Assembly (NCBI GenBank): GCA_017550535.1
Contig: JAFZOS010000097.1
Span: forward strand, 1-58,552
DNA from: Lachnospiraceae bacterium
GTDB lineage: Bacteria; Bacillota; Clostridia; Lachnospirales; Lachnospiraceae
Direction: 5' to 3'
DNA: 58,552 nt
Shown here one piece after another: positions 1 through 58,552 of this stretch; the stretch's first letter is position 1, and every line of letters starts with the position of its first letter. Below the pieces are notes generated by a model, which had not been told where the DNA came from, did no database searches, and saw nothing but the letters and a program-made list of their open reading frames with translations. Both the position numbers and the translations under genes were made by a program.

Positions 1-1
1 G

Positions 2-139
2 AACAAAGACGGTGACAACACTCCGATGATCGTTGAGCAGCTTTACGACCTTGCAAAGATCGCGAACCAGCCGCTGCAGCCCGAGGAGATGACAAAATTT
101 GTTTCAAGAAGCAATAAAATTATAGAGATGATCATTTAA
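2..139 (+). CDS. htpG: C-terminal end of molecular chaperone HtpG (Hsp90), 5' truncated by window
   Basis: The last 45 codons of a gene that begins before the window, read in frame from base 2 to the TAA at 137-139. The tail contains PMIVEQLYDLAKIA, then QPEEMTKFVSRSNKI and a hydrophobic end. This matches my recollection of the extreme C-terminal dimerisation segment of clostridial HtpG, where an 'EQLYDLA' helix is followed by a 'MTxFxxRSNK' helix. HtpG is a cytosolic ATP-dependent chaperone. No ATPase domain is visible, so the call rests on the tail alone and could be wrong. Confidence 0.6.
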   Translation, partial: NKDGDNTPMIVEQLYDLAKIANQPLQPEEMTKFVSRSNKIIEMII

Positions 140-149
140 CTGACGCAGG

Positions 150-352
150 GTGGCATGATACTTACATAAGCAGACGGTTCCTGCAGGAACGCAGTCGAAA
201 TCCACTGCGTACGAAGACTTAGCGCTTGAGATATGAACATATCGTTCGTGAATATCTCAGGCGCTTAGTCGTAGTAGCAGTTAGTTCGACGGAGTGGGCA
301 GGGTCTGCGTTGTAAGTGTCATGACGCCCGTACGGAGTCAACAGGGCTTTTC
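150..352 (+). ncRNA. Candidate structured RNA or hairpin repeat element between htpG tail and ponA
   Basis: No gene is seen in 140-414, but the stretch folds strongly. A closing stem pairs 154-165 (CATGATACTTAC) with 312-323 (GTAAGTGTCATG, one G-U) and GCAGAC 170-175 with GTCTGC 303-308. Inside are the 14-nt palindrome GTTCCTGCAGGAAC (177-190), GCAGT/ACTGC (191-195/204-208) and a long arm, GACTTAGCGCTTGAGATAT (216-234) against 252-270, with one wobble and one U-U mismatch. A terminator-like GCCC/GGGC hairpin and T-run follow. The outline (long closing stem, internal loop, long terminal arm, about 175 nt) resembles 6S RNA, but I cannot confirm homology. It could also be a repeat element, since the ACTTA..TTAGT arm recurs at 49,371-49,445. 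Confidence 0.5.
326..352 (+). terminator. Probable rho-independent terminator
   Basis: GCCC (326-329) can pair with GGGC (344-347), followed directly by TTTTCTTT. The stem is short, so strength is uncertain. It would end the structured RNA or the htpG transcript before ponA. The likely ponA -10 TATAAT lies just downstream at 371-376. Confidence 0.45.
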
Positions 353-414
353 TTTATCAAGAATATTTGATATAATATAGTGATTTTGTATGTAAATCAG
401 TACGGAGGCGCATT

Positions 415-3090
415 TTGAATTACGGAAGACGCGGAACAAGAAAAAGGCGCAAAGCCATCACATCGGTCATCCCCAAGTTCGGTAACTTCTTCGGAACGTT
501 ACTGTTTAAGTTCGTTGTCCTTGGCGCAGCATGTGCCATGGCTGCGGGACTGTGCGCGGGAGTGGGTCTGTTCATGGGCGTTATAGATACGGCTCCGGAT
601 GTATCCGGCATTGATGTCTCACCGGCCGGTTATTCCACGACCGTATATGATTCCAAAGGTAATAAGACAGTTAAGCTCGTTGCCGAAAACTCAAACAGGA
701 TATATGTAACGATAGATAAGATACCCGAACATCTGCAGAACGCGTTCATCGCGATAGAGGATGAGCGTTTCAGGACTCATAACGGAATAGATATAAAGGG
801 TATCATGCGTGCCGGTGTAAAGGCCCTGACTTCGGGTGATCTGTCGCAGGGTGCTTCCACGATCACACAGCAGCTTCTTAAGAACAACGTGTTCACCTCC
901 TGGACTTCCGAATCCAGCAAGATCGAGAAATTCAGGCGAAAGTTCCAGGAGCAGTACTGTGCGGTACAGCTTGAAAAGATAATGGATAAGGACAGTATCC
1001 TTGAAAACTACCTTAATACCATAAACTTAGGACAGGGAACACTGGGAGTACAGGCGGCCTCAAACCGCTACTTCGGTAAGCCGGCTTCCGAGCTTACAAT
1101 ATCCGAATCGGCTGTAATAGCCGCAATAACTCAGAATCCCACCAAGTGGAACCCGATATCCCATCCCGAAAACAATGCGGAACGCCGCGAGGAAGTTCTT
1201 CGCAAGATGAGGGATCAGGGTTACATAACACCGGCGGAATATGACGAAGCCATGAACGATGATGTTTATTCCAGGATCAAGATCGTTGATGAAACGGTCG
1301 AGAAGGAATCGATATATACCTACTTCGTGGATGAGCTTACGGAGCAGGTCATCACAGATCTTCAGGAGATAAAGGGTTATTCATATACCCAGGCGTATAA
1401 TGCGCTGTATTCCGGCGGTCTCAGCATCTTTACCACACAGGATCCCGAGATACAGAAGATATGTGACGAGGAATTTTTAAACGAAAGCAACTTCCCCGCA
1501 AATGTCAGGTGGTATCTTAAGTATGAGCTTACATTTGAGGACGCTGACGGTGAAAGGGTTAATTTCTCGACACAGCAGTTTGAGTCGTATTTTAAGCAGC
1601 AGAGTAAGAGCTTCAACAGTATCTTCAATTCGCAGGAGGAAGCTCAGGAGAAGATAGATGAATATAAGGCAGCCATGGAGCAGCCGGGATATAAGTTCGT
1701 AGCCGAGAATATCTCATTAACACCGCAGCCGCAGGCATCGGTTGTTATAATGGATCACACCACGGGTGAAGTAAAGGCTGTTGTCGGAGGCCGCGGAACC
1801 AAGGCGGCCAGCCTTACGCTTAACAGGGCCACGGATACAAAGCGCCAGCCCGGATCCTGCTTCAAGGTTCTCGCCGCTTATGCGCCGGCGCTTGATTCTG
1901 CGGGATTTACCCTTGCATCCACGCAGGTGGATGAACCGTTTAATTACTCAAACGGCCGCCCGGTCAAGAACTGGTATAAGGGCTACAGGGGCGTACAGAC
2001 GCTGAGAAAGGGTATTGAGCAGTCGCTTAATATAGTTGCGGTAAAAACACTTACGGATATAACTCCCCAGCTCGGATATGATTATCTGTTGAACTTCGGA
2101 TTTACTACCCTTGTGAGCAGGCGTACCGAAGCAAACGGAAGTGTTTCATCCGATATAACCCAGGCTCTTGCGCTTGGCGGTGTTACCGACGGTGTTACCA
2201 ACCTTGAGCTTACCGCCGCTTATGCGACGATCGCAAATAAGGGCGTTTACAACAGGCCGGCTTTCTATACAAAGATCATAGATCATGACGGTAATGTTTT
2301 GATAGACAATACGCCGAAGAGCCGTCAGGTTCTTAAAGATACAACGGCATGGCTTTTGACTTCCGCAATGGAGGACGTTGTTACAAAGGGAACCGGTGCC
2401 AAGGTCAACTTCGGAAACATGGCAATAGCAGGTAAAACGGGTACGACATCAAGTAACGTCGATGTATGGTTTGCCGGATTTACACCGTATTATACATGTG
2501 CAACATGGTCGGGATATGATAATAATGTCCACATGGTGGGTAACGAAACCAGTACCGCCAAGCTTTTGTGGAAGTCGATAATGGGCAGGCTGCATGAGAA
2601 CCTTGAGTATAAGGATTTCGTCAAACCTGAGGGAGTCGTGACGGCAACCATATGCCGCAAGTCAGGTAAGATGGCCGTGGCAGGCCTTTGTTCGGCAGAC
2701 GGAAGCGCCGTTACCGAGTATTTTGATGAATCAAAGCTTCCGAAAGAATCATGCGACTGTCATATTCTCGGCAAGGTATGTGCCGTGACAGGCCTTAGGG
2801 CAGCGGATTCCTGTCCGTATGCAACACCGGGGGTTATCGTTGTATCGCCGGACGGTAATCAGAATGCATCACTGCCGTACTGTGTTCACAGCTATCTAAA
2901 CGGTGTACCGCTGTTTGATCCGACTAATCCTGCGAATGCCGCTTATCTTGCCAATCCGGAAGCGGCCGCGGCAGCGGAAGCACAGGCTCAGGAGGCGAAG
3001 GAAGCAGCAGCAGCGGCAGCAGCCGCGGCAGCCGCCGCAGCAGCAGCTGCGCAGGGCACCCCGGTATTGCCGGCTGTCGGCGGTCAGTAA
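415..3090 (+). CDS. ponA: Class A penicillin-binding protein (bifunctional transglycosylase/transpeptidase, PBP1A type)
   Basis: Polymerises lipid II glycan strands and cross-links peptide stems outside the membrane. The 891-residue protein has a basic cytosolic start, one transmembrane anchor (about 30-55) and a GT51 domain with EDERFRTHNG and QGASTITQQLLKN. The transpeptidase domain has the catalytic tetrad S481-C-F-K484, S537-L-N539 and K674-TGTT. The C-terminus has several Cys residues and then an Ala/Glu/Gln-rich tail with a poly-Ala run of about 17 residues, a low-complexity wall-side extension. The start is TTG at 415, supported by GGAGG at 404-408 (6-nt spacing); TATAAT at 371-376 could be its -10. 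dapA follows 38 bp downstream, linking cross-linking to supply of diaminopimelate. Confidence 0.95.
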   Translation: MNYGRRGTRKRRKAITSVIPKFGNFFGTLLFKFVVLGAACAMAAGLCAGVGLFMGVIDTAPDVSGIDVSPAGYSTTVYDSKGNKTVKLVAENSNRIYVTIDKIPEHLQNAFIAIEDERFRTHNGIDIKGIMRAGVKALTSGDLSQGASTITQQLLKNNVFTSWTSESSKIEKFRRKFQEQYCAVQLEKIMDKDSILENYLNTINLGQGTLGVQAASNRYFGKPASELTISESAVIAAITQNPTKWNPISHPENNAERREEVLRKMRDQGYITPAEYDEAMNDDVYSRIKIVDETVEKESIYTYFVDELTEQVITDLQEIKGYSYTQAYNALYSGGLSIFTTQDPEIQKICDEEFLNESNFPANVRWYLKYELTFEDADGERVNFSTQQFESYFKQQSKSFNSIFNSQEEAQEKIDEYKAAMEQPGYKFVAENISLTPQPQASVVIMDHTTGEVKAVVGGRGTKAASLTLNRATDTKRQPGSCFKVLAAYAPALDSAGFTLASTQVDEPFNYSNGRPVKNWYKGYRGVQTLRKGIEQSLNIVAVKTLTDITPQLGYDYLLNFGFTTLVSRRTEANGSVSSDITQALALGGVTDGVTNLELTAAYATIANKGVYNRPAFYTKIIDHDGNVLIDNTPKSRQVLKDTTAWLLTSAMEDVVTKGTGAKVNFGNMAIAGKTGTTSSNVDVWFAGFTPYYTCATWSGYDNNVHMVGNETSTAKLLWKSIMGRLHENLEYKDFVKPEGVVTATICRKSGKMAVAGLCSADGSAVTEYFDESKLPKESCDCHILGKVCAVTGLRAADSCPYATPGVIVVSPDGNQNASLPYCVHSYLNGVPLFDPTNPANAAYLANPEAAAAAEAQAQEAKEAAAAAAAAAAAAAAAAQGTPVLPAVGGQ

Positions 3091-3128
3091 CGAAAATCGA
3101 TTTATACTAATCATAAAGGAGGAAGGAC

Positions 3129-4013
3129 ATGGCTATATTCAAAGGAGCAGGTGTTGCCATAACAACACCGTTTAAGGCAAACGGAGATGTTGACTATGAT
3201 GTGTTCAGGGAACAGATCGAATATCAGATCGCAAACGGAGTGGATGCGATCATAGTATGCGGTACGACAGGCGAGGCATCATGTCTGTCGCATGAGGAGC
3301 ATCTTGATTGCATAAAATTCTGTGCCGAGGTAGTTAACAAGCGTATCCCGGTCATAGCGGGAACGGGCTCCAACTGCACGGAAACGGCTATATACTTATC
3401 TACCGAAGCCGAGAAATTCGGAGTGGATGCATTGCTCGTGGTCACTCCGTATTATAACAAGGCTACGCAGAAGGGACTTATTGAGCATTTCACGATGGTG
3501 GCAGACAGCGTAAAGCTCCCGATCATCCTTTATAATGTTCCGAGCAGGACGGGCTGCAATATACAGCCTGAAACTGCCGCGTATCTGGCAAAGAATGTTA
3601 AAAACATAGTTGCGATAAAAGAAGCCAGCGGTAACATATCACAGGTTGCAAAGCTTATGCATCTTGCCGATGGAGCCATAGATCTGTATTCGGGCAATGA
3701 CGATCAGATAGTGCCCATCCTTTCGCTTGGCGGCATCGGAGTGATCTCCGTATTGGCAAATGTGGCACCCAAACAGGCTCATGATATAGTAGCCACATTT
3801 CTTGCCGGAGACGTTAAGAAAAGCTGTGAGCTCCAGCTCAAGGCTCTCCCGCTCTGTAATGCTTTGTTCTGTGAGGTTAATCCCATACCCGTTAAGAAGG
3901 GTGTACAGCTTCAGGGCAGGGACGGCGGTGTGCTGCGCAGGCCGCTTGCCGAGATCGCTCCTGAGAACGCAGAAATGCTTGAAAAGGTAATGAGAGAATA
4001 CGGGGTATTATAA
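3129..4013 (+). CDS. dapA: 4-hydroxy-tetrahydrodipicolinate synthase
   Basis: Condenses pyruvate with aspartate semialdehyde, the first step committed to lysine and diaminopimelate. 294 residues, the normal length for this (beta/alpha)8 aldolase. The paired threonines T46-T47 lie in CGTTGEAS, the active-site Tyr in YNVPSRTG, and the Schiff-base lysine is K164 in AIKEASGN. An AAAGGAGGAAGG site precedes the ATG. dapB starts on the base after its stop, so the two are translationally coupled. No lysine riboswitch is visible in the 38-bp upstream gap; expression probably comes from the ponA promoter. Confidence 0.97.
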   Translation: MAIFKGAGVAITTPFKANGDVDYDVFREQIEYQIANGVDAIIVCGTTGEASCLSHEEHLDCIKFCAEVVNKRIPVIAGTGSNCTETAIYLSTEAEKFGVDALLVVTPYYNKATQKGLIEHFTMVADSVKLPIILYNVPSRTGCNIQPETAAYLAKNVKNIVAIKEASGNISQVAKLMHLADGAIDLYSGNDDQIVPILSLGGIGVISVLANVAPKQAHDIVATFLAGDVKKSCELQLKALPLCNALFCEVNPIPVKKGVQLQGRDGGVLRRPLAEIAPENAEMLEKVMREYGVL

Positions 4014-4769
4014 ATGGTTGACATAATAATGCATGGATGCAACGGCCGCATGGGGCAGATGATCACCGGTATCGTTGCAGAAGATGAGAATGCAAGGATA
4101 GTTGCGGGTATTGATGTTGCCGGAGGACAGAAGAACGATTATCCGGTATATTCCGCGATAGATGACTGTGATATAAAGGCGGATGTCGTGATAGATTTCG
4201 GTGCTTCAGGTGCCGTTGACCACCTGCTTGACTGGTGTGCCGCCAAACAGGTTCCGTGTGTTGAATGCACTACCGGATTAAGTGATGATCAGATAAAGCA
4301 TCTTGAGGAGTGTGCCGAAAAGGTTGCTATCCTTAAGTCCGCAAATATGTCCCTTGGAGTGAATGTTTTGATGAAGCTTGTTGCCGAAGCGGCAAACGTG
4401 TTTGCAGATGCCGGCTTTGATATAGAGATAGTCGAAAAACACCACAGGACCAAGGTTGATGCACCAAGCGGTACGGCATTGGCGCTTGCCGATTCCATAA
4501 ATGCCGCCAGGGGAAATGAATATGAATATGTGTATGACAGGAGCAACGTAAGGCAGGTAAGGGGGAAGAAGGAGCTCGGGATCTCGGCGGTTCGCGGAGG
4601 AACGATAGTGGGCGACCACGATGTGATCTTTGCCGGACAGGATGAGGTCATAACATTCTCTCATCAGGCTTATTCACGTGCCGTATTTGCAAAAGGCGCG
4701 GTACAGGCTGCGAAATTCTTAAAGGGCAAGGGCCCGGGTCACTACACTATGAAGGATGTTATCGGATAG
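4014..4769 (+). CDS. dapB: 4-hydroxy-tetrahydrodipicolinate reductase
   Basis: NAD(P)H-dependent reductase for the second step of the lysine/diaminopimelate branch. 251 residues. The N-terminal Rossmann motif is HGCNGRMGQM, the CTTGL loop is present, and the catalytic/substrate segment is EKHHRTKVDAPSGTA, containing the family His pair and Lys. The ATG abuts the dapA stop. The 15-bp gap to hisA suggests the same transcript continues. Confidence 0.97.
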   Translation: MVDIIMHGCNGRMGQMITGIVAEDENARIVAGIDVAGGQKNDYPVYSAIDDCDIKADVVIDFGASGAVDHLLDWCAAKQVPCVECTTGLSDDQIKHLEECAEKVAILKSANMSLGVNVLMKLVAEAANVFADAGFDIEIVEKHHRTKVDAPSGTALALADSINAARGNEYEYVYDRSNVRQVRGKKELGISAVRGGTIVGDHDVIFAGQDEVITFSHQAYSRAVFAKGAVQAAKFLKGKGPGHYTMKDVIG

Positions 4770-4784
4770 GGGAACTGCTTCGGT

Positions 4785-5555
4785 ATGAAATTCAGGCCAT
4801 GCATAGATATACATAATGGCAGAGTCAAACAGATAGTCGGCGGCAGTCTCACTGACTCAGGCGGGGATACCGCCGAAAACTATGTTTCGGATAAGGATGC
4901 GGCATATTATGCGGGACTGTATAAGGAGTACGGTCTTACCGGCGGTCATATCGCCATGCTCAATGCACCGGGAACTTCACAGGCGAAAGCCTCAAAAGCC
5001 CAGGCTATAAGTGCACTCAATGCATATCCCGGGGGCATGCAGATCGGCGGAGGGATAAATGCCGAAAACGCAGATGAGTATATTAAAGCGGGTGCGTCCC
5101 ATGTGATAGTGACGTCATACGTTTTCAGGGAAGGACGCATCGACTGGGATTCACTGAAGCGGCTTAAGGCCGGAGTAGGAAAGGAGCATATAGTACTTGA
5201 TCTGAGCAGCAGGTTTAAGGATGACGGGTACTATATAGTTACCGACAGATGGCAGAAGTTTACGCGGCACAGGCTTGATAAGAGTATTTTTGATGTGCTT
5301 TCAGGCTATTGTGATGAGTTCCTCATACACGCCGTGGATGTAGAGGGCAAAAAGGCCGGGATAGATGAAAAAATAATTGATATTTTGGCGGGTATTCCTT
5401 ATACTATTACGTACGCGGGAGGGATATCCACGCTTGATGATATAAGGCTTATAAAGAAAGCCGGAGCTGGGCACATAGATATTACCATCGGAAGTGCTCT
5501 TAAGCTGTTTGGCGGTGTTCTTGAGATTCCGGAGGTTATTGAATGTATTCGGTAA
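4785..5555 (+). CDS. hisA: Phosphoribosylformimino-AICAR ribotide isomerase, eukaryotic-like form
   Basis: Catalyses the Amadori isomerisation of ProFAR to PRFAR, step four of histidine synthesis. 256 residues in a TIM barrel. It starts RPCIDIHNGRVKQIVGG, carries MQIGGGIN and ends with ITYAGGISTLDD and a phosphate-binding IGSAL. The substrate-proximal Asp is in CIDIH and a second candidate in VLDLSSRF. Length, the NAPG segment and the Arg/Lys-rich central loop resemble the fungal/plant HIS6 form rather than E. coli HisA. It is isolated from other his genes, and the next gene overlaps its 3' end by 13 nt. The ribosome site upstream is weak (AGGGGA), so it may depend on coupling to dapB. Confidence 0.88.
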   Translation: MKFRPCIDIHNGRVKQIVGGSLTDSGGDTAENYVSDKDAAYYAGLYKEYGLTGGHIAMLNAPGTSQAKASKAQAISALNAYPGGMQIGGGINAENADEYIKAGASHVIVTSYVFREGRIDWDSLKRLKAGVGKEHIVLDLSSRFKDDGYYIVTDRWQKFTRHRLDKSIFDVLSGYCDEFLIHAVDVEGKKAGIDEKIIDILAGIPYTITYAGGISTLDDIRLIKKAGAGHIDITIGSALKLFGGVLEIPEVIECIR

Positions 5556-6688
5556 TGATTTTGGACAACAGTGAAGTTGAGTTGGTCATGATCCAGAAGG
5601 CATTGGAAAAGGATTATAATGTTATAAGCATGAACAATGCCAAGCAGGCGCTGACACGTCTTAATAAGGCAAACATCATGCCCGACCTCATCGTAATGGA
5701 TCTTATGCTCCAGGGTGTAAGCGGCCTTGAGGTTTTGACACGGCTTATGACCCAGGAAAAAACAAAGGGCATAAGGGTCATCATGATCTCGGGTGATAAG
5801 GATGCATCCACCGAGATCGAGGCATACAGGATAGGAGCGGTTGATTTTGTTAAGAAACCCCTTAATATGCAGGTGCTTAAGAGACGCGTTGATATGCAGG
5901 CGGAGCTCCTTGAAAACAAGAAGCAGATGGGCACCTATATGGGGCAGCTTAAGCAGTCGATGGCATCGGCAGACCAGAATACATTAAAGCTTGAGTACTT
6001 CATCATAGGAGTGATCACCGACCTTATCAAGGTTAAAGATACATATGCGGGTATGAGTTCACTTGCAGTATCAAGGTATATGGGACTTATCTTACGTGAG
6101 ATGCTCATGTCGGGCGTGAATTACGGTATCAATCCTGCCGATTTTGAACTTATCATTCTTTCATCTCAGCTGCATGATATGGGAAAGATAGGTATCCCCG
6201 ATCATATCCTTCAGAAGGTAGGTAAGTATACCGACGAGGAATTTGAGATGATGAAGAAGCATACCGTTCTGGCAGCAGACGCTATTCAGCGGTATTCCTA
6301 TCTTATTCCGAACAGTAAGTTCTTAAATTTCACATATCAGATGGCACGTTATCATCACGAAAGATATGACGGCGGCGGATATCCGGATCATCTTATGGGT
6401 GTCAATATTCCGATACTTGCAAGGATCCTGTCGGTTGCCGATACATACGATGCGCTTGTGTCAACCCGGTCATACAGGCAGGCCAAGACTCACGAGCAGG
6501 CATATAATATCATAACCCAGGCGGCAGGTCTTCAGTTTGATCCCACCGTCGTTTCGGCATTCCAAAGGGCGCACATGGATATCTATGAAATGTCAAGGCA
6601 GCTTGAAGCTCTTGAAATGCAGCACAGGCAGCAGCAGGCAAGCGTACAGGCAATGACCCAGATGCCTCCTGCAGGTGGCCAGTCTTAG
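5543..6688 (+). CDS. Response regulator with HD-GYP output domain (predicted c-di-GMP phosphodiesterase)
   Basis: 381 residues. The N-terminal receiver domain (about 1-120) has the phospho-acceptor D53 in VMDLMLQG, a conserved Ser in MISGDKD and Lys in FVKKP. A helical linker leads to an HD-GYP domain (about 145-350) with [22 protein letters not shown] and [14 protein letters not shown] proteins hydrolyse c-di-GMP to pGpG/GMP with a di- or tri-iron centre. The tail is Gln/Met-rich. The start at 5543 has GGAGG 7 nt upstream and lies inside the hisA end. No cognate kinase is in the window. Confidence 0.92.
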
Positions 6689-6698
6689 AAATTCTTTG

Positions 6699-6727
6699 TT
6701 TACAATATTATTCAAGTATGATATTAT
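6699..6727 (+). promoter_or_regulatory. Predicted sigma-A promoter of the cold-shock gene
   Basis: TTTACA (6699-6704) is spaced 17 bp from TATTAT (6722-6727). The transcript would begin near 6734 and have a leader of about 50 nt containing the small hairpin GATG/CATC, plausible for a thermally modulated csp leader. Confidence 0.6.
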
Positions 6728-6786
6728 CAAAACGATGTTATGTGCATCATTCTATCAATATTATTTTTTTATTTGGAGGTACTACA

Positions 6787-6984
6787 ATGAAGGGTACGGT
6801 AAAGTGGTTCAACAACCAGAAGGGATACGGATTTATCTCTGATGAGCAGGGACAGGACGTGTTCGTTCACTATTCAGGACTTAACATGGAAGGCTTCAAG
6901 TCTCTTGACGAAGGCGCAGCAGTTGAGTTCGACGTAGTTCAGGGTGAAAAGGGACCTCAGGCAACCAACGTAACAAAGTTATAA
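6787..6984 (+). CDS. cspA: Cold-shock domain protein (CspA family)
   Basis: 65-residue single-domain RNA/ssDNA-binding beta-barrel that melts mRNA secondary structure. RNP1 is KGYGFI and RNP2 is VFVHYS, both intact; the start MKGTVKWFN is typical. The ATG at 6787 is chosen because TTGGAGG precedes it at proper spacing; an in-frame upstream ATG at 6718 would lie within the promoter. Monocistronic: own promoter upstream, strong terminator downstream. Confidence 0.96.
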
Positions 6985-7014
6985 TTTATAATATAATTTA
7001 TAATATAATTTATT
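6981..7014 (+). repeat. AT-only tandem repeat after csp
   Basis: The 12-nt unit ATAATTTATAAT occurs twice in full (6981-6992, 6993-7004) and once partly (7005-7014). It overlaps the csp stop codon and lies just before the terminator. It contains several TATAAT-like words and probably marks replication slippage in the 3' UTR. Confidence 0.85.
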
Positions 7015-7025
7015 ACTTGTGCCTT

Positions 7026-7055
7026 AAAGGAGATGCAGATGCATCTCCTTTCTTT
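7026..7055 (+). terminator. Rho-independent terminator of csp
   Basis: Perfect 11-bp stem AAAGGAGATGC (7026-7036) / GCATCTCCTTT (7041-7051) with a 4-nt loop and a T-rich tail. The 5' arm contains an AGGAGA sequence, but no gene starts after it. Confidence 0.9.
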
Positions 7056-7088
7056 ATGGTCCTGCATGGCGGGAAGCACAACGTGCGC

Positions 7089-7117
7089 TTGAAAAAAGGC
7101 CTGGTTTCATGTAGAAT
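7089..7117 (+). promoter_or_regulatory. Predicted sigma-A promoter of GH25 gene
   Basis: TTGAAA (7089-7094), 17-bp spacer, TAGAAT (7112-7117). Transcription would start near 7124, only about 2 nt before the GTG start codon at 7126, so the mRNA may be leaderless or nearly so. Confidence 0.6.
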
Positions 7118-7125
7118 GATTTATT

Positions 7126-8205
7126 GTGAGAAAGCTGAGCAACCGTACCAAATTATATATTACTCTCGGCGCGTTGGGGGCGATACTGTTTACGATAGGT
7201 GTCGTACTCGGCTACATGTTCGGAAGCCTCAGCCATACGAAGGGCCGTGAGGTCGCCGCAAAGGAAACTGAAGGGAAGGCTGCAAACGCGGCGACGGTCA
7301 ACAAACCGAGTGTAGTCGTATCCCGCGATGTTGATAAAAGGGTCGTCAATGTATTCTTTCCCGAAAGGAAGCGTATACTCGGGCAGATCCCGCTTAATTC
7401 CTATAACACGGCCAATTTTTACTATGACGATGACGGTTTCATGGCATATCATGACGATGAGGGAAACACGATATCGCACCTTGGAGTCGATCTGTCCTAC
7501 CACCAGGAGAATGTTAACTGGGATGAAGTAAAGGACTCGGGCATCGAATTTGTGATGCTTAGATGTGGATACAGGGGTTATTCTGAAGGTGCACTTATCG
7601 AGGACGAGAAGTTCCGGGAATATGCCAGGGCCTGCAATGACAGGGATATTCCTCTGGGCGTTTATTTTTTTAACCAGGCGGTGAGTGTGGAGGAGGCAGT
7701 CAGTGAGGCTGAGTTCACGCTTGATCTGATAAAGGATTATAAGATCAGTTATCCCGTGGCTATAGATACCGAATATATACCGGATAAGACAGCACGTACG
7801 AATACGACGGAGATAGAAGATGAACTTCGGAGCAGTATGTGCGCCGCCTTCTGCGAAAGGATCAGTAAGGACGGTTACTATCCGATGATATATGCATCCG
7901 AGAACTGGATCCGAAGGGATCTTGAATATGAGTCTCTTCAGGGTTATGATTTCTGGGCCGCGCAGTATCTTGAGGAAAATGATTTTTTATATGATTTTAC
8001 GATATGGCAGTATACGCCTGACGGTTTCATAAAGGGAGTGGATGAAAAGGTCGACCTTGATATAAGCATGGTTGATTACGCATCCTTTGTACCGGCACTG
8101 AGGGAAGCCTTCCTGACGGGAGGGACCGTTAACGTGGCCGGGCAGGACTCCGTAAGCGGCAACATAAGCAGTGATGCACCGGAAAGTGACGATCAGTCAC
8201 AATAA
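7126..8205 (+). CDS. Membrane-anchored glycoside hydrolase family 25 muramidase
   Basis: 359 residues: N-terminal signal anchor (about 9-33), a 70-residue linker, then a GH25 lysozyme domain (about 120-310) that cuts the MurNAc-GlcNAc bond of peptidoglycan. Seen motifs are LGVDLSYHQ at the domain start, the catalytic D-x-E in VAIDTEYI, and the C-terminal FTIWQYTPDG and VDLDI. A Ser/Asp-rich tail ends the protein. The start is GTG at 7126. No ribosome binding site precedes it and the reading frame has no better start before the anchor. The next gene follows after 11 bp, so it may be the first gene of a small envelope operon. Confidence 0.9.
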   Translation: MRKLSNRTKLYITLGALGAILFTIGVVLGYMFGSLSHTKGREVAAKETEGKAANAATVNKPSVVVSRDVDKRVVNVFFPERKRILGQIPLNSYNTANFYYDDDGFMAYHDDEGNTISHLGVDLSYHQENVNWDEVKDSGIEFVMLRCGYRGYSEGALIEDEKFREYARACNDRDIPLGVYFFNQAVSVEEAVSEAEFTLDLIKDYKISYPVAIDTEYIPDKTARTNTTEIEDELRSSMCAAFCERISKDGYYPMIYASENWIRRDLEYESLQGYDFWAAQYLEENDFLYDFTIWQYTPDGFIKGVDEKVDLDISMVDYASFVPALREAFLTGGTVNVAGQDSVSGNISSDAPESDDQSQ

Positions 8206-8216
8206 GAGTGATATAA

Positions 8217-9785
8217 ATGTATGATGAGTTTGAGTTAAGTGAGATGCCTCAGGGGCAAAGGCTTTCGCCGGAAAGCTTCATGGAGCAGGGGTTTAATGTT
8301 CCCCTGCCTATTCCCATGCCCGAAGATAACCTGGGTGATGTGTTTGATGCCGATGAGCCCCTTACTGTGGATGAAGGCTCAAGGAATTCTTCTGATGACA
8401 GTCTTACGTTCCTTGAACCCTCCGATATAGTGATAGAAAAGCCGGCAAGGGAGCCTGAATATGGCAGGAGGAAAAGGAAAAGGCCTGCCCGGAAGGCAAA
8501 AGGAAGGAGCCGTGGAAAGCGTGATGAAGCGGATTTAGAGGCACCTTCCGGAGATTGGAGTGAATTTGCAAGTGCCCGGGTTTCCGATAAGGAGGCAAAG
8601 GAAACGGCCGCACGTGTGATAGCGCAGAAGGACGATCGCGAAGGCGAGGATAAACGGTACGGACTTAATATAACCGATGCCTACACTGTCACCGAAAAGG
8701 GTGAATACGAGAAGATCGATATTTCAAGGGCCGAAGCGAGGGGAACCATACCTTATGACGACATGAGGGACCTCTGTGCTCAGTTTGCCAGGATACATGA
8801 GGCCGGTGTCAGTGTTATCGATACCGTCAGGATATTGATCGAGCAGACGCCAAATGACGAGTTAAGGGAAGCGCTCGAAAAGATATACAATGATCTTAAG
8901 GACGGATATGATCTGTCCGTTGCAATGGGCAACTGCGCATGTTTCCCGTTCGCGCTTACGATCGCCGTATCCTCTGCCGAGAAAAATGACATGGTTGCGC
9001 TTGTTTTTAAGCGCTTTGCGGATATATTTGACCGGGAAGTCAAACAGCGCCGTATGACCAGGGGTTCCGTGTTTTATCCGGCACTTGTAACGGCCTGTTC
9101 ACTTGTGGTGATGATAGTGATGATGCTCGTTGTATATCCGGGCTTTGTTGATATGTTCACCGGTATGGACAATGAACTTCCGGGGCTTTCAAGGGCCCTT
9201 CTTGCGCTCGCTGATTCTTTCAGGGGGATCTGGTGGCTTCTGTTGATACTGACAGCGCTTGTACTTGCGGGTATATTTATATACAGGAAGGCCAGCAGCG
9301 CAGATATACTGGGTCCGAAACTTGGAGAGAAGTCGCTTCCGGCGGGTTCTTATAAGCGTATGAATGTTTATGCCAAATTTGCGCGATACATGAATGCACT
9401 GCTTGAGGTCGGCGTGGCCACAAAGGATGCTCTTTTCGTGACTGCTCATTCTTTTACTGAATATCCGTTCTTAACATACAGGCTTTTGGATGCCGCAAAT
9501 GCTTCGGCAGCAGGCTCAACGCTCAGCAATGCGCTGTGTGTATTTGATTTTTTCCCTATTATGGTATTGCAGATGATATCCGTGGGAGAGGAAATGGGCG
9601 ATACTCCGCAGATGCTCATGCATGTTGCCGAGTATTATGAGGAGGAAGCAAAAAAGGATGCCGAAAAGCGCCTGGCCCGCAGGGAGCCTGTTTCCATTGT
9701 GGTAATGGCAGTGATCGTACTCTTCCTGCTCATGTCAATGTTGCAGCCTGTGCTGCGTTTCTATGATCTGGTGAAGGGCTTATGA
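8217..9785 (+). CDS. Type II secretion/type IV pilus GspF (PilC)-like membrane protein with long cytosolic N-terminus
   Basis: 522 residues. Residues 1-175 are charged and low in hydrophobicity, with a Lys/Arg-rich stretch near 80-100. Two GspF-like repeats follow: FARIHEAGVSVIDTVRIL with a hydrophobic pair of helices around 290-360, and FARYMNALLEVGVATKDAL, then ISVGEEMGDTP and a final TM helix. GspF/PilC proteins are the inner-membrane platform that works with a GspE/PilB ATPase. No such ATPase or prepilin peptidase gene is in the window, so the partner is encoded elsewhere or the protein has a different job. It overlaps the next gene by 4 nt (ATGA), so the pair is coupled. Confidence 0.85.
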   Translation: MYDEFELSEMPQGQRLSPESFMEQGFNVPLPIPMPEDNLGDVFDADEPLTVDEGSRNSSDDSLTFLEPSDIVIEKPAREPEYGRRKRKRPARKAKGRSRGKRDEADLEAPSGDWSEFASARVSDKEAKETAARVIAQKDDREGEDKRYGLNITDAYTVTEKGEYEKIDISRAEARGTIPYDDMRDLCAQFARIHEAGVSVIDTVRILIEQTPNDELREALEKIYNDLKDGYDLSVAMGNCACFPFALTIAVSSAEKNDMVALVFKRFADIFDREVKQRRMTRGSVFYPALVTACSLVVMIVMMLVVYPGFVDMFTGMDNELPGLSRALLALADSFRGIWWLLLILTALVLAGIFIYRKASSADILGPKLGEKSLPAGSYKRMNVYAKFARYMNALLEVGVATKDALFVTAHSFTEYPFLTYRLLDAANASAAGSTLSNALCVFDFFPIMVLQMISVGEEMGDTPQMLMHVAEYYEEEAKKDAEKRLARREPVSIVVMAVIVLFLLMSMLQPVLRFYDLVKGL

Positions 9786-11134
9786 ATTCTCATCACAAAC
9801 AAGCGGTAGTAGCATTGTTTCTGCTCGGCATAATGGCAATGTCGGTGGTGTTTGTGTACGCCCAAACGGTTAACATAACTAAAATGCTTATCGAAAAGCG
9901 CACCGGCGTCCGTGTGGATAACACACTAGACGAAGCGGCATCAACTCTGGAAGCGGAGGTAACTGCCGACTGTCAGCGCATATCCGATGATGTTTATTCC
10001 CTTATGCTGCTTAAAATGAAAAATGAAGAAGGTACAACGGTCGAGGCACTTAATACAGGTAAGAAGGCTGCGTTTTACAAGCAGTATATCGAGCGTGTAA
10101 AGTCTGTTTATGATGTTTCGGGAAGCGGCATTGCAGCCGTGCTTGATCCGATGCTTCCCAAAGAGCAGGGTTATGTTTTACGCGTCGCTTCGGATCCCGG
10201 ACCTGAATTCTTCCTTGATTACGATGAGACGGACTGTAATATAAAACAGTGTGTGATAAGGGAAGTTGTCCTGCAGTACCTTATTGGTGATGTTGTTGTC
10301 GGTGAAAAGACCTTTACGATCAATGTCGGCTCGGCAAACGTTGCATTCAGCGACGACAGTGTGAATTTTTATGATTACAGCCTGGTAGCTATGAAGGGTA
10401 TATACATAACGGGCCAGACATCTTCGTTTGTCGGAAGCATGTATGCCGGAACGCATGAGTTTGAAGAAGGCAGGGAAGCGGAAGTCATATACGGTGAAAA
10501 GGATCCTTACGGCGGGATAAACTTCCTTACAACCCAGGCGGCAGTATTCGGCGACAGTATAATAACCACAGGCGACATAAACATTAAGGGAGCTTTCGTT
10601 GTCTTCGGCAGCGAGGATGACAAGATATCTATTTACGCCAATACAATAAATGATATAGAAAACTATCCGTCCAAGACCGAATACACGATAAACGGCGATA
10701 AGTTCCTGCGCGACGGATCTGCGGCATTCACCAACGAGGAGCATTATGATGAAATGATACGTCTGATAAACAGCACATCAGGTATGATAAACGGGATTTC
10801 ATCTTATTATTCGAGCAAAGAGGATCCTTCGTATACGGGATCATATTCCAAGATAGTATCCAATGAGGACGTAACCCTGACGGAAGATTTTTCGGGGATC
10901 ATAATAACATCCAAAAACGTGATAATCGAAGAAGGATGTAATGTAGAAGGCCTTATAATGGCCGGCGACAGGATATATGTATACGGAAACAATAATATAG
11001 TTTCGGGCAGGGATATAGTTCATACTCTCGTTGATGAAGAATCAGCAGCCGGCACATCAGTAAGCGCAAACAGTGTCAGGATATCTGATTATATTGAAGC
11101 TCTTCCGGATAGCGGAGTGATTATCTTACAGTAA
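9782..11134 (+). CDS. Exported, N-terminally anchored protein of unknown function, pilus-assembly context
   Basis: 450 residues, not recognised as a named family. A single hydrophobic segment at about 8-28 (VALFLLGIMAMSVVFVYA) is followed by a helical region and then, from about 230 on, a beta-rich part. There, short strands such as AAVFGDSIITTGDINIKG and VEGLIMAGDRIYVYGNN look like the turns of a right-handed beta-helix or bactofilin-like surface. The N-terminus resembles the TM helix of PilX/PulK-type minor pilins, but no clear prepilin cleavage site is seen. Co-translation with the GspF-like gene suggests an exported or pilus-associated component. Function inferred from context only. Confidence 0.55.
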   Translation: MNSHHKQAVVALFLLGIMAMSVVFVYAQTVNITKMLIEKRTGVRVDNTLDEAASTLEAEVTADCQRISDDVYSLMLLKMKNEEGTTVEALNTGKKAAFYKQYIERVKSVYDVSGSGIAAVLDPMLPKEQGYVLRVASDPGPEFFLDYDETDCNIKQCVIREVVLQYLIGDVVVGEKTFTINVGSANVAFSDDSVNFYDYSLVAMKGIYITGQTSSFVGSMYAGTHEFEEGREAEVIYGEKDPYGGINFLTTQAAVFGDSIITTGDINIKGAFVVFGSEDDKISIYANTINDIENYPSKTEYTINGDKFLRDGSAAFTNEEHYDEMIRLINSTSGMINGISSYYSSKEDPSYTGSYSKIVSNEDVTLTEDFSGIIITSKNVIIEEGCNVEGLIMAGDRIYVYGNNNIVSGRDIVHTLVDEESAAGTSVSANSVRISDYIEALPDSGVIILQ

Positions 11135-11172
11135 TATTTCCCCACAAAATCATTAAAAAATAGAAAAAAGAC

Positions 11173-11201
11173 TTGAAATTTCAATCACCAAGTGATACTA
11201 T
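11173..11201 (+). promoter_or_regulatory. Predicted sigma-A promoter of SARP-type regulator
   Basis: TTGAAA (11173-11178), 17-bp spacer, TACTAT (11196-11201). The -35 overlaps the short dyad GAAATTTC. The downstream gene has TTCGGAGG before its ATG. Confidence 0.6.
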
Positions 11202-11246
11202 CATAATTGGATTGATTTGTGACACTTTTATGTTTCGGAGGTAGAT

Positions 11247-12377
11247 ATGACATCAAACGTTAGGATAACTTTATTCGGAAAATTTGCGATCTATAAGGAT
11301 GGTAAGCCTATTCTTGAAAACCTGTCAAACACCAGGAAAACCAAGTTGTTTTTGTGCTACCTGCTCTTAAACAAGGATAAGCCGATCTCACACAAGGAGC
11401 TGTTTGAACTCCTGTGGTCGGGTGAGGATTATGCCAATCCGGGCACGGCACTGCGTACGCTGCTTTACAGGTACAGGGCGATGATCGAAACATCCGAGAT
11501 TACGGCGCTCGATAATTCCATAATAAGCAGGAGGGGTGCATATCAGTGGAATCCCGACCTGAATGTTTCAATCGATATTTATGATTTTGAAAATGCTTCC
11601 GAGGCGGCGCTTGAAAGCATTGAAAGCGACGACAAGAGGGAGAAGGCGCTTAAGGATGCGATCGATCTTTATACGGGAAACCTTCTGCCCGATTCCAATG
11701 CCGAGCACTGGGTAGTACCCAAGGCCGTAAAGCTCAGGGATCTGTATATACGTGTTGCACTTGAGTACATCCAGATACTCAAGAACAGGAATGAATACAA
11801 TTCTGTCATTGATATATGCAACAAGGTTCACGAGTATATTCCCGTATCGCTTGAGATAGAAAATGAAATGTCAATAGCGATGCAGAAGGGCCTCGAATCT
11901 GAAGAGATGCGCGATCAGTATCATAAGTTCCGTTCGGCGGTTAAGGATATGGACCGTGTCATCGGCGGAGTGAGGGAGGAGATGGAAACTGACTCTTCCG
12001 AGAACACCGCATTTGTCTGTGAATATGAGATGTTCCGTGAAGTATACAGGCTCCAGAGAAGGCTTCTTATGCGTACCGGCGAGACAATGTTCTTAACGAT
12101 GGTGACTCTGCGTTCAAAGCTTACCGACAGGCATGATCCGCTTAAGAATGAACGTGCCATGTCGGCACTTCTTGAATGCTGCAAGCATGAGCTGAGGATG
12201 GGCGACAGTATATGCCGCTATTCCGAAGATCAGTATGCGATCATGTTCCCTGTTGATTCTTATGAAAATGCGGTCAAGGTCATGGAACGTGTCCGCATGA
12301 GCTTCTACCGGAAGTCCAATCTTAATGAATACATGATGGTATATAAGATCTGCCCTCTTAAAAATTCCAAGGAGTGA
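11247..12377 (+). CDS. SARP-family regulator: winged helix, BTAD and degenerate GGDEF domain
   Basis: 376 residues. The first ~95 form an OmpR-like winged helix (ITLFGKFAIYKDGKPI, then TRKTKLFLCYLLLN and ELLW). Residues ~100-240 match a bacterial transcriptional activator domain (TPR-like helices, YTGNLLPD). The last ~100 residues resemble a GGDEF fold: the metal/substrate loop reads SEDQYAIMF instead of GGDEF, so cyclase activity is not expected. A SARP with a cyclase-like C-terminus is an unusual combination. It probably activates transcription in response to a ligand sensed by the BTAD or the dead GGDEF. The next gene, another sensor-like protein, starts 40 bp downstream, suggesting a pair. 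Confidence 0.8.
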   Translation: MTSNVRITLFGKFAIYKDGKPILENLSNTRKTKLFLCYLLLNKDKPISHKELFELLWSGEDYANPGTALRTLLYRYRAMIETSEITALDNSIISRRGAYQWNPDLNVSIDIYDFENASEAALESIESDDKREKALKDAIDLYTGNLLPDSNAEHWVVPKAVKLRDLYIRVALEYIQILKNRNEYNSVIDICNKVHEYIPVSLEIENEMSIAMQKGLESEEMRDQYHKFRSAVKDMDRVIGGVREEMETDSSENTAFVCEYEMFREVYRLQRRLLMRTGETMFLTMVTLRSKLTDRHDPLKNERAMSALLECCKHELRMGDSICRYSEDQYAIMFPVDSYENAVKVMERVRMSFYRKSNLNEYMMVYKICPLKNSKE

Positions 12378-12417
12378 TGAAAGTTAAGACAGTAAGCCGG
12401 GAATAAGGAGCATTTAT

Positions 12418-14208
12418 ATGTTGAACAGAAGGAAGCGGATAGGGGTGCTAATGGGCACCGCTATCGCGCCTTATATAAAGAATATAATGAGGGGCATGTC
12501 GCAGGCCGCAAATGATCTGGGTGTTGATCTCGTGATGTTTGCGGGAGCGCAGCTTGCCTATAATTTCCTGGATGGCGGCAAGCTGGAAAAAAGTCCCGAT
12601 ATCTTGAACGAAATAATACGGGAGCATGTCGCAAAGAACGGGATTGACGGGCTTGTGATCATCTACGGAGCCCATACCGTTCTTATGAAGGAGGATGAAA
12701 AGGCCCGTTTCCTCGACAGATATGATGATGTTCCGTATATCCTGCTGGAGGAGTTTTCGGACAGGGATAAAACAGGCTACATAATCAATGATAATTACAA
12801 CAGTATGCGTAAGGTAGTTGAGCATCTGGTAAGTTATCACGGCTACACGAAGTTTCTATTTGTGGGAGGATGGCCCGATAACAGGGAGTCGATCGAACGG
12901 CAGAGGGCCGTTGAAGATGTCCTTTCCGAAAACGACATTGAGTTTAATGAACGCATGATGGTGTACGGCCATTTTAATGAGGAATGTGATAAGGAGATTG
13001 AGGAACTCCTTGACAGGAATGATAAACCCGATGCCATTGTATGTGCGAATGATTTTATGGCATATTCGGTTTACAGGGTATTAAAGAAAAGGGGATTTGA
13101 CATAGGCAATCCCCATACTAATGCCAATGCGATAGCGGTAACCGGTTATGATGACGATATACGTGCCGTATCAAGCGATCCGCCGCTTACGACCGTACTG
13201 CAGGACTTTTATTACGAAGGATACCTGGCGATCGAAAACATACTGGCACTCCTGCGTGACGGCATCATAGACGGAGGCATAATTCCCACCATTCTGCAGA
13301 AGCGCGCGTCATGCGGATGCATTTTCGGAAGCCAGCACAGGTATCTCCCCATGAATGAGACGGAGCGTATGCAGCCTGAGTTTTATGCCATAAAGGTTGC
13401 CGAACTGATGCGCGAGGATATCCTCATATCCAATGTTATAGATGAAGTAAGTGATAAGATATATGATCTTTTGTACGAAGCGATATATAAAGATACACTG
13501 ATCGCCGGCGGTTACATCAAGGATACGCTGAACGGTGAGGTGATCGTAGGACAGCTTCGTAAGATAATCAGCTCGCCGTACAGCAGGTATATCTCGCCGT
13601 ACGCTCTGATGAGCGCATTTTCGGATTATATGTCGGCGCTCATACATGCATCGGACGATCATAATACGATGGTCGGTCTGTCGGATATGATGGTTGAAGG
13701 CATGAAATACCTTCAGAATCACATATTGAACCTTGCTAATGTTCAGGCTATCCAACATGAAATAGAAGCGCTCCAGCTGGTGCTTATCGCAAGGAATATG
13801 AGTTTTGTTTCCGACAACGGGCAGGAGATGTTTAAGGTAGCGCTTGAGAAGATGGATTTTTCGGATAAATCCGATATCTATATATTCCTGTATGATGAAC
13901 CTGTCAGCATAAATAGCGGTGCCGAAGGGATACGGAATACGGGAATGAGGCTTGCGGCCCGTAAGACAAAAAAAGACGGTGTGGTAACGTATGCGCTGGA
14001 TGACATGCCGGTTGTGACCGATGAACTTAATGTACTGTCCTTTGCTTCCGAATATTCGGATGACAAGAGCAGCAGGTACTGCATAACCGAAATACATCAT
14101 GAGGATATGATATACGGTATCGCTGTAAGTCATATGGACGGTTTTGACGTTATGTATCTTACTCTGCTGGCACTGCAGGTTGCGCTGATACTGTCAGTCA
14201 AACACTAG
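12418..14208 (+). CDS. LacI-type ligand-binding sensor protein lacking HTH, with unknown C-terminal region
   Basis: 596 residues. Residues ~5-300 form a periplasmic-binding-protein-like fold as in LacI/GalR effector domains (IGVLMGTAIAPYIKNIMRG, FVGGWPDNRES, DAIVCANDFMA, AVTGYDDD, PLTTVLQDF). There is no helix-turn-helix before it and no signal peptide, so it is cytosolic. A Cys pair follows (SCGCIFG). The remaining ~280 residues are helical then alpha/beta, without a recognisable output domain. Related lachnospiral proteins often carry a GGDEF or histidine kinase domain here. The last residues are hydrophobic (LTLLALQVALILSV). It is co-directional with the SARP gene. Sugar sensing is a guess. 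Confidence 0.7.
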   Translation: MLNRRKRIGVLMGTAIAPYIKNIMRGMSQAANDLGVDLVMFAGAQLAYNFLDGGKLEKSPDILNEIIREHVAKNGIDGLVIIYGAHTVLMKEDEKARFLDRYDDVPYILLEEFSDRDKTGYIINDNYNSMRKVVEHLVSYHGYTKFLFVGGWPDNRESIERQRAVEDVLSENDIEFNERMMVYGHFNEECDKEIEELLDRNDKPDAIVCANDFMAYSVYRVLKKRGFDIGNPHTNANAIAVTGYDDDIRAVSSDPPLTTVLQDFYYEGYLAIENILALLRDGIIDGGIIPTILQKRASCGCIFGSQHRYLPMNETERMQPEFYAIKVAELMREDILISNVIDEVSDKIYDLLYEAIYKDTLIAGGYIKDTLNGEVIVGQLRKIISSPYSRYISPYALMSAFSDYMSALIHASDDHNTMVGLSDMMVEGMKYLQNHILNLANVQAIQHEIEALQLVLIARNMSFVSDNGQEMFKVALEKMDFSDKSDIYIFLYDEPVSINSGAEGIRNTGMRLAARKTKKDGVVTYALDDMPVVTDELNVLSFASEYSDDKSSRYCITEIHHEDMIYGIAVSHMDGFDVMYLTLLALQVALILSVKH

Positions 14209-14227
14209 GCCGGACAGCAGCTTTTTT
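14184..14227 (+). terminator. Probable terminator at convergent gene ends
   Basis: GCTG (14184-14187) and CTGTC (14191-14195) pair with GACAG (14213-14217) and CAGC (14218-14221), with a 3-nt bulge, followed by TTTTTT. It lies across the 3' end of the LacI-type gene and overlaps the end of the opposing antiporter gene, whose coding sequences share 11 bp. Confidence 0.65.
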
Positions 14228-15394
14228 GTTATGATCCCTGAAAAGGAATTTAAGGATTATGGGTGTCGTTATAGATGAGACGATGATGAGCAGTATGACA
14301 CTCGTAAAATATACGGGTTTGAGGATGCCGGCCGACAGTCCCTTCTGAGAAACGATCAATGCTACTTCGCCTCTGGTCATCATTCCGACTCCGATCTTTA
14401 AACTATCGCTTGTGTTGAATTTGCATAACCTTGCAACGGCTCCGCAGGCGATAATTTTTGTCATGAGGGCAACTATTACAAAAGCTGCCGAGAACCACAG
14501 GATATTCATCGAAAAATCCGCGATATCGGTTTTAAGGCCGATACTTGCAAAGAATATGGGGCCGAACAGCATATATGAATTGATATCCATTTTTTCCGCG
14601 ATGTAATCCGAGTCCTTGATGGAGCAAAGGATGATGCCCGCAAAATAAGCACCCGTGATATCAGCTATGCCAAAGATATGCTCCGCTATATAAGCAAAGG
14701 CAAAGCAGTAAGCAAGTCCCGCGATCGGGATGCGCCTCGTATGCGGCCAGCGTTTGTCGATCCACTTGAATACGTGGTATGAAATTATTCCTATACATAT
14801 TGAAAATGCAAAGAACAGGAGTGTTTTAAGTACCACCCTTCCCATGCTTGAATCCGGTGTTTTCATGCCTATGACGAAGGTCAGCACGATAATGCCTATG
14901 ATATCATCTATTATGGCCGCGGCCAGTACCGTGGTGCCGACCCGGCTTTTTAAGTATCCCAGTTCCTTAAGCGTTTGCACCGTGATGCTTACGGAAGTCG
15001 CCGTCATGATAACTCCTATGAAAAGGGAGGTAACAAAGGCAGGATCGCCTATGGGATTGAAGCCGTAGAAACACATATGAAGCAGGCAGCCGCCAAACAA
15101 CGGAACGAATACGCCGGCGCATGCTATGAGAAAGGCTATGGGTCCGGTTTTAAGGAGCTCCTTAAGGTCGGTTTCAAGGCCGGCCGAAAACATGAGAAGT
15201 ACCACACCGATCTCAGCCATCTGTGCGAGAAATGCCGTGGGCTCGACAAGGTGAAGGATACTGGGCCCCACTATAAGCCCGGCGATGATCTCCCCGACCA
15301 CCTGAGGGGCTTTAAGCTTACGTGCTGCGATCCCGCACACCTTGGCAAATATGATTATTATGGCAAGACTTCTGAATATGGTATATGCTTCCAT
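14198..15394 (-). CDS. CPA2-family cation:proton antiporter (KefB/NapA-like)
   Basis: 398 residues, nearly all membrane helices (about 11-12). Typical family words are KLKAPQVVGEIIAGLIVGPS in helix 2, LLMFSAGLETD, TATSVSITVQTLKELG and AAAIIDDIIG, which contains the Asp-Asp pair used for ion exchange in CPA2 carriers. There is no C-terminal RCK/TrkA_N nucleotide-binding domain, so it is NapA-like rather than a full Kef channel. It exchanges Na+ or K+ for H+ at the cytoplasmic membrane; the ion cannot be told from sequence. Its 3' end overlaps the convergent gene by 11 bp. Confidence 0.9.
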   Translation of the reverse strand: MEAYTIFRSLAIIIIFAKVCGIAARKLKAPQVVGEIIAGLIVGPSILHLVEPTAFLAQMAEIGVVLLMFSAGLETDLKELLKTGPIAFLIACAGVFVPLFGGCLLHMCFYGFNPIGDPAFVTSLFIGVIMTATSVSITVQTLKELGYLKSRVGTTVLAAAIIDDIIGIIVLTFVIGMKTPDSSMGRVVLKTLLFFAFSICIGIISYHVFKWIDKRWPHTRRIPIAGLAYCFAFAYIAEHIFGIADITGAYFAGIILCSIKDSDYIAEKMDINSYMLFGPIFFASIGLKTDIADFSMNILWFSAAFVIVALMTKIIACGAVARLCKFNTSDSLKIGVGMMTRGEVALIVSQKGLSAGILKPVYFTSVILLIIVSSITTPIILKFLFRDHNKKAAVRPSV

Positions 15395-15559
15395 TAAGGG
15401 ATCCTCATGTCAGATCATAGCCGTTTCGGTCAACAAAGTTTAGTATAGTGATTATTCCTTATCGTTGCAATGGGAGAATTGACGATTTTTCATGTTATTA
15501 CGGTACGTTTTTGTATGATTTTAAGGAGATGCCTTAAGGGTTTGAGCACAGCGGTGATA

Positions 15560-15588
15560 TTGACAAACGGTAATACTGAATTTAGAAT
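15560..15588 (+). promoter_or_regulatory. Predicted sigma-A promoter of double-receiver protein
   Basis: TTGACA (15560-15565), 17-bp spacer, TAGAAT (15583-15588), giving a leader of about 45 nt before the ATG at 15641. The rest of the 246-bp gap (15395-15640) shows nothing else that I recognise. Confidence 0.7.
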
Positions 15589-15640
15589 TTAGCAGTAGTA
15601 TTTCCTTGCCAGTATGTTAAATTATAACGGGAGGATGAAA

Positions 15641-16411
15641 ATGAACAATAGTATCGCAGGTCAGGGTGAGGTCCTTATAATAAGCAGTTCGGAAAGCTTT
15701 CTGGCAAACAGCCTTGTATCAAAGCTTGAAGGCAGCGGACTTACTGCCGTGCTTTCGCACGGGAATATAAAGGAGATCGACAGACACCGCAGCACGACCG
15801 AACTGATCATCCTGTTCCTTAACGAGGACATGGAGGAAATGACCGAGACTCTTGTATATCTTAAGGATATGGCAGGCGATCTTGATATAAAGATGATCCT
15901 TATCGGAGACGAAGACGAACATAAGCAGGCTGCCAGGGTGATCCCTGAAACACTGGTGCTTGAATGGTTCAAAAGGCCCTTAAGTATGGATGATCTTATA
16001 AAAGGCGTACTTAAATATATGGAGGATAATACGGGGGAGAATCGCAGGAAGACCGTACTTATCGTAGATGATGACATCACATATATGCGTACGATCTATG
16101 AATGGTTAAAGGACAGCTATCATGTCGGAATGGCATCGAGCGGTGTGCAGGCGATAACCTATCTTGCAAGGAACAAGGCTGATCTTATCCTGCTTGATTA
16201 TGAGATGCCCATCGCAAACGGGCCTCAGGTCCTTGAAATGTTAAACAGTGATTCCGAAACCGATAAGATACCGGTGATGTTTTTAACGGGACACGGCGAC
16301 ACCCAGAGCGTGTTGTCTGTTGTGAGCCTGTGCCCCGTTGATTATCTGCTTAAGACTATCGATAAACCGTCTTTGTTAAAAAAGCTGGATGATTTTTTCA
16401 AAAAACATTGA
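15641..16411 (+). CDS. Tandem receiver-domain protein (first REC degenerate), no output domain
   Basis: 256 residues. Residues ~8-125 have the alpha/beta rhythm of a receiver (VLIISSSESF, then LIILFLNED, a WFKRP end) but lack the acidic pair and phospho-Asp. Residues ~135-256 are an intact receiver: VLIVDDD, phospho-acceptor Asp in LLDYEMP, Thr in FLTGHGD and Lys in LLKTIDKP. No DNA-binding or enzymatic output is present, so it probably signals by protein contact. The ATG at 15641 is chosen because GGGAGG (15629-15634) lies 6 nt before it; the ATG at 15635 is too close and the one at 15614 precedes the site. No kinase is nearby. Confidence 0.85.
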   Translation: MNNSIAGQGEVLIISSSESFLANSLVSKLEGSGLTAVLSHGNIKEIDRHRSTTELIILFLNEDMEEMTETLVYLKDMAGDLDIKMILIGDEDEHKQAARVIPETLVLEWFKRPLSMDDLIKGVLKYMEDNTGENRRKTVLIVDDDITYMRTIYEWLKDSYHVGMASSGVQAITYLARNKADLILLDYEMPIANGPQVLEMLNSDSETDKIPVMFLTGHGDTQSVLSVVSLCPVDYLLKTIDKPSLLKKLDDFFKKH

Positions 16412-16414
16412 TCC

Positions 16415-18394
16415 CTATTGATCCGAAAGCTCTATGAACTGATCGATAAGGCTGTCAATGTATTCTTTTGCTCCTTCATATGTCTGTTCATCGAGGGGAT
16501 CCACGCCGGCTGTCTTAAGAAGCTGTGAGGGTTTGGCAGAATTTCCGGCCTTTAGGAATTTAATATAGTCATCTTTTGCACTTTCATCATTTACGGCTTT
16601 GTTGCATATCGCAGTTGCATATGTTAGGGATGTTGCGTATTTATAAACATAGTATGAGTTATAAAAATGCGGTATCCTTGCCCAATTGATGCCGTCTTCT
16701 TCCATTATCGCAACCGAATCGCCGTAGTATTCCTCAAGGAGTTCAATCCACTTTTTATCCATTGCCTCTGCTGAAAGGGAATCACCGGCTTCTATTGTCT
16801 TGTAACAGTAGTCTTCAAACTCAGAGAACATGCATTGGCCAAGTATAGTATTGAGGAACAGGGTGAGCTGTGCCTGAGTCCAATAAAGCTTTTCCTTATC
16901 GTCTTTCGCCTGTTCGGTCATATGCTTATAGAACATGACTTCATTGGCCGTAGAAGCTACCTCCTGGGTGAATATTTCAGGAGAGCAGTTGTAGGTATTC
17001 TGGTTTTTGGCGGAAAGATCACTGTATACCGCATGCCCCATCTCATGAACTATAGTTGATGCATAGGGGAGTTGTCCGTCGAAATTCAAAAAAACATACG
17101 GCAGGCCTTCATTTCCCAGCAAATATTCATATGCTCCGCTTTCTTTGGTATCGGAAGGATAAACATCCACATGAGCTTTTGTTATTATACTGTCAAATGA
17201 ATCAAGGTATTCATCACCCCAGATGCTTATGGCTTCCCTGCCAAGGTTAACGCATGTCTCGTAATCGGCTTCGGAGTTTTCGATGCTTGCCACAGGAATG
17301 TAAATATCATACATCCCCATTTCCGAAAGACCGAGTGCTTTCTTTCTTGCTGCATAGTATTCGTGAATTTTGGGGAAAAGGGAATGGGCAAAATCTATTA
17401 TTTTGTAAAATGTTTCCGGCTCTACATCATTTTCGTGCAAACAGTAATCAAGTGTTGTATCAAAGCCGCGGGCCTGTGCTTTTGCCCAGTTTCTTTTCAT
17501 TTCACCGGTGAGCAATTCGGCATAGGTATTCTCATACTGGATGCGCATTTTTGAACGCAGCAGGCATGCTTCTTTTCTGAAATCCTGAGTATATTCGGTC
17601 GAGTACATGATACGTGAGTATACATCATCAGTAAGCTTTGCGGTTGTCCCGTCGGGAAATGTGATATCGGGACGTTTAAGTTCCACATTGTCAAAAACCA
17701 AATAGGCATTTTCGGCCTGATCGCACGACTGTTCAAGAAGTGTTTCTACGCGGGATGCTTCTTCCGACAGGGCGACATTATCCGGATCGGTAAATCTGTG
17801 ATAATAGTATGCATATGGAGCCAGCCGCTCGTCTGAAAATATGGTTTTTCTTTCTTCGAGGGGCAGTTCCATTATCTCAGGCTCGATAAATGCTCCCTCG
17901 ACAAGGTATTTCGCGTATGCTGCATTATACTTTGCCGATGCCTGTTTTGCCCAGCTGTCGGATGCATCAAGGCTGGATAAAAATCTAGTGTAAATTGTTG
18001 CCTTGAATAATATCGCATCCATCTTTAATATAGTTTCATCCTCGGTAAGCGCAAGGATATTGTCCGCATTATTAAGCGTACCCTTGTATTTATTGACTTC
18101 AGATGAGTGTGTAATGACATAATCCATATCGGATAAAAATGCATCATGATCGGCATAAAGATCCGTAAGATCCCATTCTGTGGGAAGGTCGGTAAGGGGT
18201 GTAAGGCCTTCTGTTTCTTCGGATACATCCCCGGCATTTTTATTTTCCGTATTGCGTGTTGCATCCCCATACATTTTCAGCAGTGAATCAACATCGTTCT
18301 GAGAAATGTCTATGCTGCATCCGCTAAGATTAACGATAAGAAGTATAACGGACAGCGACAGCGCAGCTAACCTTTTAAATGGATTGTTATTCAT
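16415..18394 (-). CDS. pepF: Lipoprotein M3-family metallopeptidase (oligoendopeptidase F-like)
   Basis: 659 residues. The signal peptide ends in the lipobox LSGC with Cys26 as the acylation site, so it is anchored on the outer face of the membrane; most PepF enzymes are cytosolic and unlipidated, which makes this one notable. The zinc motif is H450-EMGH454 followed by the expected downstream Glu region (FTQEVASTANE). The middle carries GFDTTLDYCLHENDVE, typical of PepF. It hydrolyses oligopeptides of roughly 7-20 residues. The start at 18394 is supported by AGGAGG 7 nt upstream; a longer in-frame start at 18451 would bury the signal peptide. Confidence 0.92.
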   Translation of the reverse strand: MNNNPFKRLAALSLSVILLIVNLSGCSIDISQNDVDSLLKMYGDATRNTENKNAGDVSEETEGLTPLTDLPTEWDLTDLYADHDAFLSDMDYVITHSSEVNKYKGTLNNADNILALTEDETILKMDAILFKATIYTRFLSSLDASDSWAKQASAKYNAAYAKYLVEGAFIEPEIMELPLEERKTIFSDERLAPYAYYYHRFTDPDNVALSEEASRVETLLEQSCDQAENAYLVFDNVELKRPDITFPDGTTAKLTDDVYSRIMYSTEYTQDFRKEACLLRSKMRIQYENTYAELLTGEMKRNWAKAQARGFDTTLDYCLHENDVEPETFYKIIDFAHSLFPKIHEYYAARKKALGLSEMGMYDIYIPVASIENSEADYETCVNLGREAISIWGDEYLDSFDSIITKAHVDVYPSDTKESGAYEYLLGNEGLPYVFLNFDGQLPYASTIVHEMGHAVYSDLSAKNQNTYNCSPEIFTQEVASTANEVMFYKHMTEQAKDDKEKLYWTQAQLTLFLNTILGQCMFSEFEDYCYKTIEAGDSLSAEAMDKKWIELLEEYYGDSVAIMEEDGINWARIPHFYNSYYVYKYATSLTYATAICNKAVNDESAKDDYIKFLKAGNSAKPSQLLKTAGVDPLDEQTYEGAKEYIDSLIDQFIELSDQ

Positions 18395-18525
18395 CTGTTT
18401 CCTCCTGTTTGATCCGGTTTGTATGCGACAAATTATAAATCCCGGTTTCATGGATCCGGTATGGTTATTGTAACATACGCATATGACAGAAGCATTATTT
18501 TTCGGTTAAAAGAATAACTGTAATT

Positions 18526-18541
18526 AACACGTAAATGTGTT
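18526..18541. promoter_or_regulatory. Possible operator dyad upstream of ABC exporter genes
   Basis: Inverted repeat AACAC (18526-18530) / GTGTT (18537-18541) with a 6-bp spacer, just before TACAAT (18541-18546), a plausible -10 without a good -35. A repressor site is possible. No regulator gene is adjacent. Confidence 0.35.
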
Positions 18542-18597
18542 ACAATATCTACTATATCGTTTATTCAAACAGCGCATGACGTTGGCGGAGGGAGTAC

Positions 18598-20430
18598 GTG
18601 TCAAAAACAGATAAGGAAAAGCTCTCATTAAATGTAACCGTGAAAAATGCATGGTATGCCCTGACTCTTGCTTCAAAGATATGTCCGGGCATAGTCATAC
18701 ATTCTTTTTTCCTGTGGCTTATAGGTCATGGCGAGTGGGTGTTTTTTGACGGTGTGTTCATGAGGGTTATAGTAAATGCTTTGGATCAGAACATGGGATT
18801 TGAGCATATTTTCAGGTTCATACTGATAAGCGGCATCGTGTTTGCCGTATGCGCCGTATATACGCTTTATGTTGAAAATGTGGTTTATCCGCTTGATACC
18901 AACAGGCTTTTCGGCGGGATATACAAAAGGATGTATGCAAAGGCCAGGAATGTTGAACTTAAGTGCTACGAGGATGCCGATTTTTACAACCGATATACCA
19001 TGGCAATGGACGGCGCGGAGGAAAAGATAACAGCCATAATAAGGGGCATCCTGGGATCTACCGTCGGAGCCGTTGCGGTAGTGATCGTATTTTATCTTAT
19101 GTATGAGATCGATCATTATGCCATGCTGTTCATCATCCTGCCGCTTTTGGGTAATTTCCTTTTCGGCAACTTAAAAAACAAATATGAGTTTAAGCGTTAT
19201 CAGGAACAGGCGCCGAACGAAAAGGTACTTAACTATGTGGGAAGGATGATGTATCTGCCTGACGGAGCCAAGGAGATACGGCTCTCGAAGGTCTTTGAGC
19301 TTATGAAGAAGCAGTACCGTGAAGCGACGGATAAGAACGTGAGGGTTGCTGTAAAGTACGCCTTTGCCAACTGCAGCCTAAGCTTCTGGCGCTTAACGTT
19401 TACCTTTACGGCTATCTTTGAAGGCGTATTGTTTTATGCCATTTACCGCAACAGGGTTTCCGGAACCATAACGCTTCCCGACCTTACGATAATGACCAGC
19501 CTCATGGTCGCCATGGCCTGGATACTCATAAGGGTGTTTGAAAACGTGATGGAGATACTTAAGAACGGTATGTTCATCAATAACCTGCGCAGTTTTCTTG
19601 AGTATAAGGAGGTTATCCCCGAAGATCAGGACGGCGTGATGCCCGATCCCGATTTTAAGACCCTTGAGTTTAAAAATGTATCATTTTCATACGGTGATAA
19701 GGAAACCATACATGATCTGTCCTTTAAGATAACCGCTGGTGAAACCGCAGCGCTCGTCGGACACAACGGCGCGGGCAAGACGACTATCATAAAGCTGATG
19801 CTCAGGTTATATGATCCGGATTCGGGCGTTATCGAGTATAACGGACGCGATATAAGGGAATACAACCTGCGCGCATACCGCGATATCTTTGCCACGACCT
19901 TCCAGGACTTTGCACTCTTTGGCATGACGGTAAAGGAGAATATCCTTATGGGCCGGCACTATGATGGTGAAGAGTCACTCGTTGTCGATGCACTTAAGAA
20001 GGCCGGCGTTTACGATAAGGTTATGACTCTTGAAAAAGGCACTGATACGATGATGACCAGGGAATTTGATGAAAAGGGTGCAGTGCTTTCGGGCGGTGAG
20101 AGTCAGAAGTTAGCGGTTGCAAGGACGTTTATAAAGGAAGCTCCGATGAAGATATTTGACGAGCCTTCAAGCGCCCTTGATCCGATCGCGGAATATGAAC
20201 TGTTTAAGAATATCTTAAAAGAAGCAAAGGACCGCACTATGTTGTTCATATCCCACAGGCTTTCGTCGGTCAAGGACTGCGATAAGGTGTTCATGCTTGA
20301 GCGGGGCACGCTTGTCGAAGAGGGCACGCATAAGGAGCTTATGGCTCTTGGCGGAAACTACGCTCAGATGTATAAAAAGCAGGCCATGAATTACCTCGCT
20401 ATCGAGGATGAGAGGGAGGTGGTACTGTGA
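18598..20430 (+). CDS. ABC exporter half-transporter A (TMD-NBD fusion)
   Basis: 610 residues: a six-helix exporter domain (~1-345) followed by a nucleotide-binding domain with Walker A GHNGAGKTT, signature LSGGESQKLAVAR, Walker B plus D-loop KIFDEPSSALDP and H-loop ISHRLSS. All catalytic residues are present. GTG start with GGAGG upstream. The final TGA overlaps the next gene's GTG (GTGA), so the two halves are translationally coupled and most likely form a heterodimer. The substrate is unknown; drug, lipid or peptide export are the usual roles. It is not obviously linked to a bacteriocin. Confidence 0.92.
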   Translation: MSKTDKEKLSLNVTVKNAWYALTLASKICPGIVIHSFFLWLIGHGEWVFFDGVFMRVIVNALDQNMGFEHIFRFILISGIVFAVCAVYTLYVENVVYPLDTNRLFGGIYKRMYAKARNVELKCYEDADFYNRYTMAMDGAEEKITAIIRGILGSTVGAVAVVIVFYLMYEIDHYAMLFIILPLLGNFLFGNLKNKYEFKRYQEQAPNEKVLNYVGRMMYLPDGAKEIRLSKVFELMKKQYREATDKNVRVAVKYAFANCSLSFWRLTFTFTAIFEGVLFYAIYRNRVSGTITLPDLTIMTSLMVAMAWILIRVFENVMEILKNGMFINNLRSFLEYKEVIPEDQDGVMPDPDFKTLEFKNVSFSYGDKETIHDLSFKITAGETAALVGHNGAGKTTIIKLMLRLYDPDSGVIEYNGRDIREYNLRAYRDIFATTFQDFALFGMTVKENILMGRHYDGEESLVVDALKKAGVYDKVMTLEKGTDTMMTREFDEKGAVLSGGESQKLAVARTFIKEAPMKIFDEPSSALDPIAEYELFKNILKEAKDRTMLFISHRLSSVKDCDKVFMLERGTLVEEGTHKELMALGGNYAQMYKKQAMNYLAIEDEREVVL

Positions 20431-22241
20431 ACGATAAAGAAACCAAACAGTCGATCCGCCGGGTCTTTTCAAATAATTTTTACTTTTTCAGGCTGATGTT
20501 TGCGGCTTCACCCCGGTTCGTCATTTATCTGACTGTTGATTCTATAAGGAACCAGATATCGATATTTTTTGAGCATACCGTACTCATCGGATATGTTCTT
20601 GAAGCTGCGGAATTTGATTATCCGTTTGCAACGGTCGCGATGAACATCCTTGTACTTGCCGGCCTTATAACACTGGGTATGGTTTATACGGTGATCGCGG
20701 TTGACTACATAGCCGAAAGGGAGCGTCCGAAGGTTAAGCAGAAGATAAGGATGCTTTTGTATGAGAAGGCAAGGAATGTGGATCTTTCCTGTTATGATGA
20801 TCCCGATTTTTACAACGAGCAGGTCCTGGCGATCTCCGAGGTCGACAAGCAGATAGAAAAGGTCCTTGAATTTGTAAGGAATGTGCTTGCCGGCATAACT
20901 GCGTTTATATTTACCGGTGTATTCTTCCTTATGAAGGATAAGGTATCGATAATCTTCGCGGCTGCATCGTTTGTTCTGACAATATTTTTCGAGCAGATAT
21001 ACAATAAGCAGAACTATCTTGTAAAGGTCGAGGGGATGCCGTATACAAGAAAGCGCGATTATATAAAAAGAATATTTTATTTAAGCGATTATGCCAAGGA
21101 GATAAGATTAAATCCCGATGTTTCCGATGTCCTGTTTGAGCAGTTTGAAGAAGCGAACGACGAAGTATATAAGATCGAGAAAAAATACGCTTTTAAGAAG
21201 TGGATACTCGGTTTTGTAAAGGATTATCTGTGTGATGATCTATTCTATTCCGTCATCTTCATCGGGTATCTGGTTTATCAGGCAGCCGTGCTCCACCGCC
21301 TTTCATTCAGTACTGTTGCCATACTGTACGGATCCTTCGGAAGGATGAGGGAGAGCATGAGGGTGTTCTCGGAATCATATCCCAAGGCCTGTGAGAGCAG
21401 CCTTTACATTAACAAGATAAGGAAGTTCCTTGCATTTGAACCGAAGATCGTATCAAAGGAAGGACTCGTTCCGGACACAGGGGCAAAGGAGATAAAGCTT
21501 GAGGATGTATCTTTTGCTTACGGCAGCAGCGACGAGATGATGCTTAAGAAGCTTAACTTAAACATAAAACCGGGCGAAAAAATAGCGCTTGTCGGATATA
21601 ACGGCGCGGGCAAGACAACGCTCGTAAAGCTTTTGATGAGGCTGTATGATGTGCGTTTGGGACGGATACTCGCAGACGGGAATGACATAAGGGATTACGA
21701 CCTTGAAGGATACAGAAATACCATAGGTACGGTGTTCCAGGACTTTATGATCTTTGCCGGCAACGTGACCGAAAATGTGGTACTTGATGTTGAGGATAAC
21801 GCTGATACGGAAAGGGTGCGCAGGGCACTTACGGACAGCGGGCTTATAGGCAGGATCGACCGGTTTAAGAACGGCCTTAAGACAGAACTTACGACCGAGT
21901 TTTCAAAGGAAGGCGTGAACCTTTCGGGCGGCGAGAGTCAAAAACTCGCGATAGCACGCGTATTTTATAAGGATGCCGGTCTTATGATCCTCGATGAACC
22001 ATCGAGCGCGCTTGACCCCATCGCGGAATACCAGCTTAACCATGCGATGCTGACGGCTACCGGAGATAAAACGGTGATCTTTATCTCTCACAGGCTTTCA
22101 ACCACACGTAACGCAGACAGGATAATCATGCTTGAGGACGGAAATATAGTTGAACAGGGAAGTCATGAGGAACTGTTGAAGGCAGGCGGGAAATACGCAA
22201 GGATGTGGAAAGTGCAGGCCGGGGCATATATCGCTGTCTGA
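20427..22241 (+). CDS. ABC exporter half-transporter B (TMD-NBD fusion)
   Basis: 604 residues, same architecture as its upstream partner. Walker A GYNGAGKTT, signature LSGGESQKLAIAR, Walker B LMILDEPSSALDP, H-loop ISHRLST. Both subunits keep a full signature and catalytic Glu, so unlike many heterodimeric exporters neither ATP site is clearly degenerate. GTG start inside the upstream stop with GGGAGG in front. The 24-bp gap to thiT suggests one transcript. Confidence 0.92.
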   Translation: MNDKETKQSIRRVFSNNFYFFRLMFAASPRFVIYLTVDSIRNQISIFFEHTVLIGYVLEAAEFDYPFATVAMNILVLAGLITLGMVYTVIAVDYIAERERPKVKQKIRMLLYEKARNVDLSCYDDPDFYNEQVLAISEVDKQIEKVLEFVRNVLAGITAFIFTGVFFLMKDKVSIIFAAASFVLTIFFEQIYNKQNYLVKVEGMPYTRKRDYIKRIFYLSDYAKEIRLNPDVSDVLFEQFEEANDEVYKIEKKYAFKKWILGFVKDYLCDDLFYSVIFIGYLVYQAAVLHRLSFSTVAILYGSFGRMRESMRVFSESYPKACESSLYINKIRKFLAFEPKIVSKEGLVPDTGAKEIKLEDVSFAYGSSDEMMLKKLNLNIKPGEKIALVGYNGAGKTTLVKLLMRLYDVRLGRILADGNDIRDYDLEGYRNTIGTVFQDFMIFAGNVTENVVLDVEDNADTERVRRALTDSGLIGRIDRFKNGLKTELTTEFSKEGVNLSGGESQKLAIARVFYKDAGLMILDEPSSALDPIAEYQLNHAMLTATGDKTVIFISHRLSTTRNADRIIMLEDGNIVEQGSHEELLKAGGKYARMWKVQAGAYIAV

Positions 22242-22265
22242 TTGATTTGAAGGAGGAGATTATTT

Positions 22266-22970
22266 ATGTCTTATTTTATCAACTATGTCAACGATCCCGA
22301 ATGGGGATCCTACTATGAACTGACAAAGGCGGGTTATATTGCGATCGTGATCCTTATGATCATCATAATAGGGGTTGCGGCTTATCTTGTCGGAAGGAAA
22401 CAGGATGCGGGAAGGTTTGATGTAAAAAAGCTTACCTGTGCGGGGATATCCCTTGCGCTTGCCTTTGTTACATCCTATATAAAGTTCGAAATGCCGATGG
22501 GCGGTTCGATCACGCTGTTTTCCATGTTCTTTATATGCTTTGTCGGATACGCTTTCGGGGTGAAGGTAGGGTTTATAACGGCATTCGCATACAGTATCCT
22601 CCAGTTTATACAGACGGGCGGGAGTTATTTCCTGTCACCGTTCCAGATATGCTGCGACTATTTTTTCGCTTTCACGGCCCTCGGGATCGCCGGATTCTGG
22701 TTCGGCAAAAAGAATGGACTTGTTAAGGGATATATCGTCGCGGCGCTTGTGCGCGGGGTCTTTCATACCATCGGAGGTTATATTTACTGGATGGACTATA
22801 TGCCCGAGTGGTTCCCGCAGTCCTTAAGAAATGTATATTCGATAGCATATAATTACAGTTATATCCTGTCTGAGATGATCATTACCCTGATCATTATAAA
22901 CATCCCCGCGGTCAGATCCTCGATAGAAAGGATAAAAAATATCGTGACTCCCGCAGTGCAAAACAGTTAA
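22266..22970 (+). CDS. thiT: ECF-type thiamine transporter S component
   Basis: 234 residues with about six to seven membrane helices. The core resembles ThiT: a short loop MPMGGSITLFSMFFI, then FGVKVGFITAF, FFAFTALGIAGFWFG and an aromatic-rich extracellular loop (IYWMDYMPEWFP) of the kind that stacks on thiamine. An extra N-terminal helix of about 35 residues precedes the S-component core. It would bind thiamine and use the shared EcfAA'T module, which is not in the window. No TPP riboswitch is visible upstream; the gene has GAAGGAGG and seems to be co-transcribed with the ABC pair. Other S-component substrates are possible. Confidence 0.8.
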   Translation: MSYFINYVNDPEWGSYYELTKAGYIAIVILMIIIIGVAAYLVGRKQDAGRFDVKKLTCAGISLALAFVTSYIKFEMPMGGSITLFSMFFICFVGYAFGVKVGFITAFAYSILQFIQTGGSYFLSPFQICCDYFFAFTALGIAGFWFGKKNGLVKGYIVAALVRGVFHTIGGYIYWMDYMPEWFPQSLRNVYSIAYNYSYILSEMIITLIIINIPAVRSSIERIKNIVTPAVQNS

Positions 22971-22997
22971 TAATCGGCGAGCAAAAGGAAAGCTCTT

Positions 22998-23034
22998 ATG
23001 TTATACTTATAAGGAATCAGGGAACGTATAACAT
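22998..23034. promoter_or_regulatory. Inverted repeat (operator or leader hairpin) before moxR
   Basis: ATGTTATAC (22998-23006) and GTATAACAT (23026-23034) are perfect 9-bp inverted repeats 19 bp apart. The left arm contains TATACT, a possible -10. It could be a dimeric repressor site over the promoter of the moxR operon or an mRNA hairpin. Confidence 0.45.
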
Positions 23035-23052
23035 GAAGGGTTAAAACAGGAT

Positions 23053-23994
23053 ATGGATCCGAATACATCACTTGAAGGAATAGTTAAGTTAAAGTCAAAC
23101 ATAGAAAAAAGGATCGTCGGCAAAGGCGGGCTTATTGATAAGCTCATAATAGCACTGCTTGCCGAAGGTCATGTGCTGTTTGAGGATGTGCCGGGTGTTG
23201 GCAAAACATCCCTGGCAAAGTCACTCGCGGACTCGCTTGCTCTGTCGTTTTCAAGGATACAGTGCACTCCGGATACGATGCCCGGGGATATAACCGGGAT
23301 ATCGATATATAACAGCAGGACCGAAAGCTTTGAGGTTGTTCCGGGACCTGTCATGAACAATATCGTGCTCGCGGATGAACTTAACAGGACGACTCCCAAA
23401 ACCCAGTCGGCACTTCTTGAAGCAATGGAGGAAAAAAAGATAACCATCGACGGTAAGGACTTAAAACTGCCCGAGCCGTTCATGGTAATAGGCACGCAGA
23501 ATCCGCTTGAGACTGCGGGAACATATCCACTTCCCGAAGCCCAGATGGACAGGTTTATGATGAAGCTGTCCGTCGGATATCCCGGCAAGGAGGATGCTCT
23601 TAAAATGGCCGGCCGTTTCCTTGACGGATCACTTCATGATGAAACGGAGGCTGTACTTACGGCACAGGACATCCTTAAGATGCGTGAGGATGTTAAAAAG
23701 GTCGGCATTAACGAAAAGCTTATCGATTACGCCGTTATAATAGTTGAGTCAACAAGAACCGAACCCGATATATCCTGCGGCGCTTCGCCGAGGGCGCTTT
23801 TGTCGATGCTTCGATGTGCCCAGGCTTATGCCGTATTTGCGTCACGGGATTACTGTATCCCGGAGGATATCCTTAATGCGGCACAGCTGACTCTTCCACA
23901 CAGGCTCATCCTTACGGCGCAGGCACGGATGAACCATATGTCGCAGGATAAGGTACTTAAGACGATCACCAATCATATTAAGGTTCCGTCATGA
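23053..23994 (+). CDS. MoxR-family AAA+ ATPase
   Basis: 313 residues. Walker A is GVGKTSLAKS within FEDVPGVGKT, Walker B VLADELNRTTPK, sensor 1 GTQNP and a C-terminal lid with GASPRALLSM. MoxR ATPases act as chaperones that mature or gate partner proteins, and are usually encoded with a DUF58 protein, exactly as here (ATGA overlap). The ribosome site is weak (ACAGGAT). First gene of the moxR-DUF58-transglutaminase operon. Confidence 0.93.
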   Translation: MDPNTSLEGIVKLKSNIEKRIVGKGGLIDKLIIALLAEGHVLFEDVPGVGKTSLAKSLADSLALSFSRIQCTPDTMPGDITGISIYNSRTESFEVVPGPVMNNIVLADELNRTTPKTQSALLEAMEEKKITIDGKDLKLPEPFMVIGTQNPLETAGTYPLPEAQMDRFMMKLSVGYPGKEDALKMAGRFLDGSLHDETEAVLTAQDILKMREDVKKVGINEKLIDYAVIIVESTRTEPDISCGASPRALLSMLRCAQAYAVFASRDYCIPEDILNAAQLTLPHRLILTAQARMNHMSQDKVLKTITNHIKVPS

Positions 23995-25061
23995 GCATTC
24001 GTTTCGATCTTAAGGGCAGTATCGTATATGTACTGCTCCTTACGGCTTGTATCGTATTTGCAAGCTTCTTCGGAGGCCTGCTTCCTTTTGTCCTTTTATA
24101 TGGGATATTGCTGCTCTTACCCGTTTCATTCATCTATATCATACTCAATTATCATTATCTTTCGGTTTTTCAGGAACTTAACGTCCACAGGGTAGTAAAG
24201 GGTGAGGAACATAAGCTTTACATCTCATTTGAAAACAGGGGCCTTTTGCCCATACATGAAATGGAGCTCATTCTCCATTCCGACAGGTGTTCGTTTTCGG
24301 GGATAGGGGATAATGAAAGCATATCCATTGAGCCTTGGAATAAGGTTAAGCTGACTCCCGGTGTCGTGTGCCGCTACGGAGGGACTTATGAGATAGGTCT
24401 TAAGAGCCTCGGCTTTACCGATGCATTCGGGATGATGAAGGTCGTATTTAAGGTTCCTTATTCGTTCAGGGCAATAGTCAGTCCCAAAGTCACGGACATT
24501 GCAAATGAATACCTTGATATTGAAAACATCATTAACAGTACAGGCAGTAAGAGTACGATAAGAAGGGAAGAGATACCCGGAAATGAAATGCGTGATTACT
24601 ATCCGGGTGATCCGCTTAAGGCTGTAAACTGGAAGGTATCTGCGAGGCTTTCAAAGCTTACGGTGAGGATACCCGATAAGCTCGATACAAGGACGGTAAC
24701 GCTTATACTTGAAGCATCAAATGTCCCGGAGCGGATGCAGGATATGGAATATCTTAGGAGAAGGGACTATTTTCTTGAATTTGCGGTCTCGGCCGTCTGG
24801 TATTTTGCAAGGCGCGGCATCCCTGTTTACGTTATCTATCCTGCGGGTAAGATAACAGAGCGGCAGGTTGATTCTTATGATTCTTTTCCGCAGTTCTACA
24901 GCGATATCTCAGGCGGGATAGCCTACCGTTCGGACGATGAGAAGGACCGGATGCATAAACTTGTGCAGGAAAGGAGGCAGGCAGGGGATGGAAATGAAAC
25001 AAGAGTCATCATCACTGAAGATGAGTGGCCCGGTGAAGGTTTTTGTGTCGTTGCCGGATAA
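23991..25061 (+). CDS. DUF58 membrane protein
   Basis: 356 residues. Two N-terminal transmembrane helices (~10-50), a beta-rich extracytoplasmic-like or cytosolic domain, and the family hallmark EEIPGNEMRDYYPGDPLKAVNWKVSA split over residues ~195-225 (key words MRDYYPGD and VNWK). The remainder resembles a vWA-like fold. Function unknown; family members partner with MoxR. Overlaps the moxR stop by 4 nt and the next gene by about 74 nt. Confidence 0.9.
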   Translation: MSIRFDLKGSIVYVLLLTACIVFASFFGGLLPFVLLYGILLLLPVSFIYIILNYHYLSVFQELNVHRVVKGEEHKLYISFENRGLLPIHEMELILHSDRCSFSGIGDNESISIEPWNKVKLTPGVVCRYGGTYEIGLKSLGFTDAFGMMKVVFKVPYSFRAIVSPKVTDIANEYLDIENIINSTGSKSTIRREEIPGNEMRDYYPGDPLKAVNWKVSARLSKLTVRIPDKLDTRTVTLILEASNVPERMQDMEYLRRRDYFLEFAVSAVWYFARRGIPVYVIYPAGKITERQVDSYDSFPQFYSDISGGIAYRSDDEKDRMHKLVQERRQAGDGNETRVIITEDEWPGEGFCVVAG

Positions 25062-27246
25062 GATCAAAAATATCCTTACGGTATTTGCCTTCCTTGCCGC
25101 CGTTTCAAAAGTATACTCTTCGTATTTTGCAAAAATGCATGCTACGTATAACCCTGCCGCCATTATCGCATTTTATTTGCGTAACGGGACGTTTTTTAGC
25201 AGGGGGGATATGTACGAAAAGGGACTGAGTGCCGCGGTGGCCGCCGTGCTGGCATTTGTATTATGGTTTGTCTTTGAAAAAGCACCGGATAAGCTTCATC
25301 TTAACTTTGTACTTTGCCTTATATCCGATGCGATCATGGTCAGTATATATTTTGGCATAGGCGGTACAGTTACCGGAACTTTTACCGGAAAGGCAGTATA
25401 TGCGCTCCTGTTTATCTTAAGTGCCGATCATCTCCGCGCGGCTTTAGGGCGCAACAAAAGCAGGTATCCGTTTGCGTTTTTTATAGCGGTACTTGCCTTT
25501 CTGCTCATCATACCTTCAAGGAAGGATCCTATAAACTGGAAACCTGTTGTAAATGCGGCGAAACGGATGGCGGAAAGGACCAGGGAAGCGGCACATTCGG
25601 TAAGTTACTATCTTGAGGATCTGAAGGTGGGTTCATCCTATCAGACCGGATACAGTTCACTGGCGCAGACGGGTGATTCTATATTTTATTCGGACCGTAC
25701 GGAACTTTTATTAAAGACCATAGATAATACGACATTTAATTATATCGATGAGGAAAGCGGGAAGGAGATGCGCAGGCGTCGTGCCGTTTACCTTACAGGG
25801 GGAAGGGCGGCTGATAACAGTCAGCTGTTTGATATACTGTTTTCGCTCTATGCGCATGATGTCGATGCGGCGCAGGCCTCACTGTTTTTAAGAAGGACAA
25901 GGCTTGATGTTACCTATGTCTATTTAAGGACGAAGGATGAGATACTGCCGGAAGGAGTCATAAAGGTCACCGACGGCAGGGGGCTTAAGGTGGACGGGAA
26001 TGCTTTAAAAAATCACAGGAAGGGTTACGGTTACCGTGCCGAATACCTGGACTTTGATTACGGGAGTCCGTATCTTATTAATATATTGGAGTCTCCCATG
26101 GACCTTCCCGAAAAAGGAAGCATAAGCTATAAAACGCTGTCTATGTACTCATATAATACCTACGGGATAAACTTAAGCGAGTATGCGGATGAGGAGGAAT
26201 TTAAAAAGTGGCAGGAAGCTGCCGGACCTGAAGGCGGATACCTGGACACGGCCGGGGCGAGCGGACGGATGAAGGAGCTTGCAGTAAAAATTACAGCGGG
26301 TTGTGAGAACGATTATGATAAATGCAGGGCTGTCGAAACCTATCTCAGGCAGTATGCATACAGTACGGATACCGGAACCGGGACTGCCGGAGATACGGGC
26401 AGTACGGAAGGCATGAGTAAGTTAAGTGACAGTTTCCTTTTTGAAACGGGGAAGGGGTATTGTGTGCATTATGCAACTGCCATGGTCATGCTGCTGCGGC
26501 TTAACGGGATCCCTGCCAGATATACAAACGGATACCGATATCTTTTCCCCTTTGACAGGCAGGATTCCTATGAGGTAAGCTCAGCCTGCGCCCATGCTTG
26601 GCCGGAGGCGTATATTAAGGGCTTCGGATGGGTGAGCTTTGAACCTACGTCGCTGTATCTTACGGCAAGTGAGCGAAGCTGGAACCGAAAGCCGGCAGAT
26701 GATCCCGCTGGGGCAGCGGTACCCGTAAGCGCAAATAACATAAAGGCTCCGTATCCGGCTCCGGCAGTGACTGTTTCCGATGCCGGCGAAGGTATTGATA
26801 CCCCGGATAAAGACGATCTTAAGGAGAAGTTAAGGATAGCGGTCATCATAACTGTATCAGTTGTCCTTGCGGCTGTCTTAATGATAGCGGGAGCAATTGC
26901 GGTAAGAATCATAAGATACAGGCGTGCGGATCATGACGGAAGGCTTATAATGGATGTGTCGGATATGACGGCGCTTATAAGGGCGATGTCACAGATGCCG
27001 CTTGCCGACAGAGGTTTATTGTCGGATTATGAGCCGTATCTTCCGGAAAAGTACTTAAAGGAAATAAAGGAAGTATTTGATATATACTACAGGATAAGAT
27101 ACAGTTGTCACGGGGACGGAAAAGGCAGTGAAACGGTGACTCTTAATGAGGGGCAGAAAGCAAGGGAACTTAGGAATGCACTGTACAGGGAATACCGTGT
27201 AAATAAAGGAGGAAATATATGGATATTAAGTTTATTATCGAGATGA
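24988..27246 (+). CDS. Multi-pass membrane protein with transglutaminase-like domain
   Basis: 752 residues. About five N-terminal membrane helices, a large outside region, a transglutaminase/protease-like core with Cys in GYCVHYATAM, His in CAHAWPEAY and the acidic residue in WVSFEPT, one more TM helix (~630-655) and a cytosolic C-terminus. Such proteins are the third member of MoxR-DUF58 operons and may process or cross-link envelope proteins. The ATG at 24988 follows AAGGAGG and GGGG; it lies 74 nt inside the DUF58 gene. An ATG at 24994 is equally possible. Confidence 0.85.
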   Translation: MEMKQESSSLKMSGPVKVFVSLPDKIKNILTVFAFLAAVSKVYSSYFAKMHATYNPAAIIAFYLRNGTFFSRGDMYEKGLSAAVAAVLAFVLWFVFEKAPDKLHLNFVLCLISDAIMVSIYFGIGGTVTGTFTGKAVYALLFILSADHLRAALGRNKSRYPFAFFIAVLAFLLIIPSRKDPINWKPVVNAAKRMAERTREAAHSVSYYLEDLKVGSSYQTGYSSLAQTGDSIFYSDRTELLLKTIDNTTFNYIDEESGKEMRRRRAVYLTGGRAADNSQLFDILFSLYAHDVDAAQASLFLRRTRLDVTYVYLRTKDEILPEGVIKVTDGRGLKVDGNALKNHRKGYGYRAEYLDFDYGSPYLINILESPMDLPEKGSISYKTLSMYSYNTYGINLSEYADEEEFKKWQEAAGPEGGYLDTAGASGRMKELAVKITAGCENDYDKCRAVETYLRQYAYSTDTGTGTAGDTGSTEGMSKLSDSFLFETGKGYCVHYATAMVMLLRLNGIPARYTNGYRYLFPFDRQDSYEVSSACAHAWPEAYIKGFGWVSFEPTSLYLTASERSWNRKPADDPAGAAVPVSANNIKAPYPAPAVTVSDAGEGIDTPDKDDLKEKLRIAVIITVSVVLAAVLMIAGAIAVRIIRYRRADHDGRLIMDVSDMTALIRAMSQMPLADRGLLSDYEPYLPEKYLKEIKEVFDIYYRIRYSCHGDGKGSETVTLNEGQKARELRNALYREYRVNKGGNIWILSLLSR

Positions 27247-27833
27247 TCGGTTATATCGGATCGGCTTTGGTGCTTGTTTCGATGCTTATGACTTCGGTTG
27301 TAAGGCTAAGGATCATAAATCTTACCGGAAGCATCATCTTTGCGGGTTATGCGATCGCGATAAGGTCTTATCCGACTGCCATAATGAATATCTGTCTTGC
27401 GGGGATCAATATCTTTCATCTGGTGCGGATATTCAGGGAAGAGCGGATATACACTCTTATAAAAACGGATGTGAAGGATGGATATTTTGCATATCTGCTT
27501 AATAAAAGCGACGAGGATATCCGGCACTGGTTTCCGGAGTATTCGTTAAAGGACATACATCCGGATATCGCATATCTTGTCTGCTGCGAATCGAATCCGG
27601 CGTGCCTTTTTCTGGGAAAAGAATTAAATGACGGTGCCGTCGAGGCTCTTCTTGATTATGCCACCCCTGCATACAGAGATACGTCCGTAGGTCGGTATTT
27701 ATATGAAAGCATGGCGAAAGAAGGCTATGGATCTATCATTTTTAAACAGAAGGCTGAGGGGCATATCCCGTATCTTAATAAGATGGGATACAGGTTAAAC
27801 GCTGACGGTGCTTATGAACTTGATCTTAAGTAA
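27219..27833 (+). CDS. YgjV-like membrane protein with C-terminal acyltransferase-like region
   Basis: 204 residues. The first ~75 carry three membrane helices with the YgjV-family feel (IGYIGSALVLVSMLM, INLTGSIIFAGYAI). Residues ~95-204 look like a small GNAT-type domain (PACLFLGKEL, TPAYRDTSVGRYLYESM, then HIPYLNKMGYR). AAAGGAGG precedes the ATG, which lies 28 nt inside the preceding gene, so it is the last gene of that operon. Substrate unknown. The GNAT assignment is from fold rhythm only. Confidence 0.7.
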   Translation: MDIKFIIEMIGYIGSALVLVSMLMTSVVRLRIINLTGSIIFAGYAIAIRSYPTAIMNICLAGINIFHLVRIFREERIYTLIKTDVKDGYFAYLLNKSDEDIRHWFPEYSLKDIHPDIAYLVCCESNPACLFLGKELNDGAVEALLDYATPAYRDTSVGRYLYESMAKEGYGSIIFKQKAEGHIPYLNKMGYRLNADGAYELDLK

Positions 27834-27892
27834 ACCCCTTAAAAGTTAACCGGATTTAACAAAAAATATCAGATAATGTTCGGTTTAGTTGA

Positions 27893-27921
27893 TAGACATT
27901 CCCGATCTTTGAGGATATTAT
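27893..27921 (+). promoter_or_regulatory. Predicted promoter of acyltransferase gene
   Basis: TAGACA (27893-27898), 17-bp spacer, TATTAT (27916-27921); TATAAT at 27919-27924 is an overlapping alternative -10. GTTAA/TTAAC upstream (27845-27860) may be a weak terminator of the previous operon. Confidence 0.5.
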
Positions 27922-27954
27922 AATGTTAAAAATAATTGCAAAGGTGGGAAATAT

Positions 27955-29031
27955 ATGAGAAAGTATTACCTTGACAATATCAAATGGATCACGGTCGTTT
28001 TAGTGGTCATATATCATGTCCTTTACATGTACAATGCGGAAGGTATCCTTGGAGTACTCGGTAAGATCACGGATCTTGATGTCCAGTACTATGATGTGTT
28101 CCAGTATGCGGTATATCCGTGGTTCATGCTCGTTCTCTTCATGGTTTCCGGCATCAGTTCGAGGCTTTATCTTGATAACCATACCGATAAGGAGTTTATC
28201 GGGAGCAGGACTACGAAGCTTTTGGTACCTTCGACTATAGGTGTTTTTGCCTTCCAGTTTATCCAGGGTATACTTAATGTATCCGTGGGCGATGGACTGG
28301 GAGGGCTCGAGATCCCAGTTTTTGTAAAGATATTGATATATCTTGCAAGCGGGATCGGAGTCCTTTGGTATATCCAGCTTTTATGGGTGTATTGCCTGAT
28401 CCTTGTCCTTATAAGAAAGGTTGAAAAGGGCCGTTTGTTAAACCTTGGCAGGAAGGCGGGCCTTCCCGTGCTCATCGCTCTTTTCATACCGACCTTCGGA
28501 GCGGCGCAGATACTAAATACACCCATCATTGCAGTATACCGCATCGGCCTGTACCTGTTTGCCTTCCTTATGGGTTATTTTGTTTTATCCCACGATGAGG
28601 TGGTGGATGTCCTTAAAAGATTCTTCCCGCTTTTTGGTGTCGTGGCGGTTGTTCTTATAACAGCCTTCTGTATCCGCAATTTCGGCAGCAATTATGCGGA
28701 TAAGCCGGTAAACCGTACTTTGCTTTTTGTAAGTGACGGCTATTTTACTTCGCTTGCCATAATAGGAGGAATGGCCAGGTACGCCGACTTTTCGAACGGT
28801 TTCACGCAGTGGATGAGCAAAAGGAGTTTCGGCCTTTATGTTTTTCATTACATGGGAATATCAGCCGTTGCGGTTTTGCTGGTAAAGCCCGGATATCTTT
28901 CTGCTCCGATGGCTTACCTGTTAAGCTTCATTGCAGCTTTTGTTCTTGCTTATTTATTTAATGCGGTCATATCAAGGATACCGTTTTTCAGATGGGCGGT
29001 ACTCGGAATAAAGAAGAAACGGGAGGCGTAA
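27955..29031 (+). CDS. Acyltransferase-3 family membrane protein
   Basis: 358 residues with about ten TM helices. It opens with YYLDNIKWITVVLVVIYHV, placing the family His in helix 1, and has SGISSRLYL in the first loop where acyltransferase-3 proteins keep an Arg. Members O-acylate surface sugars, peptidoglycan or small molecules; the substrate here is unknown. The regulator gene starts on the base after its stop, so the two are coupled and the regulator may control this operon. Confidence 0.88.
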   Translation: MRKYYLDNIKWITVVLVVIYHVLYMYNAEGILGVLGKITDLDVQYYDVFQYAVYPWFMLVLFMVSGISSRLYLDNHTDKEFIGSRTTKLLVPSTIGVFAFQFIQGILNVSVGDGLGGLEIPVFVKILIYLASGIGVLWYIQLLWVYCLILVLIRKVEKGRLLNLGRKAGLPVLIALFIPTFGAAQILNTPIIAVYRIGLYLFAFLMGYFVLSHDEVVDVLKRFFPLFGVVAVVLITAFCIRNFGSNYADKPVNRTLLFVSDGYFTSLAIIGGMARYADFSNGFTQWMSKRSFGLYVFHYMGISAVAVLLVKPGYLSAPMAYLLSFIAAFVLAYLFNAVISRIPFFRWAVLGIKKKREA

Positions 29032-29457
29032 ATGTTTAAGGATAATCTCGTTCATACCCGAAAGATCAAGGGGATGACACAGGAGGATATCGCCGAAAGG
29101 TTAGGCGTCACAAGACAGACGGTCGCAAAGTGGGAATCAGGGGAATCGGTACCCGATCTTGACAAGTGCAAGCTGCTTGCCGAGATGCTTGAGATATCCC
29201 TAGATGATCTGGCAAATTATGAGGCGGGCGATAATATGGGGCTGGCAGTGCCGCCGAAGGGTAAATACTTCTTCGGAATGGTAACGGTCGGCGAAAAGGG
29301 ACAGATAGTAATTCCCGCGAAGGCAAGGAAGGTGTTTGATATATCCGCCGGTGACAACCTTGTCATACTGGGTGACGAAGGGCAGGGACTGGCCATTGTA
29401 AAGCCCGATAATTTCCTTGCGATCGCGGATGCGATAAGGGAGATCGAAAAAAAATAA
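29032..29457 (+). CDS. XRE helix-turn-helix / AbrB (SpoVT) fusion regulator
   Basis: 141 residues. Residues ~3-60 are a Cro/C1-type HTH (IKGMTQEDIAERLGVTRQT, VAKWESGESVPD). Residues ~82-130 are an AbrB swapped-hairpin DNA-binding domain (VTVGEKGQIVIPAKARKVF, ISAGDNLVILGDE). Two different DNA-binding folds in one short chain; the AbrB part also dimerises. It probably represses its own operon with the acyltransferase. A-rich sequence follows the stop. Confidence 0.92.
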   Translation: MFKDNLVHTRKIKGMTQEDIAERLGVTRQTVAKWESGESVPDLDKCKLLAEMLEISLDDLANYEAGDNMGLAVPPKGKYFFGMVTVGEKGQIVIPAKARKVFDISAGDNLVILGDEGQGLAIVKPDNFLAIADAIREIEKK

Positions 29458-29473
29458 AAAAATATCCTAAAAA

Positions 29474-29506
29474 CCTATTGACATAGTAGGTTAATTGTGT
29501 TAGATT
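29474..29506 (+). promoter_or_regulatory. Promoter with overlapping CymR-like operator, upstream of metY leader
   Basis: Consensus TTGACA (29478-29483), 17-bp spacer and TAGATT (29501-29506). The -35 sits inside CCTATTGACATAGTAGG (29474-29490), an imperfect palindrome (CTAT/ATAG and CCTA/TAGG). The 14-mer ATTGACATAGTAGG is repeated exactly at 32,588-32,601 before the second PLP enzyme gene. A repressor bound here would block RNA polymerase. The nearby Rrf2 gene (32,093) is the obvious candidate; this is inference. Confidence 0.75.
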
Positions 29507-29536
29507 GTATCCATCGAAGCAAAAAGGAGGCACAAA

Positions 29537-29662
29537 ATGCATAACTTCATTGTAAGCAGATGGATCGATTCAATGTGTTGTCGAATGCAGGATACCCGGG
29601 CAGATCATATGACCGGTGCTTTCGGCTGCTCATATCCGCATCCCGATATCATGCGATGTTGA
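29537..29662 (+). CDS. Cys/Met-rich leader peptide of metY attenuator
   Basis: 41 codons, ATG to TGA, preceded by AAAAAGGAGG at 6-nt spacing, starting about 24 nt after the predicted transcription start. It has Cys at 14, 15, 31 and 41 (last codon) and Met at 1, 13, 17, 25 and 39, including the run MCCRM. Nine sulfur amino acids in 41 is far above normal and fits a sensor of cysteine or methionine supply. No homology to a functional protein is apparent. It lies between a good promoter and a terminator in front of metY, so its translation probably sets readthrough. Confidence 0.75.
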   Translation: MHNFIVSRWIDSMCCRMQDTRADHMTGAFGCSYPHPDIMRC

Positions 29663-29719
29663 AGCAGCAAATGCATGCGTCATCTGTCCGGGTGCTGGTA
29701 ATACAGCAGCCGTTTTTTT
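29623..29719 (+). promoter_or_regulatory. Transcription attenuator of metY (competing hairpins and terminator)
   Basis: Terminator: CGGGTGCTG (29689-29697) pairs with CAGCAGCCG (29704-29712), one G-G mismatch, then TTTTTTT (29713-29719). Alternatives: CGGCTGCT (29623-29630), inside the leader gene and overlapping Cys codon 31, pairs perfectly over 8 bp with AGCAGCCG (29705-29712) and over 6 bp with AGCAGC (29663-29668); CAGCA (29665-29669) can pair with TGCTG (29693-29697). Ribosome position on the leader would decide which forms. Which pairing is the antiterminator cannot be settled by eye. Confidence 0.65.
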
Positions 29720-29781
29720 ATGATAAGACAAGTAACCGGTAAATATTCTATCAGATAAATGAAAATACAGGAGGAACAAAC

Positions 29782-31065
29782 ATGAGTAATTATAAATTTG
29801 AAACATTACAGTTACACGTAGGACAGGAACAGGCGGATCCCGCAACCGATTCACGCGCGGTGCCGATCTATCAGACAACATCATACGTTTTCCATAACAG
29901 CAAGCATGCGGCTGACCGCTTCGGACTTGCCGATGCCGGAAATATATACGGAAGGCTTACGAATTCAACCCAGGATGTGCTTGAGAAAAGGGTAGCAGCC
30001 CTTGAAGGCGGCAGCGCGGCTCTTGCGGTAGCATCGGGTGCGGCGGCTATCAGTTATACTATAGAAGCACTTGCGGCAAACGGCGGACATATCGTTGCCC
30101 AGAAAACCATCTACGGCGGAACCTTCAACCTTCTTGCACATACACTTCCGCAGTACGGCATAAAGACAACTTTCGTTAACATCCACGACCTTAAGGAAGT
30201 GGAAGCTGCCATTACCGATGACACGAGGGCGGTATTCCTTGAGACTCTCGGCAACCCGAACAGTGATATCCCGGATATCGATGCGGTGGCTGAGATCGCA
30301 CATAAAAAAGGAATTCCGGTTGTCATTGATAACACATTCGGTACACCATACCTTATCCGTCCCATCGAGCACGGTGCCGACATCGTTGTTCATTCGGCGA
30401 CCAAGTTCCTGGGTGGACACGGTACAACACTTGGCGGTATCATAGTAGAGTCGGGCAAGTTTAACTGGAAGGCAAGCGGTAAGTACCCGAACATAGCCGA
30501 TGCCAATCCGAGCTATCACGGTGTATCGTTCTACGATGTGGTTGGTCCTGCGGCCTTCGTTACCTATATTCGTGCGATCCTGCTTCGCGACACCGGAGCA
30601 TCGATCTCTCCGTTTAACGCTTTCCTTCTCCTTCAGGGAATTGAGACGCTTTCGCTCAGGCTTGAAAGGCATGCCGAGAATACGAAGAAGGTTGTTGAAT
30701 ACTTAAGCAAACATGCAAAGGTTGCAAAGGTTAACCATCCTTCGCTTCCCGATCATCCGGATCATGCTCTGTATGAAAGGTATTTTAAGGACGGCGGCGG
30801 ATCGATCTTTACCTTTGATATAAAGGGCGGCAAGGAAGAGGCATGGAAGTTTATCGACAATCTTGAGATATTCTCGCTGCTAGCAAACGTAGCCGATGTA
30901 AAGAGCCTTGTGATCCATCCGGCAACAACGACACATTCACAGCTTTCCGAGGAAGAGCTTTTGGATCAGGGCATAAATCAGAGCACTATAAGGCTTTCAA
31001 TCGGAACCGAGCATATAGATGATATCATCGCGGATCTTGAAAAAGGATTTGCAGCAATAGGGTAG
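29782..31065 (+). CDS. metY: O-acetylhomoserine aminocarboxypropyltransferase (sulfhydrylase)
   Basis: 427 residues, PLP-dependent Cys/Met metabolism family. It joins a sulfur donor to O-acetylhomoserine to make homocysteine; in Wolinella the donor is a protein thiocarboxylate (HcyS). Seen: YGRLTNST near the start, the PLP lysine in HSATKFLGGHG, the MetY-type insertion with FNWKASG and SYHGVSF, and SLLANVADVKSL, VIHPATTTHSQ in the C-terminal domain. ACAGGAGGAACAAAC precedes the ATG, nearly identical to the encapsulin gene's site. Control appears threefold: CymR-like operator, leader peptide and terminator upstream. It opens the sulfur island. Confidence 0.93.
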   Translation: MSNYKFETLQLHVGQEQADPATDSRAVPIYQTTSYVFHNSKHAADRFGLADAGNIYGRLTNSTQDVLEKRVAALEGGSAALAVASGAAAISYTIEALAANGGHIVAQKTIYGGTFNLLAHTLPQYGIKTTFVNIHDLKEVEAAITDDTRAVFLETLGNPNSDIPDIDAVAEIAHKKGIPVVIDNTFGTPYLIRPIEHGADIVVHSATKFLGGHGTTLGGIIVESGKFNWKASGKYPNIADANPSYHGVSFYDVVGPAAFVTYIRAILLRDTGASISPFNAFLLLQGIETLSLRLERHAENTKKVVEYLSKHAKVAKVNHPSLPDHPDHALYERYFKDGGGSIFTFDIKGGKEEAWKFIDNLEIFSLLANVADVKSLVIHPATTTHSQLSEEELLDQGINQSTIRLSIGTEHIDDIIADLEKGFAAIG

Positions 31066-31130
31066 TTGATAATAATAATATAAATCACAAGAATCAGAAT
31101 AAACACAGATTGATTAAGGAGGAGATCATT

Positions 31131-32063
31131 ATGTCAAACATTTACAAAGGTACACTCGGACTCGTAGGAAACACCCCTCTTGTTGAGGTAGTAAATATTG
31201 AGAAGGATTTAGGTCTTGAGGCTACGGTCCTCGTTAAGCTTGAATACTTTAATCCGGCCGGCAGCGTTAAGGACCGTATCGCAAAGGCTATGATCGAGGA
31301 TGCGGAGCAGAAGGGCCAGCTTAAGGAGGGTTCAGTGATCATCGAGCCCACCAGCGGTAATACGGGTATAGGCCTTGCCGCGATCGCAGCATCCAAGGGT
31401 TATCGTGTGATACTTACAATGCCCGAGACCATGAGCGTTGAGCGCAGGAGCATACTTAAGAGCTACGGTGCCGAGATCGTGTTGACGGAAGGCCCCAAGG
31501 GCATGAAGGGAGCGATCGAAAAGGCTGATGAGCTGGCTAAGGAGATCCCTAACAGCTTCATTCCCGGACAGTTTGTCAATCCCGCCAATCCGGCGATCCA
31601 TAAGGCTACCACCGGTCCCGAGATATGGAAGGATACGGACGGAAAGGTTGATATCTTCATCGCGGGCGTAGGTACCGGCGGTACCGTGACCGGTACGGGC
31701 GAATACCTTAAGGAGCAGAATCCCAATATCAAAGTCGTTGCACTTGAACCCGAGGATTCACCGGTGCTTTCGGAAGGAAGGTCGGGTGCCCATAAGATAC
31801 AGGGTATCGGCGCCGGATTTGTACCCGATGTGCTTAACACGAAGATTTATGACGAGGTATTCAAGGCTTCCAATAATGATGCATTTGAAACCGCAAAGCT
31901 GCTTGCAAGGAAGGAAGGCATTTCCGTAGGTATTTCTTCGGGAGCGGCACTCTACGGAGCGCTTGAGCTTGCAAAGAGACCCGAAAACAAGGGCAAGACC
32001 ATCGTGGCACTGCTTCCCGACAGCGGAGACAGGTATTATTCAACGGCATTGTTCACCGAGTGA
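31131..32063 (+). CDS. cysK: Cysteine synthase (O-acetylserine sulfhydrylase)
   Basis: 310 residues, fold-type II PLP enzyme. PLP lysine in AGSVKDRIA, substrate loop TSGNTGIGLA, phosphate-binding GTGGTVTGTG, and GISSGAAL near the end. It makes cysteine from O-acetylserine and sulfide, or possibly a carrier thiocarboxylate as the related CysM does in Mycobacterium. The ATG at 31131 follows AAGGAGGAG; an in-frame TTG at 31110 precedes that site and is rejected. In Bacillus, CysK binds CymR and turns it into a repressor; here the Rrf2 gene is the next gene, 29 bp downstream. Confidence 0.95.
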   Translation: MSNIYKGTLGLVGNTPLVEVVNIEKDLGLEATVLVKLEYFNPAGSVKDRIAKAMIEDAEQKGQLKEGSVIIEPTSGNTGIGLAAIAASKGYRVILTMPETMSVERRSILKSYGAEIVLTEGPKGMKGAIEKADELAKEIPNSFIPGQFVNPANPAIHKATTGPEIWKDTDGKVDIFIAGVGTGGTVTGTGEYLKEQNPNIKVVALEPEDSPVLSEGRSGAHKIQGIGAGFVPDVLNTKIYDEVFKASNNDAFETAKLLARKEGISVGISSGAALYGALELAKRPENKGKTIVALLPDSGDRYYSTALFTE

Positions 32064-32092
32064 TCATTTAAAGTTTAAGGAGTCTGATTCTT

Positions 32093-32539
32093 ATGAGAGT
32101 TTCAACAAGGGTTGAATACGGACTTCTGGCACTTGCGGATATCGCCCTTTATTCCGAAAACGGGGCCTCGGTATCGGCCCCGGAGATATCCCAGCGTGAA
32201 GGAATATCGAAAAAATACCTTGAGCAGATATTGCCTCTTTTAAGACAGGCGGGGCTTATCAGGGCTCAGAAGGGATTAAGGGGCGGATATTCCTTAACAC
32301 GCAGCGCTGATACCATGAAGATGTCGGAAGTCCTTAATGCCCTGGATAACACCATCCTTGAGGAGATGGATCATCCGGACGGAAACGGAGCATTAGGCCT
32401 TCGCGGCGCAGTCGATGAGTGCTTCTGGGGCAAGTTAAACAATGTGCTTACGGGCTTTGCCGAGGGCAGCAGCTTTTCTGATTTTGTAAAGGACTGCCGG
32501 GACAGGATGGCAAAAGGCTGGGATATGTACGTAATATAG
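32093..32539 (+). CDS. cymR: Rrf2-family transcription regulator, CymR-like
   Basis: 148 residues. Winged helix with VSTRVEYGLLALADIAL, the recognition region EGISKKYLEQILPLLRQAG and wing GLRGGYSLTR. It has only two Cys (DECFW, KDCRD), not the three-Cys cluster ligand set of IscR, so it resembles CymR, the cysteine-metabolism repressor that works with CysK. Position directly after cysK supports this. Its likely sites are the ATTGACATAGTAGG copies at 29,477 and 32,588. Symbol given by analogy. Confidence 0.85.
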   Translation: MRVSTRVEYGLLALADIALYSENGASVSAPEISQREGISKKYLEQILPLLRQAGLIRAQKGLRGGYSLTRSADTMKMSEVLNALDNTILEEMDHPDGNGALGLRGAVDECFWGKLNNVLTGFAEGSSFSDFVKDCRDRMAKGWDMYVI

Positions 32540-32551
32540 TAAACAAAGCAC

Positions 32552-32575
32552 AGACCTTCGTGGTCTATATATTTT
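32552..32575 (+). terminator. Possible weak terminator after cymR-like gene
   Basis: AGACC (32552-32556) / GGTCT (32562-32566) hairpin followed by ATATATTTT. The stem is only 5 bp and the T-run interrupted, so termination would be partial. It separates metY-cysK-cymR from the downstream set. Confidence 0.4.
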
Positions 32576-32587
32576 GACATTACACCC

Positions 32588-32601
32588 ATTGACATAGTAG
32601 G
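32588..32601 (+). promoter_or_regulatory. Second copy of CymR-like operator
   Basis: ATTGACATAGTAGG, identical over 14 nt to 29,477-29,490, ending 10 bp before the ATG at 32612. The -10 position implied by its TTGACA would fall on the start codon, so it is more likely an operator than a promoter here. Another TTGACA is at 32574-32579, without a good -10. Confidence 0.65.
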
Positions 32602-32611
32602 CAGGTAATAT

Positions 32612-33844
32612 ATGCGTTTTAACACTAAGCTTTTACACGGAAAAACATCAAAGGGTTACGCGTCGCGCGAAATGCTCCCGCCTATCTCGCAGGTAAGTGC
32701 CTTCAGATATGAGAGCATGGAAGAGCTTGAGAAGGTGTTTGAGCATAAGAGCAACGGATATGCATATACCCGTGTGGGGAATCCCACAATATCCGCTTTT
32801 GAACAGAGGATAAACGAACTTGATGGCGGAGCCGGCGCGATATGCTGCAGCAGCGGCATGTCGGCCGTGACGTCGGCATTGCTTGCCGTTTGTGAGAGCG
32901 GAGATGAGATCATAGCATCCAGCGGTCTGTACGGAGGAACGATAGGGTTGCTCCATGACCTTGAAAAGCTTGGGATCCATACGGTCTTTGCTGATGATAT
33001 ATCGGAAGGATCGCTCAAGTCCCTTTTAAGCGAAAGGACTAAGGTCATTTATGCGGAACTTATATCAAATCCATCTCTTAAAGTACTTGATGTTGCCGGC
33101 ACGGCTAAAGCCGCGCACGAGGCGGGAATACCGCTGTTTGTTGATTCTACTACAGCTACTCCCTACATAGCGCGTCCTCTGTCAATGGGAGCCGATGTGG
33201 TCATCCATTCAACATCCAAGTATTTAAACGGAGGCGGCAATTCCATAGGCGGGATCATAGTCGACGGCGGCAGGTTCAAATGGGATCCCGAAAAGCATAC
33301 GGCACTTAAGGAATTTAAGAAATACGGCCCTATGGCTTTTTCGGTAAGGCTTCGCACCGACATCTGGGAAAACTTCGGAGGCTGTATGGCACCCGCCAAT
33401 GCCTTCCTTAATTTCATAGGAACGGATACGCTTGGCCTTCGGATGGAGAGGATATGCGATAATGCCGACAAGCTGGCACATGCGCTTGACGCACTTGACG
33501 GGATAAGTGTAAATTATCTGACTCTTCCTTCTCATCCATATCACAGATATGTTGAAGAAGAACTTAACGGTTTCGGAGGCGGGATACTAAGCTTCAGGGC
33601 CGGTTCGAAGGAAAGGGCGTTTAAGATAATCAATTCTTTAAAATATGCAATGATCGCAAGCAATATAGGAGATCTGAGGACCCTTGTGATACACCCCGCA
33701 TCGACTCTTTATGTTCAGGCTTCAAAACAGGAGATGGAGGCGGCCGGCGTGTATGAGGATACGGTAAGGGTGAGCGTCGGTATTGAGGATGTGAACGATC
33801 TTATCGATGATTTTACGGAGGCGGTAAATGGTACTGCTGAGTGA
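32612..33844 (+). CDS. Cys/Met metabolism PLP enzyme (O-acetylhomoserine/O-acetylserine sulfhydrylase or gamma-lyase type)
   Basis: 410 residues, second member of the PF01053-type family in the island. YAYTRVGNPT near the start, PLP lysine in HSTSKYLNGGGNS, and IASNIGDLRTLVIHPAST in the C-terminal domain. The segment after the lysine (GGRFKWDPEKH) is MetY-like, so a sulfhydrylase accepting an acylated amino acid and a carrier-bound sulfur is favoured over cystathionine gamma-lyase; the exact substrate cannot be read. Weak ribosome site (AGGCAGG). Its 3' end overlaps the JAMM gene by 17 nt, tying it to the first carrier module. Confidence 0.85.
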   Translation: MRFNTKLLHGKTSKGYASREMLPPISQVSAFRYESMEELEKVFEHKSNGYAYTRVGNPTISAFEQRINELDGGAGAICCSSGMSAVTSALLAVCESGDEIIASSGLYGGTIGLLHDLEKLGIHTVFADDISEGSLKSLLSERTKVIYAELISNPSLKVLDVAGTAKAAHEAGIPLFVDSTTATPYIARPLSMGADVVIHSTSKYLNGGGNSIGGIIVDGGRFKWDPEKHTALKEFKKYGPMAFSVRLRTDIWENFGGCMAPANAFLNFIGTDTLGLRMERICDNADKLAHALDALDGISVNYLTLPSHPYHRYVEEELNGFGGGILSFRAGSKERAFKIINSLKYAMIASNIGDLRTLVIHPASTLYVQASKQEMEAAGVYEDTVRVSVGIEDVNDLIDDFTEAVNGTAE

Positions 33845-34256
33845 TAAGGCATACCGGCTTATTACGGAGCATGTAAACGGTGCTTATCCGCACGAAGCCT
33901 GCGGTGTGCTGCTTGGAAGCGCGGACGGGACGAGGATTGACCATATCAGTCAAGCAGAGAATGCAGTAAAAAGCGGCAATGCTGATGAACGTTTTTATAT
34001 CGATCCTGTATGGCTGTACGGGATCGAGCGTGAGTCGGAAAAGGACGGCAGGCAGGTACTGGGGTTTTACCATTCACATCCTGACAGGCCGGCTGTTCTG
34101 TCAAACGAGGATAAGGATCATATGATACCCGGGATGATATACCTGATTGCATCGGTTACAGGACGGGAGTGTAAGGATCTTAAGGGTTATAAAAAGGAAA
34201 GCGCGGACGGCTCAGCCCGGGCGACTAAGATCGTAAGGGAGGCGGCTTTAAATTGA
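33828..34256 (+). CDS. JAMM (M67/MPN+) metalloprotease of sulfur-carrier module 1
   Basis: 142 residues. Complete JAMM zinc site: E23 in PHEACG, H82-S-H84 in YHSHPDRP and S92-x-x-D95. Homologues (Mec of Mycobacterium, HcyD of Wolinella, QbsD) either trim a sulfur carrier to expose Gly-Gly or release Cys/homocysteine from it. It starts within the preceding PLP enzyme gene, preceded by GGAGG at about 7 nt, and its TGA overlaps the start of the next gene (the carrier-E1-rhodanese fusion) by 4 nt. Such tight coupling suggests the fusion is its substrate. Confidence 0.9.
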   Translation: MVLLSDKAYRLITEHVNGAYPHEACGVLLGSADGTRIDHISQAENAVKSGNADERFYIDPVWLYGIERESEKDGRQVLGFYHSHPDRPAVLSNEDKDHMIPGMIYLIASVTGRECKDLKGYKKESADGSARATKIVREAALN

Positions 34257-35710
34257 AGGTTTATATATCGGCTACATTACGGAACTTCTTCGGAAGGAAC
34301 CGGGTGATAGATGCAACGGGAAACACGATAAGGGATATATTAAGGTTCTTGACCGATGAGTATCCGGAGGCAAAGGAAATACTGTATGACGGATCGGGAA
34401 AATTAAGAAGCTTTATCAGGATATATGTCGGGAATGAAAACAGAACCGAGCAGGATAAGTGGTATAAGGAGCTGAAGGAAGAAGATGAAGTCCTGCTGCT
34501 GCCTGCGATCGCGGGAGGAGCGCCGCAGGAAAGCATAATATCGGATGAAAGAAGGAAAGAAGAATCATTTGATGATGCGGAAATAGAACGATTCGGAAAA
34601 CATCTTTTGTTACGCGAGATAGGAGTAAAGGGGCAGAAACGGATAAAAGCGGCAAAGGTGGTCGTTATAGGGGCGGGAGCCCTTGGATCACCGGTGATAC
34701 AGTACCTTGCGGCAGCAGGAGTGGGAACGATAAAGGTGGTTGATCATGACGATGTTTCCCTTGAGAACCTGCAAAGCCAGGTGATCCATACAAGCCGCGA
34801 CGTTAAGCGTCCAAAGGTGGCATCCGCCAAGGACAAGGTAAGGAATATAAACAGAAGTATAGTTTTCGAAGATGAGAACACAAAGATCGATGCAGGCAAC
34901 ATAGAAGAGATAATAGACGGTTATGATCTTGTGATCGATTGCACAGACAATTACAAGGCAAGATATCTTATAAATGATGCGTGCGCTTTGCTTGGGATAC
35001 CGCTTGTGTTCGGTGCCATTTATCAGTACGAGGGCCAGGTTGGTATCTTCAATCTTAACGGCGGTCCGTGCTACAGGTGTCAGTTCCCCGCTCCGCCTGA
35101 GCCCGGACTGGTTCCTACCTGTGCGGAGGGCGGCGCCATAAGCCCTCTGCCGGGTATTATAGGCAGCATTCAGGCCAATGAGGCCTTAAAACTTATAATA
35201 GGCATCGGCGAGCATCTTGACGGAAAGCTCCTTACGATAGACAGCCTGTATCTTCACTCGAGGATACTAAAGGTGAATAAGGATCATAAGTGTCCGATAT
35301 GTGGGACAGAACCTTCGATATTCAAGGTTGAGGAATTCGATTACGAGGATTTCTGCGGACTTAAGGAAAAGGAGAATGAGATACCGGTCGAGGGCTTCAC
35401 ACCAGAAGAACTGGCAAAGAAGATAGAAAACGATGAGCCGATCACGATAATCGACGTGCGTGAACCCCATGAGAGGGCTATCCGCAGGTTCCCCAACGCG
35501 ATCGCTATCCCGATAGGACAGCTGGCACGAAGGAAGGATGAACTCGATCCCACAAAGGATACCGTATTTATCTGTAAGGAAGGCAAGCGAAGCATACTTG
35601 CGATAAATACACTCAGGGAAGCCGGATATACGGGGCCTATGTACAACTTAAAGGGCGGGTTTGATGCGATGAAGGATATCGTATTCTCGCATGAAGGAGC
35701 ATGGCTCTAG
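34253..35710 (+). CDS. Three-domain fusion: beta-grasp sulfur carrier + MoeB/ThiF-type E1 + rhodanese
   Basis: 485 residues. Residues 1-89 resemble MoaD/CysO and end in AIAGG, with G88-G89 followed by APQES and a linker rather than a free terminus. Residues ~105-350 are an adenylyltransferase: G140-A-G-A-L-G145, CYRC and CPIC zinc pairs, and a likely catalytic Cys in VPTCAEGG. Residues ~375-485 are a rhodanese with persulfide Cys441 in ICKEGKRS. MoeB-rhodanese fusions are known (MoeZ, Uba4/MOCS3); the added N-terminal carrier is unusual. To act as a thiocarboxylate the carrier would have to be cut at GG|AP, plausibly by the JAMM protease encoded just upstream. Confidence 0.9.
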   Translation: MKVYISATLRNFFGRNRVIDATGNTIRDILRFLTDEYPEAKEILYDGSGKLRSFIRIYVGNENRTEQDKWYKELKEEDEVLLLPAIAGGAPQESIISDERRKEESFDDAEIERFGKHLLLREIGVKGQKRIKAAKVVVIGAGALGSPVIQYLAAAGVGTIKVVDHDDVSLENLQSQVIHTSRDVKRPKVASAKDKVRNINRSIVFEDENTKIDAGNIEEIIDGYDLVIDCTDNYKARYLINDACALLGIPLVFGAIYQYEGQVGIFNLNGGPCYRCQFPAPPEPGLVPTCAEGGAISPLPGIIGSIQANEALKLIIGIGEHLDGKLLTIDSLYLHSRILKVNKDHKCPICGTEPSIFKVEEFDYEDFCGLKEKENEIPVEGFTPEELAKKIENDEPITIIDVREPHERAIRRFPNAIAIPIGQLARRKDELDPTKDTVFICKEGKRSILAINTLREAGYTGPMYNLKGGFDAMKDIVFSHEGAWL

Positions 35711-35808
35711 GAGCAGACATTACGTTATTTATTTAACGGTGAATACGCCTGATAAGGAGCGGGCGATTTCATAGACATTTATTAACTTTTTAAACAGGAG
35801 GAACCATT

Positions 35809-36765
35809 ATGGCAAACGACAAAGTAATTAAGGAGGGCATCAACGCTCTGGGGGCGCAGGCGGCGTATAATCTTGCGAATATCACCAAGACCAAGCCTCA
35901 GTTTGGTGCGCTGACACCCAAGTGGCTGACCAAATTCCTTGAGTTCAAGGGACTTGAGACCGGCATCTACAGGGTAAACAAAGTTGTGGAGGGCGATACG
36001 CCTCTCGATGTACTCTGCAGCCAGACCAAGAAGTCGGATATCATTCCGCAGGGTTATGTTGAATATGAGACAAAACCCCGTGAGTATGTTCTCAATTCGA
36101 TCTCGACGATCATTAATGTAAACACCGCTGTTGAGGATGTTTACAGCGTACCTTACGACCAGGTACAGGAACAGCTGGGGCTTGCGATCGAGTCATTAAG
36201 GGAGCGTCAGGAAAGCCAGCTTATCAATAACGATGATTACGGCCTTCTTAAGAACGTGGCTGATTCTCAGAGGATACAGACACGTAACGGAGCACCCACA
36301 CCGGATGATCTTGATGAGCTGATCACAAAGGTATGGAAGGAGCCTTCATTCTTCCTTGCTCATCCAAGGGCAATAGCCGCATTTGAGAGAGAGTGCACTA
36401 AGCGCGGAGTACCGCCTGTAGTCGTAAACATCGCGGGCGGAACCTTCCTTACATGGAGGGGTATACCCATCATACCTACCGACAAGCTTTTGGTTGACGG
36501 ACTTAAGAATCCCAAGTCACAGAGCGGAAAGACCAATATCCTTCTTATCCGTACAGGTGAAGCAAAGAGGGGTGTTATAGGTCTGTTCCAGGCAGGACTT
36601 AAGAATGAGCATTCAAGGGGCCTGTCAGTACGTTTCAGAGGAATCGATGATAAGGGAGTTGCATCTTATCTATTATCGCTGTACTGCTCGGCTGCAATAC
36701 TTGCAGATGATGCGATCGCAGTACTTGAGGATGTAGAAGTAGGTGAATATTATGACTACGATTGA
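35809..36765 (+). CDS. Family 2A encapsulin shell protein (SrpI-like)
   Basis: 318 residues, HK97-fold nanocompartment protein. The start NALGAQAAYNLANITKTKPQ, the segment GLETGIYRVNKV, and SVPYDQVQEQLGLAIESL, GGTFLTWRGIPIIPTDK and RGLSVRFRGIDDKG match the SrpI group. Family 2A shells self-assemble and enclose a cysteine desulfurase; the Acinetobacter example stores elemental sulfur. AACAGGAGGAACC precedes the ATG. The desulfurase gene begins 14 nt before this gene's stop. The 98-bp gap upstream contains CGTTA/TAACG (35723-35738), a small hairpin, and no clear promoter. The acidic C-terminus (EVGEYYDYD) is typical. Confidence 0.93.
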   Translation: MANDKVIKEGINALGAQAAYNLANITKTKPQFGALTPKWLTKFLEFKGLETGIYRVNKVVEGDTPLDVLCSQTKKSDIIPQGYVEYETKPREYVLNSISTIINVNTAVEDVYSVPYDQVQEQLGLAIESLRERQESQLINNDDYGLLKNVADSQRIQTRNGAPTPDDLDELITKVWKEPSFFLAHPRAIAAFERECTKRGVPPVVVNIAGGTFLTWRGIPIIPTDKLLVDGLKNPKSQSGKTNILLIRTGEAKRGVIGLFQAGLKNEHSRGLSVRFRGIDDKGVASYLLSLYCSAAILADDAIAVLEDVEVGEYYDYD

Positions 36766-38518
36766 GAACCTTGCCGGCGTTCCGGATGCGGGTGAACTCA
36801 CAATTCTTGCAAATGAACTGTTTCCGGATCTTACGGAAGGTGTATACGGTATTCCTGAGGCGGATATACCGGTTGCATCCGTACCTGAGGTGAATGCATC
36901 CCAGGGTGATTCTGCTATAAGAACTGCAGAAGAGGTTCCGGGAGTTAACGCTTACGAGGCTGTTCCCAACACCGGTTCAGGCGAGCTTGTACAGGGGACG
37001 GGAAGCATACCGACAACCGATGTGTTTGACTGGGAGCACCCCTTCGCATACGGAGGAGGATACAGCGATCCGTACCTTCAGACAGTGGAGGCGGTAAGTG
37101 CACCTGAGGCTGAGCTTATACCGGGTACGGGAGACGTACCGGTCTTTACAGGAACAGAAAATACAAGTTACGCACCTGCCGTAATGTCGCAGGAACAGGC
37201 CAAGGAGAATGACCGTAAGATAGATGCACCGACCTCACTGGGCGGGGATAATGTCGTAAACGGAAGGAAGGCAGCCCCGGCTTCATCAAGGAACGATTCA
37301 ATAAGGATCGGCAGCAAGTCTTTAGCTCAGATAAGGGATGATTTTCCGATCCTTAAGGAGCAGATAAACGGGCATCCGCTCGTATGGCTTGATAACGGCG
37401 CAACGACCCAGCGTCCGCAGGTCGTGATAGACAGGCTTTCACACTACTACGAGCACGAGAACTCAAATGTTCACAGGGGCGCTCATACATTAGCCGCAAG
37501 GTCGACTGATGCATATGAGAATGCACGCGATATAGTCCGTGACTTTATCGGGGCTCCTTCATCTGAGGAGATAGTGTTTGTCCGCGGTACGACAGAGGGC
37601 ATCAATCTTGTCGCAAACGCTTATGTAAAGCCGCAGCTTACGCCCGGTGATGAGATAATCGTTTCGATACTTGAGCATCACGCAAATATCGTTCCATGGC
37701 AGCTTATAGCACAGGCTACAGGTGCAGTGATAAAGGTGATCCCCTGTGATGAAACCGGACAGCTCATACTTCATGAATATGAGAAGCTGTTTACGAAAAG
37801 GACTAAGTTTGTCGCCGTGACACATGTTTCCAATGTGCTCGGAACGGTTACCCCGGTCGAGGAACTTATAGCTATCGCCCACAGGCACGGTGTGCGTATC
37901 CTTATTGACGGAGCACAGTCGGTGGCGCATATACCGGTAAATGTATCGGCCCTGGATGCTGACTTCTTTGTATTCTCCGGGCACAAGATATTTGCGCCGA
38001 CGGGTATAGGAGCAGTATACGGAAAGAAGGAACTGCTTGAAGCGGCTCAGCCATATCATGGCGGCGGAAATATGATAGCGGATGTGACTTTTGAACGCAC
38101 CATATACAATCCCGCGCCGAACAAATTCGAAGCGGGAACGGGAAGCATAGCCGACGCTGTCGGACTCGGCGCGGCGCTTACCTATCTTTCCGAGATAGGC
38201 ATGCCCTGCGTATATCGCTGGGAACACGAGCTGTTACAGTACGCGCTTAAGGAAATGAAGTCGGTAAAGGGCATCCATTTGGTCGGGACAGCACTCAACA
38301 AAGCATCGGCTCTTGCGTTTAAGCTTGACGGTTATTCCGATGAGGAAGTCGGAAAAAGGCTTGATGCATACGGTATCGCGGTGCGTACGGGACATCACTG
38401 CGCACAACCCGTGCTCAGACGTTTCGGATACGAGAGCACCGTAAGGCCGACGATAGCGCTTTACAATTCACCTGATGACATTGACGCGCTGGTAAAGGTA
38501 TTAAAAACATTTGCATAA
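36752..38518 (+). CDS. Encapsulin cargo: SufS-type cysteine desulfurase with disordered N-terminal loading domain
   Basis: 588 residues. Residues 1-~190 are low in hydrophobicity and rich in Pro, Gly, Thr, Ala and Glu, with near-repeats ELVQGTGSIP and ELIPGTGDVP; this extension is the encapsulation domain in Family 2A cargo. Residues ~195-588 are a class V PLP enzyme with EHHANIVPW, PLP lysine K412 in FSGHKIFAPTG and persulfide Cys C550 in RTGHHCAQP. It converts cysteine to alanine plus enzyme persulfide. The ATG at 36752 with AGGTGA upstream is preferred to the in-frame GTG at 36743. A GC-rich hairpin follows the stop. Confidence 0.94.
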   Translation: MTTIENLAGVPDAGELTILANELFPDLTEGVYGIPEADIPVASVPEVNASQGDSAIRTAEEVPGVNAYEAVPNTGSGELVQGTGSIPTTDVFDWEHPFAYGGGYSDPYLQTVEAVSAPEAELIPGTGDVPVFTGTENTSYAPAVMSQEQAKENDRKIDAPTSLGGDNVVNGRKAAPASSRNDSIRIGSKSLAQIRDDFPILKEQINGHPLVWLDNGATTQRPQVVIDRLSHYYEHENSNVHRGAHTLAARSTDAYENARDIVRDFIGAPSSEEIVFVRGTTEGINLVANAYVKPQLTPGDEIIVSILEHHANIVPWQLIAQATGAVIKVIPCDETGQLILHEYEKLFTKRTKFVAVTHVSNVLGTVTPVEELIAIAHRHGVRILIDGAQSVAHIPVNVSALDADFFVFSGHKIFAPTGIGAVYGKKELLEAAQPYHGGGNMIADVTFERTIYNPAPNKFEAGTGSIADAVGLGAALTYLSEIGMPCVYRWEHELLQYALKEMKSVKGIHLVGTALNKASALAFKLDGYSDEEVGKRLDAYGIAVRTGHHCAQPVLRRFGYESTVRPTIALYNSPDDIDALVKVLKTFA

Positions 38519-38534
38519 ACAGACATTTATCTGT

Positions 38535-38556
38535 CGCGGAGCTTTAACGCTCCGCG
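38535..38556 (+). promoter_or_regulatory. Intercistronic GC-rich hairpin between cargo gene and serine acetyltransferase
   Basis: Perfect 8-bp stem CGCGGAGC (38535-38542) / GCTCCGCG (38549-38556), loop TTTAAC, preceded by a smaller ACAGA/TCTGT hairpin. No T-run follows, so it is more likely an mRNA stability or processing element than a terminator. It could keep shell and cargo mRNA more abundant than downstream mRNA. Confidence 0.6.
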
Positions 38557-38584
38557 GCGGGCAAATGACAGGGGAAAAGATACC

Positions 38585-39547
38585 GTGAATGAGATAATCA
38601 GAGAAGAAGAAGTCGATCATATAGTCAAAACGATTTTCGCTGATTTTGAAGGCGGAAAAAACATTGACGAGATAAATATATACAATAAACCGGACAAAAA
38701 CGAGGTCCATGAACTTATCCAGAATCTATTCAGGATAATATATCCCGGATATTTCAGGGACCGTTCGTATAAGATATACAACCCGAAGAACAGCTTTGCA
38801 GTGATAATAGAGGACATATTTTATCATCTGAGCAAGCAGGTATATCTCGCACTTGATTACTGCCGTAAAAGGGGAACGCTTACTGATGCGCAGAGGAAGA
38901 AGGAAAGCTACCGTATCTGCAAGGCGTTTTTTGACAGGATACCGAAGATCCGTGAATATATCGAAACGGATCTGATAGCTGCATATGACGGTGATCCCGC
39001 GGCGGGGTGTTTTGAGGAGATCATACTTGCATATCCGGGGCTTATGGCGATAACCGTATACAGGCTGGCACACGAGCTGTATCTTGAGCAGGTACCCGTT
39101 CTGCCGAGGCTTATGACCGAATATGCGCACAGCAAGACGGGAATCGACATACATCCCGGGGCAACAATAGACAAATATTTCTTTATCGATCACGGTACCG
39201 GCATCGTTGTAGGTGAGACGGCTGTGATAGGTAAGAATGTAAAGATATATCAGGGTGTTACCATAGGTGCTCTTTCAACAAGGGGAGGACAGAAGCTTTC
39301 GGGTAAGAAGCGGCATCCTACCATATGCGACAACGTTACTATATATGCCGGGGCTTCGATCCTGGGCGGCGATACCGTGATCGGCGAGAATGCCGTTATC
39401 GGAGGCAACGCATTTATCACCCGTTCCATAGATGCTGATACGAGAGTCAGCATGAAGAACCTTGAGATGGAGTATTACCGCACCGGAGGAAACGAAAGCA
39501 GGAAGGAAGAGTTAACGCAGAGTGATGAGTGGTATTACATAATTTAG
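38585..39547 (+). CDS. cysE: Serine O-acetyltransferase (EpsC/CysE type, long form)
   Basis: 320 residues. Residues 1-~185 are helical (hexamer-type N-terminus), then a left-handed beta-helix with GIDIHPGATIDKYFFIDHG, VVGETAVIGKNVKIYQGV, TIGALSTRGG and KRHPTICDNV. Makes O-acetylserine, the acceptor used by cysteine synthases. The long N-terminus resembles the EpsC group. GTG start at 38585 with AGGGGA upstream. Its presence right after the cysteine desulfurase means the island both makes and breaks down cysteine. Confidence 0.93.
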   Translation: MNEIIREEEVDHIVKTIFADFEGGKNIDEINIYNKPDKNEVHELIQNLFRIIYPGYFRDRSYKIYNPKNSFAVIIEDIFYHLSKQVYLALDYCRKRGTLTDAQRKKESYRICKAFFDRIPKIREYIETDLIAAYDGDPAAGCFEEIILAYPGLMAITVYRLAHELYLEQVPVLPRLMTEYAHSKTGIDIHPGATIDKYFFIDHGTGIVVGETAVIGKNVKIYQGVTIGALSTRGGQKLSGKKRHPTICDNVTIYAGASILGGDTVIGENAVIGGNAFITRSIDADTRVSMKNLEMEYYRTGGNESRKEELTQSDEWYYII

Positions 39548-39558
39548 GAGGAAAAAAT

Positions 39559-39768
39559 ATGAAGATCACAGTAGCAGGCGAAAAGAAGGAAGTTGCGGAC
39601 GGGCTTACCGTTGCGGCACTCATTGAGCAGGAGAATGTCGAGACACCCGAATATGTTACGGTGTCGGTAAATGAGGAATTCATCGACAAAGAAGTTTTTG
39701 ACTGCCATGTTTTGAAAGAAGGAGACGAGGTTGAGTTTCTTTACTTCATGGGAGGAGGAGCACGATAA
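39559..39768 (+). CDS. ThiS/MoaD-like sulfur carrier with masked C-terminus (module 2)
   Basis: 69 residues, beta-grasp fold: MKITVAGEKKEV, NEEFIDKE, then GDEVEFLYFMGGG. Active carriers end in Gly-Gly, whose carboxylate is adenylated and sulfurated. Here GGG (65-67) is followed by A68-R69, so the terminus is blocked until trimmed, as with HcyS-Ala or QbsE. The JAMM gene two genes downstream is the likely processor. AGGAGG lies 7 nt before the ATG at 39559; a longer in-frame start at 39529 falls inside cysE. Its stop shares one base with the E1 start (TAATG). Confidence 0.88.
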   Translation: MKITVAGEKKEVADGLTVAALIEQENVETPEYVTVSVNEEFIDKEVFDCHVLKEGDEVEFLYFMGGGAR

Positions 39769-40577
39769 TGGCTTTTACCAATGAACAGCTGGAGCGTTAT
39801 TCCAGACACATAATATTAAAAGAAGTCGGCGTTAAGGGCCAGAAGAAGCTGCTTAACGCAAAGGTACTTATAATCGGTGCCGGAGGTTTGGGCGCACCCG
39901 CCGCATTGTATCTTGCGGCAGCAGGCGTTGGAACCATAGGTATAGCCGATGCGGATGTGGTGGATCTTTCAAACCTGCAGAGGCAGGTCATCCATACCAC
40001 CGATGATATCGGAAAGAAGAAGGTTGAGTCCGCAGCCGAGACGATGAGGCAGATCAATCCGGATGTTACTGTCAATACATATTATCAGTTTGTCAACAGC
40101 TCAAATATCCTTGATCTTATAAAGGATTATGATTTCATACTTGACGGAACGGACAATTTTCCTGCCAAGTTTCTTATAAACGATGCATGCGTTATGGCGA
40201 AAAAGCCGCTGTCCCATGCCGGCATCATCAGGTTCAAGGGACAGCTTACCACGATAATCCCCGGTGAAGGTCCCTGCTACAGATGTATATTCAAAAATCC
40301 ACCGCCGAAGGATGCGGTACCTACATGTAAGCAGGCGGGCGTCATTGGCGCAATGGGAGGTGTCATCGGTTCACTGCAGGCCATGGAAGCGGTCAAGTAT
40401 ATAACCGGGGCAGGTGACCTGCTGGTCGGATATCTCCTCACTTATGACGCTCTTAAGATGGAATTCCATAAGATAAAACTTCCGCCTCGCGGCAAAGGCT
40501 GCGCGGTATGCTCGGATACCCCGACCATAACCGAGCTTGTTGATTATGAACAGGCGGAGTGTGAACTTAAACACTGA
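39768..40577 (+). CDS. MoeB/ThiF/HesA-type E1 adenylyltransferase (module 2)
   Basis: 269 residues. Nucleotide motif G37-A-G-G-L-G42, the LSNLQRQVIH segment shared by MoeB/ThiF, zinc pairs CYRC and CAVC, and Cys187 in VPTCKQAG in the loop used for thio-transfer. It would adenylate the Gly-Gly end of the carrier and pass sulfur to it. Unlike module 1 it has no rhodanese; the TusA-like protein or the desulfurase may give sulfur. Overlaps the carrier stop by one base. Confidence 0.92.
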   Translation: MAFTNEQLERYSRHIILKEVGVKGQKKLLNAKVLIIGAGGLGAPAALYLAAAGVGTIGIADADVVDLSNLQRQVIHTTDDIGKKKVESAAETMRQINPDVTVNTYYQFVNSSNILDLIKDYDFILDGTDNFPAKFLINDACVMAKKPLSHAGIIRFKGQLTTIIPGEGPCYRCIFKNPPPKDAVPTCKQAGVIGAMGGVIGSLQAMEAVKYITGAGDLLVGYLLTYDALKMEFHKIKLPPRGKGCAVCSDTPTITELVDYEQAECELKH

Positions 40578-40589
40578 ATGGAGCAGCAA

Positions 40590-41018
40590 ATGCGTATTAC
40601 GATTAAACAGACCGATTTTGACATGATATATGAGCATGCCCTTAAGGAGAGTCCCGATGAAGCATGCGGGCTGATCGCGGGCGAAGACCGGGAAGACGGT
40701 GTAAGGGAGATAAGCAGGGTTTATATACTTGAAAACATCGACCACACAAATGAACATTTCACGATCGATCCAAAGGAGCAGCTTGCGGCAATAAAGGATA
40801 TGCGTGCATGCGGACTCAAACCGCTCGGCAACTGGCATTCCCATCCCGAGTCACCGTCAAGGCCGTCAGAGGAAGATAAGAGGCTTGCAAATGACAGTAA
40901 GGCAAGTTATCTGATCCTTTCGCTCATGGAGGAAGGGAAGCCTGTTCTTAATGCTTTTCATATAGAGAGCATTAACGGCGAAAAGACGGTACGAAAGGAA
41001 GAACTTGTAATAGTATAG
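40590..41018 (+). CDS. JAMM (M67/MPN+) metalloprotease of sulfur-carrier module 2
   Basis: 142 residues from the ATG at 40590, or 146 from 40578, which abuts the E1 stop. GGAG at 40580-40583 favours 40590. Numbered from 40578, the zinc site is E28 (DEACG), H87-S-H89 (WHSHPESP), S97 and D100, all intact. Expected to trim AR from the module 2 carrier and/or release the amino acid product from the carrier. It differs clearly in sequence from the module 1 protease, so the two are not a recent duplication. Confidence 0.9.
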   Translation: MRITIKQTDFDMIYEHALKESPDEACGLIAGEDREDGVREISRVYILENIDHTNEHFTIDPKEQLAAIKDMRACGLKPLGNWHSHPESPSRPSEEDKRLANDSKASYLILSLMEEGKPVLNAFHIESINGEKTVRKEELVIV

Positions 41019-41041
41019 ATCACTGAGAAAGGAGATTTAAA

Positions 41042-41293
41042 ATGGCTGAACTTGATTTTAATGTTGATGATACTGTTGATATTACCGATGTGAACTGCCC
41101 GGTTACCTTTGTAAAGACAAAGGTCGCGCTCGAGGAGCTTGATGACGGACAGATACTGCAGGTCCACTTAAATGACGGTGAACCTTTGCAGAATGTGCCG
41201 AGGAGCATTAAGGAAGAAGGTCATGAGGTTCTAAAGCTTATAGATAACGGCGACGGTACACATGAGCTTTACATCAAAAAGGTAGGAGACTAA
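41042..41293 (+). CDS. tusA: TusA/SirA-like sulfur transfer protein
   Basis: 83 residues. Starts acidic, then DVNCPVTFVKTKVALEEL: the Cys (C19) stands where TusA has its persulfide Cys, but the usual CPxP second Pro is Thr. Then GQILQVHLNDGEP and VPRSIKEEGHEVL, the TusA fold. TusA takes persulfide from a desulfurase and relays it; here it could link the encapsulated desulfurase to the E1 of module 2. AAAGGAG precedes the ATG. Last gene of the island. Confidence 0.88.
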   Translation: MAELDFNVDDTVDITDVNCPVTFVKTKVALEELDDGQILQVHLNDGEPLQNVPRSIKEEGHEVLKLIDNGDGTHELYIKKVGD

Positions 41294-41300
41294 CCTTTTT
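41276..41300 (+). terminator. Probable terminator of sulfur island
   Basis: AAAAAGGT (41276-41283) / ACCTTTTT (41293-41300), an 8-bp stem with a 9-nt loop spanning the tusA stop codon; A-run and T-run make it potentially bidirectional. Confidence 0.7.
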
Positions 41301-41355
41301 GCAAAGCTAATGCCGGCATTGTGTTAAATAAAATACAAACCTATATGTAATTGTG

Positions 41356-41397
41356 AAAAACAGACTCAAATCCGTACGTGATGGGTCTGTTTTTTTG
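41356..41397 (+). terminator. Second terminator-like hairpin
   Basis: AAAAACAGAC (41356-41365) / GTCTGTTTTTTT (41385-41396) with a loop of about 19 nt and a long T-run, downstream of the first terminator. Together they isolate the island from the next gene. Confidence 0.7.
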
Positions 41398-41410
41398 TGA
41401 TAAGATATAA

Positions 41411-41439
41411 ATGGACCACAAACCCCGTCCCCTGGGGTC
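41411..41439. repeat. Short interspersed hairpin repeat, copy 1
   Basis: 21 nt at 41411-41431 (core GGACCACAAACCCCGTCC) are identical to 44728-44748. Here the element continues CTGGGGTC, which can pair with the GACC..CCCC parts. It lies 30 bp before the start of the phosphotransferase gene and just after a TATAA word. Confidence 0.75.
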
Positions 41440-41462
41440 ATTATTCAGGGAGGTTTCTAAGA

Positions 41463-42455
41463 ATGGTAACAAGTAAGACAAAATATGAAGCATCAAAAGA
41501 AGAGATAAAGGAGCTGTTTTCTTTCCATAAAGTGGGAAGTGTGCTTGATATATCACCTCTCGGAAACGGAGAGTTTAATGCAGCATATAAGGCAAGCTGC
41601 AATAACGGTATATCTTATGCTTTAAAGATCGCTCCTCCGGATGATTCGAGGGTTTTAAGCTATGAAAAGAATATGATGGAGTCAGAGGTGTTCTGGTACA
41701 AACAGATGCATGATAAGACAGACATCCTCTGCCCACGTGTGTATGTTTATGATCCTTCAAAAACAATAATCAAAAGCAGCTGCTTTATAATGGAAATGAT
41801 GGAGGGTGAGCCGCTGTGGGCAGTTGATTTTTCCGCTGATGAATATGAGGAAGTACAAAAGCAGAAGATAGGCATGCTTGCAAAGATCCATAAGATCTCA
41901 AATGACGGATTCGGATATATTCAAACGGGACTTAAGGCTTCATGGTATGAGGCCCTCAGGAATATGTCTGCCGGTCTGGTTAAGGACTGTAAGGACTTAG
42001 GATATGAAACGCCTGACGGAGAACAGTTCATTAAATACATTGATAAGAATGAAAGGCTGCTCCGGACGGTTCCCTGCAGAATGGTAAACTTTGATCTTTG
42101 GGACAGTAATGTCCTATACAATGCGAAGACGGGAAAGATCTGCTGGATCGATCCCGAGCGCGGCTTTTGGGGTGATCCTGTTGCCGATTTCATAACTCTA
42201 GGCTCGGGTCAGAAGGCACCTCTTTCGGAAAAGCTGAAGGAGCTTGAAATCTACAATGGGATGGCAGACGAGAAGATTGACCTTAATGAAGAAACTCAGA
42301 TAAGATATGCACTCGCTGTCTGCTACCTTGCCCTTATCGAGGAAGTGGAAAAATATGTAAGATACGAGCCTGATAATCCCAATTATTTAAGGAACACCGC
42401 CGATGCGAGAGAGATGTACGACATGGCATTCAACTGTCTTGGAACCTGTTTTTAA
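41463..42455 (+). CDS. Aminoglycoside-phosphotransferase-like kinase
   Basis: 330 residues, APH/choline-kinase fold. G-loop-like LGNGEFNAAY, Lys in YALKIAPP, catalytic loop VNFDLWDSNVLY (Asp and Asn of the HxDxxxxN motif, with Asn for His) and metal Asp in WIDPERGFWGDP. It phosphorylates a small hydroxylated molecule; the substrate is unknown and resistance should not be assumed. GGGAGG lies 9 nt before the ATG at 41463; earlier in-frame codons would translate the repeat element. Confidence 0.85.
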   Translation: MVTSKTKYEASKEEIKELFSFHKVGSVLDISPLGNGEFNAAYKASCNNGISYALKIAPPDDSRVLSYEKNMMESEVFWYKQMHDKTDILCPRVYVYDPSKTIIKSSCFIMEMMEGEPLWAVDFSADEYEEVQKQKIGMLAKIHKISNDGFGYIQTGLKASWYEALRNMSAGLVKDCKDLGYETPDGEQFIKYIDKNERLLRTVPCRMVNFDLWDSNVLYNAKTGKICWIDPERGFWGDPVADFITLGSGQKAPLSEKLKELEIYNGMADEKIDLNEETQIRYALAVCYLALIEEVEKYVRYEPDNPNYLRNTADAREMYDMAFNCLGTCF

Positions 42456-42512
42456 ATCGGATGACCGGCAGATTTGGTTATTGCAGCTAAGGATCATTTT
42501 ACGGAGGTTATT

Positions 42513-43502
42513 ATGAAAAAAAATATATTGATAATATTTGCTGCCATTTTAATGGCGGCTTGTCTGAGTGCATGCGGTACGGAAACTAAGGCCGCAGCCG
42601 ATAATTCAGGTAAGTTGAGTATAGTCACGACCATTTTTCCCGAATATGACTGGGTCATGAACATCCTTGGTGATAACCCGGCCGGAACCGAAGTCACTAT
42701 GCTCCTTGATAACGGGGTCGATCTTCACAGTTATCAGCCGACTGCGGAAGATATCATGAAGATATCCACATGCGATCTGTTCATCTATGTCGGAGGTGAA
42801 TCTGACGGATGGGTCGAGGATGCATTAAAGACTGCTGAGAATAAGAACATAACGGCTATAAACCTTTTAGATGTGCTTGGTGAAAAGGTTAAGGAAGAAG
42901 AGATCGTCGAAGGTATGGAAGGCGAGGAAGAAGAGGAAGACGGAGAAGAGGAAGAAGAGGGTCCCGAATATGACGAGCATGTGTGGCTTTCCCTTGAGAA
43001 TTCCTCTGTTCTCGTAAGTGCGATCTCGGATGCCTTGCAGAAGATTGATACGGCAAATGCGGACGTTTATAAGAAGAATGCGGATGCATATAAGGATAAG
43101 CTTGATGCGCTTGATAACGAGTATAAGGCTGCGGTATCGGCTGCTTCGGTAAATACGCTTTTATTCGGAGACCGTTTCCCGTTTCGGTATCTTACGGATG
43201 ATTACGACTTAAATTATTATGCGGCTTTTGTCGGCTGTTCGGCAGAAACCGAAGCGAGCTTTGAGACGATCACATTCCTTGCGGGCAAGGTTGATGAACT
43301 GTCGTTATCATGCGTGATGACGATAGAGGGTACGGATCACAAGATTGCCGAGACCATCGTTAAAAATACCATTAACAAGGATCAGAAGATACTTACAATG
43401 GATTCCATGCAGTCGACAACGTCCAAAGATGTGACAAACGGAACCACCTACTTATCGGTTATGGAGGATAACCTGAAGGTGCTTAAGGAAGCTTTGAAGT
43501 AG
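42513..43502 (+). CDS. ZnuA/AdcA-like metal-binding lipoprotein with acidic loop
   Basis: 329 residues. Signal peptide with lipobox LSAC, Cys21 lipidated. Cluster 9 solute-binding fold: IVTTIFPEYDWVMNIL, first His in DLHSYQPTAED, second in DEHVWLSLEN. The third His of the family is replaced in LFGDRFPFRYL by Asp, and the last acidic ligand may be in TMDSMQ. The loop that is His-rich in ZnuA is instead a Glu-rich stretch (about residues 134-160). No permease or ATPase follows, so it is an orphan or works with a transporter elsewhere. Metal unknown, Zn or Mn likely. ACGGAGG precedes the ATG. Confidence 0.85.
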   Translation: MKKNILIIFAAILMAACLSACGTETKAAADNSGKLSIVTTIFPEYDWVMNILGDNPAGTEVTMLLDNGVDLHSYQPTAEDIMKISTCDLFIYVGGESDGWVEDALKTAENKNITAINLLDVLGEKVKEEEIVEGMEGEEEEEDGEEEEEGPEYDEHVWLSLENSSVLVSAISDALQKIDTANADVYKKNADAYKDKLDALDNEYKAAVSAASVNTLLFGDRFPFRYLTDDYDLNYYAAFVGCSAETEASFETITFLAGKVDELSLSCVMTIEGTDHKIAETIVKNTINKDQKILTMDSMQSTTSKDVTNGTTYLSVMEDNLKVLKEALK

Positions 43503-43530
43503 GATATCGGTCCCCAAAGGAGGAGTAATT

Positions 43531-43560
43531 GCAGATAATAATTGATTATCTGCATATTTT
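43531..43560 (+). terminator. Terminator or operator dyad between metal-binding protein and fic
   Basis: Perfect 9-bp inverted repeat GCAGATAAT (43531-43539) / ATTATCTGC (43545-43553), then ATATTTTTTATT. GCAGAT recurs at 43575-43580, so a regulatory role for fic is also possible. Confidence 0.7.
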
Positions 43561-43595
43561 TTATTATTATATATGCAGATACCGGGAGGGCTATT

Positions 43596-44657
43596 ATGCA
43601 TAAATTTGATTATTCCTTTTTGGATGAAGGAGTATTACCTGCAGAGCTTGTGAATCTTACCTCTACAATATCTGCGTTAAATGCGATATCGGAGGAGCGG
43701 AGAGATAAAAATATCACAGTCTATACTGAACTTGAAAAGATAGCAAGAATTCAATCTGTTAAAGGTTCTAATGCTATAGAGGGGATCGTAACAACAGATG
43801 CCCGAATCAAGGAGATAGTTGAGGGAAACAGTGCTCCTTTGAATCATACTGAAATGGAGATAGCGGGATATAGAAATGCTTTAGATGAAATCCATGCATA
43901 CTATGATCAGATGGTCGTTAGCGAGCATACGATCCTGCATATGCATGAGGTTATGACGGAAGTCGCGGGTTATGACGGAGCAGGACAATATAAAACAGAT
44001 GATAATATCATTGCCGAAATAGATGAAAATGGACGTAGAAAAGTAAGGTTTTCACCTGTACCTGCAGCACAAACGCAGGAAGCTATGGAACAATTGATCC
44101 TTGCATATATCGATGCAAGAGATAATTCAAGGATCAATAAACTGTTGCTTATTCCTTGTGTGATTCTGGATTTTTTATGCATCCATCCGTTTGCAGATGG
44201 AAATGGACGGGTATCAAGACTGTTAACGCTTCTGCTTATGTATAAGAGCGGTTTTAATATTGGAAAATATGTGTCGTTTGAAGAACAGATCAATAATTCA
44301 AGGGATTTTTATTACAGTTCACTTCAGGATTCATCGCATGGCTGGCATACAAATGAAAACTCATATATAGAATTTATGAAAAATTTCCTTTCTACACTTT
44401 ACAAGTGTTATAAGGAATTGGATAAGAGATTTTCAACTGTTAACGGTAAAAAGCTGAAGAAATCGGAGAGGATTGAACAAACAGTGCTTAACAGTGTTTT
44501 GCCTATATCCAAATCAGAGATATGCGGATTCCTTCCTGATGTGAGTCCTACAACGGTTGAGGCTGTGCTTGGAGAAATGGTAAGAGCCGGAGAAGTAAAG
44601 AAGCTTGGTGCAGCAAGAGCAACTAAATATGTAAACGCGAAATTCATAAATAATTGA
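43596..44657 (+). CDS. Fic-domain protein (predicted AMP transferase) with C-terminal winged helix
   Basis: 353 residues. N-terminal Fic_N-like helices contain SNAIEG, which fits the inhibitory S/T-x-x-x-E-G/N motif, so the enzyme is self-inhibited from its own N-terminus. The catalytic motif is HPFADGNGRVSR, complete with His and both Arg contacts. The last ~80 residues look like a winged helix. Fic proteins transfer AMP to Ser/Thr/Tyr of target proteins. No antitoxin gene is adjacent. The base composition looks more AT-rich than neighbours (many TTT/ATA/AAT codons), possibly acquired. GGGAGGG precedes the ATG. Confidence 0.9.
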   Translation: MHKFDYSFLDEGVLPAELVNLTSTISALNAISEERRDKNITVYTELEKIARIQSVKGSNAIEGIVTTDARIKEIVEGNSAPLNHTEMEIAGYRNALDEIHAYYDQMVVSEHTILHMHEVMTEVAGYDGAGQYKTDDNIIAEIDENGRRKVRFSPVPAAQTQEAMEQLILAYIDARDNSRINKLLLIPCVILDFLCIHPFADGNGRVSRLLTLLLMYKSGFNIGKYVSFEEQINNSRDFYYSSLQDSSHGWHTNENSYIEFMKNFLSTLYKCYKELDKRFSTVNGKKLKKSERIEQTVLNSVLPISKSEICGFLPDVSPTTVEAVLGEMVRAGEVKKLGAARATKYVNAKFINN

Positions 44658-44727
44658 GTCCGTGTAACATCATTTTAAATTGACAGCTCTTAAATCCAAA
44701 GCGTATCCGGAAAAAGAATTATAAAAA

Positions 44728-44756
44728 ATGGACCACAAACCCCGTCCCTATGGTCC
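44728..44756. repeat. Short interspersed hairpin repeat, copy 2
   Basis: Same 21-nt core as 41411-41431. Here it forms GGACCA (44730-44735) / TGGTCC (44751-44756), a 6-bp stem with a C-rich loop. It lies 17 bp before the MATE gene start. The change of the 3' arm between the copies suggests a mobile or decaying hairpin element. Confidence 0.75.
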
Positions 44757-44772
44757 ACAGAAGAGTTAAGTA

Positions 44773-46119
44773 ATGATAATCGAAAAAGAAAATATTAAAA
44801 TATACATAAAAAAGATACTGGTCATAGCTATCCCTATCATGCTGTCTAACCTTATCTCTCAGCTTCAGATGATGATAGACCGCATCTTTATAGGGAGACT
44901 GTCACTTACGAGCATGAGCGCCGTGGGTAATGCCACTACACCTATGTGGACAACCATGAGCTCTATTTTTGCACTTACAACAGGCGCGACCATACTTGTG
45001 AGCCAGGCATACGGTGCAAATGAAATTGAAAAGGCGAAGGATACACTTGCATCACTGTTTAAATTCAATAACGTACTTGGCGTCATCTTATTCCTTTTCT
45101 GGCTTATATGTCCTCAGGTCGCGTTTAACCTTATGGGCGTGGATGAGAGTATCATCGGCTTGAGCATCGACTATGCCCGTTATTGTGCACCGATCTATGT
45201 ACTGACAGGCATAGGAGCTTCTGTAAGCTGCATGCTTCAGGTGAGCCAGAAAACGCAGATAATGGTTTGGTACGGGGTGTCTAGATCCGTGGCGAATGTA
45301 ATACTTGATTATGTACTGATATTTGGACATTTTGGTTTTCCTGCCATGGGAGTAAAAGGAGCAGCCCTGGCAACCACGATCGCTGAATTGCTTGGGGATG
45401 CAATAGTCCTTGTATATGTGCTTTATGAAAAAAATCTTAAGCTTCGCCCGTCATTTGCCCGGATAATAAAGGCAGGATTTGGGCTGTATGCCAAAACGAT
45501 CAGATATGGTGCTCCGGCTGCGTGCGAGGATTTTGCATGGAATCTAGGGAACCTGTACCTTATAGCAATGCTTAATAAGGTTTCGGTAGAAGCTGCCGGA
45601 ATACATTCTATCGTATTCGGGGTAGAGCTCATAGCGGTTGTTATGGTTTCATCAATAGGAACGGCCACGCTTACTCTTTCGGGATATGAAACAGGTAAAA
45701 AGAGTATTAAAGGTGTATGGGACGTCGTGCTTTCATCCGCACTTCTAAGCTGGGGTATCGGTGTTTTTAATCTTATATTGTTTATAATTTTCCCGAGGCA
45801 GATACTCGGATTGTTTACTACCGACAAAAATGTTCTGGCCGCAGCGGGGTTATATCTTCTTGTTGTTGGCATAGACCTGTTCCCGAAGAGCGGTAATATC
45901 ATCTTCGGCTCCGGTATCAAAGGATACGGTGAGCCTTCATGGATGCTTAAAACCCAGCTGTTAGGGACTGTGTTTGTCATAATATCCAGCACGATCATGG
46001 TCATGGTGCTCCATATGGGTATTATTGAAATATTCATATTGGTAGCTGTTGATGAGACTTTTAGATTCATTCTTAACAGTGCGAAATTGCGTCGCATTAT
46101 TAAAAACCCCATTTTTTAA
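44773..46119 (+). CDS. MATE-family efflux transporter
   Basis: 448 residues, twelve membrane helices in two related halves. IPIMLSNLISQLQMMIDRIF in helix 1 and VGNATTPMW are typical, as is ISFV-like GAALATTIAELLGD in the middle. Exports cationic drugs or metabolites against Na+ or H+. The ribosome site is poor (GAAGAG), and the repeat element lies directly upstream. It ends in an A/T-rich palindrome (ATTTTTTAAAAAAT) that may terminate transcription. Confidence 0.9.
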   Translation: MIIEKENIKIYIKKILVIAIPIMLSNLISQLQMMIDRIFIGRLSLTSMSAVGNATTPMWTTMSSIFALTTGATILVSQAYGANEIEKAKDTLASLFKFNNVLGVILFLFWLICPQVAFNLMGVDESIIGLSIDYARYCAPIYVLTGIGASVSCMLQVSQKTQIMVWYGVSRSVANVILDYVLIFGHFGFPAMGVKGAALATTIAELLGDAIVLVYVLYEKNLKLRPSFARIIKAGFGLYAKTIRYGAPAACEDFAWNLGNLYLIAMLNKVSVEAAGIHSIVFGVELIAVVMVSSIGTATLTLSGYETGKKSIKGVWDVVLSSALLSWGIGVFNLILFIIFPRQILGLFTTDKNVLAAAGLYLLVVGIDLFPKSGNIIFGSGIKGYGEPSWMLKTQLLGTVFVIISSTIMVMVLHMGIIEIFILVAVDETFRFILNSAKLRRIIKNPIF

Positions 46120-46227
46120 AAAATCATATCCGTATTAAATATCAGAAGGGTAAAAACGGATACCGTAACCCTCAATGAGCTCATTAAATGCAACATGATA
46201 AGTAAGGTGATCAAGGAGGAAACGGAT

Positions 46228-47112
46228 ATGATCAAAAAGAAACTGGTAAAAAAGACGGCAGCATTGGCAATAACCGGTGCATTAACGATAGCGATGACGG
46301 CTACGGTGCTGGCTGCGCCGGGAGGCCGGGGCGGTAATGAAGGCAACGGAGGAAGAGGTCCTTCTCAGGAAATGCAGCAGGGCGGCGGTGTGCCCGGTGA
46401 AGAATTCACGGGGGAAAGGCCTGAGATGCCTGAAATGCCCGATGGTGAAGAATTTACGGGAGAAAGGCCCGAGCCGCCTGAAATGCCTGATGGTGAAGAA
46501 TTCACGGGAGAAAGGCCCGAGATACCTGAAATGCCTGAGCTGCCCGAAGGTGAAGAATCATCAGAAGAAAGACCCGAAATGTCAAACGGAAAAGGCGGCA
46601 GAGGTGGCCGGATGAAAGCCGGAAAGGATTTTAAGGGGATAAATACCGATGATATAAAAACATCGATAGAAACGCTTGAAGACGAAGATGTGAAAGCAGA
46701 TATTGAGGCTCTTTTAAGTGATTACGAGGCAGCAAAAACAGCACTTGATAATGCGATCGAGGAAGAGTCGGATGATATCGAAACTTACAGAAAAGCTGAA
46801 ATGGAAGCTATGAAAGCACTCTGTACCGCGCTTGAGGAAGCCGGGATAGACACACGTCCGGAATTACCTGAAGGTGAAGAATGTGAAAACGGCAAAGGTA
46901 GTAACGAAAGCGAAGAAGGAGAAAAACGGCAGAGGAATAAAGAAAGTTTGGATCAAAGTCAGGAAAAAACTTCAGAAGCCGAAGGTGCTAATACAGCGCC
47001 GGGGAGACCTGGAATGCAGCAGAATGCTTCCTCTGAAGGCGGGAGAGAAGTAAAGTCGGATAATATATTCGTTAAATTCGGCAACTGGCTTAAGTCACTA
47101 TTTTCAAGATAA
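46228..47112 (+). CDS. Secreted low-complexity repeat protein, unknown function
   Basis: 294 residues, not recognised. Sec signal peptide (~1-30, KKLVKKTAALAITGALTIAM, AxA end), a Gly-rich part, then a 16-residue repeat GEEFTGERPEMPEMPD present three times plus a degenerate fourth, a helical acidic domain (~130-205), another Glu/Ser-rich stretch and an amphipathic end FVKFGNWLKSLFSR. Acidic and Pro-rich overall. AAGGAGG precedes the ATG at 46228. It lies directly upstream of sigI-rsgI, and RsgI has a similar Pro/Asn-rich tail, so it may be a SigI-regulated surface protein (inference). Confidence 0.6.
   Translation: MIKKKLVKKTAALAITGALTIAMTATVLAAPGGRGGNEGNGGRGPSQEMQQGGGVPGEEFTGERPEMPEMPDGEEFTGERPEPPEMPDGEEFTGERPEIPEMPELPEGEESSEERPEMSNGKGGRGGRMKAGKDFKGINTDDIKTSIETLEDEDVKADIEALLSDYEAAKTALDNAIEEESDDIETYRKAEMEAMKALCTALEEAGIDTRPELPEGEECENGKGSNESEEGEKRQRNKESLDQSQEKTSEAEGANTAPGRPGMQQNASSEGGREVKSDNIFVKFGNWLKSLFSR
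46396..46539 (+). repeat. 48-bp tandem repeat inside secreted protein gene
   Basis: Three units at 46396-46443, 46444-46491 and 46492-46539, each coding 16 residues; they differ at a few codons (Met/Pro/Ile in the variable slot), so the repeat is not brand new but likely variable in copy number. Confidence 0.9.
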
Positions 47113-47124
47113 ACATGATATAAT

Positions 47125-47862
47125 ATGAATATGAACGAAAAAGCAACGGCCGCGAAGTCTGATGCCGGAGAACGTGAAATATTCATAAAAGACAACGAAC
47201 AGACCATTCTGAAGATCGCTTCCGTGTCATGCGGTAAGTACATAACAAGAAGTGATGATGAATGGTCTGTTGCGCTGCTCGCATTTAATAAAGCGATAGA
47301 TACCTATTCCTCAGATAAGGGTGATTTTGCCCCTTACTCGGGTGTGCTAATAAAAAGAGCGCTCATAGACCATTACAGGTCGGAAAAGAAATACGCATCC
47401 GAGATTCCGGTAAGTTATGATATGCTTTCGGGAGAAGGCGATCATGAGGAAAACACAGATGTGCTGAAAGCGGTTTCAAGAGACAGCGCTATGGTAAGCG
47501 AACAGCTTTTAAGGAGCGGGAACCTTAAGGATGAGATACTTGAAGTTGACGGGCGGCTTAAGAAATACGGGTTTTCATTCCGTGATCTTAAAGACAGTTC
47601 GCCAAAGGCGGGAAAGACAAAAACAGAATGCGCTAAGGCGATAACATATATATTGGACAATAACGATATACTTGATGCAGTGATCGCTGACGGCAGGATA
47701 CCGATAAAGGAGATAACAAAGGCAGCAGGAGTAAATAAGAAGCTGCTTGACAGATACCGGCGGTACATAATAATGGCTGTCGTTATCTTAAACGGGGAAT
47801 ATCCCCTGCTGGCGGATTATCTGCAATATATAAAACACAGCGAAAAGGAGGGATCGGGATAA
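47125..47862 (+). CDS. sigI: RNA polymerase sigma factor SigI
   Basis: 245 residues. Region 2-like part: NEQTILKIASVSCGKYI, SDDEWSVALLAFNKAIDTY, DFAPYSGVLIKRALIDHYR; C-terminal part with GRIPIKEITKAAGVNKKLLDRYRRYI, the SigI-specific DNA-binding end. SigI factors respond to heat in Bacillus and to polysaccharides in cellulolytic clostridia through RsgI. No ribosome site precedes the ATG at 47125; TATAAT (47119-47124) abuts it but has no -35, so co-transcription with the upstream gene is more likely. The last base of its stop is the first of the rsgI ATG. Confidence 0.93.
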   Translation: MNMNEKATAAKSDAGEREIFIKDNEQTILKIASVSCGKYITRSDDEWSVALLAFNKAIDTYSSDKGDFAPYSGVLIKRALIDHYRSEKKYASEIPVSYDMLSGEGDHEENTDVLKAVSRDSAMVSEQLLRSGNLKDEILEVDGRLKKYGFSFRDLKDSSPKAGKTKTECAKAITYILDNNDILDAVIADGRIPIKEITKAAGVNKKLLDRYRRYIIMAVVILNGEYPLLADYLQYIKHSEKEGSG

Positions 47863-49034
47863 TGAAGGCAGTGGTTTTGGATATAACAGACGGCGAAGCT
47901 ACCGTTATGACAAAAGCCGGTGACATCATAGGGGTCAGTGATCGAAGCTATGATATAGGCCAGGAGATCATGATATATGATAAAGCGGAGAAAACCGTAT
48001 TGTTTGCAGGGAAGATAAGCAGATTTATGCCTGCAATAGCTGCAGCTGCCGCACTGCTCATTATAATCGGAGGCGGATCATATGCATATATGAAACCATA
48101 CGGTACAGTCAGCCTCGATGTGAATCCTTCCGTAGAGTACACTATAAACATGTTTGACAGAGTACTTGATGTAAGCGGTGTTAATGATGACGGTAATGAT
48201 ATAATTGCGGATATTGACGTAAAAAAACTTTTAAATAAAAATATAGAAACGGCGGTTGAAGAGACGATCGAGCAGATCGAAGCAGAGGGTTATTTTACTG
48301 ATGAGGACGGCAACTATGTAGTCGTTACGGCAAACACAAAACAGGAGAAGCATACGGATGAACTGGTTGATAAACTGGATAAAAAAGTAGCCGTCCATGA
48401 GAATGTAAATTCAATAGCATCAAAGGTTTCGGATGATGACATCGAGGAGGCACACAGGCAGGGCGTTTCTGCAGGAAAGAAGATGATGATCGATCGCCTC
48501 GGAAGTGTATATGACGAAGGGTTTGACCGTGATGAATGGAACAAAAGAAGCGTAAAGGATATAATGGGGGAATATGACAGGATACAACGGGGCGAGAGAA
48601 AACCGCAGCGTGAAGAAAATATGGAACAGTTCGATGATACATCCGGTCCGCCCGCACCCGGTTCCGAGAAGGATGACAGCTCAACGCTTGATCTGGACGA
48701 TGGTTTACATAACATAGACGATATGAACCCCGGAGATAATAGAAATACAGGCAGGCCCGGACGTGAGATCCCGGATGATAACGGTTATGAGGAAGGGCAG
48801 GATAACGGATCGATAATTGACAGGCCGCCGGAAAATGATAACAGGATGCCTGAGAATGGTAACAGGATGGATAGCATGCCGCCGGAAAACAATGACAGGC
48901 AGACGGACAATGCGCCGCCCATGGATAACGGCAGACCTGTATACAACGGCAGACCCGAAGACAACCGTAAAAATGATATGGGAGGACAGCCCGGACCCGG
49001 AGGAGGTCAGGGATTAAATGAACCGCCCATGTAA
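47862..49034 (+). CDS. rsgI: Membrane anti-sigma factor RsgI
   Basis: 390 residues. Cytosolic RsgI_N domain (~1-52, KAVVLDITDGEATVMTKAG) that binds SigI, one TM helix (~56-76), then the conserved extracytoplasmic part GTVSLDVNPSVEYTINMFDR and a helical segment to ~245. The NPSVEY region is where known RsgI proteins undergo self-cleavage. The last ~145 residues are disordered, rich in Asn, Asp, Pro, Gly and Met (repeats like PPENDNRMPENGNRM) instead of the carbohydrate-binding domains seen in Clostridium thermocellum. The signal sensed is therefore not evident. Confidence 0.93.
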   Translation: MKAVVLDITDGEATVMTKAGDIIGVSDRSYDIGQEIMIYDKAEKTVLFAGKISRFMPAIAAAAALLIIIGGGSYAYMKPYGTVSLDVNPSVEYTINMFDRVLDVSGVNDDGNDIIADIDVKKLLNKNIETAVEETIEQIEAEGYFTDEDGNYVVVTANTKQEKHTDELVDKLDKKVAVHENVNSIASKVSDDDIEEAHRQGVSAGKKMMIDRLGSVYDEGFDRDEWNKRSVKDIMGEYDRIQRGERKPQREENMEQFDDTSGPPAPGSEKDDSSTLDLDDGLHNIDDMNPGDNRNTGRPGREIPDDNGYEEGQDNGSIIDRPPENDNRMPENGNRMDSMPPENNDRQTDNAPPMDNGRPVYNGRPEDNRKNDMGGQPGPGGGQGLNEPPM

Positions 49035-49172
49035 CGGAAAGGACGTGAAATAAATACAGTGGATATTAAGGACGCCATAGGACTTCGCATAGTATGTCTG
49101 TTTATCGATGCTGTTTATGAATGATCACAAACCAATTGATATGCCCTGCTGACTCTTCTGTAAAGAAAAGTG

Positions 49173-49201
49173 TTGACAGCGGCGCATAAAACGTTTATTC
49201 T
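49173..49201 (+). promoter_or_regulatory. Promoter of pheA leader
   Basis: TTGACA (49173-49178), 17-bp spacer, TATTCT (49196-49201); start near 49208. The preceding 140 nt after rsgI (49035-49172) show nothing else recognisable. Confidence 0.7.
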
Positions 49202-49225
49202 GTCAAAAAAGGATTTGGAGTTATC

Positions 49226-49303
49226 ATGAACAGGACAATACTTTCAACAACATCATTTTTTACCTTCGCCTTTATGTCGGACCGATGTAAGGGTGATTTG
49301 TGA
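49226..49303 (+). CDS. pheL: Phe-rich leader peptide upstream of pheA-aroF
   Basis: 25 codons, ATG to TGA, with TTGGAG 5 nt upstream. The core SFFTFAFM has Phe at 11, 12, 14 and 16, similar in idea to E. coli PheL. It is followed 28 nt later by a strong terminator and then by prephenate dehydratase and DAHP synthase genes. Stalling at the Phe codons when charged tRNA-Phe is low would change folding of the leader RNA. Not homologous by sequence to enterobacterial PheL; assignment is from composition and position. Confidence 0.72.
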   Translation: MNRTILSTTSFFTFAFMSDRCKGDL

Positions 49304-49331
49304 TGTTTGAAAGTCATGAATCGAACTTGCA

Positions 49332-49363
49332 GGCGGTCAGTAAAAAAGCTGGCCGCCTTTTTT
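49332..49363 (+). terminator. Attenuator terminator of pheA-aroF
   Basis: GGCGGTCAG (49332-49340) / CTGGCCGCC (49349-49357), 9 bp with one G-U, then TTTTTT. A preceding hairpin GTTTGA/TCGAAC (49305-49310/49321-49326) and possible antiterminator pairing GACCG (49280-49284) with CGGTC (49334-49338) are visible; the latter is short. Confidence 0.85.
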
Positions 49364-49370
49364 GTGTAGA

Positions 49371-49445
49371 GCACTTAATGAGGTTTTTTCGAATTTAGTG
49401 CGAACCACATCTGTGTACTTAGCGAGGTGTTTTCGAGCTTAGTAC
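49371..49445. repeat. Two tandem hairpins with covarying stems
   Basis: Hairpin A: GCACTTAAT (49371-49379) / ATTTAGTGC (49393-49401). Hairpin B: GTACTTAGC (49415-49423) / GCTTAGTAC (49437-49445). Both have a T-T mismatch at the sixth position and almost the same loop (GAGGTxTTTTCGA). At stem positions 2, 8 and 9 both partners change together. They lie between the attenuator and the pheA ATG. Confidence 0.8.
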
Positions 49446-49485
49446 AGCAGATGTTCCTTAGCACACGCAGGAAGGTGGGACATAT

Positions 49486-50052
49486 ATGAAAAAGATCGCA
49501 TACAGCGGAATAGAAGGAGCGTTTGCGCATGTTGTCGCAAGAAAACTGTTTCCGGATGATATACACGTTCCGCACCCGGGTTTCAGGGAAGTATATGAAG
49601 CAGTGTTAAAGGGTGAGTGTGACGCAGCCGTCCTGCCGGTGGAGAACAGCTATGCCGGCCCCGTAAAGGAAACAGCGGAAATAATTGCGGAAGGAAAGCT
49701 CCGCATAGACAGTGAGTACACGCTCCCCATAGTACAGAATCTCCTTGGGGTGCGCGGGAGCAGGATTGGCGATATCAAAAAGGTCATAAGCCATATAAAG
49801 GCGCTTGAGCAGTGCGACGGCTATATAAAGGAACACGGATATGAAGTTATCGAGTCCGTCAACACGGCAATGGCGGCAAGAGAGGTAACAAGGATGCAGA
49901 ACCTTTCGGTCGCCGCCATAGCAAGCCTTGAGGTGGCCGCCATATACGGCCTTAAGGTTTTGGATGAACACATAAATGAAAGAGATGATAACAAGACACG
50001 GTTTGTCGTTGTATCTCGTATAGATGAAAGCACTTTTACAGATAACAGGTGA
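49486..50052 (+). CDS. pheA: Prephenate dehydratase, monofunctional, without ACT domain
   Basis: 188 residues. Converts prephenate to phenylpyruvate for phenylalanine. Opens AYSGIEGAFAHVVA, has VLPVENSYAGPV and ends with the catalytic-site motif KTRFVVVSR. There is no chorismate mutase part and no ACT domain, so Phe feedback inhibition through ACT is not expected; the leader attenuator upstream would supply control instead. AGGAAGGTGGGAC precedes the ATG. The aroF-type gene follows after 19 nt. Confidence 0.92.
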   Translation: MKKIAYSGIEGAFAHVVARKLFPDDIHVPHPGFREVYEAVLKGECDAAVLPVENSYAGPVKETAEIIAEGKLRIDSEYTLPIVQNLLGVRGSRIGDIKKVISHIKALEQCDGYIKEHGYEVIESVNTAMAAREVTRMQNLSVAAIASLEVAAIYGLKVLDEHINERDDNKTRFVVVSRIDESTFTDNR

Positions 50053-50071
50053 TAACAGGGAGGAAAAGACA

Positions 50072-51100
50072 ATGGGAATGATGTATGAAAGGCAGCTTGC
50101 AATACCGGCGGAGCTTAAGGAGATGTATCCGCTCACGGCAAAAATGAATGAGACGATCCAGCAAAGGAAGGCAGAACTCATATCCATATTTGAGGGAAGG
50201 CGCGACCGCCTGCTCCTTATAATCGGCCCGTGTTCGGCTGACAATGAGGATTCCGTAATGGAATATATAAGCAGGCTTGTTCCCGTACAGGAAAAGGTAA
50301 AGGATAAGATATTGATCGTTCCGAGGATATACACGAACAAGCCGCGAACGACGGCGGAAGGTTACAAGGGGATGCTCCATCAGCCCGACCCAACAGAAAA
50401 GCCTAACCTTTTCAAAGGCATTGAAGCCACGAGGCACATGCACATGCGGGCCGTTATGGAGACGGGTTTTGCGTGCGCGGACGAAATGCTGTACACGGAA
50501 AACTATGCATATCTTGATGATCTGCTCATTTATGTCGCGGTCGGTGCGCGCTCGGTTGAGGACCAGCAGCACAGGCTTACATCGAGCGGGATAAGCGTTC
50601 CGGTCGGCATGAAGAATCCCACATCCGGTGACTATCGCGTTATGATGAATGCGATCAGTGCGGCCCAGAACGGTCATACCTTCATATATCGGGGATGGCA
50701 GGTGCACTCTGACGGCAACAGACATACGCATGCCATATTGCGCGGATACACAGACCAGCACGGTTCGATGAAGCCAAATTATCACTACGAGGATCTCGTG
50801 AGATTATGTGATGTATATGATGAAATGCAGCTTCAAAATCCCGGTCTTATCGTTGACACGAACCATTGCAATTCAAATAAAAATCCTTTTGAGCAGCGGA
50901 GGATAGTCAAGGAAGTGCTTCATTCGGCAAGACATGATGAGCGTATCGCAAAGATACTTAAGGGCTTCATGATAGAAAGCTATCTGGAAGACGGCGCGCA
51001 GGAACCCGGCGGCGGATGCTATGGAAAATCCATAACCGATCCCTGCCTCGGCTGGGAAAAGTCCGAAAAGCTCATATATGAGATCGCGGAATTATTATAA
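50072..51100 (+). CDS. aroF: 3-deoxy-7-phosphoheptulonate synthase, class I (AroFGH type)
   Basis: 342 residues. Condenses phosphoenolpyruvate and erythrose 4-phosphate, the first step of aromatic synthesis. IIGPCSADNE, RIYTNKPRTTAEGYKG (typical KPRTT), VGARSVEDQQHR, GMKNPTSGD and DTNHCNSNK with metal ligands, then SYLEDGAQ. Full length for the E. coli-like group, which is often Phe- or Tyr-inhibited. The ATG at 50072 with GGGAGGAAAAG is chosen over an in-frame ATG at 50024 inside pheA. Co-transcribed with pheA, so Phe supply controls pathway entry too. Confidence 0.94.
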   Translation: MGMMYERQLAIPAELKEMYPLTAKMNETIQQRKAELISIFEGRRDRLLLIIGPCSADNEDSVMEYISRLVPVQEKVKDKILIVPRIYTNKPRTTAEGYKGMLHQPDPTEKPNLFKGIEATRHMHMRAVMETGFACADEMLYTENYAYLDDLLIYVAVGARSVEDQQHRLTSSGISVPVGMKNPTSGDYRVMMNAISAAQNGHTFIYRGWQVHSDGNRHTHAILRGYTDQHGSMKPNYHYEDLVRLCDVYDEMQLQNPGLIVDTNHCNSNKNPFEQRRIVKEVLHSARHDERIAKILKGFMIESYLEDGAQEPGGGCYGKSITDPCLGWEKSEKLIYEIAELL

Positions 51101-51190
51101 AATAAGCGATTGCAGGTGCGGGCGGGGGATAATTGTTGTATAATACAGTATCGGGATAAGTAAATAGATCAAAAGACTTAAGGAATACTA

Positions 51191-52129
51191 ATGAGCATTA
51201 CTGTAGTTGCGGAACAGATGATAATGATAGTGCTTCTTATAGCACTTGGCTTTTATTCATACAGGAAGTCCATCATAAATGATGAGGTAACAAAGGGGAT
51301 ATCGGCGCTTATCATAAACTTTACCAACCCCTGCCTTATGGTGCATTCAATGTTAAGTTCGGGCGAGCGCGTAAGCGGGAGGCTGCTGCTCCTCGGCATG
51401 CTCTCCGCTGTTGCCGCAAATGCCTTTCTTATGATCATGGCAGAAATCCTGCCGCGGCTCTTAAAGGTTGAGAAAGCTGAAAGATACGGCTACTGGATGC
51501 TTTGCGTTTTCGGTAATATAGGATTTATCGGGATACCGCTCACGAATGCAGTGCTGGGGCCGGATTCACTTGTCTATGTATGCTTTCACAACCTGATCTT
51601 TTCACTTCTTATCTATACCGTGGGAATGAGCAAGATACGTACTGCAGCGGGAATTGATGAAGGCAGCGGGAATACGGTTCTTATAACGCTGCGCCGCTTT
51701 ATTAATACAGGTACCGTGTCAGTTATAGCAGCACTTATCCTGTATGTCGCCGGCGCATCGCTGCCCGGAATAATTATGTCAACCATTGACTACGCGGGTC
51801 GATCAACGACATTCCTTTCAATGATGATACTTGGAGCAGCTGTAGCGAGGATGTCCGTGAAACAGGTTGTGACCGATGTGCGGCTTATGATCTTCTCGCT
51901 TATAAGGCTCATTGCCATACCTGTACTCCTTGTAGTGCTGTTAAAGCTGTTCATAAACGATAATATGATCATATGCACGGCGGCGCTGATGCTTGCTGTA
52001 CCTGCGGGCAATATGCCGCTCATCCTTGCCACGCAGCATGGACTTAAGGCCCGCACTATATCCGACGGGATAGTGCTCTCTACCGTTCTTTCGGTGATAA
52101 CCATCCCGATAGTTACTCTGTTTGTATAA
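51191..52129 (+). CDS. AEC-family (auxin efflux carrier-like) transporter
   Basis: 312 residues, about ten membrane helices in two five-helix halves. Helix words include ISALIINFTNPCLM (with the broken-helix Pro), GNIGFIGIPLTNAVLG and AVPAGNMPLILATQHGL. Bacterial AEC proteins transport carboxylates or amino-acid derivatives; the substrate is unknown. Placement after aromatic genes might hint at an aromatic acid but it has its own upstream TATAAT (near 51138), so this is weak. Confidence 0.88.
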   Translation: MSITVVAEQMIMIVLLIALGFYSYRKSIINDEVTKGISALIINFTNPCLMVHSMLSSGERVSGRLLLLGMLSAVAANAFLMIMAEILPRLLKVEKAERYGYWMLCVFGNIGFIGIPLTNAVLGPDSLVYVCFHNLIFSLLIYTVGMSKIRTAAGIDEGSGNTVLITLRRFINTGTVSVIAALILYVAGASLPGIIMSTIDYAGRSTTFLSMMILGAAVARMSVKQVVTDVRLMIFSLIRLIAIPVLLVVLLKLFINDNMIICTAALMLAVPAGNMPLILATQHGLKARTISDGIVLSTVLSVITIPIVTLFV

Positions 52130-52169
52130 ATGCGATCGATTTTTATTCAATGATCAGGTGAGGTGCAAA

Positions 52170-53099
52170 ATGACAAAATATGACAAATACGGTGCGCTCC
52201 ATGTAAACGCAAAAGGTAAGCTCGTTGACAGGAACGGTACGATCGTGACTCTGCACGGATATTCAACTCACGGTCTCTCATGGTATCCGCAGTACGTTAA
52301 CAGGGATTTCTTTGAGTTCATGAGTGAAAAATGGCATGTAGATGTTGTGAGGCTTGCGATGTATACCGCGGAACATAACGGTTACTGCGTGGGCGATGAG
52401 GATAATAAGAATCAGCTGATCGAGATCATCGACCGCGGCGTAAAGGCAGCCACCGAGGTCGGACTGTATGTTATCATCGACTGGCATATACTGTCAGACT
52501 CAAATCCGCTCATGCATAAGGATGAGGCTGTCAGGTTTTTTGATCTGATGGCTTCAAAATACCACGCATACGGTAATGTTTTTTATGAGATATGCAATGA
52601 GCCGAACGTTAACTGTACATGGCAGGATATTAAAAAATACGCAGAAGAGATAATCCCCGTAATCAGGAAGTATGATGAATACGCAGTAATATTGTGCGGT
52701 ACACCGACATGGTCACAGGATGTGGACATGCCTGCCGGGGATCCGATAACGATCGATAATAATCTTATGTATGTACTTCACTTTTATGCGGACACGCATC
52801 GCGATGAACTGAGGAATAAATTTGAAGCCGCGGCAAAACAGGGACTTCCGCTGTTCATTTCCGAGTTCGGCTGCTGCGATGCGGGAGGCGACCTTGCCAA
52901 TAATTTTGAACAGGCAGAGGCATGGATAGCGCTTGCAGACAAATATGATGTAAGCTACATCATGTGGAATATAGCAAACCGCGATGAGAGCAGCGCATCA
53001 TTTGTGCCTGAATGTGAAAAGATCACGGATTTTACGGATGAGGACCTTAACGAGGCCTGCAGGTGGTATCTGGGCGTGCTTAAGGATCATGCCGATTAA
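52170..53099 (+). CDS. GH5 subfamily 2-like endoglucanase without signal peptide
   Basis: 309 residues, TIM-barrel cellulase. Closely parallels Bacillus EglS-type GH5_2: LHGYSTHGLSWYPQYVN, VVRLAMYTAEHNGY, VIIDWHILSDSNP, acid/base Glu in YEICNEPN, GTPTWSQDVD, YVLHFYADTH and nucleophile Glu in FISEFGCCD. No signal peptide, TM helix, linker or CBM, so it should act in the cytosol on imported cello- or glucan oligosaccharides, unlike most GH5_2. GGTGAGG precedes the ATG at 52170; the in-frame ATG at 52122 lies in the previous gene. Confidence 0.92.
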   Translation: MTKYDKYGALHVNAKGKLVDRNGTIVTLHGYSTHGLSWYPQYVNRDFFEFMSEKWHVDVVRLAMYTAEHNGYCVGDEDNKNQLIEIIDRGVKAATEVGLYVIIDWHILSDSNPLMHKDEAVRFFDLMASKYHAYGNVFYEICNEPNVNCTWQDIKKYAEEIIPVIRKYDEYAVILCGTPTWSQDVDMPAGDPITIDNNLMYVLHFYADTHRDELRNKFEAAAKQGLPLFISEFGCCDAGGDLANNFEQAEAWIALADKYDVSYIMWNIANRDESSASFVPECEKITDFTDEDLNEACRWYLGVLKDHAD

Positions 53100-53123
53100 C
53101 GTGTTCTGTTGTTATGCAGGGCA

Positions 53124-53152
53124 TTGCTTGAAGGTCAAAACTGTGATACACT
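53124..53152 (+). promoter_or_regulatory. Predicted promoter of cheC
   Basis: TTGCTT (53124-53129), 17-bp spacer, TACACT (53147-53152). Weak -35. Confidence 0.5.
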
Positions 53153-53184
53153 AAAGTATATATTTTGCGAAAGAGGAAGCACTA

Positions 53185-53802
53185 ATGGGTACTTACGATG
53201 GCTACAGCGATATGCAGATAGATGTGCTTAAGGAAATAGGCAACATAGGCTCAGGTAATGCCTGTACCGCACTTGCCATGCTCCTTAATACATTTGTTGA
53301 TATGTCGGTTCCGAGCGTACGGCTGCTCGATCTTGATTCTGTCAAGGAATTCCTTGGCGGGGAGGAAAGCGAGGTACTTGGCATCAAGATAGGTGTCAAG
53401 GAGGACCTTACCGGCATGATGATGCACATCGTAAAGAAGCCGTTTGCCGAGAAGATAATCAATACATTCTATCCCAAGGAGCTTGCAACGCTTGCCGATC
53501 TTGGGGATATGGATCTTTCCGTATTATCCGAAATGGGTAATATCACATCGGGCGCATATGCCAATGCACTTGCTTCTCTGTCGGGCATGAAGGTGGACAT
53601 CATGACTCCGCAGTATCATGTGAGCACTGTCGGCGATATCCTTAAGATACCGTTTGATGAATGTGCCTCGGTCGGAGATAAGATACTTGTTATCGATGAG
53701 CAGTTCATAATGGGTGAGGAGAAGATGACCAGCCATATGCTCCTCATACTTGATGCACCGTCCCTTGATAAGCTCTTCACACGGCTGGGAATTACTTCCT
53801 AG
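53185..53802 (+). CDS. cheC: CheC-family CheY-P phosphatase
   Basis: 205 residues with both phosphatase helices intact: DVLKEIGNIGSGNA and SVLSEMGNITSGAYANA, each with the E-x-x-N pair. Dephosphorylates CheY-type regulators in chemotaxis, in Bacillus with CheD as partner. No other chemotaxis gene is in the window, so it may serve a receiver protein such as the orphan double-REC or HD-GYP regulator found here (inference). The next gene is 14 nt downstream. Confidence 0.92.
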   Translation: MGTYDGYSDMQIDVLKEIGNIGSGNACTALAMLLNTFVDMSVPSVRLLDLDSVKEFLGGEESEVLGIKIGVKEDLTGMMMHIVKKPFAEKIINTFYPKELATLADLGDMDLSVLSEMGNITSGAYANALASLSGMKVDIMTPQYHVSTVGDILKIPFDECASVGDKILVIDEQFIMGEEKMTSHMLLILDAPSLDKLFTRLGITS

Positions 53803-53816
53803 GAGGAACAAACCTT

Positions 53817-54116
53817 ATGAATCCCAAGATAAGGACCGAAGCGGTGGATTATCTTCTTGATGCTATCCTTAAGCTTCGCGATAAGGAAGAATGCTATATC
53901 TTTTTTGAGGATATCTGCACGATAAATGAGATAATGTCACTGTCCCAGCGGTTTGAAGTTGCCGCCATGCTAAGGGATAAAAAGACATATCTTGAGATCG
54001 CCGAGAAGACGGGAGCATCAACCGCAACGATAAGCCGCGTTAACCGCTCGCTAAATTACGGAAACGGCGGATACGATATGCTGTTTGAGCGGCTTAAGGG
54101 TAAGGACGGAGCATGA
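53817..54116 (+). CDS. yerC: YerC/YecD family TrpR-related DNA-binding protein
   Basis: 99 residues, all helical. INEIMSLSQRFEVAAML and TYLEIAEKTGASTATISRVNRSLNYG form a TrpR-like HTH. In Bacillus YerC sits next to pcrA and acts as a transcription regulator; the same order is seen here, with pcrA starting 1 nt after the stop. AGGAGGAACAAACC precedes the ATG. Confidence 0.93.
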   Translation: MNPKIRTEAVDYLLDAILKLRDKEECYIFFEDICTINEIMSLSQRFEVAAMLRDKKTYLEIAEKTGASTATISRVNRSLNYGNGGYDMLFERLKGKDGA

Positions 54117-54117
54117 T

Positions 54118-56391
54118 ATGAGCAAAGTTATAGATATGTTAAATGATAAACAGAAGGAGGCGGCTCTTCATACCGAAGGACCGCTTCTTATATTAGCGGG
54201 AGCGGGTTCCGGTAAGACTAGGGTCATAACCAACCGTATTGCATACATGATCGATGAATGCGGCGTGAATCCCTGGAACATCTTGGCCATCACCTTTACC
54301 AATAAGGCGGCGGGCGAGATGCGCTCAAGGGTCGATGATCTTGTGGGCTTCGGCTCCGAGAGCATATGGGTGGCGACCTTTCACAGCACCTGTGTACGGA
54401 TCTTAAGGCGGTATATCGACAAGATAGGATATGATACAAACTTTACGATATACGATACAGACGATACCAAGGCTGTTATGAAGGCTGTCTGCAAGCGGCT
54501 TAAGATCGATACAAAACAGATGCCGGAGCGTGCGTTTTTATCTGCAATATCTCATGCAAAAGAGGAGATGATATCGGCTGCCGATTATGCGCTTGATGAG
54601 GCAGGAAGCTTTGGAGGATCACAGGTTGCAAAGGTATATGCCGAATACGAGAAGGAGCTTAAGAAATGTAATGCGCTTGATTTTGACGACCTTCTCCTTA
54701 AAACCGTGGATCTGTTTACTGCATGGCCCGAGATACTTGATTCTTATCAGGAACGGATTAAGTACATAATGGTCGATGAGTATCAGGATACCAATACCGT
54801 TCAGTTTGAATTCATAAGGCTCCTGGCTTCAAAATACCGCAATATCTGCGTGGTCGGCGACGATGACCAGTCGATATATAAGTTCAGGGGCGCGAACATC
54901 CGGAACATACTGGATTTTGAAAAGGTTTACAAGGATGCGAAGGTTGTAAAGCTTGAGCAGAATTACCGCTCGACGCAGCACATACTCGATGCGGCCAATT
55001 CGGTGATAAAGAACAATGCGGGCAGGAAGGACAAGGCGCTGTGGACCGATAAGGGTGACGGCAGTCTGATACATTTTAAGCAGTGTGATTCTGCCTATGA
55101 GGAGGCTGAATACGTAGCCGATACGATAGCTGCCGGAAAGCGCGACTGCAAGTATGATTACAGGGACTGCGCGGTTCTGTATCGTACCAATGCACAGGCA
55201 CGTCTCCTTGAGGAAAAACTGATATTTGCGGGCATCCCTTACGATGTGGTCGGAGGAGTGAACTTTTATGCGCGGCGTGAGATAAAGGATATCCTTGCCT
55301 ACCTTAAAACGATCGACAATGCAAGGGATGACATAGCGGTAAAGCGCATAATCAATGTTCCGAGACGAGGAATCGGTGCGACTACGATAAATAAGGTCCA
55401 GGATTACGCAAGTGAAAACGATATGACTTTTTATGATGCGTTAAAACAGGCGGAGGATATACCGGGTATGGGTAGGAGCGCATTAAAGCTTAAGCCCTTC
55501 GTTGACATGATACAGGTATTTCGCAGCAAGCTCCCGTATATAACGCTTGAGGAACTTGTAAAGGATATCCTCGATACTACCGCATACATCGAAAACATGG
55601 AGTCGGATGATAAGGAGGATGAAGAATCACGCATCGAAAACATCGACGAATTTATAAATAAAGTGGTAGCCTATGAGGAAGAGCAGGAGGATGAGCCCAC
55701 GCTGTCCGGCTTCCTTGAGGAAGTTGCTCTGGTCGCGGATATAGATAACATTAACACGGACAGCAACAAGGTGCTCCTTATGACCCTGCACAGTGCAAAG
55801 GGACTTGAGTTCCCGCATGTTTTTCTTACCGGACTTGAGGAGGGACTGTTCCCGAGTTATATGAACATAACAAGCGATGATCCTTCGGAACTCGAAGAGG
55901 AGAGGCGGCTGTGTTACGTCGGTATCACAAGGGCGATGGAGGAGCTTACCATAACCTGCGCCAGGCAGAGGATGGTACGGGGTGAAACACAGTATAATGC
56001 GCCGTCGCGTTTTGTTAAGGAGATACCTCCGCAGCTATTGGATCTTAAGGTACCCGGAAACCGTGTGCGTTTAAATGACGGGACCGTACCCGTAAAGCCC
56101 AAGCCGTATGCGATGCCCCTGCATGAAAGGAATGCGCAGGCAAAGCCGTTCATTGCCTCCGCAAGTAAGGCCATGGCCGGCGCATCGATAATGACCGGAA
56201 AAGAGATAGGCGGATCGGGAAGCCTTGATTATGATGTAGGCGATACCGTAAGGCATGTAAAGTTCGGCGAAGGTGTCGTTATGAAGATCGAAAAGGGGAC
56301 AAGGGATTACGAGGTCACCGTGGATTTTAAGGGCTACGGCATCAAAAAGATGTTTGCGGGATTTGCCAAGCTCAAGAAGGCAGGTATGTAA
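54118..56391 (+). CDS. pcrA: ATP-dependent DNA helicase PcrA (UvrD/Rep family)
   Basis: 757 residues, superfamily 1A 3'-5' helicase. Motif I GAGSGKTRVITNRIAYM, motif II VDEYQDTN, motif III GDDDQSIYKFRGAN, motif IV QNYRST, motif V TLHSAKGLEFPHVF and motif VI YVGITRAMEEL, all intact. The C-terminal Tudor-like domain (DYDVGDTVRHVKFGEGVV) that contacts RNA polymerase is present. Roles: repair, plasmid replication and clearing of stalled transcription. ATG at 54118 is used; an in-frame ATG at 54085 lies inside yerC. Confidence 0.97.
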   Translation: MSKVIDMLNDKQKEAALHTEGPLLILAGAGSGKTRVITNRIAYMIDECGVNPWNILAITFTNKAAGEMRSRVDDLVGFGSESIWVATFHSTCVRILRRYIDKIGYDTNFTIYDTDDTKAVMKAVCKRLKIDTKQMPERAFLSAISHAKEEMISAADYALDEAGSFGGSQVAKVYAEYEKELKKCNALDFDDLLLKTVDLFTAWPEILDSYQERIKYIMVDEYQDTNTVQFEFIRLLASKYRNICVVGDDDQSIYKFRGANIRNILDFEKVYKDAKVVKLEQNYRSTQHILDAANSVIKNNAGRKDKALWTDKGDGSLIHFKQCDSAYEEAEYVADTIAAGKRDCKYDYRDCAVLYRTNAQARLLEEKLIFAGIPYDVVGGVNFYARREIKDILAYLKTIDNARDDIAVKRIINVPRRGIGATTINKVQDYASENDMTFYDALKQAEDIPGMGRSALKLKPFVDMIQVFRSKLPYITLEELVKDILDTTAYIENMESDDKEDEESRIENIDEFINKVVAYEEEQEDEPTLSGFLEEVALVADIDNINTDSNKVLLMTLHSAKGLEFPHVFLTGLEEGLFPSYMNITSDDPSELEEERRLCYVGITRAMEELTITCARQRMVRGETQYNAPSRFVKEIPPQLLDLKVPGNRVRLNDGTVPVKPKPYAMPLHERNAQAKPFIASASKAMAGASIMTGKEIGGSGSLDYDVGDTVRHVKFGEGVVMKIEKGTRDYEVTVDFKGYGIKKMFAGFAKLKKAGM

Positions 56392-56419
56392 ACATGGCTA
56401 TATCCGCAGGATTTTGAGC

Positions 56420-56448
56420 TTGTTACATACCGATTAATATAGTATAAT
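56420..56448 (+). promoter_or_regulatory. Predicted sigma-A promoter of small acidic membrane protein
   Basis: TTGTTA (56420-56425), 17-bp spacer, perfect TATAAT (56443-56448). Confidence 0.7.
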
Positions 56449-56477
56449 ACTTAATAGTATTTAACGGAGGTTGGGGT

Positions 56478-56705
56478 ATGGATACTATGATGAATGAAAT
56501 CCTTAAGATAAAAGAGGAGGAGAAAAAGACCAACGTCGTACTCATCGTATGTACGGTATTGGTTGCGGCTGTTGCTATCGCCGCCATCATCTACGGGTTG
56601 TACTGTTATTTCACACCGGATTATCTTGATGATTTTGATGATGATTATGAAGATGAATTCGATGATGATTTTGATGATGATTTCTTCGAGAATGAGGAAG
56701 ACTGA
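56478..56705 (+). CDS. Small single-pass membrane protein with Asp/Glu-rich tail
   Basis: 75 residues. A charged N-terminal helix (KIKEEEKK), a TM helix at ~20-44 (VVLIVCTVLVAAVAIAAIIYG) and a C-terminal tail of about 27 residues that is nearly all Asp, Glu and Phe (DDFDDDYEDEF). ACGGAGG and its own promoter precede it. I do not recognise a family; such tails could bind cations or basic proteins. Annotated as hypothetical. Confidence 0.75.
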   Translation: MDTMMNEILKIKEEEKKTNVVLIVCTVLVAAVAIAAIIYGLYCYFTPDYLDDFDDDYEDEFDDDFDDDFFENEED

Positions 56706-56722
56706 CCTGATTTAATAAGGAG

Positions 56723-57514
56723 TTAACGGCACATGAGCCAAAGAAGCGCATAGCATACAGGTTGGTGTATTATGTAAACCAACAGGCTTTTTGTACCGAG
56801 TTTCGTAAGCACGGGTATGCTGCGCTTTAGGAGCGTGTTTTTATCCGTAAGGATTATCTTTCCCAGGTGGTAACCGATAAGGTACATAAATATCCACGGT
56901 ATCAGCGGGAAGTAATCACCCGAGGAAAAACCGTGATCCGGCAGGCCAAGCGGAGCAAGTGCACGGTATCTGTAAAGCGTATCGGGCAATGATATCAGTT
57001 TATGATATCTTGTTCCTATATAGCCGCTTGCCAGGTGCTTTGTAAGTATAAACAGGATAAAACAGATAAGGATGTGGATCAGTTCGGTAGGGACAGGGTT
57101 GTCCTTACCGGATTTTTGATTATTCATTAATCTGTCCAGTGGTATCATGAAAAGGGTTGCAGCTCCCATAAACGTGAGAACGCCGTAATATATCGCCTGG
57201 CTTGGCATAAATGTTGCGGTAACGAGTGTGATCGCTGTTCCGAGCGCTAAAAGGATGATGCCTCGTTTAAGGGCATGCCTGCGGCCGAAGGACCATACCA
57301 TGCCGGACACAAGGATGAACGATATGCATATGGACTGCTGCCACAGGAAAGCACCTCTGCCTGCGATCCACTGAGGGTTTTTCCCGAATGCCGAAAAATA
57401 ATCATAACAGGCATGATACAGCACCATGCTTATCATCGTGATCCCGCGGTATGCATCTATAAGGCAGAATCGCCCGTCCTTTTGTTTTGCTTTACCTGTT
57501 TGTTTTGCATCCAT
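56723..57514 (-). CDS. DUF1624/heparan-alpha-glucosaminide acetyltransferase-like membrane protein
   Basis: 263 residues, about seven TM helices. Starts FCLIDAYRGITMISMVLYHA (the R-G and H of HGSNAT_cat-like proteins), then FILVSGMVWSFGRRHALKRG and IYYGVLTFMGAATLFMIP, with FPLIPWIFMYLIGYHLGK near the end. Probably a membrane acyltransferase for a sugar or envelope molecule. No ribosome binding site is clear before the ATG at 57514. It is divergent from the rlmD-like gene with only 61 bp between them. Confidence 0.82.
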   Translation of the reverse strand: MDAKQTGKAKQKDGRFCLIDAYRGITMISMVLYHACYDYFSAFGKNPQWIAGRGAFLWQQSICISFILVSGMVWSFGRRHALKRGIILLALGTAITLVTATFMPSQAIYYGVLTFMGAATLFMIPLDRLMNNQKSGKDNPVPTELIHILICFILFILTKHLASGYIGTRYHKLISLPDTLYRYRALAPLGLPDHGFSSGDYFPLIPWIFMYLIGYHLGKIILTDKNTLLKRSIPVLTKLGTKSLLVYIIHQPVCYALLWLMCR

Positions 57515-57575
57515 AACGAAAAGTTTAATATATAAATATATTCGAAGTCAACATAGGCTTCCCATTGAGGCGTAT

Positions 57576-58552
57576 ATGAAAAAATCCCAGACATACACAG
57601 GAATTGTGGTTGACATAAAATTCCCCAACAAAGGCGTGGTAAAGGCCGATCCTTATAAAGACGGTAACGGTAATACCGTAAATGAAGACGGCAGTGAAAC
57701 CTGTATCGTGAAAAATGTATTGCCGGGTCAGCGGGTTTCATTCATCGTTAATAAGAAAAAGGGTGGCAGATGTGAAGGCCGTCTTGTTAAAGTACTGGAA
57801 AGATCACCCGAGGAAACAGATCCGGCCTGCCGGCATTTTGGTATTTGCGGCGGATGCACATATCAAAACCTTCCGTATGATGAGCAGCTTAAGTTAAAGG
57901 AAGGACAGGTAAGGTCATTGCTTAGGCCGGTAGTTCCTGATCTTGATGATATCTTTGAGGGCATCAAGGGAAGCCCGGTGCAGTACGGATACAGGAATAA
58001 GATGGAGTTTTCATTTGGTGATTCTACAAAGGGGGGCGAACTCGAGCTTGGTTTACATAAACGAGGAAGCTTCTATGATATCCTGTCAGTTAAGGACTGT
58101 AAGATAGTAGATGATGATTATCGCATAATACTGAGCGAGACCCTTAGCTATTTCAGGGGAAAGGATACTCCTTATTACCACAAACTCACACACGAGGGGT
58201 ATTTAAGGCACCTGCTCATACGTAAGGCGGTAAAAACCGGGGAGATACTCATAGATCTTGTGACCACTTCTAAAGAGCCTGCACCGACTATATGCACGGA
58301 AGTATCCCTTATAGATGACTGGAAAGAAGTTATGTTAACTATTGAACGAAATGGCCATCTTAAGGGTCGTTTTGCCGGAATACTTCATACCGTTAATGAT
58401 TCCCTGTCCGATACTATTATGAACGATAAAACGGACATATTGTACGGGACGGATCATTTTTATGAGCAACTGCTTGGGCTTAAGTTTAAGATATCTCCGT
58501 TTTCGTTCTTCCAGACAAATTCCCTTTCGGCTGAAGTGCTGTATGATACCGC
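57576..58552 (+). CDS. rlmD: TrmA/RlmD-family RNA (uracil-5-)-methyltransferase, 3' truncated by window
   Basis: The first 325 codons are open to the window end. An N-terminal TRAM-like beta-barrel (TYTGIVVDIKFPNKGVV) is followed by the four-Fe-four-S Cys set C-RHFGIC-GGC, then YRNKMEFSFG, LGLHKRGSFYD, YLRHLLIRKA and FFQTNSLSAEVLY, the last leading into the SAM-binding part. S-adenosylmethionine-dependent 5-methylation of a uridine in 23S rRNA (or tRNA) is expected; which nucleotide cannot be told, so the symbol is provisional. TTGAGG precedes the ATG. The catalytic Cys lies beyond the window. Confidence 0.9.
   Translation, partial: MKKSQTYTGIVVDIKFPNKGVVKADPYKDGNGNTVNEDGSETCIVKNVLPGQRVSFIVNKKKGGRCEGRLVKVLERSPEETDPACRHFGICGGCTYQNLPYDEQLKLKEGQVRSLLRPVVPDLDDIFEGIKGSPVQYGYRNKMEFSFGDSTKGGELELGLHKRGSFYDILSVKDCKIVDDDYRIILSETLSYFRGKDTPYYHKLTHEGYLRHLLIRKAVKTGEILIDLVTTSKEPAPTICTEVSLIDDWKEVMLTIERNGHLKGRFAGILHTVNDSLSDTIMNDKTDILYGTDHFYEQLLGLKFKISPFSFFQTNSLSAEVLYDT

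Follow-up and report, generated by a model that had tools for sequence, protein, structure and literature searches.

A Family 2A encapsulin, a cysteine desulfurase and a fused carrier-E1-rhodanese share a conserved locus that suggests a sulfur-handling compartment in rumen and gut bacteria

Here we describe a locus of some rumen and gut bacteria in which the genes for a virus-like shell, a sulfur-releasing enzyme and ubiquitin-like sulfur carriers stand together, suggesting a compartment in which sulfur is drawn from cysteine and then passed on for amino-acid building. The grouping, found on a 58,552-nucleotide stretch of a Lachnospiraceae genome (contig JAFZOS010000097.1; hereafter, the window), is no accident of gene order. 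In three phyla these genes co-occur and lie together, which strongly supports the proposal in the first-pass annotation of the window that shell, cargo and carriers are parts of a single system; an unfused version, seen once, exists in a fourth phylum. The kinds of components are known; literature searches found no earlier description of the shell joined to the fused carrier system. We put the probability at roughly one in two that the locus encodes a sulfur bank built on a compartment, with a dedicated route by which thiocarboxylate carriers would withdraw the sulfur to cysteine or homocysteine. An HK97-derived compartment is linked to ubiquitin-like chemistry, and the gene linkage spells out a candidate acceptor pathway for encapsulin sulfur, tied to one shell clade.

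The conserved core (positions 32612-41293) runs on the + strand in the order metY2, JAMM1, ThiS-E1-rhodanese fusion, Family 2A shell, cysteine desulfurase (CyD), cysE, ThiS2, E1_2, JAMM2 and TusA. All genes named in the first-pass annotation are present as open reading frames on this strand. With revised starts, the gaps between successive genes are -17 (metY2/JAMM1), -4 (JAMM1/fusion), 98 (fusion/shell), -14 (shell/CyD), 66 (CyD/cysE), 11 (cysE/ThiS2), -1 (ThiS2/E1_2), 0 (E1_2/JAMM2) and 23 (JAMM2/TusA). The GTG start of ThiS2 at 39529 was replaced by a likely ATG at 39559, directly preceded by AGGAGG, and the starts of cysK and CyD were revised to ATG 31131 and ATG 36752, respectively. Pattern scans showed no clear excess of promoter-like sites (17 versus 20.0 in shuffles) or terminator-like sites (13 versus 10.5, sd 3.4), and Rfam gave no match up to E 0.1 across 27000-46000. 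Upstream of the core, also on the + strand, lie metY, a canonical O-acetylhomoserine/O-acetylserine sulfhydrylase (29782-31065; TIGR01326, 622 bits, cut-off 495), cysK, encoding cysteine synthase A (31131-32063; TIGR01139, 453 bits, cut-off 351), and an Rrf2-family regulator, rrf2 (32093-32539; PF02082, 80 bits). Because cysK is near the shell in 5/37 relatives and rrf2 in 14/37, these three genes are considered variable neighbours. The regulator, named cymR-like in the first-pass annotation, scores 63 bits against a CymR cut-off of 195 and can be labelled CymR-like at most.

The shell gene (35809-36765) passes the Family 2A model NF041162 (493.5 bits, cut-off 380), remains under the cut-off of the 2B model (380.1 bits, cut-off 400), and has PDB relatives 8t6r and 6x8m. 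Its Pfam matches are SrpI-like only, that is, it belongs to the SrpI family without a cNMP-binding domain, and it is the single match to the shell model in the genome assembly. The adjoining CyD gene (36752-38518), encoding the presumed cargo, is a SufS-type desulfurase (TIGR01979, 542 bits, cut-off 475) with an N-terminal extension of ~180 residues, so that the previously annotated pair of Family 2A shell and desulfurase is borne out. The active-site Cys is present in 102 of 103 homologues, the remaining one having a gap. Two observations count against a sulfur bank: the score of CyD with the cargo model NF041166 is just below the cut-off (781 versus 800 bits), and the N-terminal motif pattern is matched in only 62/103 sequences.

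The fusion gene (34253-35710) has ThiS, ThiF and rhodanese domain matches, the E1 being of the ThiF/MoeB type, with an internal Gly88-Gly89; the Gly-Gly, E1 Cys290 and rhodanese Cys441 are each conserved in 103/103 sequences. In the AlphaFold2 model, the three domains fold, and residues 86-91 around the Gly-Gly have pLDDT < 50. JAMM1 (33828-34256; PF14464, 61 bits) is a Prok-JAB metalloprotease whose motif residues E, H, H, S and D are kept in 91/91 homologues; the assembly contains two Prok-JAB genes, both at this locus. Since the key active-site residues and the Gly-Gly within the fusion are conserved, JAMM is predicted to release the carrier, making the fusion a putative protease-processed carrier-E1 polyprotein. 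A comparable case, according to the available part of its description, is MoaX, the fused MoaD-MoaE of Mycobacterium tuberculosis, in which the carrier likewise precedes another domain via an internal Gly-Gly and cleavage after it is required for activity; there, however, the carrier is fused to MoaE and the protease was unidentified, whereas in the window the JAMM gene overlaps the fusion gene (PMC4326299).

The partner PLP sulfhydrylase in the window is the divergent metY2 (32612-33844; PF01053, 352 bits; TIGR01326, 403 bits, below the cut-off of 495). Together with it, a carrier with Gly-Gly and an E1 and a JAMM with intact active sites make up the gene set expected for protein-thiocarboxylate amino-acid synthesis of the CysO/Mec+ or HcyS/HcyD type. 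Three genes upstream of the shell lies metY2 in 51 and cysK in 2 (together 53) of the 73 loci having 3.8 kb or more of upstream sequence, and metY2, metY or cysK is near 50 of the 60 shells flanked by 6 kb or more on each side. In the other 10/60, no recognised PLP sulfhydrylase was found nearby, which counts against the bank, as does the lack of a JAMM directly upstream of the fusion in 10 of the 100 loci that have 2.3 kb or more of sequence before the shell (seven of these have a JAMM elsewhere in the stretch, and three have none). The E1-rhodanese part of the fusion is of the MoeB/UBA4 type, as would suit carriers serving a cofactor or tRNA thiolation pathway supplied with sulfur by the shell; but the conserved core of the window contains no gene of such a pathway and in most loci JAMM1 has a PLP sulfhydrylase as its neighbour, so we consider this explanation very improbable.

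Across genomes, fusion and shell go together. Of 397 same-family genomes, 10 contain the full-length fusion, and the same 10 contain the shell (Fisher 4e-20, kinship ignored). In the genus Fibrobacter, 29 of 61 genomes carry both at length, and the two agree in presence throughout, the only exceptions being two cuts by contig ends and one remnant of a shell. Among 103 readable loci from three phyla, sampled by shell similarity, the fusion precedes and CyD follows the shell in every case. The first-pass annotation would have failed had related genomes shown the shell pair without carriers at random; the survey showed no such pattern, and none of the 103 loci with enough upstream DNA in this clade lacks the fused carrier. 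Outside the clade, the carrier set was detected at none of 16 Family 2 loci, one of which (L035) is cut upstream. A sister shell on an Aliarcobacter plasmid, the single instance in the fourth phylum, is accompanied by the same carrier set in unfused form, in the order CysM-type synthase, JAMM, ThiS (ending in GGI), E1, rhodanese, shell, CyD and cysE.

The sulfur bank rests directly on gene content, linkage, active-site residues, the Gly-Gly and the distribution over three phyla; each chemical step, and likewise cargo loading, storage and product, we infer. In the deposit phase, encapsulin-packed CyD would turn cysteine into alanine and sulfane sulfur, which would be held in or at the shell. 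For withdrawal, JAMM1 (or JAMM2 where JAMM1 is absent) would first cut the fusion after the Gly-Gly, yielding a free carrier C-terminus; the rhodanese domain would pick up sulfane sulfur, and by this route, we infer, sulfur passes physically from shell to carrier. The E1 domain would adenylate the carrier, which the rhodanese persulfide would convert to the thiocarboxylate, and the PLP sulfhydrylase (MetY2, or CysK/CysM in some loci) would add the carrier sulfur to O-acetylhomoserine or to O-acetylserine supplied by the nearby CysE, after which JAMM would free homocysteine or cysteine. The cysE-like gene (38585-39547), encoding a serine O-acetyltransferase with an N-terminal extension, scores 163 bits with TIGR01172 (cut-off 211) and 150.7 bits with the EpsC model (cut-off 150).

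The rumen is generally rich in sulfide, which leaves the need for a sulfur store there unproven and counts against the bank. Alternatively, the carriers could receive persulfide directly from the encapsulated desulfurase in a carrier-based transsulfuration, by which cysteine sulfur would end up in homocysteine, with the shell only shielding the desulfurase and reactive sulfur. This would fit the MetA-type acyltransferase in 9 of 10 same-family shell genomes, metY2 as the commonest PLP partner, and the absence of a sulfite reductase domain from 4 of the 10, including that of the window. However, cysE, which makes O-acetylserine rather than O-acetylhomoserine, is near 33 of the 37 shells flanked by 8 kb or more on each side, and some loci have cysK/cysM partners; direct relay without storage appears possible but unlikely. 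The four shells lacking a nearby cysE, for their part, count against the bank.

The second carrier set consists of ThiS2 (39559-39768; C-terminal end GGGAR), the stand-alone ThiF/MoeB-type E1_2 (39768-40577; PF00899, 295 bits), the Prok-JAB protein JAMM2 (40578-41018; PF14464, 89 bits) and a TusA-like sulfurtransferase (41042-41293; PF01206, 69 bits). Most of 80 ThiS2 tails have GGG plus at least one more residue; the E1_2 active-site Cys is present in 76/77 (one gap), the JAMM2 motif residues in 69/69 and the TusA Cys in 66/66. In one respect the reading of the first-pass annotation is not supported, as its two carrier modules are not equal parts: the fused carrier goes with the shell, whereas the second set also occurs without it. 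The shell label switches at least six times on the E1_2 tree; the association of this set with the shell has either multiple origins or a history of frequent loss. The complete set is absent from 7 of the 37 loci that have 8 kb or more on each side, and the sulfite reductase domain is present in 6/10 same-family shell genomes, both counting against the bank. The window's genome assembly (98% complete) has no match to this domain (NIR_SIR), although the second set is retained, and so does not fit a strictly defined HcyS/HcyD system, whose cluster includes a sulfite reductase. Under the bank model, the second set would be the terminal part of a sulfate-assimilation route attached to this store, in most loci with no sulfite reductase of its own nearby. 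In a bolder version, which we hold tentatively and at less than even odds, the locus would be a self-contained sulfur organelle: the encapsulin would store cysteine-derived sulfane sulfur, the JAMM-activated polyprotein would dock at the shell and withdraw sulfur as protein thiocarboxylate for cysteine/homocysteine synthesis, and the whole unit would move between phyla and repeatedly capture carrier modules of sulfate assimilation, for which, in some genomes, it would take over from sulfite reductase as the sulfur source.

Sulfite reductase lies beside the second set in all 19 sampled shell-less stretches, and this, like the carrier-free Family 2 loci, would be expected if the genes were merely neighbours in a sulfur-responsive operon, with carriers that use cytosolic sulfide and never shell sulfur. 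We regard this as improbable, given the fixed position of the fused carrier across phyla and a full fused carrier without a shell being seen in none of the 397 and 61 genomes, contig-end cuts aside. Still less probable is a ubiquitin-like role, in which carriers attached to shell or cargo lysines control the compartment and JAMMs remove them, as in SAMP/desampylase systems. The JAMMs do match the desampylase model as the only or best one among NCBIfam, and the fused and Aliarcobacter carriers match SAMP1, all under the cut-off, and the shell is unusually conserved within its clade; yet the presence of PLP sulfhydrylases, cysE, TusA and a rhodanese domain speaks for sulfur chemistry, and ThiS2 passes the sulfur carrier ThiS model (TIGR01683, 66 bits).

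Parts of the proposed bank have counterparts elsewhere. In Wolinella succinogenes, the HcyS cluster comprises carrier, E1, JAMM and MetY beside sulfite reductase, an arrangement resembling our shell-less modules; the window locus differs in having no sulfite reductase and in adding cysE, the shell with CyD, and a further carrier that is fused. Mec+ of M. tuberculosis is a JAMM enzyme. Homocysteine synthesis by HcyS-HcyF-HcyD-MetY is cited for W. succinogenes in the portion of PMC5764234 available, and the MoeZR-CysO-CysM-Mec+ system for cysteine synthesis in M. tuberculosis includes an E1-rhodanese, a carrier, a cysteine synthase and a protease freeing cysteine from the carrier (PMC3227635). 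In the accessible text of the latter source, the CysO carrier is separate, no encapsulin is described and the sulfur source is called unknown, whereas in the window the carrier is fused to its own E1, with a presumably encapsulated desulfurase encoded alongside. Desulfurase-cargo encapsulins are cited as sulfur storage in an excerpt of PMC12407261, and the fate of sulfur freed in Family 2A encapsulins is left open between a carrier/rhodanese acceptor and storage in the passages available from PMC8049743 and PMC8346489. SrpI of Synechococcus elongatus PCC 7942 has, according to part of the former, a homologous shell and a SufS-type cargo with an N-terminal extension, like the window (PMC8049743). 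Its locus also has cysE, cysK and rhodanese beside the shell, but the rhodanese is a separate small gene rather than fused to carrier-E1, and no ThiS, E1 or JAMM was found in the 17 kb SrpI stretch. The system described here is present in the named strains Pseudobutyrivibrio xylanivorans DSM 14809 and P. ruminis CF1b, which makes the question directly testable.

The sulfur island of the window is located on contig C17 of a genome assembly of 2.74 Mb that is 98% complete. The first-pass annotation had described shell, desulfurase, sulfhydrylase, carrier/E1/JAMM and TusA-like genes on one strand, and this arrangement holds: all lie on the forward strand at 29782-41293, in the order metY, cysK, Rrf2 regulator, metY2 (a divergent PLP sulfhydrylase), JAMM1 (a Prok-JAB metalloprotease), the ThiS-E1-rhodanese fusion (34253-35710), the Family 2A encapsulin shell (35809-36765), CyD (a SufS-type desulfurase, the presumed cargo), a cysE-like gene, ThiS2, E1_2, JAMM2, and a TusA-like gene. 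The intergenic gaps from metY2 through the TusA-like gene range from -17 to 98 bases, and model searches of the whole assembly detected one shell gene and two Prok-JAB genes, all inside the island. An Rfam search of positions 27000-46000 for riboswitch control yielded no match. By eye, the small protein encoded directly upstream of the island (29032-29457) resembles an HTH regulator with an AbrB-like part, and a lipoprotein encoded at 42474-43502 resembles the solute-binding protein of a metal ABC transporter into which a long acidic stretch rich in Glu is inserted.

Gene neighbourhoods were annotated for the window, 11 stretches from the same family, 80 named loci, and 22 stretches from the Fibrobacter genus and the family of a Ruminobacter MAG. 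The named loci were taken as the 80 highest-ranking of 209 in similarity to these shells, some of them sharing one MAG, and are thus not representative of distant shells; L047, L091, L093 and L097 were identical to other loci and were dropped. Gene labels were assigned by script, with the proteins of the window and five from L151, L155 and L156 as references for similarity, so that diverged genes may be missed. In all 103 loci with enough DNA (a locus was omitted if its sequence stopped less than 1.6 kb before or 1.5 kb after the shell), the shell gene is directly preceded by the fusion, and in all 103, CyD is among the first two reading frames 3' of the shell. The next gene upstream of the fusion encodes JAMM in 90 of 100 loci. 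Where at least 6 kb was available on both sides (n=60), JAMM was found nearby in 58 loci and a PLP sulfhydrylase in 50. A further count took in the 37 loci, drawn from the window, the same-family stretches and the named set, whose shells are flanked by 8 kb or more in each direction; it excluded L035-L039 as well as L034, a partial shell from the L033 genome. In this count, cysE was near the shell in 33 loci and all of ThiS2-E1_2-JAMM2 in 30, the latter always together with TusA. One genome (G135) carries two shell systems, a full island and one reduced to fusion-shell-CyD (L025 and L032). In a low-GC (0.27) stretch, L255, the fusion and shell are present, CyD is split over two reading frames, and no JAMM was found. 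In L258, the fusion precedes and CyD follows a shell reading frame whose sequence is largely illegible, with a GC content of 0.08 that probably reflects a stretch of N.

A neighbourhood survey, as suggested in the first-pass annotation, bore out the association of shell and carrier. The Family 2A model scored above the cut-off in 10 of 397 same-family genomes; an eleventh genome, G015, with a weak match (9.6e-4), was not counted. A search with the fusion profile, in which up to three candidates per genome were scored, gave full-length matches in the same 10 genomes, at 11 places, among the best-scoring matches listed. Another genome, G368, contains a fusion fragment on a contig that reads cysK-JAMM1-fusion and ends where the shell would come next. 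Of the 61 genomes examined in the Fibrobacter genus, a long match to the shell was found in 30 and the fusion at full length likewise in 30, with 29 genomes having both. The shell of G1091, which has no full-length fusion, begins at a contig end, and G1124, which has a full-length fusion and no long shell match, has a fragment of the shell where its contig stops; G1103 retains a 33-residue shell remnant without the fusion. Fisher tests of shell against fusion gave 4e-20 for the 397 genomes and 4e-15 for the 61 Fibrobacter genomes, values that ignore kinship and are indicative only. Chance clustering of the island genes is rejected given this co-occurrence and the fixed order in 103/103 loci. 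Mantel correlations of the shell with every other gene were positive, although co-inheritance cannot be told apart from kinship in this test.

The shells are 80-96% identical to that of the window (median 92%), and the median identity to the window protein is 73% for the fusion and 37% for JAMM1. By record title, the hosts include, among others, Lachnospiraceae, Fibrobacter and Ruminobacter, many of them from rumen samples, and the flanks of 17 loci span a GC content of 0.26 to 0.53. This pattern of spread is best read as horizontal transfer. Contamination of MAGs as a general cause of the Fibrobacter and Ruminobacter matches is rejected given the many genomes, long contigs, and varied flanks and GC: the shell profile matched 32 of 61 genomes in the genus to which a Fibrobacter MAG belongs (30 long matches, two fragments) and 12 of 56 in the Ruminobacter MAG's family (10 long matches, two fragments), and shells of these groups are found on contigs of up to 1.3 Mb, in varied flanks. 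The shell and carrier island is a real system that is conserved across phyla.

In a tree of 43 shells, for which a warning of long branches applies, all 32 fused-carrier shells form one clade (100/100). With the same long branches present, the sister to this clade is the shell of the Aliarcobacter cibarius plasmid pACIB (99/89), and the shell of L210, a locus without carriers, falls outside with weak support (90/45). In pACIB (L205, 59694-78605 of the record), the same parts are encoded unfused, namely, CysM-type synthase, JAMM, ThiS, E1, rhodanese, shell, CyD, cysE and cysK; an IS5-family transposase gene separates E1 from rhodanese, transposase sequence also lies between the JAMM and ThiS genes, and ThiS ends in GGI. 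A plasmid search with the fusion matched 63 records, and among the matches listed, only the Aliarcobacter record reached a coverage of at least 80%. No ThiS, JAMM or fusion was detected in the 16 Family 2 loci outside the clade (L035-L039, L206-L212 and L259-L262; the L035 sequence reaches only about 450 bases beyond its shell on the upstream side); one distant E1-like gene (109 bits) was found about 5 kb off, with cysE-like matches in seven of these loci and rhodanese-like matches in three. The main text of PMC8346489 names rhodanese and serine O-acetyltransferase as accessory genes of such encapsulins. The ratio of shell to CyD (catalytic domain) divergence is 0.66 inside the clade and 1.10 outside, only suggestive values from uncorrected distances and hand-picked loci; the slower shell divergence inside the clade might reflect a further partner that binds the shell.

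A study from 2024 is reported to have found a Family 2A shell containing elemental sulfur. In the open-access literature searched, we found no description of an encapsulin with a thiocarboxylate or sulfur carrier protein, or in a rumen sulfur context, and the term "ThiF" is absent from the main texts of PMC8346489 and PMC8049743. Within this open-access coverage, a Family 2A desulfurase encapsulin linked to a thiocarboxylate pathway is a new form, the function of which we infer.

The predicted active sites are retained throughout. Gly88-Gly89, the E1 cysteine and the rhodanese cysteine of the fusion are invariant (n=103), as are the JAMM motif residues in 91 and 69 proteins, and the TusA cysteine in 66; the CyD cysteine is kept in 102 proteins, with one gap. 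An AlphaFold2 model of the fusion from 18 sequences has folded ThiS, E1 and rhodanese regions (mean pLDDT 78, pTM 0.58), with pLDDT below 50 for residues 86-91 and for the E1 loop 284-296. By analogy with MoaX, in which a carrier fused through Gly-Gly needs cutting (PMC4326299), the carrier within the fusion should not be activated unless cut after Gly-Gly. The C-terminus of ThiS2, shell-less modules included, is mostly GGG followed by at least one residue, so that, judging from these tails, trimming is likely for ThiS2 too.

The first-pass annotation had tied two carrier sets to the shell. This stands for the fused carrier, present in 103/103 loci, but is not supported in the same way for the second set, which is also found in shell-less genomes, beside a sulfite reductase. 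In 19 shell-less same-family stretches, a non-random sample chosen from the better E1 matches, ThiS2 and E1_2 were present in 19, JAMM2 in 18, and a NIR_SIR-type sulfite reductase in 19/19 (domains checked in two proteins), along with TusA, usually metY2, and often thioredoxin. Among the 30 shell loci with a complete second set, a sulfite reductase is close by in four. The NIR_SIR domain was detected in six of 10 shell genomes and not in the other four (the window genome, G233, G332 and G357), and in five of five shell-less genomes carrying the second set. In Fibrobacter genomes, E1_2 matches (E up to 1e-60) were found in 28 of 30 with a shell versus eight of the 31 others.

For the E1_2 tree, 37 hand-picked shell loci, of which L239 yielded none, provided 36 shell-linked sequences, to which 19 others were added. 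Eight changes of the shell label are needed, at least six of them forced by well supported branches, and a single clade of shell-linked E1_2 is rejected (p-AU 9e-52). Thus, the second set came to be linked with the shell unit on more than one occasion, or else loss of shells was frequent; the tree itself cannot separate gain from loss, and we favour repeated joining because the shell clade is tight.

In the shell-less L151-L169, genes for metY2, sulfite reductase, TusA, thioredoxin, ThiS, E1 and JAMM vary in order and completeness and are often near genes labelled CysN and AprA; this module is likely a sulfate-to-homocysteine (or cysteine) route in the same family. Genes with these labels are also directly upstream of the shell units in the Pseudobutyrivibrio loci L076, L080 and L097; the names CysN and AprA are putative, and the two reference proteins for the labels have only GTP-binding and FAD-binding type domains in Pfam. 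In L076, L080, L097 and L098 (Pseudobutyrivibrio records) and in L108 (a Lachnospiraceae MAG), the encapsulin unit lies in or beside genes putatively labelled as sulfate activation.
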